Shown piece by piece: positions 1 through 48,852 of a DNA stretch of 48,852 nucleotides (the first letter of the stretch is position 1; every line of letters starts with the position of its first letter). The notes under the pieces were generated by a model. That model had not been told where the DNA came from. It saw nothing but the letters and a program-made list of their open reading frames with translations, and did not search any database. This DNA comes from Candidatus Polarisedimenticolaceae bacterium (GTDB lineage Bacteria; Acidobacteriota; Polarisedimenticolia; Polarisedimenticolales; DASRJG01). Both the position numbers and the translations under genes were made by a program. Where the stretch lies: positions 1-48,852 of the forward strand of contig DASVAW010000144.1 in the NCBI GenBank assembly GCA_036376135.1. Reading direction: 5' to 3'.

Positions 1-1176
1 CAAGGTGCGCCGGAGACACCGGACTGGAAGCCGCTGTTCGCGGCTGCGGGGCTCGACGAAGCGCGTTTCTCACCTTCGGAACCGAAGTGGGTGCCGGACG
101 AGCCATTCGATGCGCGCACGGACAGGACTGGATCGATCGCCTCGCAACCAGGCCTGCCGATTCATGTTTCCGCGGCGGCATGGCAAGGCCGGCCGGTTTC
201 CTTCACGGTGATCTGGCCCTGGAGCGTTCCGGAGAGGGAGGCCGCGACGGAGCCGAGCGACCGATTGGGCGGCGCGCTCTACATCGCGGGGGGCTGGGCC
301 GCCGGGCTGATACTGGCCCGCCGGAGTCTGCGCCTGGGCCGTGGAGATCGCCGCGGAGCGTTGCGCACGGCATCGTTCGTCTTCGCGACCGGAGTGCTCT
401 CGTGGATCTTCGGCATGCACCACGTGCCGCACGCGGCGACGGAGTTCTTCCGGCTCATCGACGGGATTGCAGTCTGCCTGTTCCTGTCGACCTTCGTGTG
501 GCTCGCGTATGTCGGAATCGAGCCGATCGTGCGGAGGCGCGCCCCCGAGCTGCTGTTTTCCTGGAGCCGGGTTCTCGCCGGACGATTCCGCGACCCGCTC
601 GTCGGCCGGGATGTGCTCGCCGGGATTCTCGCCAGTGCGACCCTGGCGGCGATGGTGCAGTCACCCGAGGTTCTGGCCAACTGGATTCCGCTTTCCGGGA
701 TGACGCCGCTGGAGCCATCGCGCGATCTTCTGCTCGGACCGGCGTCGGCGATCGCTCAGATCCTTCGCAACGCCTCATTCGGATCGCTCAATGCGCTCGG
801 GTTCATGACCCTGTTCTCGTTCGGGCTCGTGGTCTTTCGCAAACGCTGGTTGGCCGTCGGCTTCCTCGGTCTCATCGCGACGTTGATGGGCTCCGGCGGG
901 TCCAGCGAGAACTACGCCGTGTTGCTTCCGGCCGCGATCGCGGCGGCGATGGTGTTCGTTTTCGTCGCCATGAGGTCAGGCGTTCTGGCCGTCACGGTCA
1001 TCCTGGTGGTCATGCCGATTCTGGTGTCAACGCCGTTCACGCTGAGGTTTTCCAGTTGGTACGCGGGACGCGGCCTCCTCCTCGTCGCTGGGATTCTCGC
1101 CGCAGCGACCTGGGCGTTTTGGACGTCCCTGGGCGGGCGTCGCGCACTGGGTGCACTGAAGCTCGGGGACGCGTGA
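1..1176 (+). CDS. C-terminal membrane region of a serine/threonine-kinase-like protein (5' partial)
   Basis: The frame is open through base 1, so the true start and any kinase domain lie upstream. The visible 391 residues begin with a short soluble stretch containing DWKPLFAAAGLDEARF, a linker type I associate with Acidobacteriota Ser/Thr kinases between the kinase domain and a polytopic membrane tail. About seven to nine hydrophobic segments follow, from roughly residue 92 to the end, including ALYIAGGWAAGLILA and LLLVAGILAAATWAFW. No catalytic motif is visible in the part present. The likely role is inner-membrane signalling, but that rests only on the linker and the topology. Alternatively it is just a polytopic membrane protein. 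The stop codon is followed by a non-coding region holding the first tRNA-like repeat. Confidence 0.6.
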   Translation, partial: QGAPETPDWKPLFAAAGLDEARFSPSEPKWVPDEPFDARTDRTGSIASQPGLPIHVSAAAWQGRPVSFTVIWPWSVPEREAATEPSDRLGGALYIAGGWAAGLILARRSLRLGRGDRRGALRTASFVFATGVLSWIFGMHHVPHAATEFFRLIDGIAVCLFLSTFVWLAYVGIEPIVRRRAPELLFSWSRVLAGRFRDPLVGRDVLAGILASATLAAMVQSPEVLANWIPLSGMTPLEPSRDLLLGPASAIAQILRNASFGSLNALGFMTLFSFGLVVFRKRWLAVGFLGLIATLMGSGGSSENYAVLLPAAIAAAMVFVFVAMRSGVLAVTVILVVMPILVSTPFTLRFSSWYAGRGLLLVAGILAAATWAFWTSLGGRRALGALKLGDA

Positions 1177-1525
1177 AATGAAACGCTCGGTACGAGAGCG
1201 CGATCACCGAACTCTCTCTGACCGTCGTCTCCAGAATATCTCCAAGACTAGGGTGGCCTCCCGGGGACAGCAGGGGACTCCAGGGGAATCGAAACCGGAA
1301 AAAAGGCGACGAGTCGTCGGCCGCTTCCGGCGAAAGTCGCGCGCCATCACCGACTTACCGTTGACCGCTGATCGGGTTCGATTCCCGCCGCCTCCACCAA
1401 ACCACAAGCGATGGCGGCGCGAGAGCCGGCCTTCGGCTCGAGCCTCGGTTTGCTTCACCCACGCACGGGCCCCATCGTGGATGCGGAGCGCCACCGAGCG
1501 GGCCGCTCCACCCGGCGAGCACACG
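1177..1525. other. 349 bp intergenic region with tmRNA/tRNA-3'-end-like remnant
   Basis: No convincing gene. An open frame runs through it into the RlpA-like gene from 1178, but its composition is not protein-like. Its antisense frames give the Arg/Asn/Pro strings typical of translated tRNA ends. The notable content is the repeat at 1240-1399. The last ~125 bases are GC-rich with no clear promoter hexamers. Confidence 0.6.
1240..1399 (+). repeat. tmRNA/tRNA 3'-end-like repeat, copy 1 (possible attachment-site remnant)
   Basis: Bases 1374-1386 form a T-arm consensus (GGGTTCGATTCCC), followed by CGCCGCCTCCACCA, which ends at 1399 with an encoded CCA. This is the usual 3' end of bacterial tmRNA, a common integration site. 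No matching 5' acceptor strand (GGAGGCG or GGGGGCG with the tmRNA 5' consensus) was seen between the kinase stop and this point, so it is a fragment and not a gene. Inside it, 1284-1296 reads as an antisense T-arm. The unit shares CTCCAAGACT (1240-1249) and GCAGGGGACTCCA (1270-1282) with copy 2 at 3188-3315, in the same orientation. Confidence 0.55.
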
Positions 1526-1966
1526 ATGACGAACGACAGAACCCGAGTCGAGTTGGCGACGATCCTCCTCGCGTCGATCACGCTCGCGGGCGGTTGTGCG
1601 CACCGGGACGCGCTTAGGGGCGCTCCGGCATCGATCGAGCGTCACCGCGCGGAGACAGGGCTGGCCTCGTGGTATGGGAAGGCGCATCACGGCCAGCGCA
1701 CGGCGAGCGGTGAGCGTTTCGACATGCATGCGCTGACCGCCGCCCACCGCACGTTGCCGTTCGGCACGATCGTGCGGGTCACCGACCTCGAAGGCGGAAA
1801 CTCCGTGAACGTCAGGATCAACGATCGCGGCCCGTTCCGCCGGGATCGGATCATCGACCTGTCCTACGAGGCGGCCAGAAAGCTCGGAGTCGTGGCGCGC
1901 GGCACCGCTCGGGTCGAGATCACCGTGGTGGGACGAGGGGCTCCCGCCACCGCGAATGGACACTGA
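1526..1966 (+). CDS. rlpA: RlpA-like lipoprotein (double-psi beta-barrel)
   Basis: 146 residues. A hydrophobic N-terminus ends in a lipobox-like LAGGC at residues 20-24, so this is probably a lipoprotein. The rest is a compact double-psi beta-barrel: GLASWYGKAHHGQRTASGE, then LPFGTIVRVTDL, then the hallmark RINDRGPF with the conserved Asp, then DLSYEAARKLGV. RlpA proteins bind or cleave septal peptidoglycan; characterised ones are lytic transglycosylases acting on denuded glycan strands. There is no SPOR domain, so this is the short form. The ATG at 1526 is chosen because the open frame upstream lies over the tRNA-like remnant and is not coding. It stands alone, with 277 bp to the next gene. 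Confidence 0.88.
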   Translation: MTNDRTRVELATILLASITLAGGCAHRDALRGAPASIERHRAETGLASWYGKAHHGQRTASGERFDMHALTAAHRTLPFGTIVRVTDLEGGNSVNVRINDRGPFRRDRIIDLSYEAARKLGVVARGTARVEITVVGRGAPATANGH

Positions 1967-2025
1967 GGCGAGCCCGGATGGAGGAGGGCTGAGCCGGACC
2001 GAATCACGTCTTCCGGGTCCTGGGC

Positions 2026-2041
2026 GAACGGACGTCCGTTC
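2026..2041. repeat. Perfect 16-bp palindrome downstream of the RlpA-like gene
   Basis: GAACGGACGTCCGTTC is its own reverse complement. It lies 60 bp after the RlpA-like stop, in the 277 bp gap before arsR. It could be a dimeric protein-binding site. It has no loop and no T-run, so it is a poor terminator. The rest of the gap shows nothing else. Confidence 0.45.
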
Positions 2042-2205
2042 CGCCGAGCGGGCCATCGCTCTACCGCTGCATGCCGTGACATGACGAGTCTCGGCACTCC
2101 TCCTCCATCAGGGTCATGCTCCGGCCCGATCCGAGCCGATCACCCTCCAAACGGGGCGATCGGGGACGAAGGCGGCCTGCAACCCAGCCGCGCTCCGTCT
2201 TTCCC

Positions 2206-2236
2206 TTGCGCGCCCCCGGTCCGCGCGGTATATACT
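2206..2236 (+). promoter_or_regulatory. Probable leaderless promoter of arsR-AHSA1
   Basis: A near-consensus -10 box, TATACT, sits at 2231-2236, seven bases before the ATG at 2244. A possible -35, TTGCGC, is at 2206-2211 with a 19 bp spacer. The -10 to ATG distance leaves no room for a leader, and no Shine-Dalgarno precedes the ATG. This predicts transcription starting at or next to the start codon. Confidence 0.5.
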
Positions 2237-2255
2237 GAACCATATGGCTCAGTAT
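2232..2255. promoter_or_regulatory. 24-bp operator-like palindrome over -10 box and start codon
   Basis: The two 12-base halves ATACTGAACCAT and ATGGCTCAGTAT pair at 11 of 12 positions; only 2239/2248 fails. The palindrome covers both the -10 box and the ATG of the ArsR-family regulator, so binding of the dimeric regulator would block transcription. Autorepression is the usual ArsR arrangement; that this is its operator is inferred from position and symmetry. Confidence 0.65.
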
Positions 2256-2609
2256 TTGAACGCCCGCCTCGATGCCTCGTTCGCCGCGCTCTCGGACGCC
2301 ACCCGCCGCGGCGTTCTGGAGCAGCTCGGACGTGCGGACGCCTCGATCTCGGATCTCGCCGAGAAGTTCGGAATGACGCTCACGGGCATAAAGAAGCACG
2401 TCGGCGTTCTGGAGCAGGCCGGGCTCGTCACCACGAAGAAGGTCGGGCGCGTGCGGACCTGCACGCTCGGCCTGCGCCGTTTGGAGAAAGAGGCCGCATG
2501 GATCGAGAGGCACCGCCGGCTCTGGGAGTCGCGCTTCGACGAGTTGGACGACATTGTTGACGAACTGAAACGGAAGGAGACGGTCGATGGACGCAAGAAA
2601 AGCGAGTGA
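2244..2609 (+). CDS. ArsR-family winged-helix transcriptional regulator
   Basis: 121 residues. The winged-helix region spans about residues 9-75: FAALSDATRRGVLEQL, ISDLAEKFGMTLTGIKKHVG (recognition helix region), then a beta wing around KVGRVRTCTL. No Cys-rich metal site is visible, so it is not a typical arsenic or zinc sensor. It belongs to the ArsR group that travels with AHSA1/SRPBCC genes. Such pairs are common, and their ligands are generally unknown. It overlaps the next gene by 23 bp, so the two are co-transcribed and probably translationally coupled. The start codon sits inside a palindrome, pointing to autoregulation of a leaderless transcript. Confidence 0.88.
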   Translation: MAQYLNARLDASFAALSDATRRGVLEQLGRADASISDLAEKFGMTLTGIKKHVGVLEQAGLVTTKKVGRVRTCTLGLRRLEKEAAWIERHRRLWESRFDELDDIVDELKRKETVDGRKKSE

Positions 2610-3090
2610 GCCCACCCCGTTGAAGAACCGCACGACAGTCGAACGGACATCCGAGCGTGAGGTCGTCGTCGCGCGACTCTTCGACGCCCCGGCGCGCCTC
2701 GTGTTCGAGGCCTGGACCAAACCCGAGCTGTTCAAGCAGTGGTGGGTACCGAAGTCGTTCGGAATGTCTCTACTGTCGTGCGAGTTGGATGCTCGTACCG
2801 GGGGCAGGTATCGTCTGGTGTACCGCCACGAGGGCTCGACCATGGAGTTCCACGGAAAGTACATCGAAGTGACCCCGCACTCGCGCCTCGTCTGGACCAA
2901 TGACGAAAGCGAGAATGGTGCCGTCACCACGGTGACCTTCGAGGACAAAGGTGGGAAGACGCTGCTGGTCGTGCACGATCTCTATCCCTCGAAGGAAGCG
3001 TTCGAGGCCGAGCACGGGATGGAGGACGCGATGGGCGAGACGTTCGGGCAACTGGACGACCTTCTCGTCACCCTGGGCGCGAGCCGGTGA
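2587..3090 (+). CDS. SRPBCC / AHSA1-family protein
   Basis: 167 residues of the Bet-v1-like (START/SRPBCC) fold. After a variable N-terminus come the family signatures: VVVARLFDAPARLVFEAWT, then a KQWWVP motif near residue 57, RTGGRYRLVY, and the C-terminal helix MGETFGQLDDLLVTL. These proteins have a deep hydrophobic pocket and bind small ligands or an Hsp90-like partner. The substrate cannot be read from sequence. The ATG at 2587 has a good upstream AAGGAGA and overlaps the regulator gene by 23 bp. Together they form a two-gene autoregulated unit. Confidence 0.85.
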   Translation: MDARKASEPTPLKNRTTVERTSEREVVVARLFDAPARLVFEAWTKPELFKQWWVPKSFGMSLLSCELDARTGGRYRLVYRHEGSTMEFHGKYIEVTPHSRLVWTNDESENGAVTTVTFEDKGGKTLLVVHDLYPSKEAFEAEHGMEDAMGETFGQLDDLLVTLGASR

Positions 3091-3398
3091 CGGTCGCCAC
3101 GTCGTCGACGAGGACGGACACCGGTACCCCGAAATCAACACGACGCCCTGGCTCGCCGTCCCGAAGACGCAGTCGTCTCCACGATGGCTCCAAGACTGCA
3201 GGGGACTCCAAGGGCAGCAGATTCGGCTGGGACTCGAACCCTTGCAACGACGGTCGCGCCGCCATCTCCTTTTCGCATGACTGAGCGAACGGGTTCGTTT
3301 CCCGTCGCCTCCACCGCGAGACCCGCCCGCTCGCTCGCGACGTCGGCCCGATTCAAGGTGGGAACGTCGGGCTCGAGTCCGGATCGAACACACCGCGA
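3091..3398. other. 308 bp non-coding gap with second tRNA-like repeat
   Basis: No protein-like frame is visible. The region lies between the convergent AHSA1 and acyl-CoA dehydrogenase genes and is mostly occupied by the repeat at 3188-3315. Antisense reading gives the Trp-Asp-Ser-Asn-Pro-type strings produced by T-arm sequences. Confidence 0.55.
3188..3315 (+). repeat. tmRNA/tRNA 3'-end-like repeat, copy 2
   Basis: A diverged direct copy of 1240-1399. It opens with CTCCAAGACT (3188-3197), followed directly by GCAGGGGACTCCA (3198-3210). Copy 1 has 20 extra bases between these two blocks. An antisense T-arm (GGGACTCGAACCC) is at 3229-3241 and a sense T-arm (GGGTTCGTTTCCC) at 3291-3303, followed by GTCGCCTCCACC. 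The final CCA is not kept. The two copies bracket the RlpA-like, ArsR and AHSA1 genes. Confidence 0.5.
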
Positions 3399-4538
3399 TC
3401 ACAGCTTGCGGGCGATGAGCTCGAGCATGACTTCGTTCGCGCCGCCGTAGATGCGCTGAACCCGGGCGTCGACGAAGTGGCGGGACACCGGGTACTCCTC
3501 CATGTAGCCGTAGCCCCCGAACAGCTGAAGGCACCGGTCGGCGACGTCGAACTGCGTCTCGGTCGCGGCGTACTTCGCCATGCTCACTTCCTTGACGATC
3601 TCCTCGCCGGCCATGTGGCGCGGGATCAGATCGTCCACGAAGGACTGCACGGCCTGTACCGCCGTCGCCATCTTCGCCAGCTCGAAGCGGGTGTTCTGCA
3701 TCTCGATCAGCAGCTTCCCGAACAGCCTGCGTTCCTTCGCGTACCTCACGGTGAGGGCGAGGCAGCCTCGAGCCGCCGCCACCGCGCCGATCGCGATGAC
3801 GAGGCGCTCCTGCTGCAGGTTGCGCATCATCGACGCGAACCCCTCTCCCTCGCGACCGAGGAGATTCGACGCCGGCACCCTGCAGCTCTCAAAGAACAAC
3901 TCCGAGGTGTCCTGGGCATGGAGCCCGATCTTCCTGAGGCACTTGCCGCGCACGAACCCCGGCCGGTCCGCCTCGATCAGAAGCAGGCTCAGCCCGTCGT
4001 GCGGCCTTGCGGTCGCGGAGCCCGTACGCACGGCGACGATGAAGAGATCGGCCGTCTGCCCGTTGCTGATGAACGTCTTCGCGCCGTCGACGACGTATGT
4101 GTCGCCGCTGCGCTCGGCCTTCGTCGTGATGCCGGCCAGATCCGACCCGGCACCGGGCTCGGTCAGCGCCAACGCCAGGATGTGATCTCCGGAAACGCAG
4201 CCGGGGATCCATCGCCGCTTCTGCTCGTCGGTTCCGAGGTCGGCGAGGTACGGGAAGGCGATGTCGTTGTGCAGGGCCAGGAAGAACCCGCCCACGCCCT
4301 GCTCGCCCAGCGCCTCGATGATCGCCACCGAATAGAGAAAGTCCGCGCCCGCCCCCCCCAGATCGGGTGAGGCCGAAGGGCAGAGCAGCCCGTGTTCGGC
4401 GGCGATCTTCCACTCGGCCCGCGGGACGTGCGCCTGGTGCTGCCACTCCTCGTAGCGGGGGACGACGCGCTCGGTCACGTAGCGACGGACCGCGTCGAGA
4501 AACCGGGCGTGCTCTTCGGAGAAGATCCTACGTTCCAT
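3399..4538 (-). CDS. Acyl-CoA dehydrogenase, long-chain/isovaleryl type
   Basis: 379 residues, normal family length. FAD-dependent dehydrogenase for the first step of beta-oxidation (acyl-CoA to trans-2-enoyl-CoA, electrons to ETF). Visible signatures: ALTEPGAGSDLAGITT in the middle domain, KTFISNGQTAD, and a C-terminal RIYGGANEVMLELIARKL. The MCAD-type catalytic Glu position in that last motif is Gly. A Glu in NLQQERLVIA fits the long-chain/isovaleryl placement on helix G. The ATG at 4538 gives the classical MERRIFSEEH start and overlaps the upstream gene by 11 bp. It is the last gene of the thiolase / hydratase-dehydrogenase / acyl-CoA dehydrogenase operon. Chain-length preference is not determined. 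Confidence 0.92.
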   Translation of the reverse strand: MERRIFSEEHARFLDAVRRYVTERVVPRYEEWQHQAHVPRAEWKIAAEHGLLCPSASPDLGGAGADFLYSVAIIEALGEQGVGGFFLALHNDIAFPYLADLGTDEQKRRWIPGCVSGDHILALALTEPGAGSDLAGITTKAERSGDTYVVDGAKTFISNGQTADLFIVAVRTGSATARPHDGLSLLLIEADRPGFVRGKCLRKIGLHAQDTSELFFESCRVPASNLLGREGEGFASMMRNLQQERLVIAIGAVAAARGCLALTVRYAKERRLFGKLLIEMQNTRFELAKMATAVQAVQSFVDDLIPRHMAGEEIVKEVSMAKYAATETQFDVADRCLQLFGGYGYMEEYPVSRHFVDARVQRIYGGANEVMLELIARKL

Positions 4539-6627
4539 GGAAGCGCCTTCCCTCTCCGGCCATCTCCCGCAGCAGCTCCGGAGGCGCGAACAGGCGCCCG
4601 TGAGCCTGTTGCAGCTCGTCGCACTCCCGGACGAAGCGCGGAAGGCCGATCCCGTCGATGTAGGAGAACACTCCCCCCGTCCAGGGGGCGAACCCCCAGC
4701 CGAGTATCGAGCCGACGTCGCCGTCGCGCGCGGACGTGACGACCTTTCCTTCGAATGCCCGCGCGGCTTCGACGGCCTGAGCGTGGAGGAGCATGCGCTT
4801 GACCTCCGCGACCGGAGGCTGGGTCGCGCTTGTCGGGAAGTGCTCACGCAGGCCGGGCCAGAGGAGCTTCGTCCCATCGGCCGGATACTCGTAGAACCCG
4901 GCCCCCGACTTCCGACCGCACCGCGAAAGCCGCTCGACGAAGAGCGCCACGACCGCGGCGGACGGGCTGTCGTCTCTCCGGCCGAGATCGCGCTCGGTCT
5001 GCCGGGAGATTCGAAGGATGAGATCGAGGCCGACCTCGTCGGCGACCGCCAACGGCCCGACGGGCATCCCCGCCATCCGCCCCGCGTTTTCGACGAGAGC
5101 GGGAGCGACGCCCTCCTGGAGACCGAGGAGACCGGCATTGATGTAGGCCGAGAACACGCGGGAGGTGTAGAAGCCCCGTCCGTCCTCGACCACGATGGGT
5201 GTCTTCCCCAGCGCGCGCACGAAATCGAAGGCGCGCGCCACGGTCTCCGGGGAGGTCTCACGACCTCGGATGATCTCGACGAGCGGCATCCGGTCCACGG
5301 GGGAGAAGAAGTGCAGGCCGACGAAGCTCGCGGGGCGCTGCGAGGCACGGGCGAGGCCCGTGATCGGGAGCGTGGACGTATTCGAGGCGACGATCGCGTT
5401 GCCTGGGAGTCGCGTTTCGGCGTCACGGATCACGGCTTCCTTGATCGCCCGGTCCTCGAACACCGCCTCGATGATCAGCTCGCAGCCGTCGAGATCCTCC
5501 ATGCGCGAGGTCGTCCGGACCCGTTCGAGAACGCGGTCGGCGTCCGCGCGCTTGGCCAGGATCTTCGCGACCGCGTCCCTTCCGCGCTCCGCGGCGGCGG
5601 CGTCGACGTCCAGGAGAACGACCTCGATGCCGCGGCTCGCGGCCGCGTACGCGATTCCCGAACCCATCATGCCCGCGCCGAGAACGCCGATCTTCCGCCA
5701 CGTCGCGACGGCGAAATCCCGCGGACGCCCCGCGCCCGCGCGGATCTCGTTCAGGCCGGAAAACATCGTCCGGACCGTGTTCGTCGCCACAGGTGAGGCG
5801 AGGCACCGCGCGAAGTGCTGCGCCTCGATCGTCAGCCCTCGCTCGAAGGGCAGCTGGAGCCCTTCGTAGACGCTTCGAAGGACCGCAAGCGGCGCCGGAT
5901 CGTTGCCGTGCGTCTTCTCCTGAACGAGCGCGGTCGCGGCCATGAACGCCTGATAACCGCCGGGAGTCTGGACCTCGCCCCCGGGGATCCGGTACCGGTC
6001 GCGATCCCAGGGTTGGGCGGCGTCCTTCGTGGACAGGATCCAATCGACGGCGGCCGGCACCAGCTGGTCGTCGCGCTCCACGAGCTGATCGACGAGCCCG
6101 GCCGCGAGCGCCGCCCGGGGTTTCAGCGCCTTCCCTTCGGCCAGGATCGGCAGCGCGGCGCGGATGCCGATCAGCCGCGGAAGGCGTTGCGTTCCCCCGG
6201 CGCCGGGGATCAGTCCCCATCGCGTTTCGGGAAGTCCGATCCGGATGGAATCGTCGGACTTGGCGATCCTGCGGTGGCAGGCGAGGCACAGCTCGTACCC
6301 GCCGCCGAGCGCGTTCCCGTCGATCGCGGCGACGACCGGCACGCCGCAGGTCTCGAGACGCCGCAGCGCGGCGCCGAGTGCCTCGACCTGCGCCATGTTC
6401 CTTGCGACGTCGTCGAGAGGCTTCAGGGCGTCGAGATCCGCGCCGGCGAGAAAGGTCTCCCGTCCCGAGCGGAGCACGATCCCGCGAAGGCCCGGCCGGG
6501 CCAGCACGTCCTCGAGCGTCTGGGCGAACGCCCTGATCGAGCGCTCGTTCCACACGTTGACGGGACGGTCGATCATCGCGATCGTGATCACGGCGACGCC
6601 GTCGGGGGTCATGCCGAGCTCGAACAC
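4528..6627 (-). CDS. Fused enoyl-CoA hydratase / 3-hydroxyacyl-CoA dehydrogenase (FadJ/FadB-type)
   Basis: 699 residues, matching the FadB/FadJ alpha-subunit length. The N-terminal crotonase domain (about 1-190) shows the oxyanion-hole region IDGNALGGGYELC with the first catalytic Glu near 112, and IGLPETRWGLIPGAGGTQRL with the second near 134. The Rossmann domain opens with IGVLGAGMMGSGIAYA at about 313-327. The 3HCDH signature VGLHFFSPVDRMPLVEIIRG carries the catalytic His. Two C-terminal helical domains follow. It catalyses hydration and NAD-linked oxidation in beta-oxidation, probably in a complex with the thiolase encoded 9 bp upstream. A GTG start at 6627 is chosen because AGGAGGT precedes it. 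Confidence 0.94.
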   Translation of the reverse strand: MFELGMTPDGVAVITIAMIDRPVNVWNERSIRAFAQTLEDVLARPGLRGIVLRSGRETFLAGADLDALKPLDDVARNMAQVEALGAALRRLETCGVPVVAAIDGNALGGGYELCLACHRRIAKSDDSIRIGLPETRWGLIPGAGGTQRLPRLIGIRAALPILAEGKALKPRAALAAGLVDQLVERDDQLVPAAVDWILSTKDAAQPWDRDRYRIPGGEVQTPGGYQAFMAATALVQEKTHGNDPAPLAVLRSVYEGLQLPFERGLTIEAQHFARCLASPVATNTVRTMFSGLNEIRAGAGRPRDFAVATWRKIGVLGAGMMGSGIAYAAASRGIEVVLLDVDAAAAERGRDAVAKILAKRADADRVLERVRTTSRMEDLDGCELIIEAVFEDRAIKEAVIRDAETRLPGNAIVASNTSTLPITGLARASQRPASFVGLHFFSPVDRMPLVEIIRGRETSPETVARAFDFVRALGKTPIVVEDGRGFYTSRVFSAYINAGLLGLQEGVAPALVENAGRMAGMPVGPLAVADEVGLDLILRISRQTERDLGRRDDSPSAAVVALFVERLSRCGRKSGAGFYEYPADGTKLLWPGLREHFPTSATQPPVAEVKRMLLHAQAVEAARAFEGKVVTSARDGDVGSILGWGFAPWTGGVFSYIDGIGLPRFVRECDELQQAHGRLFAPPELLREMAGEGRRFHGT

Positions 6628-6636
6628 GTCGACCTC

Positions 6637-7845
6637 CTACCCGCGCTCCACGATCGTCGCGATCCCCATCCCGCCGCCGATGCACAGGGTGGCGAGGCCG
6701 AAGCGCGCGCCGCGGCGATCGAGCTCGTCGAGAAGCGTCCCCAGGATCATGGCTCCGGTCGCGCCGAGGGGATGACCGAGCGCGATCGCGCCCCCGTTGA
6801 CGTTGACCTTGTCGTGGGGGACGCCCAGCTCGTCCATGAAGTTCAAGACGACTGCGGCGAACGCCTCGTTGACCTCGAAGAGGTCGATCGCATCGATGGC
6901 GAGACCGGCCGAGGCCAGGACCTTGCGGGTCACGGGCACGGGGCCCGTCAGCATCGTCGTCGGATCGGTGGAGAGGACGGCGTACGCGACGACCCGGGCG
7001 CGGGGCTCGAGCCCGAATTCGCGACCGACTCGCTCGCTTCCGACGAGGATCGCCGCGGCTCCGTCGACGATGCCGCTGGAATTGCCGGCATGGTGGACGT
7101 GGCGGATACGCTCGAGCTCCGGGTACTTGTGGATCGCCACCGCGTCGAAGCCGCCCTCGCTCCCGATTCTCGCGAACGACGGCGTGAGCTTCGCCAGCCC
7201 TTCCGCCGTCGTCTCGGGTCGCATGGCCTCGTCCCGATCCAGCACGACGCGGCCGTCGATGCCCACGACGGGAACGAGCGACCGGGAGAACCGCTTCTCG
7301 CGGTACGCTTCCGCGGCCCGTTGCTGGGAGCTCAGCGCGAAACGATCCACCTGCTCGCGGGAGTACCCCTTCCTCGTCGCGATGAGGTCGGCGGAGATCC
7401 CCTGCGGAACGAACGACGACCGGGTGGCGACTTCGGGGTCGACCCCCCATGCCCCCCCGTCCGACCCGATCGGGATGCGGGACATCGACTCGACCCCGCC
7501 GGCCACGAACAGTTCGTCGGACCCGGCGCGCACGCGCGCGGCGGCCTGGTTGACGGCCTCGAGCCCCGACCCGCAGAACCGGTTCACGGTCACGCCGGCG
7601 ACGGTCTCGTCGTACCCGGCGAACATCGCCGCGGTCTTGGCGATGTTCCCCCCTTGTTCGCCGACCGCGGTGACGCACCCCAGGATGACGTCCTCGACGC
7701 GGCGCGTGTCGATGGAGCTCCGCTCGCGAACGGCGACCAGCACCTGACGGGCGAGGTCGACGGGGCGGATGACGTGCAGGGCGCCGTCGGGCTTTCCGCG
7801 TCCTCTCGGTGTGCGGACCGCGTCATACAGAAAGGCTTCATTCAT
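6637..7845 (-). CDS. Acetyl-CoA acyltransferase (3-ketoacyl-CoA thiolase)
   Basis: 402 residues, full length for thiolase II-type enzymes. The nucleophile Cys is in NRFCGSGLEAVNQ (C91). The C-terminal signatures are NGGAIALGHPLGATGA (catalytic His) and CIGGGMGIA (acid/base Cys). It performs the final thiolytic step of beta-oxidation and is the beta-subunit partner of the downstream hydratase/dehydrogenase. It is the first gene of the operon. Only 24 bp separate its ATG from the divergent CoA transferase start, so both promoters share that small AT-containing spot. Confidence 0.94.
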   Translation of the reverse strand: MNEAFLYDAVRTPRGRGKPDGALHVIRPVDLARQVLVAVRERSSIDTRRVEDVILGCVTAVGEQGGNIAKTAAMFAGYDETVAGVTVNRFCGSGLEAVNQAAARVRAGSDELFVAGGVESMSRIPIGSDGGAWGVDPEVATRSSFVPQGISADLIATRKGYSREQVDRFALSSQQRAAEAYREKRFSRSLVPVVGIDGRVVLDRDEAMRPETTAEGLAKLTPSFARIGSEGGFDAVAIHKYPELERIRHVHHAGNSSGIVDGAAAILVGSERVGREFGLEPRARVVAYAVLSTDPTTMLTGPVPVTRKVLASAGLAIDAIDLFEVNEAFAAVVLNFMDELGVPHDKVNVNGGAIALGHPLGATGAMILGTLLDELDRRGARFGLATLCIGGGMGIATIVERG

Positions 7846-7857
7846 GACCGGCCCCCC

Positions 7858-7863
7858 TATACT
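7858..7863 (+). promoter_or_regulatory. -10 box of a compact divergent, probably leaderless promoter
   Basis: TATACT lies six bases before the GTG at 7870, with no Shine-Dalgarno between them, echoing the arsR arrangement. The same A/T patch read on the minus strand could serve the thiolase operon, whose ATG is at 7845. Confidence 0.4.
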
Positions 7864-7869
7864 CGCGTC

Positions 7870-8712
7870 GTGCGTGCGCTCGCCGGGATCGACGTCGTCT
7901 CCCTCGCCGTGAACATCCCGGGTCCGGTCATGGTGGCGCGACTCGCGGAGTACGGCGCGTCGGTCACCAAGATCGAGCCTCCCGAGGGCGATCCGCTCCA
8001 CCACCACGACCCACGATGGTACGCGCGCCTGACGGATTCCCAGACGATTCTGCGCCTGGACCTCAAGACTTGCGAAGGGAGAACGGCTCTCGATGCGCGG
8101 TTGTCGGGCGCGGACCTCCTGGTCACCGCCAGCCGCCCCAGCTCCTTGTCGCGCCTCGGCCTCGACGTCGCGTCGCTCCGGGCGCGCTTCCCCGAGCTCT
8201 GCCAACTGCAGATCGTCGGTTTCCCCGCACCCGACGACGACCTGCCCGGACACGACTTGAGCTTCCAGGCGGCGGCGGGCCTGATCGTCGATCCACCGCG
8301 GATGCCCTTCACGCTGCTGGCCGATCTGATGGGCGCCGAGCGCGCCGCGACGGAGGCCGTCGCGATGCTGTTGCACCGGCAGCGCACGGGAGAGGCGACG
8401 TGCCGCCAGGTCTCCCTCGCCGAGGCGGCGAAGCCCCTCGCCATGCCGCGAAAGGGAGGCCTGTGCGATCCCAAGGGCCCGCTGGGCGGCGCATCGGCCG
8501 GCTATGCGCTCTATCGGACGAAAGACGGCTGGGTCGCACTGGCCGCGCTCGAGCCGCGCTTCGTCGAGCGTCTCACGGCGACCCTGAAGATCCCGTCGTT
8601 GTCCGCCGCTCGCCTCCGGAAGATCTTCGCCGCGCGAACCAGCGCGCGTTGGGAGTCTTGGGGGGAGCGCCACGGAATCCCCGTCACGAGATTACGCCGC
8701 AGCGGTCGCTGA
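7870..8712 (+). CDS. Family III CoA transferase (CaiB/BaiF), short form
   Basis: 280 residues, shorter than the usual 360-430. Family features: a start like ALAGIDVVSLAVNIPGPV, LAEYGASVTKIEPPEGDPL, and the central LLADLMGAERAATEAVAML with RQRTGE. Family III enzymes move CoA between carboxylic acids or racemise 2-methylacyl-CoA. An alpha-methylacyl-CoA racemase-like role would fit beside a beta-oxidation operon, by feeding branched chains into it. That is inference. The usual C-terminal small-domain segment seems trimmed. The GTG at 7870 is chosen because it begins the conserved N-terminus; no Shine-Dalgarno is present. It is divergent from the thiolase gene. Confidence 0.82.
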   Translation: MRALAGIDVVSLAVNIPGPVMVARLAEYGASVTKIEPPEGDPLHHHDPRWYARLTDSQTILRLDLKTCEGRTALDARLSGADLLVTASRPSSLSRLGLDVASLRARFPELCQLQIVGFPAPDDDLPGHDLSFQAAAGLIVDPPRMPFTLLADLMGAERAATEAVAMLLHRQRTGEATCRQVSLAEAAKPLAMPRKGGLCDPKGPLGGASAGYALYRTKDGWVALAALEPRFVERLTATLKIPSLSAARLRKIFAARTSARWESWGERHGIPVTRLRRSGR

Positions 8713-8989
8713 GCGCGGCATCGAGGGATCCCGCCGCCCCCACCGAGCCGGACGCTCCCGGCCGAGACCGCTCCTCGGGTGTCGATCGAGCGAAAGCTCC
8801 GGAGAATCTACGCGGCGACATCGTGCCCGGCGTGTAACTCTCACCCCGCCCCCCACCCGCATCCGAGGAGAAAACGCGAGCTCGTCGCGCGTGGCACCGC
8901 GGTTGCGACGACGCGGGGCGGGTCCCGTGGTGTTCCGCCACAGGCCGCTCACGCCGGCGGGCATCGCGGGCCTCGTACGGAGGTGAACC
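8713..8989. other. 277 bp gap before a small exported-protein gene
   Basis: GC-rich sequence without a convincing gene. The only clear signal is the GGAGGTG ribosome-binding site at its end (8979-8985), which fixes a TTG start at 8990. Confidence 0.4.
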
Positions 8990-9379
8990 TTGCGTAACGT
9001 CGTTTCCGCGCTCGTCGTCTCCCTGCTCGTCGGTGCCGGCGCGATCGCTTCCACGCCTGCGAACGCGGGATCCGTCGTCGCCGCTCAGGCCAAACAAGCC
9101 GGCGTCCCGCCCGGGCTGGCCAAGAAGGGCGGCGTTCCGCCGGGGCTCGCCAAGCGATTCGGGCCGAGCTTGCCGGCGAAGGCCTACATCGCCGTCGACC
9201 CGCGATCCGACGATCGGGCGTGGTTCCTGATCGACGGTCGCTGGGTGCTGCACGAGGGATTCGACGCGGACCTCCGCCTGGAGGTCCGGTCGCTGGCGGC
9301 GCTACCGCCGGCGCCCCAGCCGCCGCCGGTGCCGCTTCCCAAGGTCGCGGTCGGCTTCCGCGTCGTCCTGTTCGATTGA
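8990..9379 (+). CDS. Small exported protein with PPGLAK repeats
   Basis: 129 residues. The signal peptide is LVVSLLVGAGAIASTPANAG with a likely AxA cleavage near residue 26. Two tandem copies of GVPPGLAKKG / GVPPGLAKRFG follow, then a short beta-rich domain around SDDRAWFLIDGRWVLHEGFD, then a proline-rich linker and a final strand. PPGLAK-type repeats occur in small exported proteins of unknown function in many Gram-negatives. The TTG start is supported by GGAGGTG five bases upstream; the nearby in-frame-looking GTG at 8984 runs into a stop. It converges on the outer-membrane barrel gene, with a strong hairpin between them. Confidence 0.7.
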   Translation: MRNVVSALVVSLLVGAGAIASTPANAGSVVAAQAKQAGVPPGLAKKGGVPPGLAKRFGPSLPAKAYIAVDPRSDDRAWFLIDGRWVLHEGFDADLRLEVRSLAALPPAPQPPPVPLPKVAVGFRVVLFD

Positions 9380-9422
9380 GACGTCGACGCCGTGCAGGCT
9401 TCGAACGGACTCGAGGAGCGAG

Positions 9423-9462
9423 CGGAGAATCGAACCCCGGGCGATGGGGGTTCGATTCTCCG
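9423..9462. terminator. 16-bp perfect inverted repeat between convergent genes
   Basis: CGGAGAATCGAACCCC (9423-9438) pairs perfectly with 9447-9462 across an 8-base loop. It lies 43 bp after the exported-protein stop and 5 bp from the outer-membrane-protein stop, so it could stop transcription from both sides. There is no T-run. The arms contain a T-arm-like GGTTCGATTC in both orientations. Confidence 0.6.
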
Positions 9463-9467
9463 GTCCC

Positions 9468-10166
9468 TCAGAACATCCAGCCGAGGTTCACGCGGATGCC
9501 GTCGAACGACTGGTTGCCCGCCTTGTCGAAGTCGATCCAGAGCAGGTTGTAGCTCCCTTCCACGAACATCTGGTTGCCGAACTCCGCACGGACGCCGGCG
9601 GCGAGGCCGTAGGCGAACGAGGTGTCCTCGTACGTGGGCTGCCAGGTGTTGCAGATGTAACCCCACCACGGATCCCACCAGCAGGTCCCGGTCGCCGGAC
9701 CCGCCGGGATGTTCGAGTCGACCCAGGTCCAGCCGAAGCTCCCGCGAAGGAACGGCGTCACGCGACCCGTGAGCAGGTTGTACTGACCGACGAACTGGAG
9801 GTTGGACGCTTCGAGGGTCCCCGAGACCGTGACGGAATCGTCCGGGATCTGGTCGTTGTCGAAGTCGGTGGCGATGCCCGCTTCGTAGTTGGCGGTCAGC
9901 CAGGTGAGGTCCACTCCGAACATGAGCCGCTCGTTCAGGTTGTAGCCGAACGCGAATCCCCAGCCGATGTCGTCGTTGACGTCGACGCTCGTTCCCGCTT
10001 CGTCGTAGGACGCTCCCGACGTGAACGTGATGGGGATCGATGCCTGCCATTTCATCCCACGATCGCTCTCCGCGGCAGCGGCCCGCGGAGCCCAGGCGGC
10101 GAGTCCCAACACCGTTCCGAGAACCAGCATCCGCGTTACCGTTCGGCGGCCATCGCTCGCGCGCAT
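9468..10166 (-). CDS. Outer-membrane beta-barrel protein (OmpW-like/opacity family fold)
   Basis: 232 residues. A signal peptide (MLVLGTVLGLAAWAPRAAAAE, ending in AAA) is followed by alternating amphipathic strands, typically with aromatic edges, such as GWGFAFGYNLNERLMFGVDL, LQFVGQYNLLTGRVTPFLRG and MFVEGSYNLLWIDFD. It ends in the Trp-Met-Phe that outer-membrane barrels use for BamA recognition. About eight strands fit a small 8-stranded barrel. An insert with WWDPWWGYICNTW has two Cys and may form an extracellular loop. Function is unknown; small hydrophobic solute uptake is possible by analogy with OmpW. The ATG at 10166 has AAGGAGAG upstream. Confidence 0.82.
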   Translation of the reverse strand: MRASDGRRTVTRMLVLGTVLGLAAWAPRAAAAESDRGMKWQASIPITFTSGASYDEAGTSVDVNDDIGWGFAFGYNLNERLMFGVDLTWLTANYEAGIATDFDNDQIPDDSVTVSGTLEASNLQFVGQYNLLTGRVTPFLRGSFGWTWVDSNIPAGPATGTCWWDPWWGYICNTWQPTYEDTSFAYGLAAGVRAEFGNQMFVEGSYNLLWIDFDKAGNQSFDGIRVNLGWMF

Positions 10167-10270
10167 CGTCTCTCCTTTCGATGAGGCGTGGGGTGATTCC
10201 CGCCGGGATCCTACTCCGGTCGGCGGCATTCGGTGCGATCCGCGGCACGGCCTTCGCCGTGGCCGACGCC

Positions 10271-13200
10271 TCAGGGACAACCCTCCGCCCGCGCAAGCCC
10301 GCAGGTCCCCGCCCCCTGCGGCCGGGGCGCACCCGCGCCGTTGGTCCCGAGCCCGCCTTCGTACCCCGGAGCGACCGGGGCGACGAGGTAGTACTCGTCC
10401 ACCGCCCCCGGGGTGAACGACGCCGGAGAGACGCGGTTGCACGCCCCGCCGATCGGGGCGTGGGCGTAGGTCCCCGACGCGCGCAGGGTCGCGAGGTTGC
10501 CCGCGTGGATCGCGTACGTCTGGCCGGGGACGCCCGTCGCGTTGCACGACGCCCCCCACGACGCGACGAGATCGGAGCCCGCCGCCTTGTCGAGGGTGAG
10601 CGAGCCCTCGGGAATCGAGCCCGGCCAGCGGATCACGTTGCACACGAGCGGAGCGGGGGTCTCGATCTCGACCCGGAACCGGTCGACGTACCACCCTTCG
10701 CCGTCCCCCTGCCTTCCGCCGTCGGAGCCGAACACGAGGGCGATCCAGATCGTCTTCCCGCGATGGGCGGTGAGATCGAAGGTGCTGGTGACCCAGCCGT
10801 TCGAGCTCCCCTGGAAGGCGCGTTTGCCGCCCAGGCCGTTGCAGTTCGCGACGGAGATGTTCCCGCCGGGATAGCCGCCGACGGGGTTGAGGACCGCGTA
10901 CACGTCCTGGCCGTCGTCGACCGAGTCCACGAGCACGCTGCCTCCGTCGCCGCCGATGACCGTGTGGTACCAGTGCTCGATCGTGAGCGTCGCGACCTGC
11001 GCGTCCGCGGGGATCGCGAGCCCCGTCCCGCCCGTCGAGTCGAGCCCTCCGTAGTGGAGCCAGGCGAAGTCGTTCGTGCCGTAGGAGGTTCCAGGTCCGT
11101 TCCCGCAGTGATAGGAGGTGCCTCGCGCGGCGTCCTTCGTCGCGAGGTTCCACTCGTCCTGCGTCGCCTTGTTGCACCCCGCGATCCCCTCGTCCACCGC
11201 GCGATGGGTCCAGTTCGGCGGGCTCGCCGCATCGAATCGCTCGTCGAGAAGCACCGTGTGGATCGGGGGGGGCGTTCCGCCCTCCACGGCGACCTGGAAC
11301 GCGTCGGTCTCGTCCCCGTGGTCGCCCGGCGCATTGGCCGTCGCGATGTCGGCGATGTCGAAGTGGGCGACGGTCCCGCAGGGGATCGCGGGGTCCACGG
11401 TGAAGGCGACGGGGGCCGCGGGCGCGGCGGCCGCTCCGGGGGGGAGGTCGCCGAAGCTGCGCGGCGCCGGATCGAGAAGGACGATTCCGGCCGTGGCCGG
11501 GACGATCCGCGCGGTCACCCCGACGGCGGTCGCGCTCCCCGCGTTCCGCAGGCGCGGCGTCACCGACCAGGTCTCCCCGGGCTCGACGTGCGCGTCGCCG
11601 TCCCCGTCGATCTCCACGTACGGGAGATCGACCGATTCGAAGACGACGATCGGGCCGAACGACTCGACCTGCACCTGCCACGCGCCGCGCCCGTAGGTCC
11701 CGGCGGTGACGAGGCTCTGCGTCGCGTTGTACTTGAGGTCGGTGACGACGAGCCCTTCGGGAAGGCCGTTCATGTACGGAACGAACGTCGCGCCGCCGTC
11801 CGCGCTGCGAAAGACGCCGACGTCGGTCCCGACGAGCACGTCCTGCGAGGTCAGCAGGAGCACCGTGTTCGCGGGAACGTTCGGAAGCCCGGTCCCGACG
11901 GCGGCCCAGCCGATTCCCGCGCGCCATTCGTAGAGGTGCGGACCGTTGAAGCCGCCGACGGTCGCGAGCGCGCGGCCCGGATCGCCGGGGTCCGCGCCCA
12001 CGTCGGTGACCGCGCGGCCGGGAAGGCCGGCGCTCAGATCGGTCCACGCCAGTCCCGCGTCGGCGGAGCGCCAGACGCGCCCCGACTCGCTTCCGGAGTA
12101 GAGGACGTCGTTGTGGACCCGGTTGATCTCGAGGGCAAGGAGCGATCCCGAACCGCCGGTCAGGTCGGCCGGACCCACCTGCGTCCAGTTGGTCCCGCGG
12201 TTGTCCGACCGGTAGACGCGATGGGTGCCGAGGTAGAGGCGCTGAGGCCGGAGCGGGTCGAGCAGGTACGGGGTCACCCAGTTGATCCGGTCGCCGTTGA
12301 GGATCCCGCTGCCGGATCCGGTGATCCCCGAGTAGCTTCCGAGGACGCCGTTGGTCGAGCGGGAGACGGCCGGGTAGCCGCCGTTCGGATACGAGGTGAT
12401 GTAGGCGATGCTCGGCGTGAACGGGTCGATCTGGCACACGAACCCGTCGCCCGTGACGGCCTGCAGGTCCCAGGTGTCGCTCGCGGTCCGCGCGAGCGAG
12501 GAGTTGTCCTGGGCGCCGCCGCAGATCACGTCGGGGTTCGTCGCGTCGACGCCGACCGCGTAGAACTGCGTGATGTTGAGATTGCCGTTCCGGTTGGCGA
12601 ACGTCGCGCCGAGATCGCTCGTCCTCCATAGGCCGCCGTCCCCGCCCGCGTAGAAGACGTTCGGGTCGTCGTCGTCCATGACGAGCACGTGCATGTCCTG
12701 ATGGACCTTCTGGGACGAGCCCCAGCCGTTGGAGAGGTCGGTCCAGGCGACCCCGCCGTCGGTGGACCGCCAGATCCGGATCGTGCCGCGAAGGACGATG
12801 TCGGGGTTGGTGCGGTGGACGCGGAGGACCATGTTGTACCAGCACTGCCCGTCGCAGGCGGAGCTTCCGGTCGCACGCTGGGTCCAGGTCGCTCCGCCGT
12901 CCGTCGTGCGCCACAACGCGTTCGGGCTCCCGAAAAGGGCGTAGACGGTGCCGGGGGCGGACGGCGCGATCGCGAGCTCGGTCCGTCCGGTCGCGCCGTT
13001 CGGGAGCCCGGATGCGGTCTGGAGGACCCACGTCACCGCGTTGTCGGTGGACTTGTAGATCCCGCGCTCGGTCGCGGCCCAGAAGGTGTCGAGCACCGCC
13101 GGGTCCTGCGCGATCTCGTAGACCGGGGTGTTCGCGAGCCGCTGCGTCCACGTGAGACCGGCGTCGTCGGAGGTGAAGATCCCCCCGTTGGCTTCGGCTC

Positions 13201-13936
13201 CCGAGGTACACCCGCGGATGCGGCCGCCGGTCACGATGCGCGAGGAGCTGCGCGGGTCCACGACCACGTTCGCGAACGACGAGAGGTCCTGAAGCGTCGA
13301 GGCGCCGCTCCCGTTCCGGGCCTCCCACGTGAGGCCTCCGTCCGTCGTGCGCAGGAGCCCGATGCCGAAGTACGACTCGCACCCCTGGTTGTTCTCGCCG
13401 GTGCCGACCCAGACGACGTCCGGGTCGTTCGGATCGATCGCGACCGTGCCGATCGTCATCGTCCCCGCCGAGTCGAAGGCGCTCGTCCAGGACAGTCCGT
13501 CGTTGTCCGACCGCCACACCCCGCCCGACGCGGTCCCGAGCCAGAGGGTGCCCGTCACGGGATCCTTGGCCAGCGACGACACGCGCCCCGAGATGTTCCC
13601 GAAGGTCCACCCGCCGAACGTCGAGGGCGAAGGTCCCTTCGCGACCCAGAAGTTCTGCTCGGCCTCGGTGCCGAACGACCGGCGCGTCCGCTGGGCGAGG
13701 AGCGACTTGCGGGTCTCGAGGACCGCCGCCGCCCGGAGGGCCGCCATCTCCTCGGGAGACGCCGCCCCCGCCTGGCGCGTGGAGAAGAACCACGCCTGAC
13801 GTTTTCGGATCCTCTCGGCCTCATCCAGCTTGCCGTCCTGGATCCGGGGGGTGGGCGGCGACTGCGCCGAGACTTGGAGCACGAAGGCGAGGAGAAACAC
13901 GGCGGGAAGGAGGAGGACACGGACGAGGCGCGGCAT
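10271..13936 (-). CDS. Large exported BNR/sortilin-like beta-propeller protein with shared C-terminal module
   Basis: 1221 residues. Signal peptide (VLLLPAVFLLAFVLQVSAQS). Residues about 95-780 contain many Asp-box (BNR) motifs such as SDNDGLSWTS, TTDGGLTWEA, STDGGVAWTD and SADGGATFVP, as in VPS10/sialidase-type propellers. A CARDB-like segment (VEPGETWSVTPRLRNAG) and an immune-activation/MAM-like beta-sandwich region follow. The last ~114 residues (10274-10615) are the module shared with three other proteins here, ending CGLARAEGCP. The role is probably extracellular binding or glycan/protein degradation, but no catalytic set is identified. ATG 13936 is chosen because a GGGGG stretch sits nine bases upstream; a TTG at 13945 is the alternative. 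A -10-like TATACC is at 13978-13983. Confidence 0.85.
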   Translation of the reverse strand: MPRLVRVLLLPAVFLLAFVLQVSAQSPPTPRIQDGKLDEAERIRKRQAWFFSTRQAGAASPEEMAALRAAAVLETRKSLLAQRTRRSFGTEAEQNFWVAKGPSPSTFGGWTFGNISGRVSSLAKDPVTGTLWLGTASGGVWRSDNDGLSWTSAFDSAGTMTIGTVAIDPNDPDVVWVGTGENNQGCESYFGIGLLRTTDGGLTWEARNGSGASTLQDLSSFANVVVDPRSSSRIVTGGRIRGCTSGAEANGGIFTSDDAGLTWTQRLANTPVYEIAQDPAVLDTFWAATERGIYKSTDNAVTWVLQTASGLPNGATGRTELAIAPSAPGTVYALFGSPNALWRTTDGGATWTQRATGSSACDGQCWYNMVLRVHRTNPDIVLRGTIRIWRSTDGGVAWTDLSNGWGSSQKVHQDMHVLVMDDDDPNVFYAGGDGGLWRTSDLGATFANRNGNLNITQFYAVGVDATNPDVICGGAQDNSSLARTASDTWDLQAVTGDGFVCQIDPFTPSIAYITSYPNGGYPAVSRSTNGVLGSYSGITGSGSGILNGDRINWVTPYLLDPLRPQRLYLGTHRVYRSDNRGTNWTQVGPADLTGGSGSLLALEINRVHNDVLYSGSESGRVWRSADAGLAWTDLSAGLPGRAVTDVGADPGDPGRALATVGGFNGPHLYEWRAGIGWAAVGTGLPNVPANTVLLLTSQDVLVGTDVGVFRSADGGATFVPYMNGLPEGLVVTDLKYNATQSLVTAGTYGRGAWQVQVESFGPIVVFESVDLPYVEIDGDGDAHVEPGETWSVTPRLRNAGSATAVGVTARIVPATAGIVLLDPAPRSFGDLPPGAAAAPAAPVAFTVDPAIPCGTVAHFDIADIATANAPGDHGDETDAFQVAVEGGTPPPIHTVLLDERFDAASPPNWTHRAVDEGIAGCNKATQDEWNLATKDAARGTSYHCGNGPGTSYGTNDFAWLHYGGLDSTGGTGLAIPADAQVATLTIEHWYHTVIGGDGGSVLVDSVDDGQDVYAVLNPVGGYPGGNISVANCNGLGGKRAFQGSSNGWVTSTFDLTAHRGKTIWIALVFGSDGGRQGDGEGWYVDRFRVEIETPAPLVCNVIRWPGSIPEGSLTLDKAAGSDLVASWGASCNATGVPGQTYAIHAGNLATLRASGTYAHAPIGGACNRVSPASFTPGAVDEYYLVAPVAPGYEGGLGTNGAGAPRPQGAGTCGLARAEGCP

Positions 13937-14009
13937 GCGGAACAACCCCCCGGCGGCCGAATCGGACGCGGCCGGAAGGTATACGGTGTCGGCGGGTTTG
14001 CCGCCATCC

Positions 14010-15317
14010 TCACCGGGTCGGCGTCGTCGGGTGGTCGAAGTCGACCCGCTCGACGTCGGCCCAGGGCACGTACTCGGGACGTTCGCGGCCCTCGAGGAAG
14101 ATCATCAGGCCGGCGTTCTGATCGCCCAGATCGCCCGCGCGCTCGAGCAGGAGCTCCTCGCCGCCGTGGAGGGCGACCGTGGCGCGCTTCTCGCCCGCGG
14201 GGAGCACGATCGAGGCGATCCGGCCGAACGGGATGGTGTAGTCCACGCCCCGGGACGGGGCGTCGAGCGTCTCGGTCGTCTCGCTCTCGTCGAGGTCGTA
14301 GACCAGCCTGCCCGCGCGGCGAAGGCCGGAGCGGGTGGTGACGCTTCCCGTCAGGGGGTGCCCCGGCGGGAAGTCGCCGTACGCCGGGCCGGTGCCGCCG
14401 GGGGTGAAATCGACGCGTTCGAAGGCGTCCCAGGAGACCAGCACCCGTCCGTAGCGCGGGTCGTCGACGTAGATCCCGCGGTTGCCCGGGCCCACTTCGC
14501 GGGAGTCGGAGAGCACGACCTCGCGGCCGTCGAGCAGCGTCGCCACCGCGCCGTCCGTCGCGCGGCGCGCGACGGAGCGGAGCGTGTCGAAACGAAGGTG
14601 AAGCGCACCGTCGGCGGTGTGTCCCTCGAGCTCGTCGGTTCCCAGGCACGCCTCCCGATCCCACTGCAGAAAGCCGGTGAAATCGCCCTGACGCGTGCGC
14701 ACCGTGCCGTGCAGCCGGTCGGGCGCGATGCCCGGCTCGAGGCCGGGGAGTAGCTCGATCGAGCGGATGCGAAGACTGTCGAGGTCGACGATCCCCCGCG
14801 TTCCGTCCCACACCCGCACGCCGTCGTCGAAGTCGCCGGCTTCGAATCGGTCGAGGTCGAACGCCGTCCCGCTCTTGAGCGTCACGCGTATGTTCCTGCC
14901 TTGGGCCTCGATGCGCGCGACGTCACCGAAGCGGGCCATGAGTTGCCGGCGGATCTCGATCGGACGCTCGTCGTCCACGATCCGGACCCCGAAGACCTCG
15001 ACGCGGCGGCGTTCCTTGGGTCGCGCCTCGGGCGGCAGCTGGGCGAGCCAGGGGTTCCCGCGCTTGGTGCCGTTGAGGTAATCCCCCCAGAACGCCTCCT
15101 CGTCGATCCCGAAGCGCAGCCGCCCCTCGAGGGTGGCTCCTTCGATCGTGGTGATCCGGCCGTAGAGGAACCCCTGGGTGGGCTCCTCCGCCGACGGCGC
15201 GGCGGACGAAGGGATCGGGGGGTGGGGGTCCCGTTCGAGCGCCCGGTACCCGGCCGCGACGGCGAGGAGCAGAAACAACGCGGCGAACGTCCCGCCGGCG
15301 ATCGTGGCTCTCGTCAT
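14010..15317 (-). CDS. Membrane-anchored protein built of three ~110-140-residue repeats
   Basis: 435 residues. One N-terminal transmembrane or signal segment (GTFAALFLLLAVAAGY) and a Pro-rich linker, then three repeats at about 49-190, 201-305 and 321-428. Each begins with a strand pair like LYGRITTIEGATLEGRLRF, LHGTVRTRQGDFTGFLQWD or LTGSVTTRSGLRRAGRLVYD. Each continues with a second block ending like VSWDAFERVDFTP or VPWADVERVDFDHP. The first repeat carries EEAFWGDYLNGTKRGNPW, a highly aromatic insert. I know similar hypothetical proteins from Acidobacteriota-type genomes but no function. The fold looks all-beta. It ends 73 bp before the propeller gene and could be co-transcribed with it. 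It is divergent from the LamG protein gene. Confidence 0.72.
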   Translation of the reverse strand: MTRATIAGGTFAALFLLLAVAAGYRALERDPHPPIPSSAAPSAEEPTQGFLYGRITTIEGATLEGRLRFGIDEEAFWGDYLNGTKRGNPWLAQLPPEARPKERRRVEVFGVRIVDDERPIEIRRQLMARFGDVARIEAQGRNIRVTLKSGTAFDLDRFEAGDFDDGVRVWDGTRGIVDLDSLRIRSIELLPGLEPGIAPDRLHGTVRTRQGDFTGFLQWDREACLGTDELEGHTADGALHLRFDTLRSVARRATDGAVATLLDGREVVLSDSREVGPGNRGIYVDDPRYGRVLVSWDAFERVDFTPGGTGPAYGDFPPGHPLTGSVTTRSGLRRAGRLVYDLDESETTETLDAPSRGVDYTIPFGRIASIVLPAGEKRATVALHGGEELLLERAGDLGDQNAGLMIFLEGRERPEYVPWADVERVDFDHPTTPTR

Positions 15318-15444
15318 GCTCGGTGCTCCCGCAGGAGCCGGTTCTGCTCCTGCCGCGTCAAGGTACGCCCGCGGCGTGCCGCCGAGGTTGTCGACCGGTG
15401 CGCGCGGGATGGCGGGATCGTGCGAGTTGCGTGCAGGCGCGATC

Positions 15445-15464
15445 CGGGCGCGAAGCCGCGCCCG
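15445..15464. repeat. 8-bp stem hairpin in divergent intergenic region
   Basis: CGGGCGCG and CGCGCCCG flank the loop AAGC. It lies about midway between the divergent starts at 15317 and 15557. It could be an operator or an mRNA leader structure; nothing decides between these. Confidence 0.35.
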
Positions 15465-15471
15465 ACCGGAT

Positions 15472-15503
15472 CCGATCCCGGACCAATCCGGTCCCGATCC
15501 CGG
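15472..15503. promoter_or_regulatory. Two direct CCGATCCCGG repeats 22 bp apart upstream of the LamG gene
   Basis: CCGATCCCGG occurs at 15472-15481 and 15494-15503, two helical turns apart. Between them is a small inverted repeat, GGACC-N5-GGTCC. Same-face spacing about 55 bp before an ATG suggests an activator or repressor site. No promoter hexamers are clear. Confidence 0.35.
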
Positions 15504-15556
15504 GTTGCGGTCGTGGACGCGTTGCACACAAATGGGCGAAGCGAGAGGAGTGCGTC

Positions 15557-17110
15557 ATGCTCAAGCCGCTCGGGGCCTCCCTCCGCTCCTGTTCCATGTT
15601 CCTGGTGCTGGTCCCGATGACGCCCTTCCTCCCGCGAGGCGCGGTCGCGCAGGACGCCTGCCTGGCGGACGGGGACTGCGACGACGGGAACCTCTGCACG
15701 GACGATCTCTGCTCGACGACGACCAACCGCGCGTGCCTGTGGCTCGACGGCGACGGGGACACGGCCTGGATCTCCGACCGTCCCTCCTTGAACCCGGCAT
15801 CCGGCATCACGCTGTCGGCTTGGATCCGCCTCGACGGGGTCGGGACGCGGCAGGCGATCCTCGACAAGGCGTTCACCTCCGAGACGGAGCCCTACTACCA
15901 GTACCACCTCGAGGTGCGTGCCACCGGGCAGCTGTACTTCGCCCTCGCCGTGAACGGGACCCGGAAGATCATCGACACCACGATGTTCGCGGTCGGGATC
16001 GGCGTCTGGCACCACGTCGCCGGCACGTGGGACGGCGCCACGATGCGACTGTACCTGGACGGCGTCCCGTACCCGTCGAGCACGAGCGCTCCGGGGGTCC
16101 TCTCGAGCTACGCCACGGGGGTGTTCCTCGGCAACAACTACGGCGGGATGTTCGATCTGGGGGGTCGGCTGGACGAGGTCGCGATCTACGGGCGGGGCCT
16201 GAGCGCCGAGGAGGTGCGTTTCCTGGCGCGGCACGGGTCCCTCGGCGACCCCGAGCTCCGCGCGCGTTGGCCCCTCGACGACGGGGAGGGAAACGTCGCC
16301 CACGACACCAGCGGCAACGACAACCACCTCGGCGTCTCGGGCCCCGACTGGGACACGAGCGAGCTCGTCGACTTCGGGATCGAGGGCTTCTGCCTCCACT
16401 CCCCGGCCGACGTGATGCCGTGTGACGACGCACTCTCGTGCACCTCGGACGACATGTGCGACGACGGGTCCTGCGTCGGCATCCCGGCGAGCTGCGACGA
16501 CGGCGTCGCCTGCACGGTCGACACCTGTGCGGAGCCCTTCGGGTGCGCCCACGCCCCTTCGGACGCCGCGTGCGACGACGGCACGCCCTGCACGCAGGAC
16601 TCCTGCGAGCCCGCCGCGGGGGGCTGCGTCCAACGCTGGCCGACCTGCGACGACGGAAACCCGTGCACGACCGACACCGTCCACCCCCAGGCCTGCTGCA
16701 CCTTCGTGGTCGACGACTCGAACGCCTGCCACGACGCCGACTTCTGCAACGGCGTCGAGTACTGCCGCGCGGGGGAGTGCCGCCCCGGCACGGCGCCGGG
16801 GGAGGTCACGCACCTTCGACTCTCCTGGTACGACACGTACGCCCTGCTCACCTGGGACTCGAATCCCGCGAACGAGCTCTACGACCTCGCCGTCGGCGCG
16901 CTGGCGGCGCTCCACGCGGACGGAGGCGTGGCCGCCGCCGCGTGTCTCGTCGACGACCTGAGCCACGCGTCCTACCTGGACCTTCGCCCCGCTCCCCCAC
17001 CGGGCGAGGGGGAGTACTACCTGGGACGGACGATCCCCGACGGGTGCCTCCCGAGCTGGGGATACGCGAGCGACGGAACGGAGCGCGTGCCGACGAACGC
17101 CTGCCCGTGA
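15557..17110 (+). CDS. Exported LamG-like / Cys-rich repeat protein with shared C-terminal module
   Basis: 517 residues. After a signal peptide ending near RGAVAQ comes a short CTDDLC motif. A concanavalin/LamG-like domain follows (about 58-275: GITLSAWIRLDG, GVWHHVAGTWDG, RLYLDGVPY, GRLDEVAIYGRGLSAEEV). Next is a Cys-rich region with repeated DDGVACTVDTC / DDGTPCTQDSC / DDGNPCTTDT motifs, as in surface proteins of Myxococcota and Acidobacteriota. The final ~101 residues (16805-17107) are the shared module (LLTWDSN, GEYYLG, final NACP). Probably an extracellular carbohydrate- or matrix-binding protein. The ATG at 15557 follows GAGAGGAG. It converges on the PKD protein gene with a 12 bp gap. 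Confidence 0.83.
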   Translation: MLKPLGASLRSCSMFLVLVPMTPFLPRGAVAQDACLADGDCDDGNLCTDDLCSTTTNRACLWLDGDGDTAWISDRPSLNPASGITLSAWIRLDGVGTRQAILDKAFTSETEPYYQYHLEVRATGQLYFALAVNGTRKIIDTTMFAVGIGVWHHVAGTWDGATMRLYLDGVPYPSSTSAPGVLSSYATGVFLGNNYGGMFDLGGRLDEVAIYGRGLSAEEVRFLARHGSLGDPELRARWPLDDGEGNVAHDTSGNDNHLGVSGPDWDTSELVDFGIEGFCLHSPADVMPCDDALSCTSDDMCDDGSCVGIPASCDDGVACTVDTCAEPFGCAHAPSDAACDDGTPCTQDSCEPAAGGCVQRWPTCDDGNPCTTDTVHPQACCTFVVDDSNACHDADFCNGVEYCRAGECRPGTAPGEVTHLRLSWYDTYALLTWDSNPANELYDLAVGALAALHADGGVAAAACLVDDLSHASYLDLRPAPPPGEGEYYLGRTIPDGCLPSWGYASDGTERVPTNACP

Positions 17111-17122
17111 GGCGCGGCCGGG

Positions 17123-20080
17123 CTACTTCAGAAGTCCCAACGCCTTGTCGGTCGCCGACTTGAAGCTGTCGCAGGCGTCCAGGTACTCCTGGCCCGCGAG
17201 CCGCTCGTGTCCGGTCCGGATGAGCGCCGCGATCGTCGCGAGCGTCCTGGCCTGACCGGGGCTCGGCGTCGGGATCGCCGCCTTCGCGTCCTCGTAGGTC
17301 GCCGTCGCGATCCCCTCGGCGACGAGGCCGAGCAGGTCCTCGAGCGCGGAGAGGTCGCCGCCGCCGAGCGCCTCCGCGGCGAGGAGGTCCTCGAGCGCCG
17401 CCTTCAGCTTCACGATCGCACCCGAAGGATCGTCCGCGTCGAGCTTGTCGGTGGCGCCGTTCGTGGGCGGTTTACCGCCGTGGTTGCCGATCAGCTCGTC
17501 CCGGGCGGCGCGCAGGGCGGCGGCGACCTCCGGGTCGGTCGTCGACGCGATCAACGCCGTGAGCCGGTCGGCGACGTGCTCGATCGCGTCCACGAGCGAG
17601 AGCACCACGATCGTGACCTGTCGCACCGTCGCGCCGCCGTCGTCGTCCGTGACCGTCGCCGCGATCGTCTTCGTGCCCGCCGCCGCGAAGACGCGTGAGT
17701 CGACCAGTCGGCCGGTCGCGCCGTTGCGGGCGTCCGAGAACTCGGCGAACGACGTGTCCGGCCCCGAGCCGTCGTTCCAGTCGACCGAGGCGGTCTGCGT
17801 GTCCGGACGACCGGGATCCGTGAAGCCCACGGAGAGGGTCACGGGAAGCCCGACGATCGCCGGCGTCGATCCGCCCGACAGATCGCGGCCGAGGGAATCC
17901 GCGACCGTCGCCGCCCCGATCTGCGGCGCCACGTTGCGAACCTGGACCGGGAGCGCGAAGGGATCCCCGCTTCCGGTCGGCGACGTGTCGGTCGGATGCT
18001 GCGCGCGCGCCCGCACGGTCGCGGTGGAGGGGCCGTCGAGCGCGAACGCGTCGAACGTCACGACGGTGCCGCTCGCCTCGAAGGAGCCGTTGGAGTCGAG
18101 ATCCCAGCCGAGCCCGATCGGCTTCACGTAGTAGCTGTCGCAGTCGTGCCGGTTCGCGACCCCATCGCCGAACGGGACCTGATGGTGGAAGGTGACGCCC
18201 TCGATGTCGTCGTCGTAGTCGACGCCGGACGATGCGACGTCGGCGGGGACGGGCGCCGCGGGCCAGAGCGAGTCCGCGGGGGTGTACACCCGGAGGTCGT
18301 CGAGGTCGTGCTCCTCCTCGAAACGACCGGTGCCGCGAAGCAACACGGTGTTCGGGCCGGGCCAGCTGTCGCTCCAGCCCGGGTAGTCGTTGGCCGAGAT
18401 CGTGCAGCCCGGCGGCGCGAACCAACGGACCGAGCCCACGTTGTCCCAGATCTCGTCCGCGTCGCCGCCGAGCTGGTCGAGGCTGTGGAAGCGGTCCGCG
18501 TTCCGATCCGCGTATTCGACGCTGAGCCACTCGTCGGAGTCGAGCCAGCCCGGAAGGCCCAGGCCGACGCCGTCGTCCTCGAAGAGCTGCACGAACGCCT
18601 TCTGGCGTGCCTGCTCCCCCCGTCCGGTGAGCGGCACCATGCCACCCTCGTCGACCGCGAACGGCCCGTCGACGGCGGCGGTCGGCCGGAGCAGCGGACT
18701 GTCGGCCCTCACGAGGCTTCCGATCCGGTACTCGCCGACGGAGATGTGGTACGAGAGCACCACGGGGTTCTGCGGATCCGAGAGGTCGAATCGGGTCGTG
18801 AGGTCGTGTTTCCCGTTGTAGACGATCAGCTCCCCGGAAGGGGAGACGTAGACGCCCCCGGCCGCCGAGAAGGTGCTCGTCGTTCCTTCGTTCGCCCAGG
18901 CGTCGGTGCCCACCGTCTTCGTCGCGACGTGCGTGAACGGACAGTCCTGGATCGCGCCTTCCGGCGAGAGGTTGACCCGGTAGAGGTCGAGGTATTCGTC
19001 GACGAACGGATTGACGATCGTGCCGTCGCGCCGTCCCCCGATCATGTAGAGCGGGCCGCCGAGGCCTCCCTCCCGCACGAAGTTGAGCATCTGGTGCTGA
19101 CCGCCTTGCACGAGGCCTGCGGTGGGCCAGGTCTGCCCGATGCACGAGGACAGCTCCCCGGCCGTGAAGGCCTTGTTGTTCGGCAGCCAGGCGAGGTCGG
19201 CGGAGGAGAGGGTCGTCGTCGTCCGCCCGGGATCCGGCTGCGAGATGAAGAACTGCACCCGGTCGTTTCCGTCGCCACCGGAGACGACGAGCAGGTAGCG
19301 ACAGCACGTGCCGTCTTCGGCCGGGATCGGCGCGAGGCCGACGGGATCCGCGCCGAGCGCGGACCCGGAGCCCGGGACGTGGAACTTGCTCGTCAGCGTC
19401 GGCAGCTCCGGGTTCGAGACGTCGAAGAACAGCACCGTCGCGCCGGATGGCTCGCCGTTGTATCCCGTCTCGGCGCCGATCGCGATCACGTTCCCGGCGA
19501 GCTGGATCCCTCCGGGATGCCGGAACGAAGCCGCGACGTCCTGGCCGTCGAGCCGGAACGCCGAGACCACGCGATCGTGTTCGAACGTCGCCATGGGCTC
19601 CGGATACACCGAGTGGTCGGTCGAGCCGTAGGGGAGGACGTTCGATCCCAGGCGCTCCCCCGACTTCGGCCGCGAGCCGAGCTTCATCACGATCAGCCAC
19701 CCCGGCTCGTCGTCCTCGAGCACGCAGATCGACTTGTTCCCGGACTTCGTCATGATCAGGTACGGCGTGCCGTCCGTGCCGTGGACGCGCGCGATCCCCT
19801 GGTAGTGCTTGCACGTCGTGCCGACCCGGCCCGTCGCCGGGTAGATCGCGAGCGCATCCGGACGCTTCGACAGGCCGTTGAACGCGCCCTGCACCCCGCC
19901 GAGCGCCGTGGGCACCGCGTACTGTCCGTCCGGCGGCACGACGGCGTCGGCAAGCGTGGACGACGAGAACAGGGCCGCGACTCCGGCGGCGAAGAGCTGC
20001 GCGGCCAACCGGGGCCCTCCCCGCCGGCGGACCGGAATCCGGGGGCTCGACGCATCGACCGCTGGCTGCACCTTGGACAT
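17123..20080 (-). CDS. Exported PKD-domain protein with helical C-terminal domain
   Basis: 985 residues. The N-terminus has a twin-Arg-like RRRGG before a hydrophobic stretch (LAAQLFAAGVAALFSSSTLA), so Tat or Sec export is possible. Residues about 50-480 form an LVIVD/propeller-like beta domain (DVSNPELPTL, DLSDPQNPVVLSYHIS). A beta/gamma-crystallin-like stretch around PPGCTISANDYPGW follows. A PKD-like domain (ASVDWNDGSGPDTSFAEFSD, TIAATVTDDDGGATVRQVTI) comes next. The last ~150 residues are a helical FIMAH-like domain. It appears secreted or surface-bound, with no catalytic signature. ATG 20080 is chosen because GGGAGG lies five bases upstream; an upstream GTG would absorb the Shine-Dalgarno. 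Confidence 0.8.
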   Translation of the reverse strand: MSKVQPAVDASSPRIPVRRRGGPRLAAQLFAAGVAALFSSSTLADAVVPPDGQYAVPTALGGVQGAFNGLSKRPDALAIYPATGRVGTTCKHYQGIARVHGTDGTPYLIMTKSGNKSICVLEDDEPGWLIVMKLGSRPKSGERLGSNVLPYGSTDHSVYPEPMATFEHDRVVSAFRLDGQDVAASFRHPGGIQLAGNVIAIGAETGYNGEPSGATVLFFDVSNPELPTLTSKFHVPGSGSALGADPVGLAPIPAEDGTCCRYLLVVSGGDGNDRVQFFISQPDPGRTTTTLSSADLAWLPNNKAFTAGELSSCIGQTWPTAGLVQGGQHQMLNFVREGGLGGPLYMIGGRRDGTIVNPFVDEYLDLYRVNLSPEGAIQDCPFTHVATKTVGTDAWANEGTTSTFSAAGGVYVSPSGELIVYNGKHDLTTRFDLSDPQNPVVLSYHISVGEYRIGSLVRADSPLLRPTAAVDGPFAVDEGGMVPLTGRGEQARQKAFVQLFEDDGVGLGLPGWLDSDEWLSVEYADRNADRFHSLDQLGGDADEIWDNVGSVRWFAPPGCTISANDYPGWSDSWPGPNTVLLRGTGRFEEEHDLDDLRVYTPADSLWPAAPVPADVASSGVDYDDDIEGVTFHHQVPFGDGVANRHDCDSYYVKPIGLGWDLDSNGSFEASGTVVTFDAFALDGPSTATVRARAQHPTDTSPTGSGDPFALPVQVRNVAPQIGAATVADSLGRDLSGGSTPAIVGLPVTLSVGFTDPGRPDTQTASVDWNDGSGPDTSFAEFSDARNGATGRLVDSRVFAAAGTKTIAATVTDDDGGATVRQVTIVVLSLVDAIEHVADRLTALIASTTDPEVAAALRAARDELIGNHGGKPPTNGATDKLDADDPSGAIVKLKAALEDLLAAEALGGGDLSALEDLLGLVAEGIATATYEDAKAAIPTPSPGQARTLATIAALIRTGHERLAGQEYLDACDSFKSATDKALGLLK

Positions 20081-20284
20081 CCTGGCCTCCCTCACGCGAC
20101 CTTCACGACGGACGCTTCTTCTCGTCCAAACGGAGAAGCGGGGCGCCCGGGGTCAGGGAAGCCGAACTCCGGCGGGCTGGACCCGCACCTTGCGGCGACG
20201 GTAGCGGAGGCGTACAAGCTTCCGGCGACGTCGCGCACCATGCCCGGCGTCGACCCGGCCGGTGGCCTGGGGGTCACGAACACG

Positions 20285-21748
20285 ATGCCGCGCAAGTCCG
20301 ATCCGGTCGTCGCGCCGTCGCATCGCCCCTGGATCGTCCTGCTGAACGGCGCCAGCTGCTCGGGCAAGAGCGCGCTGGCCCGGGAGCTCGTCGAGCGGTC
20401 CCCGGCGCCCGTCATCCACCTCTCCCTCGACCACCACCACGACGGACTCGCCGGCCGCTACGCCACCGACCGCTGGCCCCTCTACCGGGAGTTGTGTGCC
20501 GGCCTCGCGCGCTCCGCCGAGGCCTGGTGGCGCCAGGGCTTCCACGTCGTCGTCGACACCCTGCTCGAGTCGCCGCGGGCGATGCGGGAAACCCTGGCGC
20601 TGCTGCCGCGGGCGCGCACCGTCTTGGTCGGTCTGCACGCTCCGCTGGAGGTGCTGCTCGAACGGGCCGGGGCGCGCCCGGCGGAGGCACGGCGGCGGAT
20701 TCGCCGCCAGTTCCCGTTGGTCCGCACGCTCGCCGCCTACGACCTGGAGCTGGCCACCGACCGGGAGTCCCCGAGGGCGCTGGCCGAACGGATCCTCGCG
20801 CACCTGGGCACGGCGCCCCGGTCCCAGCCTGCACACGAGGCCCTGGACGGCCTGCGCCCCATCGAGGTCGGCGACCGCGAGACCTTTACGCGCGCCGCGC
20901 AGGCGGGCGGTTGCCGTACGTGGCTGCACTACTTCCCTTTCCTGCACGCCCTGGCCCGCACGGTTCGGCGCGAGTTGCGCTGGGAGGAGGTCGACGGCAG
21001 CGTGCTGGTCTACCACGTGATCGACGTGGAGCGCGGGCCGCGGCTGAGCCTCTACGTGCCGCCGTTCCCGTTCACGGCGGCGGCGCTCGCGCACGCGCGG
21101 AGGCGTTGCCGTCGGTTCGACGCCGCGGCGCCGACGCGGATCCTCTGGGTCGAGGAGGCATCGCTTCCGGCGCTGGCCGGTGTGCTGGCGTCGAAGCGCG
21201 CGGCCGATTCGGAGTACGTCTACGACGGAGCGCGCGTGTCCGCCCTCGTCGGCGAACGGTTCGCCGCGCTGCGCGGCCGCCTGGACCGGATCGAACGGGT
21301 GCCGGGCCTCGCGGTGCGCTCCTACGCCGAGGGGGACCGCGCCGCCTGCGAGGACCTGATCGAGGCCTGGCGCGGCCGGCCCAGGAACCAGCGCGCCAAC
21401 AGCGCCGCGTACCGCCTCGCCCTGCTGTGCCTTGCCCACCATGCCGACTTCGGCCCCGAATGGCTGCGCGGGGAGGTGCTGACCCAGGACGGCCGCGTAC
21501 GCGCCGTGACCTTCGGCGGGCCGATCTGCGAGGGGTGGGGAAGCCTGTTCGTCGTTCTCGCCGATCCGCGCATGCCGGGGCTCGGCGATCTGCAGCGTTA
21601 CCGCTTCATCCGCAACAACCCGGACCTCCGTCTGTGGAAGGAGCTCGGGGACGTGGACGGGCCTCAGCTCGCCGCGATCAAGGGGGCGTTCGACCCCGTG
21701 GCGCGGAATCCCCTGTGGCGCGTCGCGCTTCGGGACGGGAACGAGTAG
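20285..21748 (+). CDS. Chloramphenicol-phosphotransferase-like P-loop kinase fused to DUF2156 domain
   Basis: 487 residues with two domains. Residues about 14-170 are CPT-like: a P-loop GASCSGKS at 22-29, an acidic LSLDHHHDGL near 50 that matches the region of the CPT catalytic Asp, GFHVVVDTLLES, and a lid-like Arg-rich helix. Residues about 185-480 are a DUF2156/LPG-synthase-C fold (GNAT-like): SLYVPPFPF, an EYVYDGARVSALVGERF stretch, and a C-terminal NNPDLRLWKELGDVDG then IKGAFDP. The same second domain occurs alone at 45989-46918. A phosphotransferase joined to an aminoacyl-transferase fold suggests modification of one small molecule at two sites, or resistance to a compound; this is inference. 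ATG 20285 is preferred (GGGGGT nearby); 20240 is possible. Confidence 0.75.
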   Translation: MPRKSDPVVAPSHRPWIVLLNGASCSGKSALARELVERSPAPVIHLSLDHHHDGLAGRYATDRWPLYRELCAGLARSAEAWWRQGFHVVVDTLLESPRAMRETLALLPRARTVLVGLHAPLEVLLERAGARPAEARRRIRRQFPLVRTLAAYDLELATDRESPRALAERILAHLGTAPRSQPAHEALDGLRPIEVGDRETFTRAAQAGGCRTWLHYFPFLHALARTVRRELRWEEVDGSVLVYHVIDVERGPRLSLYVPPFPFTAAALAHARRRCRRFDAAAPTRILWVEEASLPALAGVLASKRAADSEYVYDGARVSALVGERFAALRGRLDRIERVPGLAVRSYAEGDRAACEDLIEAWRGRPRNQRANSAAYRLALLCLAHHADFGPEWLRGEVLTQDGRVRAVTFGGPICEGWGSLFVVLADPRMPGLGDLQRYRFIRNNPDLRLWKELGDVDGPQLAAIKGAFDPVARNPLWRVALRDGNE

Positions 21749-21777
21749 CGGCTCGCTGCATGGTCCCGAGGCGACCG

Positions 21778-21807
21778 TTGACGTCGCTCCTCCGACCGGC
21801 GTAGAAC
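21778..21807 (+). promoter_or_regulatory. Sigma-70-like promoter for the Cys-rich small protein
   Basis: TTGACG at 21778-21783 and TAGAAC at 21802-21807, separated by 18 bp. The start codon is 38 bp downstream and is preceded by AGGAGG. Confidence 0.5.
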
Positions 21808-21844
21808 ACGCGAACCGCGAGCTTCGACTCGCCAGGAGGCCCTC

Positions 21845-22063
21845 ATGAGGATGTTGTCCCGCATTGTCGTCGCCGTCGCCGTGTGTGTCGGCGTGTTCGG
21901 CGTCTCCAGCATCATGGCCGGACGCGGTCGACCGGCACCTCCTCCGCCGGTCCTGTGCGGCTGCGCCTGTCCCGATGGATCGTTCGTGACGACTCACGCG
22001 CCGGACGCCGACTCCTGCCCGAGCGCCTGCGCGACGGCTTGCCAGGGATCCGAGGAGATGTGA
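21845..22063 (+). CDS. Small exported Cys-rich peptide (72 residues)
   Basis: The signal peptide (IVVAVAVCVGVFGVSSIMAG) is followed by a Pro-rich linker and a ~35-residue core with six Cys: LCGCACPDGSFVTTHAPDAD, then SCPSACATACQG. Even Cys number and export suggest disulfide bonds or metal binding. I do not recognise a named family. It has its own promoter, a strong AGGAGG and a terminator, so it is a real single-gene unit. It is not obviously linked to an immunity gene or dedicated exporter; a MacAB-type exporter begins 5.5 kb downstream. It could be a structural envelope peptide, an antimicrobial or a signalling peptide. Confidence 0.72.
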   Translation: MRMLSRIVVAVAVCVGVFGVSSIMAGRGRPAPPPPVLCGCACPDGSFVTTHAPDADSCPSACATACQGSEEM

Positions 22064-22074
22064 CCCCGTAGGAC

Positions 22075-22100
22075 CGGCAGGGGCGTCGCCGCCCCTGCCG
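22075..22100. terminator. Bidirectional terminator-like hairpin
   Basis: CGGCAGGGGCG (22075-22085) pairs perfectly with CGCCCCTGCCG (22090-22100) around a TCGC loop. It lies 11 bp after the small-protein stop and 10 bp from the stop of the convergent MopE/TSP3-like gene. Confidence 0.7.
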
Positions 22101-22110
22101 CCGTCGCCCC

Positions 22111-23790
22111 CTATTCGCAGGCGTCTCCGATCCCGTCGCCGTCCCCGTCGCTCTGAGAGGGGTTCGGCACGGCCGGGCAATTGTCGATCGCCTGCTCCAC
22201 GCCGTCGCCGTCGGCATCCTGCCCGGTGCTCGGGCACGGGTCGCCGTTCGGGATCGCCTGCCCGTCGCCGTCGCGCGCGAGCGCCGACTCGCCGCAACCC
22301 ACGCGCGAGACGACGTAGAAGAACACGTTGCCCGGGAGCGGCGTCAGGGGGTCCTCCGCGGAGGCCTCCGAGATCCGCGACGCCACGCAGTACTGGTTGT
22401 AGCTCCAGGCCGTGTTCCGCCTCCGGACGCCGCGATACACGTTGAAGCGCTCCGGGATCGAGGCGCCCACCCACGTCAGCCGCGTCGTCCCGCCGGCGTT
22501 CGAGACCGCGAGGGTGTCGCCGACCTCGACCGGCGGAGCGTTGGTCGGATCGGCCGGCGCGCAGTCGCACGCGTCCCCCGAGGCATCGGCGTCGACGTTC
22601 TCCTGGCCGGGGTTCGGAATACCCGGACAGTTGTCGAAGCAGGAGCCGATGCCGTCGCCGTCCGGGTCGCCGTCCTCGTCGATCGTTCCGTCGCAATCGT
22701 CGTCGATGCCGTTGCAGATCGTGTCGTCGGAGGCGGGCGACCCCGGCACGCAGCTGTCGACCACGGACCCCGTGACGCACGACGTGGATCCGGTCGCGGT
22801 GCAGGCACCCACGCCGCAAACGGTCGCGAGCGACGCGTAGTCCTCGTCGAACAGGGCATCGCAGTCGTCGTCGATGCCGTCGCAGGTCGCGTCCTCGAAC
22901 AGGTGGCGGCATCCTCCCGCCGTGCAACGGTCGACGGTGCACGTGTCGAGATCGTCGCAGGCGGCATCGTCCACGCAGAACGGGGAGTCGAGGTCGCCGC
23001 GCTTGTGGTCGAAGCGCTGCCCGCCGAGCGTCAGCAGGACGTTGGTACCCGTGAGGCCCGTCACCGGGTCGATCGTGTACAGCCGGTCGGTCAGGACGTT
23101 GGCGCCGTAAAGGACGTTCGAATGGCCGAGGGATGCGAGCCCGGCGAGGTTGAACCCCGATTCCGGGTCGATCAGCGTCGCGATCGCCGTGGCCGGGTCC
23201 ACCTCGTAGAGTCCCGCCGTCGATCCGACGCCGTTGGTCCAGAGCGTCAGCCGGTCGTCCGCATCGAACGTCAGGTCGCCGCCGTGCAGCTCGGTGGTGA
23301 CCGTTCCGACGAAGTCGGCCTGCGCGGTCGCGGGATCGATCGTGTACAGGCCGGAGTCATCCTGGCTGTGGGCGTAGAGCGTTCCGTCGTTGCGGAACGT
23401 CATTCCGGCGACGCCGGCGAGCGGCGTCGTCCCGTTCTCGATCGGACCGACGACCTCCACGGACGTCGGGATCGTCGAGACCGGGTCGAGCACGATCTTG
23501 AGGAGCAGGCACGAGAACGTGGAGCCCCGGCACACCGCGCCCGCGTTGTCGGTCCCGGCGGCGTAGAGCGTCGTGCCGTCCGCGGCGGCGAGCGCGAGGA
23601 TCGGCGTGTAGGCGCTGCCGATCGAACCACGGGCGGTCAGAAGCCCCGTGATCGGATCCACGGCGTAGATCGTCGTCACCGTGGGAGGATCGAACGGGCT
23701 GTCGACGAGGTACAGCGGCGCCTGCGCACGCGCGACGGACGCGGCGAGCAGCGTGGAGGCGAGCGCGGATGCACCGAGTCGAAGTCGCAC
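22111..23790 (-). CDS. Exported MopE-like / thrombospondin-type-3 repeat protein with internal shared module
   Basis: 559 residues. Signal peptide (LGASALASTLLAASVARAQA), then a beta-propeller-like domain (about 25-290: LYAVDPITG, LYTIDPATAQ, LYEVDPATA). Cys/Asp-rich repeats CDGIDDDCDALFDED and CNGIDDDCDGTIDEDG follow, as in the copper-binding MopE family. Two type-3 thrombospondin calcium-binding segments (DGIGSCFDNCPGIPNPGQ and DNCPAVPNPSQSDGDGDG) flank the ~100-residue module shared with three other proteins (22231-22530). Likely a calcium-stabilised surface protein. No ATG opens the frame. The GTG at 23790 is chosen because GGAG sits about nine bases upstream and it starts exactly at the signal peptide. 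Confidence 0.8.
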   Translation of the reverse strand: MRLRLGASALASTLLAASVARAQAPLYLVDSPFDPPTVTTIYAVDPITGLLTARGSIGSAYTPILALAAADGTTLYAAGTDNAGAVCRGSTFSCLLLKIVLDPVSTIPTSVEVVGPIENGTTPLAGVAGMTFRNDGTLYAHSQDDSGLYTIDPATAQADFVGTVTTELHGGDLTFDADDRLTLWTNGVGSTAGLYEVDPATAIATLIDPESGFNLAGLASLGHSNVLYGANVLTDRLYTIDPVTGLTGTNVLLTLGGQRFDHKRGDLDSPFCVDDAACDDLDTCTVDRCTAGGCRHLFEDATCDGIDDDCDALFDEDYASLATVCGVGACTATGSTSCVTGSVVDSCVPGSPASDDTICNGIDDDCDGTIDEDGDPDGDGIGSCFDNCPGIPNPGQENVDADASGDACDCAPADPTNAPPVEVGDTLAVSNAGGTTRLTWVGASIPERFNVYRGVRRRNTAWSYNQYCVASRISEASAEDPLTPLPGNVFFYVVSRVGCGESALARDGDGQAIPNGDPCPSTGQDADGDGVEQAIDNCPAVPNPSQSDGDGDGIGDACE

Positions 23791-23897
23791 CGGGGGGGCT
23801 CCGTGGGTCCTGATGGTCTCGCGTAAAGATGGCGCGAAGTCGGGATTCGCGCACGCGGGAGGTGGGCCGATTTCGAAATTGAGACCGGAGATCCTCG

Positions 23898-25772
23898 TTA
23901 CCGGATGTAACCGAGCGCCTTCAAACGCTGCAGAAGCTCGTCGGAAACGGGCTCCTGCGGGGATCCGCCGTCCTCGCCGATCGGCGCCGGCTTCTTGTCC
24001 GTCCCCCGGGCCCGCACGGCGGCGACCATGCGGATCACCTCCGGCGGGAGGTCCGCCAGGCGCGGCGACAGATCGGTCGTTTCGGCCGGATCGACCGCCA
24101 GGTCGAAGATCTCGAGCGGGGCCGCGGGTACGGCGACCCCCATATTCCTCTCGGCGGGCCACGGCGTGAAGATCACCTTGTAGGTTCCTTCGAGGATCGC
24201 GAAGCGATCGGGCCCGTATTCGGTGGACTCCGCGGTCACGGGTGCCGCGGGCGGCTCGGAGCCGGTCCGGCAGGCGGCCGCGAGACTTCGGCCGGCGTGG
24301 TCCGGGCTCGCGGGGACGCCCGCCAGATCCAGGAGCGTCGGGGCGACGTCCAGCAGGCTCACGAGCGCGCCGACCCTCGCCTTCGCGGCGCCCCCGTTCG
24401 GCCACCGCACGAACAGCGGCACGTGGATGAGCTCCTGGTAGAGCGAGTGGCCGTGGCCCGGGCTGCGCTCCACGCTGTGATCCCACAGGTCGTCGCCGTG
24501 ATCGGAGGTCACGACCAGGATGACCTCGTCGAGGATCCCGTCGCGCCGCAGCGTCTCGAGGAACTCGCCGACGAGGCGGTCCGTGTAGGCGACGTCGCCG
24601 TCGTAGAGACCCCGCACCCATTCCCGCTCGTCCGTGGTGAGCGTCAGGCGGCCCGCCCGGATTTCCTCGATCTCGACATTGGTGAACCGGTCCCCGAGGC
24701 GCCCGCGCACGGCGGGGTCCGCCCGGTCGGCGTGGGTGTACGGGGAGTGGACCGCGTAGGTGTGGAGGAAGACGAAGAAGGGATCGTTCCCCGCGCCGCG
24801 GATCCACCGCAGCGCCAGGTCGAGGGAGCGGGGCAAGCCGTCGTCGCCATCGTCCTTTTCGTCGTAGATCTCGAACCCCTGGCCGAATCCGAAGGTGGCG
24901 GAGACGTAGCCGTCGGCGGTGAACGCGGCCGTCCGATAACCCGCTTCCCGGAAGTCCTCCGCCAGCATGCGGTGGACCGGGTGGATCTTCATGAAGTCGA
25001 GCCTGGCGTCGTGGTCGAAGGGGAGCTTCGAGGTGAACAACGACGCGTGGGTGGCCAGGGTCCACGGGGACGGAGCGATCGCACGCTCGAAGACCACGCC
25101 CTCGCCGGCGAGCACGTCGAGACGCGGGGTGAGCCCGCGCGGGTTGCCGTAGACCCCCAGCCGGTCGGCGCGCAGCGTGTCCAGACAAACCACGAGAACC
25201 GACGGCCGTCCGCGCGCGCGCATCGACCCGATCGCCGGATAGGCCAGGTGGGCGACCGACGCCAGGAGCCACGCGCCGATCACGACGCGGGATGCGACGG
25301 CAGCCGCCGGCCGCGGGGCCCCCGGCGATCCTCGGCGGAAGGCATCGACCGCCCGGGCGACCACAAGGCACGCACCGAGCCCGATCACGACCGCCATCCC
25401 GACCGCCGTCAGCTTCGCGCTGCTCGCCCCCTCGAGCGGGAAGGCCGCGGACCGGTAGGGCCCGAGCGCGAGCCGAACGCCCCACGCGCCCAGCCCGGCG
25501 ATCAGGGCGCCCGCGACGATCCCCGCCCTTCGCCCGAACCGCGCGGTGCCGGCCACGGCGACCGCGACGACGACCGACAGGATCATGCCGGCGAGGCCGA
25601 TGCGGCTGACGCCGGGCAGGATCCGTCCCAGCGCGAGCCACGCCATGTGGTGAGGCCCGTCGCCGTGCACGCGGCTCGCCCACGCCCCGAGCACGACTCC
25701 GACGGCCATGCCCGCGGCCGCGCCCTGGGCCGCGCGGACGACGATCCACGACATCCGGGACCTGTCCATCAT
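23898..25772 (-). CDS. Membrane-anchored sulfatase-like (alkaline-phosphatase superfamily) hydrolase
   Basis: 624 residues. Four or so transmembrane segments occupy 1-180, then a periplasmic sulfatase-fold domain. The first metal-binding motif is VVCLDTLRADRLGVYG (D198). The nucleophile region reads PSPWTLATHASLFTS, so the sulfatase C/S-x-P-S-R consensus is replaced by a Thr-centred motif and formylglycine cannot form. This is typical of the LTA-synthase or phosphatase-like side of the superfamily. Later metal motifs are TSDHGDDLWDH and GHGHS. It may transfer or remove phosphate or sulfate groups from envelope glycans; the substrate is unknown. Its ATG overlaps the upstream stop by four bases (ATGA), so the two genes are translationally coupled. 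Confidence 0.85.
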   Translation of the reverse strand: MMDRSRMSWIVVRAAQGAAAGMAVGVVLGAWASRVHGDGPHHMAWLALGRILPGVSRIGLAGMILSVVVAVAVAGTARFGRRAGIVAGALIAGLGAWGVRLALGPYRSAAFPLEGASSAKLTAVGMAVVIGLGACLVVARAVDAFRRGSPGAPRPAAAVASRVVIGAWLLASVAHLAYPAIGSMRARGRPSVLVVCLDTLRADRLGVYGNPRGLTPRLDVLAGEGVVFERAIAPSPWTLATHASLFTSKLPFDHDARLDFMKIHPVHRMLAEDFREAGYRTAAFTADGYVSATFGFGQGFEIYDEKDDGDDGLPRSLDLALRWIRGAGNDPFFVFLHTYAVHSPYTHADRADPAVRGRLGDRFTNVEIEEIRAGRLTLTTDEREWVRGLYDGDVAYTDRLVGEFLETLRRDGILDEVILVVTSDHGDDLWDHSVERSPGHGHSLYQELIHVPLFVRWPNGGAAKARVGALVSLLDVAPTLLDLAGVPASPDHAGRSLAAACRTGSEPPAAPVTAESTEYGPDRFAILEGTYKVIFTPWPAERNMGVAVPAAPLEIFDLAVDPAETTDLSPRLADLPPEVIRMVAAVRARGTDKKPAPIGEDGGSPQEPVSDELLQRLKALGYIR

Positions 25773-27487
25773 CGAAACCGATAAACCGCGGCTCGCCGCG
25801 CCGGACCGTCACCCGTCACGAAGACCTCCTCCAGCCAAGGGCGCGTGGACGGATCGAACCCGCCGAGCGCACGTTCGCGCGGCGTGTGAAAGACGAAGTC
25901 GATGTCCCATCGATCGAGCAGCTCCCGCCTCCACGCGTCGTCGTCCGGCCCCGCGGCGTAGAACCGCAGAACGTCGGCACGCCGCTCCGCCGCGTGGCCG
26001 GTCAACGCGTTGTGGCCGACGTAGGTGGCGATGCCGGAGAACGGCGGGATGAACGTGCCGATCTCGTAGCACGCGATCGCCCTCGCCCCTCGAGGGGCGA
26101 TCGTCCGCAGGGCCTGGAGCGCGCGGAACTCCTCCGCGCGGAGCCAGGACGGGTAGCTCAGCGCGCGGAGCTCGCGCCACTGATGCTGGTGCACGTAACA
26201 GGGGGTGATCAGGTTCAGGGGAGCGATAAGCGCCACGAGCCCCAGAGCGCGCATCCCCCGGCCGTCGGCGCGGGCGGGCCGGCGACGCAGGGACCGGGTC
26301 AGGCGCGCGACCAGGGGAGCGAGCACGACCGCCAGGGTCGTGCAGGCGAGCGCCGCCAGCGGGAACTGCAGCCCACCCATCATGCGACGCTGGAATCCGA
26401 TCGGCAGGTGAATGAGAACGAGCCCGGAGGCGAGCCACGAGAGCATGACCAGCTGCGGGCGTCCCAGGGTGCGGAAGCGGGGGAGCACCAGGACGGCGAG
26501 CAGCGCGTTCACCCCGAAACACATGACGAGTCGGCCGGGCTCCGGGGTCGTCATGACGCCCTGGAGGTGCCATGCCCGGATCGCGGGGTTGGTGCTCACG
26601 AGGTAGAGGTCGTAGGCCACGGCGGGCGCGGCGACGAGCGAGGCGACCAGGGACTGGAACGCCTCGTCGCGGGGCCAGCGCCTCTCGGCGAGGCCCAGGA
26701 ACAGCGGCACCGTCCAGATCGTGCCGAGCACGCTCACGGTGTCGAAGGGGTGGAAGAGGGTCAGGACGAACAGGACGGCTCCCGCCCCTGCGGCGGCGGC
26801 GGTCCGCCGCCGCATCCCGCGCCCGGGCTGCCACGCCGCGAGCATGAGCAGGAGGGTCGCGATCATCGCCGCGAACCCCGCCGTCATGTGCGGGAAGAGC
26901 ATCATGCTGAAAAACGTGCTGATCTCGGGCATCCACCAGCCCGGGCTGTGAGCGGTCCAGTTCACGTCCGCGTGCCGCTGCAGGAAGGCGATGGGCCCTT
27001 CCCAGCCGCCGCCGAAGATGAGCATGACGAAACACGCGAACCGTTCGCCGCTCTTGTCGAACAGGCGCCGGGCCAGGGCGTAGAGAACCGCCAGCAGGAT
27101 CGCACCGAAGGCGACCTTCGCCAGGCTGTACACCTCGACGACGTCCGCGCGGAACAAGCGGGCGAGCGTCCCGAGGGACCAGAGCAGGAGGTTCACGTAG
27201 TTCCGCGGGTGCGCGTCGACGGTGTACAGGTCGGACATGAAGAACCGGCCGTCTTTCGCCTGCTGCATGAACGACCAGTCCGCCGCGGCGTCGTCGAGGT
27301 AGAGCGGCAGCGTCCCGGTCAGGGCCAGGTCGGGGTAGTACCGCTTGTGCTGCGCGCGCACCGCCCACGCAAGGGGGAGCTGGGACGCGAGGAGAACCAC
27401 GACGGCGACAAGCGTCGCGATCACGGGGAGGATCGGGCGCGCCGCCGTCGCCGACCCGGTCCCACGGTCGTCTTGGCGGTCGTGCAC
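25769..27487 (-). CDS. Polytopic membrane protein (glycosyltransferase-39/dolichyl-mannosyltransferase-like)
   Basis: 572 residues with about ten hydrophobic segments from residue 20 to 430, then a soluble C-terminal domain (ARAIACYEIGTFIPPFSG, DDDAWRRELLDRWDIDFVFH). The arrangement resembles lipid-linked-sugar glycosyltransferases of the GT-C class. No early catalytic Asp-Glu loop is clear, apart from DDAAADW near 65 and PHMTAGF in the middle, so the assignment is tentative. Coupling to the sulfatase-like hydrolase suggests both act on the same envelope glycan or lipid. A GTG start at 27487 is used; no ATG is near, and a GAGGGGGGG stretch lies upstream. Confidence 0.62.
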   Translation of the reverse strand: MHDRQDDRGTGSATAARPILPVIATLVAVVVLLASQLPLAWAVRAQHKRYYPDLALTGTLPLYLDDAAADWSFMQQAKDGRFFMSDLYTVDAHPRNYVNLLLWSLGTLARLFRADVVEVYSLAKVAFGAILLAVLYALARRLFDKSGERFACFVMLIFGGGWEGPIAFLQRHADVNWTAHSPGWWMPEISTFFSMMLFPHMTAGFAAMIATLLLMLAAWQPGRGMRRRTAAAAGAGAVLFVLTLFHPFDTVSVLGTIWTVPLFLGLAERRWPRDEAFQSLVASLVAAPAVAYDLYLVSTNPAIRAWHLQGVMTTPEPGRLVMCFGVNALLAVLVLPRFRTLGRPQLVMLSWLASGLVLIHLPIGFQRRMMGGLQFPLAALACTTLAVVLAPLVARLTRSLRRRPARADGRGMRALGLVALIAPLNLITPCYVHQHQWRELRALSYPSWLRAEEFRALQALRTIAPRGARAIACYEIGTFIPPFSGIATYVGHNALTGHAAERRADVLRFYAAGPDDDAWRRELLDRWDIDFVFHTPRERALGGFDPSTRPWLEEVFVTGDGPARRAAVYRFR

Positions 27488-27614
27488 GCGAGCTTGCCCC
27501 CCCTCAGGGCGGCGGGGATGATAACCCCGGTCGCGGGCCGTGCGGGCTCCCCGAGCCGGGATCTCCCCCCGAACCGGCTTGTCACCACGTCCGACCCGAG
27601 CGAGAATCCGGCAC

Positions 27615-28871
27615 TTGAGCGAATCCGGAAGAGCCGACGAGGAATTTCAGCGGAAGCTGAACGCCCTGAAGATCGACCGCGACGAGCGGGGGCGATCGGG
27701 CCTGCCCGTCGCCTGGATGGTGGTGGGGGGCGTCCTCGTGATCGTGGCCGCGGCTGCGGCGTGGTGGCTGTTCCGCCCCCGGCCGCTCCCGGTGCGGACC
27801 GCCCTCGTCGAGGAGGAGGTCCAGCGGGCGCAGGGCGGTCCGACCGTGCTCAACGCCTCGGGGTACGTCACCGCGCGGCGCCAGTCGACGGTCGCCTCGA
27901 AGGTCACCGGGAAGGTCGTCGAGGTACTCGTCGAGGAGGGGATGAAGGTCGAGAAGGACCAGGTCCTCGCGCGGCTGGACCCGAGCCAGGCGAACCAGTC
28001 GCTCGCCCTGGCCCGGGCGCAGCTCGAGACCGCGCGCCGTGCGACCGGCGAGACCGAGGCGCAGCTCAGGGAAGCGACGCTGCGGCTGAGGCGGGTGAAA
28101 GACCTCCTCGCCGGGGGAATGGCGGCCCCGTCGGACGGCGACGCCGTCGAAGCGGAAGTCGGAGTGCTCGAGGCGCGCCGGGCGACGCAGGAGGAGCAGG
28201 TGCGCGAAGCGGAACGCACGGTGGACATCGCGCGGCAGGCCGTGGCCGACACGGTGATCCGTGCTCCGTTCGCCGGGGTGGCGATCTCCAAGAACGCGCA
28301 GCCCGGGGAGATCATCTCGCCGATGTCGGCGGGGGGTGGGTTCACGAGAACCGGCATCTCGACGATCGTGGACATGTCCTCGCTCGAGATCGAGGTGGAC
28401 GTGAACGAGGCGTACATCCAGCGCGTGGTGCCCGGCCAGCGGGTGGAGGCGACCCTCGACGCCTACCGCGACTGGACGATCCCCGCGCACGTGATCACGA
28501 CCATTCCCGCCGCCGACCGGCAGAAGGCGACGGTGACGGTGCGGATCGCCTTCGACCGGCTCGACCCGCGGATCCTCCCCGACATGGGGATCAAAGTCGC
28601 GTTCCTGGGCGATGCCGGCGCCTCGACGGGACGGGTCACGCCCGTCGTGCGCGTCCCTCGCGCGGCGGTGCGAGGATCGATCGGCGAGGAGTTCGTGTTC
28701 GTCGTGAAGGGGGACGGGACGCTCGAGCGCCGCGCGGTAAAGCTCGGCCCGGGCTCCGAGGATCCGGCCGAGGTCATGGCGGGGCTCTCCGCCGGGGAGC
28801 GCGTGGTCACGGCCGGCCCGGCGGACCTGAAGGAAGGGCTCGCCGTCGCCGAGCAACCGGAGTCGAACTGA
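27615..28871 (+). CDS. Periplasmic adaptor of a MacA/HlyD-type efflux system
   Basis: 418 residues. A membrane-anchoring helix at about 36-54 (VAWMVVGGVLVIVAAAAAWWLF) is followed by a biotinyl-lipoyl half-motif (ASKVTGKVVEVLVEEGMKV) and an alpha-hairpin (LALARAQLETARR to EEQVREAERTVDIARQ). The second lipoyl half (VIRAPFAGVAISKNAQPGEI) and beta-barrel and membrane-proximal domains follow. It links an inner-membrane ABC permease to the outer membrane. It is followed by the ATPase and two permeases. The TTG at 27615 is preferred because the sequence upstream of it does not look coding. A GTG at 27540 is possible, so the start is uncertain. Confidence 0.85.
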   Translation: MSESGRADEEFQRKLNALKIDRDERGRSGLPVAWMVVGGVLVIVAAAAAWWLFRPRPLPVRTALVEEEVQRAQGGPTVLNASGYVTARRQSTVASKVTGKVVEVLVEEGMKVEKDQVLARLDPSQANQSLALARAQLETARRATGETEAQLREATLRLRRVKDLLAGGMAAPSDGDAVEAEVGVLEARRATQEEQVREAERTVDIARQAVADTVIRAPFAGVAISKNAQPGEIISPMSAGGGFTRTGISTIVDMSSLEIEVDVNEAYIQRVVPGQRVEATLDAYRDWTIPAHVITTIPAADRQKATVTVRIAFDRLDPRILPDMGIKVAFLGDAGASTGRVTPVVRVPRAAVRGSIGEEFVFVVKGDGTLERRAVKLGPGSEDPAEVMAGLSAGERVVTAGPADLKEGLAVAEQPESN

Positions 28872-28885
28872 GGAGCGAGGAGCCG

Positions 28886-29569
28886 ATGGCCACCCTGGTC
28901 GAAGTCCGGAACATCCACAAGAACTTCTCGCGCGGCGGGGAGAAGATCGACGTCCTGCAGGGGCTCGCGATGACGGTCGAGCGCGGGGAGTTCCTCGCGC
29001 TGATGGGCCCCTCGGGTTCCGGGAAGTCGACGCTTCTCAATCTGATCGGCGGGCTCGACCGGCCCAGCGCCGGGACGGTCGACGTCGACGGCGTGAGGAT
29101 CTCCGAGCTCTCCGAAGGCAAGCTGACCGCCTGGCGGGCGCGTCACGTGGGGTTCGTCTTCCAGATGTACAACCTCCTCCCGGCGCTCACGGCCGAGCGC
29201 AACGTCGAGCTGCCGCTGCTCCTCACCTCGCTGTCGGGGGCGCGGCGCCGGCAGCAGGTCGCGACCGCGCTCGCCCTCGTCGGCCTGTCGGACCGGACCA
29301 AGCACTTCCCGCGGCAGCTCTCGGGAGGCCAGGAGCAACGCGTGGGGATCGCGCGCGCGATCGTCACCGACCCCACGTTGCTCCTGTGCGACGAGCCCAC
29401 CGGCGATCTCGACCGGAAGGCGGGGGACGAGGTGCTCGACCTGCTGCAGGCCCTCAACCGGGAGCACGGCAAGACGGTGATCATGGTCACGCACGACCCC
29501 CATGCCGCGGAGCGGGCCGGCCGGGTGCTCCATCTGGAGAAAGGCGTGCTCGTCGGGACGGCGGCGTGA
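28886..29569 (+). CDS. ABC transporter ATPase, MacB/LolD type
   Basis: 227 residues, usual size for a stand-alone subunit. Walker A GPSGSGKST near residue 44, Q-loop FVFQMYNLLPALTAERN, signature LSGGQEQRVGIARAI, Walker B LLLCDEPTGDLD and the H-loop VTHDPHA. The FQMYNLLP sequence is characteristic of the MacB/LolD/FtsE group that powers mechanotransmission, not solute transport. It lies 14 bp after the adaptor gene and overlaps the first permease by GTGA. Confidence 0.95.
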   Translation: MATLVEVRNIHKNFSRGGEKIDVLQGLAMTVERGEFLALMGPSGSGKSTLLNLIGGLDRPSAGTVDVDGVRISELSEGKLTAWRARHVGFVFQMYNLLPALTAERNVELPLLLTSLSGARRRQQVATALALVGLSDRTKHFPRQLSGGQEQRVGIARAIVTDPTLLLCDEPTGDLDRKAGDEVLDLLQALNREHGKTVIMVTHDPHAAERAGRVLHLEKGVLVGTAA

Positions 29570-30726
29570 AGTTCTGGCCGCTGCTGTGGAGCAATCTGAC
29601 GCGCCGCAAGGCGCGCACGATCTTCACGCTCCTGTCGATCGCCGTCGCGTTCATCCTGTTCGCGTACCTGGCCGCGGTACGCGTCGCGTTCAGCGCGGGG
29701 GTCGACGTCGCGAACGCCTCGCGCCTGCTGACCGTCAACAAGGTGTCGATCATCCAGCCGCTTCCCTACAGCTACCAGGAGGAGATCGCGCGCACGCCCG
29801 GGGTCGCGGCCGTGACCCACGCGTCCTGGTTCGGGGGCGTCTATCAGAATCCGAACACCGGCTTCCAGGGCGTTTTCCAGGCCCCGGTGGAGCCCGAGCC
29901 CTTCCTCGCGATGTACCCCGAGTTCAAGGTGCCGGAGGACCAGAAGCGCGCGTGGATCGAGGACCGCGAAGGGGTGCTCGTCGGGGAGACCACGGCGCAG
30001 CGGTACGGCTGGAAGGTCGGGGATCGGGTGCCGATCCAGGCGACGATCTGGCGGAAGAAGGACGGGTCGAGAGTCTGGGAGTTCAACGTCCGGGGCATCT
30101 ACACGGGGGACCGGTCCGTCGACAGGTCGCAGTTCCTCTTCCACTACGCCTACTTCGACGAGGCTCGCGAGGCGGGGCAGGGGATCGTCGGCTGGTACAT
30201 CCTCAGGATCGCCGATCCCTCGCAGTCCGCGGAGGTCGCCAAGAGCATCGACCGGCTCTTCGCCAACTCGCCGGCCGAGACGTCGACCATGACCGAGAAG
30301 GCACTCGCGCAGGCGTTCGCGAACCAGATCGGAAACATCGGCGCGATCATCCAGTGGATCCTCACCGCGGTCTTCTTCACCCTGCTGCTCGTCACCGGGA
30401 ACACGATCGCGCAGTCGGTCCGCGAGCGGACTGCCGAGCTCGCCGTGCTCAAGACCGTCGGCTTCACCAACGGCCGGACGCTGGCGCTCGTGCTGATCGA
30501 GGCGTGCCTGCTCACGGTCGCCGGCGGGGGGCTCGGCCTCGCCGTCGGCGCCGCCGCCATCTCCGGCGGGGACCCGACCGGAGGCTTCCTCCCCATCTTC
30601 TACTTCCCGTCGCGCGACGCCGTCGTCGGCGTCCTGCTCGTCGTGTCGCTGGGCCTCGTCGCCGGGATTCTCCCCGCCGTCCAGGCGATGCGTCTCCGGA
30701 TCGTCGACGCGCTTCGGAGGGCCTGA
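29566..30726 (+). CDS. FtsX/MacB-like ABC permease, subunit 1
   Basis: 386 residues. A transmembrane helix at about 18-42, then a ~220-residue periplasmic MacB-PCD-like domain (VPIQATIWRKKDGSRVWEF), then three C-terminal helices with the conserved VRERTAELAVLKTVGFTNG coupling segment. The GTG start overlaps the ATPase stop (GTGA). Together with subunit 2 it would form a heterodimeric permease. Cargo is unknown; a peptide, lipoprotein or polyketide-like compound is usual. Confidence 0.9.
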   Translation: MKFWPLLWSNLTRRKARTIFTLLSIAVAFILFAYLAAVRVAFSAGVDVANASRLLTVNKVSIIQPLPYSYQEEIARTPGVAAVTHASWFGGVYQNPNTGFQGVFQAPVEPEPFLAMYPEFKVPEDQKRAWIEDREGVLVGETTAQRYGWKVGDRVPIQATIWRKKDGSRVWEFNVRGIYTGDRSVDRSQFLFHYAYFDEAREAGQGIVGWYILRIADPSQSAEVAKSIDRLFANSPAETSTMTEKALAQAFANQIGNIGAIIQWILTAVFFTLLLVTGNTIAQSVRERTAELAVLKTVGFTNGRTLALVLIEACLLTVAGGGLGLAVGAAAISGGDPTGGFLPIFYFPSRDAVVGVLLVVSLGLVAGILPAVQAMRLRIVDALRRA

Positions 30727-30728
30727 GC

Positions 30729-31943
30729 ATGTCGCTGGCCAACGGACTGACTCAGGTGGCCGCGGTCACGCTGACGGCGCTCCGGACGATCCCGCAGCGT
30801 CGAGGCCCTTCGCTCGCGACCGTCACCGGGATCGCCGGCGTCGTCGCGGTGCTCGTCGCGGTTCTCTCGATCGGCGAGGGATTCCGCAGGACGCTCCGGG
30901 AGGCCGGCTCGCCGCGCAACGCGCTGGTCATGAGGGCGGGCAGCGACAGCGAGATGATGAGCGTCCTCGTCGGCGATTCCGTCGACATCATCGCGCAGGC
31001 GCCGGGGATCGCGCGCGGCGCGACCGCGCCCGGCGAGGCGGCCGTTCCCCTCTCCTCCGCCGAGCTGTTCGTCGTCGTCGACGTCCCCAAGTCCACGACC
31101 GGAACGCCCGCGAACGTCCCGCTGCGCGGCGTGCAGCCCGCCGCCTTCGCGGCGCGTCCCGAATTGACGATCGTCGAGGGTCGCGCGTTCGAGTGGGGAA
31201 GGAACGAGGTCCTCGTCGGGGACGCCGCGCGGCGCCAGTTCCGCGGCCTCGAGGTCGGTTCGAAGGTCAAGTGGGGGGAGAACGTCTGGACCGTCGTCGG
31301 CGCCTTCGCCGCCAACGGGGCGATCTGGGAGTCCGAGATCTGGACCGACGCACGTGTGCTGCAGCCCGCGTACCGGCGCGGGAACTCGTTCCAGACGGTC
31401 GTCGCGCGCCTCGAGAGTCCCGACGCCTTCGACCGGTTCAAGGACGCATTGACGAAGGACCCGAGGCTCGACGTGCAGGTGCTGCGCGAGAGCGAATACT
31501 ACGGAAACCAGGGGCGGACGCTCCAGGCGGTGATCCGGAACCTGGGGTTCGTCCTCGCCGCGCTGATGGGGATCGGCGCGGTCTTCGGGGCCCTGAACAC
31601 GATGTACTCCGCGGTCGCGGCGCGGACGCGCGAGGTGGCGACGTTGCGCGCGCTGGGATTCGGTCGCGTGGCGGTCGTCGTCTCGGTCCTCGCCGAGTCC
31701 TTGTGCCTGGCGCTGGCGGGGGCCGTGATCGGCGCGTGCGGCGCGTGGCTGTTCTTCGACGGTTACCGCACCTCCACGCTCAACTGGGACACCTTCAGCC
31801 AGGTCTCCTTCGCCTTCGACGTCACCCCCGCGCTCATGGCCCAGGGCGTGGCGTTCGCCCTGGTCCTGGGGCTTGCCGGAGGGATCCTCCCGGCGATCCG
31901 CGCCGCGCGACTTCCCGTGACGGCGGCGCTGCGGGAGGCGTGA
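30729..31943 (+). CDS. FtsX/MacB-like ABC permease, subunit 2
   Basis: 404 residues. Same topology as subunit 1: a helix at about 30-52 (SLATVTGIAGVVAVLVAVLS), a periplasmic domain (VEGRAFEWGRNEVLVGDAA, KVKWGENVWTVVGAF), then three helices with TREVATLRALGFGRVAVVVS. It starts 2 bp after subunit 1. The whole adaptor-ATPase-permease-permease unit corresponds to MacAB with MacB split and duplicated, like LolCDE. No TolC is encoded nearby. Confidence 0.9.
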   Translation: MSLANGLTQVAAVTLTALRTIPQRRGPSLATVTGIAGVVAVLVAVLSIGEGFRRTLREAGSPRNALVMRAGSDSEMMSVLVGDSVDIIAQAPGIARGATAPGEAAVPLSSAELFVVVDVPKSTTGTPANVPLRGVQPAAFAARPELTIVEGRAFEWGRNEVLVGDAARRQFRGLEVGSKVKWGENVWTVVGAFAANGAIWESEIWTDARVLQPAYRRGNSFQTVVARLESPDAFDRFKDALTKDPRLDVQVLRESEYYGNQGRTLQAVIRNLGFVLAALMGIGAVFGALNTMYSAVAARTREVATLRALGFGRVAVVVSVLAESLCLALAGAVIGACGAWLFFDGYRTSTLNWDTFSQVSFAFDVTPALMAQGVAFALVLGLAGGILPAIRAARLPVTAALREA

Positions 31944-31964
31944 GTCGGCCTGCGCGTCCGGGCG

Positions 31965-31970
31965 TATGCT
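31965..31970 (+). promoter_or_regulatory. -10-like box before AidB-type gene
   Basis: TATGCT lies 22 bp before the ATG at 31993, with AGGAG at 31981-31985 between them. No clear -35 is visible. Confidence 0.3.
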
Positions 31971-31992
31971 CTCCGTTCCGAGGAGCATCGAC

Positions 31993-33618
31993 ATGGATGC
32001 CGTCGAACAGGGCCGGGACGATCTCGGCGCGTGGCTCGCGGGCCAGCCGGTCAACTTCTTCGAAGCCGACCCGCTGTTGCAGATCCTCGTCCGCGATGCG
32101 ATCCCCGCCGACCGCATCGAGGTCCTGAGGCGGTTCGGCGCCGTGGCGGCGGGGCCCCTCGACGCCGCCGTCGTCGAGAACAACCGCGCGGGGAACCTGC
32201 CCGTCCTCGCAACCCACGACGCGGTCGGACGGCACGTGGCGGGGTTCGCGCACCACCCGAGTTATCACCGGGCGGGCGCGCTGATCTACGGCAGCGGGAT
32301 CATGGCCGCCTACGAGACGGTCCCGAACCCGCACCGGTTCATCCTCGCCTTGTTCTACCTCTCCTCCCACGTGGGGGAAGGCGGTCACAACTGCCCGCTG
32401 GCCTGCACGGCGGGCGCGATCCGCGCCCTGCAGGCGCTGGGCACCGACTCCCAGCGGGCGACGTGGCTCCCGCGCCTGCTGCGCCCGGTCTACGGCGAAC
32501 ATGCCGCCGGCGCGCAGTTCCTCACCGAGGTCCAGGGAGGATCCGACGTCGGCGCCAACGCCGTGCGTGCGCGACGGCACCCGGACGGCTCCTACTCCAT
32601 CACCGGCGAGAAGTGGTTCTGCTCGAGTGCGGATGCCGACCTCTTTCTCATGACCGCGCGGCCCGAGGAGGGGGCGTCGGGCACGGCCGGGCTGGGGCTG
32701 TTCCTCGTGCCCCGCGACGCCGGAGGCGCGCCCAACGGATTTCGCCTGCGCCGACTGAAGGACAAGCTGGGAACGCGCTCCATGGTCACGGCCGAGATCG
32801 AGTTCGACGGCGCCCGCGCCGAGGCGTTGGGGCCGATCGAGGACGGCTTCCGCAACGTCATGGAGCGGATCATCGACACGAGCCGGCTCTACAACGCATT
32901 CGCGTGCGCCGGGGCCGCGCACCGCGCCTACCTCGTCGCGCGGGGCTTCGCCCTTCATCGTCGCGCGTTCGGCGGGCCGATCGCCCGATTCCCGCTGGTG
33001 CGGGAGACGCTGGCGATGCTCCTCGCCGACGCGGAGGCGGCCCTCGCCGGCTCCTTCTGGCTGGCCGCGATTCAGGAGAGGGTCGATCGCGGGGACGCGG
33101 ACGACGGGGAGAAGGCGTTCCTCCGCATGGGTCTGAATCTGAACAAGGTGCGCACCGCTCGACTGTCCCACGACGCGGTGAACCGGGGGATCGAGGTCCT
33201 CGGCGGGAACGGCACGATCGAGACCTTCAGCGTCCTGCCGCGGCTCCTTCGCGACAACGTCGTCTTCGAGAACTGGGAAGGCACGAACCACGTCCTCCGC
33301 ATGCAGGTGATGCGCGACGGGGCGCGACGGGGGGCGCACGAGGGGTTCTTCGCCGTCCTCGAGGGGCGGCTGGGCCGCGCGGCGCTCGCCCGCGATCGGG
33401 AGGGATTCGAGCGGAGCGTCCGGGAGCAGGACACGTTGCTCCTGCGGCGCGTTTGCGACCGGCTGGGCACGTGGATCCACCTCGCCGCGCTCGCGGGAGT
33501 CGACGATCCGGCGATTCGCGCGCGGGCCGAGCTGAGCGCCCTGCGTCACCTGGCCTCCGACCCGATCCGGGACGGCTACGCCGCCCTCATCGAGCGCTGC
33601 GACGCGTCGCTGCGATGA
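31993..33618 (+). CDS. AidB-like acyl-CoA dehydrogenase
   Basis: 541 residues, the length and motif set of the AidB branch and not of ordinary acyl-CoA dehydrogenases. Signatures: HNCPLACTAGAIRAL, QFLTEVQGGSDVGANAV, GEKWFCSSADADLFLM, RLKDKLGTRSM, and the C-terminal DNVVFENWEGTNHVLRMQVM. AidB-type proteins bind FAD; E. coli AidB is linked to alkylation damage, and most relatives have unknown substrates. Good AGGAG seven bases before the ATG. It stands between the exporter operon and an exported protein and is not linked to the beta-oxidation operon. Confidence 0.87.
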   Translation: MDAVEQGRDDLGAWLAGQPVNFFEADPLLQILVRDAIPADRIEVLRRFGAVAAGPLDAAVVENNRAGNLPVLATHDAVGRHVAGFAHHPSYHRAGALIYGSGIMAAYETVPNPHRFILALFYLSSHVGEGGHNCPLACTAGAIRALQALGTDSQRATWLPRLLRPVYGEHAAGAQFLTEVQGGSDVGANAVRARRHPDGSYSITGEKWFCSSADADLFLMTARPEEGASGTAGLGLFLVPRDAGGAPNGFRLRRLKDKLGTRSMVTAEIEFDGARAEALGPIEDGFRNVMERIIDTSRLYNAFACAGAAHRAYLVARGFALHRRAFGGPIARFPLVRETLAMLLADAEAALAGSFWLAAIQERVDRGDADDGEKAFLRMGLNLNKVRTARLSHDAVNRGIEVLGGNGTIETFSVLPRLLRDNVVFENWEGTNHVLRMQVMRDGARRGAHEGFFAVLEGRLGRAALARDREGFERSVREQDTLLLRRVCDRLGTWIHLAALAGVDDPAIRARAELSALRHLASDPIRDGYAALIERCDASLR

Positions 33619-33662
33619 CCCGCCCTTTCCGGGAATCCCGTTATTCCTGGAGAGGTCGGATC

Positions 33663-34640
33663 ATGAGAATCGTCGCTTCGATCGTCCTGGCTGGCTCGAT
33701 CGGTGTCGCGCCCGTGCTCGGCGCGGACACGGGCAGCGTCTGCGTCCACCAGTACGCCCCCGGGAGGGAGTGCACCGGAAACGAGGTCCGGATCGCCAGG
33801 ATCGCGCCGGTGAGCCTCGTCGAGGACTGCGCATCGGGGGATCCGGGAACCGCCCAGGCGGTCTTCCGGGTATGGGTCTCGGCCGGCGCCGCGAGCCAGT
33901 ACGACATCGGGCTGTTCGTGGCGCTGGACGGGGGCAGCGCCCTGAGCGGCGCGAACTGCCTCCACGACTACCTCGAGCCGCCTCTGGAGACCTCGCCCGC
34001 CTACGGCGACGTCGACGGAAACGGCCGGCCCGACCTCTCCTCCGGTCCGTGGTGGAACGGCGAGCCGTTCGATCCCGTGGACGACTGCGGGGACCTCGAG
34101 GGCGGAACGGACGCCATCAAGACGCTGATCTCCGTTCGATTCGCCTGCGCGGACAGCAACCTCGACGGGATCGTCGACTTCTCGACGTGTTCGTCCTGGA
34201 GCGCCGGCACGACGTCGCACTGCACCAGTCTCGGGGGCGCGGTTCCGGGCGGGAACCCGAGGTGCGGCTGCAACGTCGTGGAGACGGGGGTTCCGATGCC
34301 CGGGGCCGCGGTGGCGTCGGGACGGGTGGCGGGACTGACGGTCGCCCGTGACGGCTCGGGTGGCTTGCTCCTCTCGTGGGCGGCCTCCTGCACCGCGACG
34401 GACGACGACTACGCCGTCTACGAGGGCACCCTCGGCGACTTCACGAGCCACGCGAGCGTGCTGTGCAGCACCGGCGGAGCGACCTCGGCCACGGTCCAGC
34501 CCGGACCCGGCGATCGGTACTACCTCGTGGTGCCGCGCAGCTCCCAGCGGGAAGGCTCCTACGGAACGAGCGGCGCCGGAGCGGAGCGCCCCCCGGCGAC
34601 GAACGCCTGCGTTCCCCAGCTGGCGCAGGGCTGCTCGTAG
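33663..34640 (+). CDS. Exported protein with dockerin-like/LTD-like N-part and shared C-terminal module
   Basis: 325 residues. Signal peptide (IVASIVLAGSIGVAPVLGAD), then a ~200-residue beta-rich domain. It contains paired acidic motifs (DVDGNGRPDLSSG, SNLDGIVDFSTC) that resemble EF-hand/dockerin-style calcium sites, and many Cys. The last 104 residues (34326-34637) are the clearest copy of the shared module: LLLSWAASC, DDDYAVYEG, DRYYLVVP, EGSYGTSGAGAERP and a final Cys-Ser. Function unknown; secreted or surface. The ATG at 33663 is preceded by GGAGAGG. Confidence 0.75.
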   Translation: MRIVASIVLAGSIGVAPVLGADTGSVCVHQYAPGRECTGNEVRIARIAPVSLVEDCASGDPGTAQAVFRVWVSAGAASQYDIGLFVALDGGSALSGANCLHDYLEPPLETSPAYGDVDGNGRPDLSSGPWWNGEPFDPVDDCGDLEGGTDAIKTLISVRFACADSNLDGIVDFSTCSSWSAGTTSHCTSLGGAVPGGNPRCGCNVVETGVPMPGAAVASGRVAGLTVARDGSGGLLLSWAASCTATDDDYAVYEGTLGDFTSHASVLCSTGGATSATVQPGPGDRYYLVVPRSSQREGSYGTSGAGAERPPATNACVPQLAQGCS

Positions 34641-34667
34641 CGGCTCCGGGCCGGCGTCGATCGAACG

Positions 34668-34673
34668 TATACT
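34668..34673 (+). promoter_or_regulatory. -10 box of the beta-lactamase-fold hydrolase gene
   Basis: TATACT, 34 bp before the ATG at 34708, with an AGGAGG in between. Same hexamer as at 2231 and 7858, but here with a normal leader. Confidence 0.45.
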
Positions 34674-34707
34674 CGCCGGCATCGCGCGAACGAGGAGGCT
34701 TCCGCCC

Positions 34708-36411
34708 ATGCGCATCGTGTCGGCAATTCTCGCCTCCGCCGCCCTGGTCGGACCCGCACGCGCGCAGGCGCCGAAGCCGGTCGTGCCCGACGACGTGGCG
34801 TCGAGCATCCGTGCCCGCGTCGAGTCCGGGGTGATGCCGGGCATCGTCGTCGGGATCGTCTCTCCCGGTGGAGAGACCTACCACTCCCAGGGCGTGCTCG
34901 AGGTCGGAAAAGCCGGGCGGGTCGACGAGGACACGATCTTCGAGATCGGCTCGATCACGAAGGCGTTCACCGGCATCCTGCTCGCCGACATGGCGCGACG
35001 GGGGGAGGTCAAGCTCGACGATCCTGTCGCGAAGTACCTCCCCGCCGAGGCGGCGCCCCCGCGCGAGGGGGAGCGGCAGATCACGCTCCTCGACCTCGCG
35101 ATGCAGCGGTCGGGGCTGCCGCCGATGCCGGACAACCTGGCGCCCGCCGACCCGGCCGATCCGTACGTGGACTACGGGGCCGAGCGGCTGTTCGCCTATC
35201 TGCCGACGGCGAAGCTCGCGCGTCCGATCGGCTCGGCCTACGGGTACTCGAACCTCGGCGTGGGGCTGCTCGGCCACGCGCTCGCGCGGGCGGCGAAGTC
35301 CGACTACGGCACGCTCGTGCGCGAGCGCATCGCGGTTCCCCTCGGCATGCCGGCCACGGCGATCGACGTCGCACCGGCGCTCGCGCCCCGGCTCGCCCAC
35401 GGGCACGACACCTCGGGCGCGAAGCCCGCGCCCGTCCCGGCGTGGACGTGGAAGCCGACGTCGAGCCTCGCGGGGGCGGGAGCGCTGCGCTCGACCGCCC
35501 GGGAGATGGTGCGTTTCCTCGCGGCGAACGCGGGGCTCGGCGAATCGAAGCTCTCGGGGGCCATGCGCGATGCGGCGCAGGAGCGCGGAGACGCCGGTTC
35601 GCCGAAGATGGCGATCGGCCTGGGCTGGCACCTCCGCAAGTCGGATGCCGGCACCCTCGTCTGGCACAACGGCGGAACCGGAGGATTCCACTCCTTCTGC
35701 GCCTTCGACCCGGCGACGAAGACGGGGGTCGTCGTCCTCGCGAACGGCAACGGCAGCATCGACGACATCGGGATCCACCTGCTCGACCCGAAGTCCCCGC
35801 TGCAGGAGGTCGCCGCGGCGCTGACGGTCGCCGAGCCGAAGCTCGCCCGGCTCGACGGGTACTACGACCTGGGCGGCGGCACGACCATCCACGTCACCCA
35901 CGAGGGGACGCAGCTGTACGCCCGGTTGACCGGTCAGCAACGTCTGCCCGTCTTCGCACGTTCGGAGACGAGGTTCTTCTACCGTGCCGTTCCCGCGGAG
36001 CTGGAATTCGACGTGCCGGCCGAAGGGGTCGCCGGACAGGTGACGCTCCATCAAGGCGGACGCCGGATGCCCGCAACGCGGCTGGCGGCGGACGCGGTGC
36101 CCAAGGAGCGCGTCGAGATCCAGGTCGATCCGGCGGCCCTGGCGGAGTACGTCGGAGCATACGAGCTCGCCCCGGGAGCCGTCCTCGACTGCGCGATCGA
36201 GAGCGGACGGCTGGCCTGCCGGCTGACCGGCCAGCCCCGTTTCCCGGTCTACGCGGAGTCGCCGTCGGTCTTCTTCTACAAGGTCGTCGACGCGACCCTC
36301 ACGTTCACGCGCGACGCGGCGGGGAAGGTCGACGCGGTCGTCCTCCGGCAGGGGGGCATCCAGCAACGGGCCGCGAGGATGCCGGAGGCCGCTCCGGCGC
36401 GCGAACCCTGA
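34708..36411 (+). CDS. Serine hydrolase, class C beta-lactamase fold, with C-terminal DUF3471-like repeats
   Basis: 567 residues. Signal peptide (LASAALVGPARAQA). The catalytic set of the penicillin-binding-protein/AmpC fold is complete: SxxK as GSITKAF (S82, K85), YxN as YSN (Y180, N182), and HxG as HNG at 320-322. After residue ~385 come two related beta domains (LDGYYDLGGGTTIHVTHEG and YVGAYELAPGAVLDCAIESG) that match DUF3471-type tails. It acts in the periplasm as an esterase, D-peptidase or beta-lactamase; the tails favour an esterase or peptidase. D-peptide cleavage would fit the adjoining amide-ligase operon, but that is only inference. It converges with that operon, 18 bp apart. Confidence 0.88.
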   Translation: MRIVSAILASAALVGPARAQAPKPVVPDDVASSIRARVESGVMPGIVVGIVSPGGETYHSQGVLEVGKAGRVDEDTIFEIGSITKAFTGILLADMARRGEVKLDDPVAKYLPAEAAPPREGERQITLLDLAMQRSGLPPMPDNLAPADPADPYVDYGAERLFAYLPTAKLARPIGSAYGYSNLGVGLLGHALARAAKSDYGTLVRERIAVPLGMPATAIDVAPALAPRLAHGHDTSGAKPAPVPAWTWKPTSSLAGAGALRSTAREMVRFLAANAGLGESKLSGAMRDAAQERGDAGSPKMAIGLGWHLRKSDAGTLVWHNGGTGGFHSFCAFDPATKTGVVVLANGNGSIDDIGIHLLDPKSPLQEVAAALTVAEPKLARLDGYYDLGGGTTIHVTHEGTQLYARLTGQQRLPVFARSETRFFYRAVPAELEFDVPAEGVAGQVTLHQGGRRMPATRLAADAVPKERVEIQVDPAALAEYVGAYELAPGAVLDCAIESGRLACRLTGQPRFPVYAESPSVFFYKVVDATLTFTRDAAGKVDAVVLRQGGIQQRAARMPEAAPAREP

Positions 36412-36429
36412 CGGCTCCGGGGGCCGCGA

Positions 36430-37779
36430 TCAGCGGCGCAGGTACTGGCTCTTCTCGACCGCGCTCGAGAGCTCGACGCCGGAGAGGCCGAGCCCGAAGG
36501 CGAGGCCGATCGCGAACATCGTGCGGCGCAGCCGGCGGTCTCCCACTCCGCGCGATCGAGATCGCAACGAGGCCACCTTCACGGACGCGAGCGTCTCGCT
36601 CGACCGGATCAGGTCGAGGGTCTCGCCCCGTGCGGACCGGGTGAGAACGACGGCGCAACCTTCCTGCGAAAGGTGCGGTTGCACCGCCCGCCGTCGCGCG
36701 GCCACCAGGACGACGCGTCGCGGTCCAAGCTCTTCGAGGAGCCTTTGGGCGTGCGGGTTCTCGGCGCCGACGATCACCGCACCGGAGGTGGCCGCGACGG
36801 CCACGTCGATCCCGAGCCGATACTCGGCCGGGTCGCCTCCGCCCTTCGGTTCGAGGACCGCCGCGACGCTCGCGTGGTCCAGCCGCAGCCCTCGGGCGAC
36901 GATCGTCCGCGGGGAGAGGGCACACACCAGTTTCTCCACGCGCGGGTCCCCGAGCAGAAACCGGGCGCCGGCCCCGCGACCGTGCGCGTTGCGATCCACC
37001 GGTTTCCCGGAGACCGTGGTCTCCTGTCGCGTCGCGAGACCGACCGCGCTGCCGGATGCCCGGAGCAACCCTTCGAGGCTCCTTCCCACCGCGCCGGTGC
37101 CGCGCTCGCCCACGATCAGCGCGGTGGGGAGAAGGGCGGGCACCCCCACCGGGAAGGCCGTCTCGAGGATCGAGTCGGCGGAGTCCGCCGGGTCCGACGC
37201 CGAGACGACGCGCTGGAGCGCCCCCTCGCCCAATCGCAGGTACGAGCCGGCCAAGGGCTCGCAGGGGATGCCGCGCCGCCTCGCCGCGACCGCCAGGGCC
37301 GCCGCCTGGGGGGACCATCGGCGCCGGCGCGCGCGGCGCTCGAGCTTGGTCCTCAGTGCGCCGAAGTGGCCTTCGCGGTCCGGCGCGGAGGGATGGATCC
37401 CGGCGGCCGTCAACGCCAGCACGCCGGCGAGGGCGACGCGGGCGGCCGCGCGCGACACGCCGCCGGAACGAGACTCCCAAACGAGGTCGACGACTCGCGA
37501 GGAGGAGGGATCGCGGACGATCGTCGCGAATGCGGGTCCGTCGGAGGAGAGCATCGTACCCGCCACGGCGCGCTCGACCTCGAGGATCGCCTCGAGCAGC
37601 GCCTGTTCGAAGGGAACACCCGCGTCCCCCGTGCCGCGCCCCGCGAGGCCGCGAAGGTCCACACGCTGGGTGAAGACGGTCGAGCGGTGATGGACGTTGC
37701 AGCCGCGCAGGATGCGGCCCTCGAGGAGCCGGGGCTCGGCCCTCGCAGGCGTCGGCAAGGCGTTCCCCCTCGAGCTCAC
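36430..37779 (-). CDS. Cyanophycin-synthetase-like protein lacking the ATP-grasp domain, with degenerate Mur-ligase-like domain
   Basis: 449 residues against ~870-900 for CphA. Residues 15-150 resemble the CphA N-terminal domain (RILRGCNVHHRSTVF, FEQALLEAI). Residues 155-212 resemble the short stretch that in CphA leads into ATP-grasp (AARRRGIP, LGEGALQRVVSASDPADSA). The ATP-grasp body is absent. From 215 a Mur-ligase-like part begins: LIVGERGTGAVG where CphA has GTNGKTTT, then SAVGLATRQETTVSGKPVDR, GDPRVEKLVCALSPR and VARGLRLDHASVAAVLEP. The P-loop Lys is gone, so ATP binding is doubtful. A hydrophobic segment near the end may contact the membrane. The GTG start overlaps the upstream stop (GTGA). 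It could be a scaffold, sensor or partner subunit. Confidence 0.7.
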   Translation of the reverse strand: MSSRGNALPTPARAEPRLLEGRILRGCNVHHRSTVFTQRVDLRGLAGRGTGDAGVPFEQALLEAILEVERAVAGTMLSSDGPAFATIVRDPSSSRVVDLVWESRSGGVSRAAARVALAGVLALTAAGIHPSAPDREGHFGALRTKLERRARRRRWSPQAAALAVAARRRGIPCEPLAGSYLRLGEGALQRVVSASDPADSADSILETAFPVGVPALLPTALIVGERGTGAVGRSLEGLLRASGSAVGLATRQETTVSGKPVDRNAHGRGAGARFLLGDPRVEKLVCALSPRTIVARGLRLDHASVAAVLEPKGGGDPAEYRLGIDVAVAATSGAVIVGAENPHAQRLLEELGPRRVVLVAARRRAVQPHLSQEGCAVVLTRSARGETLDLIRSSETLASVKVASLRSRSRGVGDRRLRRTMFAIGLAFGLGLSGVELSSAVEKSQYLRR

Positions 37780-39299
37780 GGGCGCTCCGATCCTGTGCTC
37801 GGGCCGGGGGAGTACCGGAGCCCGCCGACTTCGGCGTGAGCGGTCCAACCGCCGCCGGGCGACGGCGGCCGGACGAGCGAGCGGGAGATGTCGAGCGGGG
37901 CGGGCCAGTGGTCCGCCGCGCAGGGCGCACCCGCGCAATCCCCCCAGGAAACACGGCGAACGATCGCGTTCGAGCCGTCGCGAAGTGCGACCACGTCGCC
38001 GCCGTTCGAGAGGCTGAGGCCTCCGGTGGCCCACTGCACCTCGGCGCCGCCGAATCGACCCGTCGGCACGCCGCCGCCGAAGACGACGAGCGTTCCGCCG
38101 GGAGCCAGCGCGCGGCCCACCGGGAAGACGTGGCGCTCCGGGTCCTCCGCGTCGCCGAGCGCCCATCCCGTGAGACAGACGGGCGTCCGGCCGGTATTGG
38201 CGATCTCGAGGAACTCGTCTTCGGAAGGATCGCGGACCCCGTCTCCGTTGGCATCCCCGGACGCTCCGGGCGGAGGGTCGGCGAGGATCTCGGTGATCAC
38301 GAGGCCTTCGCCCTCGCCGGCTCGGCTCGGCGCGCACGGCGTCTCCTCGGGAGCGAACAGCAGGAACCCCGCGGAGGCCAGCACCCGCGCGGCGTCGTGG
38401 GCGGCGCGAGGTACCGTCGCCATCCTCCAGCCGAACGGGGCGTGCAGCTCCTCGGCCTTCGCCTGGGCGACTCCGAAGTAGAACCGGCCGCGCTCGAGGC
38501 GGGTCGCGCCCTGCGCCTGCGCCTCGGGGGTTCCACGAACCAGTTCGTCGCTCTCGGCGGTGGTCGTGTCGCGCTCACCGAGCAGCACGACGAATCGCAT
38601 CGCGAAGAATCCGCGAAGGTCTTCCGGCTTCACCGGGCTTCCGCGGAGGCCGTACGGCACCGTGTTCCAGCGCGGTTCCGCGTCGGTGGGAAGGGTGTAC
38701 CAGCCCGCATTCGCCGCCACCGCGCCGAGCGCGCGCGCTCGGGGAAGGAACGTCAGCAGCCGGTGGGTGAACTGGGCTCCCGCGCTGTGCCCGAAGAGGT
38801 AATAACCCCGCTGGCTTCCGCCGAGGGAGCCTCGGACCGCATCGAACAGGCGCTCGATCTCCGCATAGAGGTAGTCCTCGGGATCGCGCCAACGACCCGC
38901 TCGCATGACTCCGAACGTGTAGTCGGTGCCCTTCGGATAGGCTTCCTTGCCGAAGTGGGGCGCGACGACCAGCGCCCCGTACCGCTCGGCCACCGGAGCC
39001 GCGGCGCGGACGTAACGCTCGGCGTCTCGGCTCGCGCCGTGCATCACGAACCAGATGGGCCCGCTCGAGGGATCGAACGAGCGGCCGCGATAGACCCACG
39101 CGGTCAGCGTCCGGCCCTCCTTCGTCGCGAAGGCGACCCTGCCGAAGCCCCGTTCGGAGAGCGCCGACGCATCGACCCACTTCGCGACGGGATCGGTGTC
39201 GCGCTCGGCCTCCGGGGGTCGGGCGCAGGCGACGAGGGAGGGGGCGGTCACCGCCGCGGCCAGGACGAGCCTCGCGACCCAGGGTGCGGGGCGGCTCAT
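37776..39299 (-). CDS. Lipoprotein alpha/beta hydrolase with C-terminal lamin-tail domain
   Basis: 507 residues. The lipobox LVAC puts the lipidated Cys at 25. The alpha/beta hydrolase (about 40-320) has an oxyanion-region HG in WFVMHGASRD and nucleophile elbow GHSAGAQ (S172), resembling PHB-depolymerase/esterase families; the catalytic His is probably in PRAAHDAARV. Residues about 335-490 are a lamin-tail domain (LVITEILADPP, FLEIANTGRTPVCLTGWALG, TLVVFGGG), a beta-sandwich found in secreted proteins. It is likely periplasmic or surface-anchored and may cut ester or amide bonds in the operon product. It shares FxxSAGAQFxHR and AGWYTxP with the other hydrolase of the operon. It overlaps its neighbours by ATGA upstream and GTGA downstream. 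Confidence 0.85.
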   Translation of the reverse strand: MSRPAPWVARLVLAAAVTAPSLVACARPPEAERDTDPVAKWVDASALSERGFGRVAFATKEGRTLTAWVYRGRSFDPSSGPIWFVMHGASRDAERYVRAAAPVAERYGALVVAPHFGKEAYPKGTDYTFGVMRAGRWRDPEDYLYAEIERLFDAVRGSLGGSQRGYYLFGHSAGAQFTHRLLTFLPRARALGAVAANAGWYTLPTDAEPRWNTVPYGLRGSPVKPEDLRGFFAMRFVVLLGERDTTTAESDELVRGTPEAQAQGATRLERGRFYFGVAQAKAEELHAPFGWRMATVPRAAHDAARVLASAGFLLFAPEETPCAPSRAGEGEGLVITEILADPPPGASGDANGDGVRDPSEDEFLEIANTGRTPVCLTGWALGDAEDPERHVFPVGRALAPGGTLVVFGGGVPTGRFGGAEVQWATGGLSLSNGGDVVALRDGSNAIVRRVSWGDCAGAPCAADHWPAPLDISRSLVRPPSPGGGWTAHAEVGGLRYSPGPSTGSERP

Positions 39300-41200
39300 T
39301 CCGCCGCCGACCTTCGCGCGGCCAGGGACACGACCTTGGCCGCGCTCGCGTCGGGGGCGCTCCCCGTCCGGACCGTCGCGGCGCCCAGGCAGCGCCGGGC
39401 CGCCTCGTCGATGATCCGTCGCATCAGGGCGGGGAACGTGTAGCCCGCCGCCGCCGCCGCGGTGACGAACGCCCCCCGCCTGTCGAAAAGGTCGACCCAG
39501 CGGATGTCGAGGACGAACGGCTCGCCGAACGGGGAAAGGCGGATGTCGATGCGCGCGTAGTCGCGGCACCCCGCGGCGGCGAAGGCGAGGCGGGCGCATT
39601 CGCGAACCCGTTCCGCCTGCGTCTCGTCGAGCGGCGCCGGGCAGATCCGGGTCCGCTCGTCCTCCGAGTCCTCGAGGAGCGGAAGGCACTCGAGGCTCTC
39701 GTTCCCGAGAACGGACGCGAGGATCCTCCGTCCGCGAACGATCTCCTCCACGACCGCGGGCTGGGCGTGATGACGCCGGATCTCACGGATCGCCGCCTGG
39801 AGCCTCTCCCGATTCCGGACGACGATCCGGGACGCGTCCGGCTCGAACCGCGGGCGTACGGCGAGCGGGAAGTCGAGATCCACGAACGCCTTGGGATCCG
39901 AGACCGTGCGGCACCGCGGCACCGAGACCTGCGCCTCGCCCAGCAGCGTCATCAGGACGAACCGGTCCGTCAACTGGGCCTGCGCCAGGGGGTCGGGGCC
40001 GGTGTAGGGGACGCCCGCGAGCTCGAGCATCGCCGGCACGTGGGCGAACCTGCCGCGGCCCTGCACGCCCGTCGCGAGGTTCAGTACGATCCCGCCCGGC
40101 GATCCCCTTCTCGGGTCCGGCGGCAGGTAGGCGGCGAGCTCGCGAAGGAGCGTCACGTCGCCCTCCAGCACCTTGACCCGGAACCCCTGCGCGCGCAGCG
40201 CGTCCACCGGCCGCTGCACCGACTTGGAGAGGTACTTCGCCGGTGTCCGGGGGCCGAGGCGGCCGATGAACCGGCTGCTCTCCTGATTGCGGACGACGGC
40301 GACCCTCGGTCTCTCGGAGGCGCCGAAACCCGCTCCCTCGACGAGCCGCGTCAGGCGCGCGGGCCAGTCCTCGAGCAGGCGAATGTCCAGGAACTCGGAG
40401 ACGAAGACGATCGCGATCAGCTCCGTGAGGATCAGCTCCGGAAACTGGTAGGCGATCGGGGCGATCACCCGGTCGACCAGCGCGATGAGCAGGGCCAGCG
40501 CGATCGTCCATCCCGCCCGCCAGGCCGCCGTGACCGCGTTGTCCTGCTGCAGGGTCTTCGCGACCCCCTCGGCCAGCATCGCCATGATGATGACCGGGAA
40601 AAACGCGACACTCCAGACCGTTTCCGAACGGAGCCACGGTGCGATGAGCACGGCACCGAGCATGATCGCCGCGGAAAGGCACAGGATGACCGCGACGCGC
40701 GCGTACAGCGGGAGCCGGATGCGGCGGAACCAGGGGCGGATCGCGACGATCGTCCCGACGACGACCGCCATCAGGACGAGGCTCGGGACCAATCCGCTCG
40801 CCCGGAAACCGATCGCGATCAGGATCGCCCGGAAGCCGAGGACCCGGATGCCCAGGGTCAGGCGCGCGATCGCGATGAACAGGGCGCCCGTCGGGAGCAT
40901 GAGCAGGTAGAGGATCGAGGGCCGGTCGCTCGCCGGGATCCACGCGAGGGTGAACCACTGCTCGAGGAGCTCGCCGAACTCGCGGAACGGACCCAGGCCG
41001 AACCCGTGCAGCGATTCACCGCCGGGAAGGGCCAGGATGCGGCAGAAGACCATCCCGAGCGGGAGGCACCCCAGCGCCGTCAGCACGGCGAGCGGGATGG
41101 TTCCGAGATGCCCCTTCCGCCGGACCAGCCGCCACCCGCTTTCGGCCGGGCCCAGCTCGAGCGCCGCTTCCTGCGCCGGCTTCGCCCCCTCGAGGTCCAC
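39296..41200 (-). CDS. 7TM domain fused to D-Ala-D-Ala-ligase-like ATP-grasp domain
   Basis: 634 residues. Residues about 30-285 carry seven or so membrane helices resembling the 7TM domain usually attached to an inactive transglutaminase (EGVAKTLQQDNAVTAAW, FPELILTELIAIVFVSEF). Here the transglutaminase part is missing and an ATP-grasp ligase follows directly (298-600): IVLNLATGVQGRGRFAHVP, LELAGVPYTGPDPLA, VVEEIVRGRRILASVLG, YARIDIRLSPFGEPFVLDIR. Several catalytic positions differ from Ddl: the DK pair is DR (412-413), the ATP Lys of VKP is Arg (449), and the metal-binding E-x-N is D-I-R (565-567). It may be a weak ligase or a sensor. The GTG start lies 6 bp after the HlyD-type gene. Confidence 0.78.
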   Translation of the reverse strand: MDLEGAKPAQEAALELGPAESGWRLVRRKGHLGTIPLAVLTALGCLPLGMVFCRILALPGGESLHGFGLGPFREFGELLEQWFTLAWIPASDRPSILYLLMLPTGALFIAIARLTLGIRVLGFRAILIAIGFRASGLVPSLVLMAVVVGTIVAIRPWFRRIRLPLYARVAVILCLSAAIMLGAVLIAPWLRSETVWSVAFFPVIIMAMLAEGVAKTLQQDNAVTAAWRAGWTIALALLIALVDRVIAPIAYQFPELILTELIAIVFVSEFLDIRLLEDWPARLTRLVEGAGFGASERPRVAVVRNQESSRFIGRLGPRTPAKYLSKSVQRPVDALRAQGFRVKVLEGDVTLLRELAAYLPPDPRRGSPGGIVLNLATGVQGRGRFAHVPAMLELAGVPYTGPDPLAQAQLTDRFVLMTLLGEAQVSVPRCRTVSDPKAFVDLDFPLAVRPRFEPDASRIVVRNRERLQAAIREIRRHHAQPAVVEEIVRGRRILASVLGNESLECLPLLEDSEDERTRICPAPLDETQAERVRECARLAFAAAGCRDYARIDIRLSPFGEPFVLDIRWVDLFDRRGAFVTAAAAAGYTFPALMRRIIDEAARRCLGAATVRTGSAPDASAAKVVSLAARRSAAE

Positions 41201-41206
41201 GGCGTC

Positions 41207-42460
41207 CTACTCGGCCTTGCGAATCGCCACGACCGCCGACAGACCCGGCACCAGCTCCGGAGGCGGCTCGTGGAGCCGTATCCGCACACCCACGACCGGA
41301 GCGCTGCGCATCCTCGAGAACCGGGGCTGCGGAACCTGGGCGTCGGGAATCTCGAAGTCGGTCGAGAGGCCGATCTTGTCCACGACGCCCGCGAACTCGC
41401 GGCCAGGCAGGGAGTGGAAGCTCACCGTCGCCACGCTGCCGACGCGGACCTTCCCGATGTCGTCCTCGTCGACCCACGCCTCGATCCACACGTCCCGGCC
41501 GAGCCACATGGCGAGGATGGGCTGCCCGGCCTCGACCGATCCGCCGGGCTGGACGACCCGCCGGACGATCGCCCCGTCCTCCGGGGCCCGGATCGACGTC
41601 CCGTCGAGGTCCGCCTCGGCGCGCGCCAGCCTGGCGCGCGCGCGCAGCAGCTCCGCCTCGAGCACGCCGACCTTCCCTTCCTCGATCGCGATGAGATCGG
41701 CTTCCAACCGCACCGTCCGCCCCGCGGATTTCGCGGCGTCGCTGTTGGCACGGGCTTCGTCCAGCCGCGCCTCCGCGGTCAGTCGACGGGTCTCCGCGTT
41801 GCGCACGTCCTCACCGGACACCACGCCGTCCCGCTCGTACAGGGTCTGCCGGTTGGTGTGGTCGCGGCGGGCTTCCTCCGCGCGGATGCGTGCCTCCTCG
41901 GCCTGGGCCTGCGCCGCCGCGACCTTGGCCGCCGCCTCCTCCGCGGCCTGTCCGACGCGGCGCCGCTGGTGCAGGACGTTCAGCTGCTCCATGTCGATCG
42001 TCCGCTGCAGGGCCTCGACCTCGGCACGGGCCTCCTGCACCTCCGCGACGAGGTGCCGATCCTCCAGCCGCACGATCACCTGGCCGGCCCGAACCCGGTC
42101 GCCGACGTCCACCTCGACCGACTTGACGAGACCGGTCAGGCGCGTCCCGATCTCGGCGACGTGACCGCGGACGGAGGCGTTCTTCGACGTCACGTGGTTG
42201 GACTGATACCGCACCCAGAAGAAGAGCGGAGCCGCGAGGCCGAGGACCAGGAGCGGGACCAGCGCCCAGCGGGCGCGTTGCCAGATCCGTCGCAGCCCCT
42301 CGGCCGGCACGGGCGGCGCGCCGAGCAACCCGTGAATCGGATCGACCTCCGCTTCGGCCGGGGCGGCGGGGGGTGCCCCGGGCGCGGCCTCCTCCGGTCG
42401 AGTCCACTCCGTCGGCGCGGCGCCTCGGTCGCGGCGGCGCAGCTTGCCGGGATCTCCCAT
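41207..42460 (-). CDS. HlyD/EmrA-type membrane fusion protein
   Basis: 417 residues. A long cytoplasmic Pro/Ala-rich tail (1-60) and one transmembrane helix (about 65-83) lead to a lipoyl half-motif (LTGLVKSVEVDVGDRVRAGQ) and a long alpha-hairpin coiled coil (VAEVQEARAEVEALQRTID to LLRARARLARAEADLDG). The second lipoyl half is SIRAPEDGAIVRRVVQPGGS, followed by the barrel domain. Such proteins bridge inner and outer membrane in export systems; no ABC or MFS pump is encoded in the operon. The only polytopic partner here is the 7TM-ATP-grasp protein. The ATG shares a base with the upstream TGA (TGATG), so translation is coupled. Confidence 0.88.
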   Translation of the reverse strand: MGDPGKLRRRDRGAAPTEWTRPEEAAPGAPPAAPAEAEVDPIHGLLGAPPVPAEGLRRIWQRARWALVPLLVLGLAAPLFFWVRYQSNHVTSKNASVRGHVAEIGTRLTGLVKSVEVDVGDRVRAGQVIVRLEDRHLVAEVQEARAEVEALQRTIDMEQLNVLHQRRRVGQAAEEAAAKVAAAQAQAEEARIRAEEARRDHTNRQTLYERDGVVSGEDVRNAETRRLTAEARLDEARANSDAAKSAGRTVRLEADLIAIEEGKVGVLEAELLRARARLARAEADLDGTSIRAPEDGAIVRRVVQPGGSVEAGQPILAMWLGRDVWIEAWVDEDDIGKVRVGSVATVSFHSLPGREFAGVVDKIGLSTDFEIPDAQVPQPRFSRMRSAPVVGVRIRLHEPPPELVPGLSAVVAIRKAE

Positions 42461-43335
42461 CAGACGCTCGACTCGGCGACGGCAGCCTCCGCCCGAAACG
42501 CTTCCAGCCTCGCCGGGGGGGCGCCGAACAAGGATCGTCCGACGCGGTCCACCAGCTCCCCGCGCGTGCAGAACGAGGTGAAGGAGTGGTCGATTCCGGG
42601 AACCTCGGTCAGCGAGACGAGCGGCTTCAGGCCGTATGCGGTGGCGGCGTCGCGCATCGCGGCGACCCAGCTTCGGGCACGCTCCACACGGTTGGTGCCC
42701 TGCTGCGCGTCCAGGCGCTCGCTGCGGCGCACGTTGCTCGAGCCCACGTCGTTGTGCCCGATGAGCACCTCCACGGGGACGCGGAGGAAACGCTCGGGGT
42801 TGAAGTTGACGCCCTCGAGCGAACGGCCCGGGCGGATGCCGTAGGGGTACTTGCGCGAGTGGTCGGGGAACGTGTACCAGCCCGCGGCCGCCACGGCGGC
42901 TCTCGCCACCCGATCCGGATGCGCCATGAGGTAGCGGTGGGCGAACTGCGCCCCGGCGGAAAAGCCGAACAGGTGGATCTGCGCGACGTCGGCGCCGCTC
43001 AACGAGCCCGCCTCCGCGAGGAACCGATGCAACAACAGGTCGACCCGATGGCCGCGATGGCGCCGGCCGAGACGCTGGTAGTCCATGTGCTGGTCCGGCG
43101 TGAAGACCGGGGCGACGAGGACGGCCCCCTGCTCCTCGCACAGAGGCGAGAACACGACCGTGTGCTCGAGGACGTTTCGGGAGATCCCGTGCACCGCGAC
43201 CAGCACCGGCGCGCCGGGAGCGGCGGAGGCCGGCACGTAGATGAGGTACTCCTGGGTCGGGTCGCTCCGCAGGGCGCGCAGGAGGATCCGGCCTCGGGGC
43301 AGCGACCAGCGGGGGTGGGGTCGAGTGGCGGCCAT
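42460..43335 (-). CDS. Alpha/beta hydrolase (PHB-depolymerase/esterase-like), no signal peptide
   Basis: 291 residues. Nucleophile elbow FGFSAGAQ (S126), oxyanion-region HG in LVAVHGISRN near 49-50, and a likely catalytic His in PGIDHSFTSF. It is related to the hydrolase half of the lipoprotein encoded two genes downstream (SAGAQFAHR, AAGWYTFPD). There is no signal or lipobox, so it should be cytoplasmic. The pair may process the same bond on opposite sides of the membrane. One base separates its ATG from the DUF1611 stop, and its stop overlaps the HlyD-type ATG. Confidence 0.85.
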   Translation of the reverse strand: MAATRPHPRWSLPRGRILLRALRSDPTQEYLIYVPASAAPGAPVLVAVHGISRNVLEHTVVFSPLCEEQGAVLVAPVFTPDQHMDYQRLGRRHRGHRVDLLLHRFLAEAGSLSGADVAQIHLFGFSAGAQFAHRYLMAHPDRVARAAVAAAGWYTFPDHSRKYPYGIRPGRSLEGVNFNPERFLRVPVEVLIGHNDVGSSNVRRSERLDAQQGTNRVERARSWVAAMRDAATAYGLKPLVSLTEVPGIDHSFTSFCTRGELVDRVGRSLFGAPPARLEAFRAEAAVAESSV

Positions 43336-43336
43336 C

Positions 43337-44560
43337 TCAGGCGGCTCCGATCCATCCGGACGCCTTCGCCTCCAGATGCTGTTGTGCCCGGCCGAGCAGC
43401 TCGATCGCCACTTCCGGGGACGCCAAGCCCTCGCGATCGTGGATGGGGAGCCCCGTGGCCTCCCTGGCCTCGGCGATCTGCAGGGGCGCCGCCGTGAGCA
43501 CGCCGCTGAGAGCCAGCAGGGGGGTCGGCCGCTCCCGGAGCCATTGGACCCCCGCGAGCGCACCCATGGAATCCTGCGCCGCGAGCACGATCCCGCCGAC
43601 GAGGCGGGAGAAACCCGGGCTCTCGAGAAGCGCGGCCGTCTCCCGCTGCAGCACGCCGTCGGCGATCTCGAGGACGACGGCGTCCACGCCGTGGGACGCG
43701 ACGTGGCTCACGAGCGACACCAGGGCGCCCTCGATCTCCTCCGCGCCGACCCGGTACGTCGAAGCGAGGCCGACGTCCGTGAAGTCGAGCACGGGGTCGG
43801 CGCCCGCGTCCTTGAGCCAGAAGTAGTCTCCGCCCGCGCCCGTTCCCGTCACCTTGGCGTATCCGACGCGCAGGCCGGCCGCGATCAGCCCGCGAACGAG
43901 ATAGACCGCGGACTGGGTCTTTCCCGAGTCCATCGACGTACCGACCACGGCGACGGGGGTGGGCCTGTACTCCGTGGGCGGTTCGACCGCCGGGAGGGCG
44001 TAATCGCGGAGGTTCATGCGTCGGCCGGAAGGGTCGCTCAGCAGGCCGATCGGGGTGATCTGCGTGGGCGCCTTCATGCTCGCGTGCCACGAAACCACGC
44101 GCGAGGCCATGCCCCCACCCGCGACGAGCTGGCAGGGCCCCAGTGTCTCCGGGACGAGCGCTTCGTACTGGTTCGACGCGTATCGGTTGCCGTAGGCCAC
44201 CACGATCTCGTTCCCGACGAACAGGTGGCGCCGCCTTCCATTCACCATGTGCAGGTCGCCGTGCTGGCCGATGGCGTCCACCCGCGCCAGGAGGAGGTCC
44301 CCCGCCTCGGGTCGGCCCTTGGGCGCCAGAATCCCCGTCGCCGCCCCTTGCGGGACGCGCCGCGTGGTGAACGCCCATGAGGCCAGACGCAGACGGATCC
44401 GATCCCGACGCTTCTGATCCATCGCGCCCTGAAGCTCCGGGCGCGCGGCACGCATGTCGAGGTAGGGCGTAGGGGGCGGCGGGGACGACGACGTTGCGCT
44501 CGCCTCGGACGGCGAAGGGTCGGGTACCTCCCCGAGTCGGCGCGACGAATCCTGGTCCAT
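43337..44560 (-). CDS. DUF1611-family P-loop protein
   Basis: 407 residues. The first ~45 residues are Pro/Ser-rich and variable. A beta-rich N-domain follows (GDLLLARVDAIGQHGDLHM, LFVGNEIVVAYGNRYA). The C-domain is a P-loop NTPase with Walker A VGTSMDSGKTQSA (G207-T215) and a Walker-B-like VVLEIADGVLQ. This is the DUF1611 architecture; some members (DgcN-type) are reported in D-glutamate metabolism as N-acetyltransferases, and others neighbour dipeptide epimerases. A role in preparing an amino-acid or dipeptide substrate for the downstream ligase-like proteins is possible. It is the first gene of the operon. ATG 44560 is preferred over a TTG one codon upstream. Confidence 0.8.
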   Translation of the reverse strand: MDQDSSRRLGEVPDPSPSEASATSSSPPPPTPYLDMRAARPELQGAMDQKRRDRIRLRLASWAFTTRRVPQGAATGILAPKGRPEAGDLLLARVDAIGQHGDLHMVNGRRRHLFVGNEIVVAYGNRYASNQYEALVPETLGPCQLVAGGGMASRVVSWHASMKAPTQITPIGLLSDPSGRRMNLRDYALPAVEPPTEYRPTPVAVVGTSMDSGKTQSAVYLVRGLIAAGLRVGYAKVTGTGAGGDYFWLKDAGADPVLDFTDVGLASTYRVGAEEIEGALVSLVSHVASHGVDAVVLEIADGVLQRETAALLESPGFSRLVGGIVLAAQDSMGALAGVQWLRERPTPLLALSGVLTAAPLQIAEAREATGLPIHDREGLASPEVAIELLGRAQQHLEAKASGWIGAA

Positions 44561-44858
44561 CAACGTACCTGTCTCGACGGGGCGGCCCCCCGGCGTCGGA
44601 AGAGACTTCTTCGGTATGGCTTCTCGACCCCAATCCGGTACGCCCGCCGGACCGCTCCGGCAAGCGATCTCGACGCCGACGGGCGCAAAACAACGTCACG
44701 ATAGCGCGATCGGATCCCTTCCGCGAGACGAGTCTCGAAATGGACGTCATTGAGAAGGAGAGCAGTGCCGAGAATCACGCCTTGTTAAACTTCCGGGAGT
44801 TGGGCGCGTGGTAGGCTGCGGTCTTCCTCGACGTAACCGGCAATCCGGCACCAGACGC
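44561..44858. other. 298 bp divergent regulatory region
   Basis: This gap separates the six-gene operon from the ATP-grasp gene and has visibly more A/T than its surroundings around 44690-44800. It holds a CGAGAC-GA-GTCTCG inverted repeat at 44724-44737 and a -10-like TAGGCT at 44812-44817 for the plus-strand gene. A 24-codon frame from 44738 has no ribosome-binding site and is not called. Confidence 0.45.
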
Positions 44859-46004
44859 ATGAATCTCATCGGGTTCCATTACAACCGTTCGCTCCTGGAC
44901 CGGCGCTGGCGGCTCAGTCCGTCGGTGGTCAATCGGGTCGCCCTGATCGACGCGGCGCTCAGGGAGGCCGGGCTGCGACTGTTCGTCTACGGCCCGCAGC
45001 ACGTCCGCGCCGGGACCGACCACGTGGAGGGATGGCTGTTCGAGGACGGCAACTACCTTCCGACGACGGCGGCGATTCCGGTCGTGAACGGCAACTGGAC
45101 GCACCGCACGCGCCGGCTGCTCGAACAGGGGATGGGTTACCAGGAGTTCGGACGGTGGGCCGAAGCGCGGGGGATCCGCATCTACGTCCCCCACGCCTTC
45201 TCGGAGCTGCTGGGAAACAAACACGAGACGTACAAGCTGGTGCGAGGGTTCCACGAGTCCCTGCACCCCCATTGCGAGCTGTACACCCGATCCGAGCGGC
45301 AGCTCGAGTATTTCGTCGAGACCGGGCGCCTCACCTTTCTCAAACCCTGCTCCGGCAGCAAAGGCAACCGGATCATCACCGTTCGTCGGGACACGACCGG
45401 GCTGTCCGTGACCCACTACGAGGCGGGAGCGCGGCGCCGCCACGCGGTGGCGTCGGTACGGGCGGCGGCGGAGTTCGTGCGCGGGCTGGTCGAGGGGAAG
45501 AGGCAATACGTGATCCAGCACGGGGTCGAGACCCTGCGCCACGACGGGTCGACCTTCGACATCCGGGTCACGATGCTGCACGACGGCGACACCTGGAACT
45601 GGCTGCACGAGGTAAGGCGGTCGCCGGAAGGCAGCGACGTCTCGAACGTGAGCCAGGGGGGGAAGACGGTCGTCACGGAGGAGCTGCTCTTCGACCTGCT
45701 GGGCCCCGAGGGTGCGCAGGAGATGCTCTACGAGCTACGGAACGAGTCCTTCGGGCTCGCCGCGTACCTGGAGCGTCTCCATCCCGGCGACATCCTCGAG
45801 GTGGCCTTCGATTTCGCGATCGACCGAGAGGGTCGGTTGAGGCTTCTCGAGATCAACACCAAGCCCGGGCTCGCCGGGATCGGCGCGGACGTCCGCATCT
45901 TCGAGAGGCGGCCCGAGCAGGAGCCGTTGTTCGAGCGCTGGGTGTATCCGCACGCGCGGCACCTCGCCCGCTTCCTCATCCGCAAACATCAGCGCCTGCG
46001 CTGA
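44859..46004 (+). CDS. YheC/YheD-type ATP-grasp protein
   Basis: 381 residues with an intact-looking ATP-grasp core. The ATP-binding Lys is in LTFLKPCSGSKGNRI (K162), the substrate/ATP region is FDIRVTML, and the metal ligands are in RLRLLEINTKPGLAG (E331, N333). An N-terminal domain (FHYNRSLLDRRWRLSPS, EDGNYLPTTAAIPVVNGNW) resembles the YheC/D family, some members of which are spore-coat-associated in Bacillus. ATP-grasp ligases join a carboxylate to an amine or thiol. In contrast to the operon member, its catalytic residues look normal, so it is the best candidate for real ligase activity here. It overlaps the convergent DUF2156 gene by 16 bp. Confidence 0.83.
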   Translation: MNLIGFHYNRSLLDRRWRLSPSVVNRVALIDAALREAGLRLFVYGPQHVRAGTDHVEGWLFEDGNYLPTTAAIPVVNGNWTHRTRRLLEQGMGYQEFGRWAEARGIRIYVPHAFSELLGNKHETYKLVRGFHESLHPHCELYTRSERQLEYFVETGRLTFLKPCSGSKGNRIITVRRDTTGLSVTHYEAGARRRHAVASVRAAAEFVRGLVEGKRQYVIQHGVETLRHDGSTFDIRVTMLHDGDTWNWLHEVRRSPEGSDVSNVSQGGKTVVTEELLFDLLGPEGAQEMLYELRNESFGLAAYLERLHPGDILEVAFDFAIDREGRLRLLEINTKPGLAGIGADVRIFERRPEQEPLFERWVYPHARHLARFLIRKHQRLR

Positions 46005-46918
46005 ATGCCCCGGTACTCCGCGTGCATGCGTGCGGGGCGCAGGCTGTCCTTGAGCTGCCGGAGCCCCGGACGGCCCGCGTCCGAACCGTCGTTGACGAGA
46101 TCGAAGTCGCGCAGTCGCAGGAGAAAGCTGCGGCGCTGGAAGTAGGCGAGCCCCGGTACGTCCTCGTCGGACTTGGCCTCGAAGAAACACCCGACCCCGG
46201 GGCGGATCTCGCCGCCGAACGCGAATCCCGCGAGGCGACCGTCCACGAGGATCACCTCGCCTCTCATGTCGGGCTCCCGGAGCCTTCCCGCCAACTCGAG
46301 GGCACGCCGGGCCGTGCCCGCGCCCCCCTCGGTTCCGTGCGCGGCGCGGTGCCGGTCCCTCCAGCGCCGGAGGAGGGCGCGGCAGTCCTCGGCGTGTTCC
46401 TCCGAGTAGGGCAGGACCTCGACGCGGGAGAGCCCCTCGACCCGCGCAACCTGGCGCCGAAGCGTCCGGAGGTTGTTCCCGCTCAGGTTCAGGTAGGTCT
46501 CCGGTCGATACAGGTACTGCATCCGGCGCGGCTCGAGACGCAGGCGATCGTGTTCCGACAGCGTCCCCGCGTCCTTCTCGTCGATGCGGACGATGCGCGC
46601 GGAGCGGTCGCCGTTGAACGCGTTCGCGCGCTCGAGGCAGCGCGCCAGGACGGGGAGGCTCGGAGGCAGCGGGGGAAGGTAGAGGTCCAGGCGGGCTCGT
46701 GCGTCGCGGACTCTCCAACGGAAAAGGCACAGGGAGTCGCCGTCCTCGGCCACGAGCACGGCGCTGCTCCCGGGGCGATGCTGCGCGAGCAGGTGGGGCC
46801 AGTAATAACCGAAGCCGGTCTGTTCTCCGGCCCGGACGGCGGCCTTGTAACGGTCGCGGTCCCCGTCGTCGAGGACCTTCAACCCCGCGAGAGTGCCCGA
46901 TAAGTCGAGAAACGCCAT
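45989..46918 (-). CDS. DUF2156 (phosphatidylglycerol-lysyltransferase C-terminal-like) protein
   Basis: 309 residues of the GNAT-like fold. Signatures: CLFRWRVRDARARLDLYLPP in the first half, QYLYRPETYLNLSGNNLRTL, and the C-terminal NDGSDAGRPGLRQLKDSLRP, which matches the family's N-x-x-x-D-x-G-x-x-GLR-x-x-K pattern. Characterised relatives transfer aminoacyl groups from tRNA to lipid or peptide. It is a stand-alone paralogue of the C-terminal half of the kinase fusion at 20285-21748. With the convergent ATP-grasp gene it gives this locus two possible amide-bond-forming enzymes. It lies 50 bp from the beta-propeller gene, which is transcribed first. Confidence 0.8.
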   Translation of the reverse strand: MAFLDLSGTLAGLKVLDDGDRDRYKAAVRAGEQTGFGYYWPHLLAQHRPGSSAVLVAEDGDSLCLFRWRVRDARARLDLYLPPLPPSLPVLARCLERANAFNGDRSARIVRIDEKDAGTLSEHDRLRLEPRRMQYLYRPETYLNLSGNNLRTLRRQVARVEGLSRVEVLPYSEEHAEDCRALLRRWRDRHRAAHGTEGGAGTARRALELAGRLREPDMRGEVILVDGRLAGFAFGGEIRPGVGCFFEAKSDEDVPGLAYFQRRSFLLRLRDFDLVNDGSDAGRPGLRQLKDSLRPARMHAEYRGIQRRR

Positions 46919-46968
46919 GGCGTGGGGGATTCTAGCCAACCGCTCTCGGATGCTCCCCGCCGCCGCGC

Positions 46969-48852
46969 TCAGAAGGCATATCCCAGGATCTCGCGATCGC
47001 CGGGGCGGTAATACACGCGGCGGGCGACGTCGTCGACCTCGTAGCTCGGGACCTTGTCCTTGCCGATGGGGATCGTGCCCCGGACGGCGCCGTTCGACTT
47101 GTCGACCTGGGCGATCCCGAAGCCGTTCTCGAGCGGGACCATCATGAACTGGAAGTCCCGGGCCTGGGCGGATGCCTGGAATCGACGTCGCGCGAGCGTC
47201 GCATACGACGCCGACGCGCCCGCCGCCGCATCGGCGATCTCCGCGTAACCCCGGGACAACTCGTCGGCGAGCTCGCGCTCCAACGTCCCGTCGTCCCGGG
47301 TCGCCGCGTATTGGCTCAGCGCGGCGCTTCCCGCGCCCGCCTGCGCGGAGGCCATCCCCATGCGGACCGACTGGGCGATGTACAGCGCGCGGACCCACGC
47401 GGGGTCGCGCGGAGCGGGGTAGTGACTGCGGAACAGGACTTTCCCGTCCAGGTCGAAGCCGACCACGGACTGCGCCCCGATCAGGGTGACCCGGTCCGCG
47501 ACGACCTCGAGCGCCCGCGGGACGTCCCCTCCCTCGAGCGCGACCGATCCCTCCCCGAGCCGCGTGAGCTTCGCCTGCGGCTTGTCGAGCCGCCACAACG
47601 CGCCGTCGTCGCGGGAGAAGACGTAGAGCGACGCTCCCGCGTCGGCCGTGACGAGAGAGTCGGAAACGACGGCGGCGCCGGGGAGCGGCGTGCCGGTGCG
47701 CGGATCGAAGACGTTCACCTCGTGGGTGGTCACGACCAGGACCCCACGCGCGAGCACCTCGGACCGCAGCAGGCGCCCCTTCACCTTCAGCGCCCTTTGG
47801 AACCGGAACGTGCCGGAGGCCACGTCGAGCACGTTCAGCGCGTACACCGTCCCCTTGTTGCTCCAGATGCCGTCCTTCCCCATCGTGACGACGAGGCCGG
47901 CGTCGGTCGCGAGGTGATCGACGATGCCGCCGTCCGACTCGATCCCCTTGCCGTTTTTCCCCCAGGCGGACCGTCCCGTGTCGTACTCGACCAGCCGGAT
48001 CCCGCCATCCATTCCGCCGCCCGAGCTGAGGAGCGCTCCGTCGTCGAGCAGGACGGGGGGGTTGAGCGGACCCTTGACCTTGATCGACTTGGGCCAGACC
48101 GGCGAGCCGTCCTCCAGCCGGTAGGCCGCGTAGGAGGTCTGGACGGGAGGTGCGCCGTTCGTGCTCATGCCCTGCCCCGAGATCTCGGTCCCCACGAGAA
48201 GCAACCCGGGGCGCGTCGCCGGAACGAAGAGGCTCGCGACCCCCGAGCCGTCCCGGTTCGGGATGCGCCAGAGGAACTTGCCGGTCCGGGTGGAGAGCTT
48301 CCAGATCTCCGATCCGGAGGCGAGCACCACGGCGTCGCCGCCGACCTCCATCGGGCGGGACGGCACCGCGGACGGCAGCGAGGACTGGGCGAACTGGGCG
48401 AGCAGCCCGGCCAGCTTCTTCATGCCGGGGGAGGCTCCGCCGCCGACGACCTCGTCGTTCGACCACCGCACCTTGCCCGTGGCCATCTCGGTCAGGAACA
48501 ACTTCAGCGTCGGGTCGTCCTTCTCCTGGCCCAGGATCAGCAGGCCTCCCGTGTCGAAGAGGACCGCGCGCTGGATCGTGTTGGCGATCCCCGCGGCGCG
48601 GGAGTCGAAGACGACGTGGCCGTCCACCGCGTCGAGGACGAGGGAGCGCTCGCGCGCGCGGCCGCAGGCCACGAGGAACAGCGTCGTGCCGTGGAGCACC
48701 TCGAACGATTCCTCGGAGGGGACCTCCAGATCGCCCCGGGTCCACGCGATCGCGCCGCTCGAGGGATCGACGCCGTGAAGGCCGCCGTCCGTGGCGACCA
48801 CGAGCGGTCCCATCGGATGCACCCGCTGCCAGCGGACCGCCTGCTCGAAGCG
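46969..48852 (-). CDS. PQQ-type beta-propeller protein (5' partial)
   Basis: The frame is open through the window edge, so the start is missing; 627 residues are visible. Repeats alternate a hydrophobic strand with D-x-x-x-G-x-x-x-W: GVDPSSGAIAWTR, LDAVDGHVVFDSR, TEMATGKVRWSN, LSTRTGKFLWRI, YRLEDGSPVWPKS, FDPRTGTPLPGA. This is a PQQ-like (WD40-related) propeller, here probably a binding or sensing module and not a dehydrogenase. A helical stretch near the end (LSRGYAEIADAAAGASASYA) resembles a coiled linker. The upstream part could carry a kinase, a signal peptide or a membrane helix. It precedes the DUF2156 gene by 50 bp and may be co-transcribed with it. Confidence 0.75.
   Translation of the reverse strand, partial: RFEQAVRWQRVHPMGPLVVATDGGLHGVDPSSGAIAWTRGDLEVPSEESFEVLHGTTLFLVACGRARERSLVLDAVDGHVVFDSRAAGIANTIQRAVLFDTGGLLILGQEKDDPTLKLFLTEMATGKVRWSNDEVVGGGASPGMKKLAGLLAQFAQSSLPSAVPSRPMEVGGDAVVLASGSEIWKLSTRTGKFLWRIPNRDGSGVASLFVPATRPGLLLVGTEISGQGMSTNGAPPVQTSYAAYRLEDGSPVWPKSIKVKGPLNPPVLLDDGALLSSGGGMDGGIRLVEYDTGRSAWGKNGKGIESDGGIVDHLATDAGLVVTMGKDGIWSNKGTVYALNVLDVASGTFRFQRALKVKGRLLRSEVLARGVLVVTTHEVNVFDPRTGTPLPGAAVVSDSLVTADAGASLYVFSRDDGALWRLDKPQAKLTRLGEGSVALEGGDVPRALEVVADRVTLIGAQSVVGFDLDGKVLFRSHYPAPRDPAWVRALYIAQSVRMGMASAQAGAGSAALSQYAATRDDGTLERELADELSRGYAEIADAAAGASASYATLARRRFQASAQARDFQFMMVPLENGFGIAQVDKSNGAVRGTIPIGKDKVPSYEVDDVARRVYYRPGDREILGYAF

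Follow-up and report, generated by a model that had tools for sequence, protein, structure and literature searches.

A six-gene operon joining a 7TM-ATP-grasp fusion protein to an HlyD-type adaptor and two hydrolases in distant bacterial phyla

The closest described relative of the operon reported here is found in Pseudomonas, where RloB, a 7TM protein of family PF14402, and RloC, an ATP-grasp protein, act in one pathway with the secreted peptidase RloA (PMC12239564). The effect of losing the secreted RloA peptidases is undone when RloB or RloC is lost as well, RloA cleaves polyglutamate in vitro, and osmotic tolerance, cell shape and biofilm are all under the control of the Rlo operon (PMC12239564). 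The operon that we analysed, in a 48,852-nucleotide contig from a Candidatus Polarisedimenticolaceae bacterium (the window), likewise brings together a PF14402 7TM region, an ATP-grasp domain and a secreted hydrolase, but its architecture differs. RloB has an inactive periplasmic transglutaminase domain, whereas in the window protein D a short stretch is all that separates TM1 from the 7TM region, and the ATP-grasp part, a separate protein in RloC, is fused to the 7TM part in D. RloA is a retropepsin-like aspartic protease, of which the window operon has none, its E being a serine hydrolase, and the genes A and B and an HlyD-type adaptor are added. The NCBIfam RloB model matches D over the 7TM part only, at 42 bits against a cut-off of 900.

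EmrAB-TolC type exporters offer a second comparison. EmrA-class adaptors work with an inner-membrane transporter and normally serve transport; C is an EmrA-like adaptor, and a TolC homologue lies near the operon in Nitrosomonas. These exporters use an MFS pump, however, which the window operon lacks, leaving the 7TM protein D as the only membrane partner. To our knowledge no molecular role has been assigned to the 7TM_transglut family, and ATP-grasp gene neighbourhoods were reportedly surveyed by Iyer et al. in 2009. The operon is of a known kind, that of biosynthesis or export operons with 7TM_transglut and ATP-grasp parts. As a set, A-F is undescribed in the open-access literature searched, where we found no published account of the six-gene operon; an earlier note on this DNA, which knew of no described system with these genes, agrees with this.

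Operon layout and gene products

The ORF list contains all six genes, on the minus strand between 36430 and 44560 (Table 1), and every junction is a gap of 1-6 bp or an overlap of 1-4 bp. The TGA stop of A (43339-43337) is followed after 1 bp by the ATG of B at 43335, and B and C overlap by 1 bp within a common TGATG (42462-42458). A gap of 6 bp separates the stop of C at 41207 from the GTG of D at 41200, while D and E have ATGA (39299-39296) in common and E and F have GTGA (37779-37776). A begins at ATG 44560, with an alternative TTG at 44563. The six tightly joined genes are thus as the earlier note described them; in the window's lineage the extent that it gave the unit is too narrow, as G and H are also kept beside A-F in Acidobacteria bacterium Mor1. 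Scans for promoters, terminators, Rfam families and tRNAs gave nothing of use.

Table 1. Genes of the operon (A-F) and its neighbours (G, H), in window positions.
Gene	Position	Strand	Description
A	43337..44560	-	beta-domain plus SIMIBI/dethiobiotin-synthetase-like P-loop protein, distant DUF1611 relative
B	42460..43335	-	alpha/beta hydrolase without signal peptide
C	41207..42460	-	HlyD/EmrA-type periplasmic adaptor
D	39296..41200	-	N-terminal PF14402 7TM region plus D-Ala-D-Ala-ligase-like ATP-grasp domain, Ddl metal ligands lost
E	37776..39299	-	secreted alpha/beta hydrolase, lipobox LVAC, C-terminal lamin-tail domain
F	36430..37779	-	cyanophycin-synthetase remnant: short N part plus Mur-like part
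G	44808..46004	+	YheC/D-like ATP-grasp ligase, divergent from A
H	45989..46990	-	GNAT-fold aminoacyltransferase-like protein (LPG_synthase_C)

In the domain scan no family reached its cut-off with A; MobB scored 19 bits and DUF1611 (PF07755) 15.9 bits against a Pfam gathering cut-off of 25 bits, below which other members of the A subfamily likewise fall. A PDB sequence search with A gave no match. The model of A (pLDDT 89) combines a beta-rich N-terminal part with a SIMIBI P-loop domain, the fold of which aligns with 2g0t, 2obn and DgcN (7xrj) at Z scores of 16.1, 14.4 and 14.3. Dethiobiotin synthetases, TM0796, the DUF1611 protein and DgcN all lie at Z 14-16 against the model, which supports a predicted ATP-dependent enzyme without implying a particular reaction. 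The P-loop, GTSMDSGKT, is intact, with its G and K invariant in 25 rows. A is dethiobiotin-synthetase-like and only a distant DUF1611 relative, so that the earlier assignment to DUF1611 survives for the fold and distant kinship and fails for family membership. Two genomes belonging to the window's phylum have distant relatives of A flanked by argG-like and argC-like genes of the same strand (L061:1390-2490 and L065:1501-2553; genes read from translations); these relatives may supply an N-acylglutamate step of arginine synthesis.

Domain scans place B among PHB-depolymerase/esterase-like alpha/beta hydrolases with an intact Ser-Asp-His triad, and the protein is predicted to be cytosolic. E also has an intact triad and carries a C-terminal LTD (E 2e-17). 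Together with the lipobox of E, the triads bear out the earlier description of two hydrolases, one of them a lipoprotein. The Ser, Asp and His are kept in all 25 aligned hydrolases, comprising B, E and a third relative, J, which is present in Mor1, OFTM108 and Bordetella. Members of the J family (L076:18210-19532, L088:8630-9805 and L092:8794-9795) are located near the operon or near loci pairing A with an ABC exporter. Because PHB-depolymerase-type esterases are the named families closest to them, these hydrolases could as well cleave ester bonds as amide bonds.

F resembles cyanophycin synthetase (CphA) residues 460-712 (E 2e-21) and aligns with its N-terminal and Mur-like parts. In contrast to CphA, however, the whole ATP-grasp domain is absent, the Mur-type P-loop GTNGKTT is replaced by GERGTGA with loss of the P-loop Lys, and the C-terminal Mur lobe is missing. 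The protein is well described as reduced and cyanophycin-synthetase-like; its reading as an amide ligase is unlikely to hold without the ATP-grasp domain and P-loop Lys, and the enzyme looks dead.

Conservation of the gene set across phyla

GTDB species genomes were scanned with A, which gave 25 loci, and the window proteins were then mapped onto these. A-B-C-D-E occur in the same order in Mor1 (Acidobacteriota), two Nitrosomonas, Oxalobacteraceae and SZAS CTRL-64, an unplaced proteobacterium. Other copies are less regular: the contig of an incomplete planctomycete locus ends within C, a partial copy in Methylococcaceae UBA2778 has no match to B, and the deltaproteobacterium OFTM108 has a second copy of B and no match to E. 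A locus filed under Sphingomonadales (L085) has matches nearly equal to those of the Oxalobacteraceae locus L084; it is probably mis-binned and was therefore left out of the count. Five of the six genes recur in one order in many genomes, so the homologues are not scattered and the conserved system proposed in the earlier note is upheld. A-F is a real and widespread operon, its genes being shared as one set among distantly related phyla.

Mor1 (genome G005) has the sole full-length relative of D among 60 relatives and retains A-F with flanking G and H. Identity between the window and Mor1 is 32% for F, 51% for E, 55% for D, 63% for C, 64% for B, 66% for A and 58% for G, and each of the two H copies in Mor1 is about 50% identical to the window H. 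Pairwise distance matrices for A-E correlate at r 0.88-0.98, a level reached in 0 of 2000 permutations; because the matrices compare related sequences, the correlation reflects shared inheritance rather than physical contact. The window A is 64-70% identical to planctomycete A, as close as it is to Mor1 A, which points to a probable transfer between phyla.

G matches PF14398 at 126 bits against a cut-off of 26.8 and keeps the E-x-N metal motif (EINTKPG in the window) in all four rows aligned. It lies beside the operon in four loci (two Acidobacteriota, the planctomycete and the deltaproteobacterium) and, the window and Mor1 apart, just 2 of the 22 genomes tested had it, both times beside the operon. 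H, in one or two copies, adjoins the operon in the window, Mor1 and OFTM108. Judged by their sequences, G and H are intact ligases and in some lineages part of the unit, where they are the likely producing ligases just outside 36430-44560. G was not found in betaproteobacterial genomes and H was not seen at betaproteobacterial loci; the ligase that makes the compound therefore varies, or the compound has another source than a ligase. In both Nitrosomonas a TolC homologue directly precedes A, and these are the only two loci where one is adjacent; of the parts of an HlyD-type tripartite exporter, the adaptor is present in the operon. A CapA gene (PGA_cap) follows E in three loci, and the planctomycete has a 2,3-aminomutase-like gene near G.

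The 7TM-ligase fusion and the probable exchange of an ABC exporter

Residues 83-278 of D match PF14402 (7TM_transglut, E 3e-21), and the domain scan also found Dala_Dala_lig_C (E 1e-15). The cytosolic domain has the Ddl ATP-grasp fold (Foldseek E 5e-18, sequence E 1e-29), but the metal-binding E-x-N motif of Ddl is replaced in all 11 orthologues, by D-I-R in the window, G-I-A in Mor1, G-V-H and others, and the ATP-binding KP has become RP or similar. The amide-ligase fold named in the earlier note is thus present while the catalytic residues are not, and the ligase domain looks dead. The 7TM part was modelled with low confidence (pLDDT about 55), and the matches in a fold search with D were all taken up by the ligase domain. 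Most ATP-grasp matches in the search for relatives of D were other ligases and were set aside, and no relatives were present in the viral contigs searched.

Among plasmid proteins, those closest to D are rhizobial ATP-grasp proteins that share 36-39% identity with it across residues 299-608; the three that were aligned all keep E-I-N. In Bradyrhizobium barranii the ATP-grasp gene overlaps a 7TM gene, 34% identical to the 7TM region of D, and the pair lies downstream of lysine 2,3-aminomutase and gamma-glutamyltransferase (GGT) genes; on this plasmid (L124:5279-10044) the aminomutase, GGT, 7TM and intact ATP-grasp genes are closely spaced or overlapping. An aminomutase likewise adjoins the ATP-grasp gene in Mesorhizobium; of these genes, the ATP-grasp gene was the only one detected in the neighbourhoods inspected in other rhizobia. 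The rhizobial ligase alone recurs on many rhizobial plasmids. The B. barranii operon, for which no paper was found in the open-access literature, has a gene for each half of D, one next to the other (34% and about 39% identical), and its ATP-grasp protein, unlike D, keeps the metal ligands; A, B, C and E are missing from it. With the halves encoded separately in rhizobia and the ligase there intact, D appears to have arisen by joining a membrane partner to a ligase whose activity was lost later.

C is HlyD/EmrA-like (TIGR00998, E 4e-41), in keeping with the trans-envelope adaptor of the earlier note, and apart from it the operon has one integral membrane protein, D. What that account missed is an ABC exporter of about 560-610 aa that stands directly downstream of A relatives, often with B, in Desulfobacterota, Myxococcota, Actinomycetota, Bordetella, Acidobacteriota and Rhodobacterales. 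These A-ABC, A-ABC-B and B-A-ABC operons, of which we found no description in the open-access literature, have the same A subfamily as the window operon but an ABC exporter where the latter has HlyD and 7TM proteins. Three B-A-ABC operons are on Rhodobacterales plasmids (L126:7205-10729, L132:5914-9421 and L133:5138-8543). In a maximum-likelihood tree of 36 A proteins, three of them with neither label, the 14 adaptor-plus-7TM rows form one clade (support 100/99); with the arg-operon relatives taken as outgroup, ABC rows surround it. On this tree 2 label changes suffice, compared with a mean of 12.4 when the labels are shuffled. The simplest reading of this phylogeny would be one replacement of the ABC exporter by C and D, and from the nested position of their clade C and D probably do the exporter's job. 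As some ABC proteins of this class have non-export roles, the replacement suggests export and does not prove it.

Proposed function and competing readings

Our leading interpretation, tentative but quite possibly right, is that the operon encodes a module for exporting a small amide-linked compound, of isopeptide or acyl-amino-acid type, across the envelope and trimming it. A ligase would make the compound (G and/or H in the window, other enzymes elsewhere), and A and B, as ATP-dependent P-loop enzyme and serine hydrolase, would finish or edit it in the cytosol. D would then bind it by the dead ligase domain and pass it through the membrane region, C and a TolC-type channel would carry it across the periplasm, and E would cleave or edit it outside, with F serving as a putative non-catalytic binding or scaffold protein. 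We infer both the amide linkage and the outward direction; the former is favoured because of the amide enzymes nearby, namely G, H, cyanophycinase, CphA-like proteins and CapA. The earlier note had offered making, exporting, trimming or sensing an amide-linked envelope compound. Export and trimming remain the best reading, and D and F, which lack the catalytic residues, are unlikely makers.

The retained fold and lost catalytic residues of the D ATP-grasp domain would also suit a receptor that senses a cytosolic dipeptide-like ligand while C and E remodel the envelope, and the related Rlo operon does control osmotic tolerance, cell shape and biofilm (PMC12239564). We consider this unlikely, as there is no kinase, regulator or second-messenger gene as a constant part and an EmrA-class adaptor points to transport; that C and D stand in the place of an ABC exporter is our main reason to prefer export over sensing. 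It is distinctly unlikely that the operon serves self-protection, detoxifying and pumping out an amide or ester antibiotic or a toxic intermediate. The EmrA-type adaptor, the presence of a hydrolase on each side of the membrane, the patchy occurrence with passage from phylum to phylum, and the likeness of the D cytosolic domain to D-Ala-D-Ala ligase, a drug target, would all fit, but G and H travel with the operon in some lineages, which suggests production, and no resistance or defence family passed its cut-off in NCBIfam, nor did PADLOC return any match. Common, broad families such as HlyD and the alpha/beta hydrolases would also suit a loosely assembled operon whose general envelope and metabolic genes share no one product; the same order across phyla and the agreeing distance matrices of all five genes A-E make this disfavoured reading very improbable.

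A module that exports, anchors or recycles cyanophycin or beta-Asp-Arg units is improbable as well, even though F is what remains of a CphA, the operon has CphA-like neighbours lacking the P-loop Lys in OFTM108 and Nitrosomonas D5, and the gene after D in OFTM108 encodes a cyanophycinase with a score above the cut-off. The genome of the window and several other operon-bearing genomes have no cyanophycin synthetase, and the linked CphA-like proteins appear to have no working Arg-adding domain, although that of OFTM108 keeps the ATP-grasp motif. The CphA of operon-bearing Oxalobacteraceae is uninformative. Genome-wide co-occurrence of operon and CphA in betaproteobacteria was striking at first and was dropped, because the background is already 148 of 195 genomes with CphA above the cut-off in the family that holds the Oxalobacteraceae genomes.

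Within the export reading, a more specific and doubtful proposal is that C and D are a new kind of exporter, with the 7TM region as transport channel and the fused dead amide ligase as cytosolic substrate receptor, which replaced the ABC exporter once and afterwards passed as a unit from phylum to phylum. If true, a former ligase would have become a receptor, an unusual use of a dead enzyme. Taken together, the exporter exchange, the two-gene rhizobial form in which the ligase is intact, and the genetics of Rlo suggest that 7TM proteins of this family may move the products of ATP-grasp ligases across the inner membrane, where a secreted hydrolase trims them.

Elsewhere in the window, a serine beta-lactamase-family protein with DUF3471 (34348-36411, plus strand) is convergent with F, with no operon link seen, and a 1250 aa ORF (17996-21748, plus strand; start putative) has a chloramphenicol-phosphotransferase-like domain at residues 780-937.
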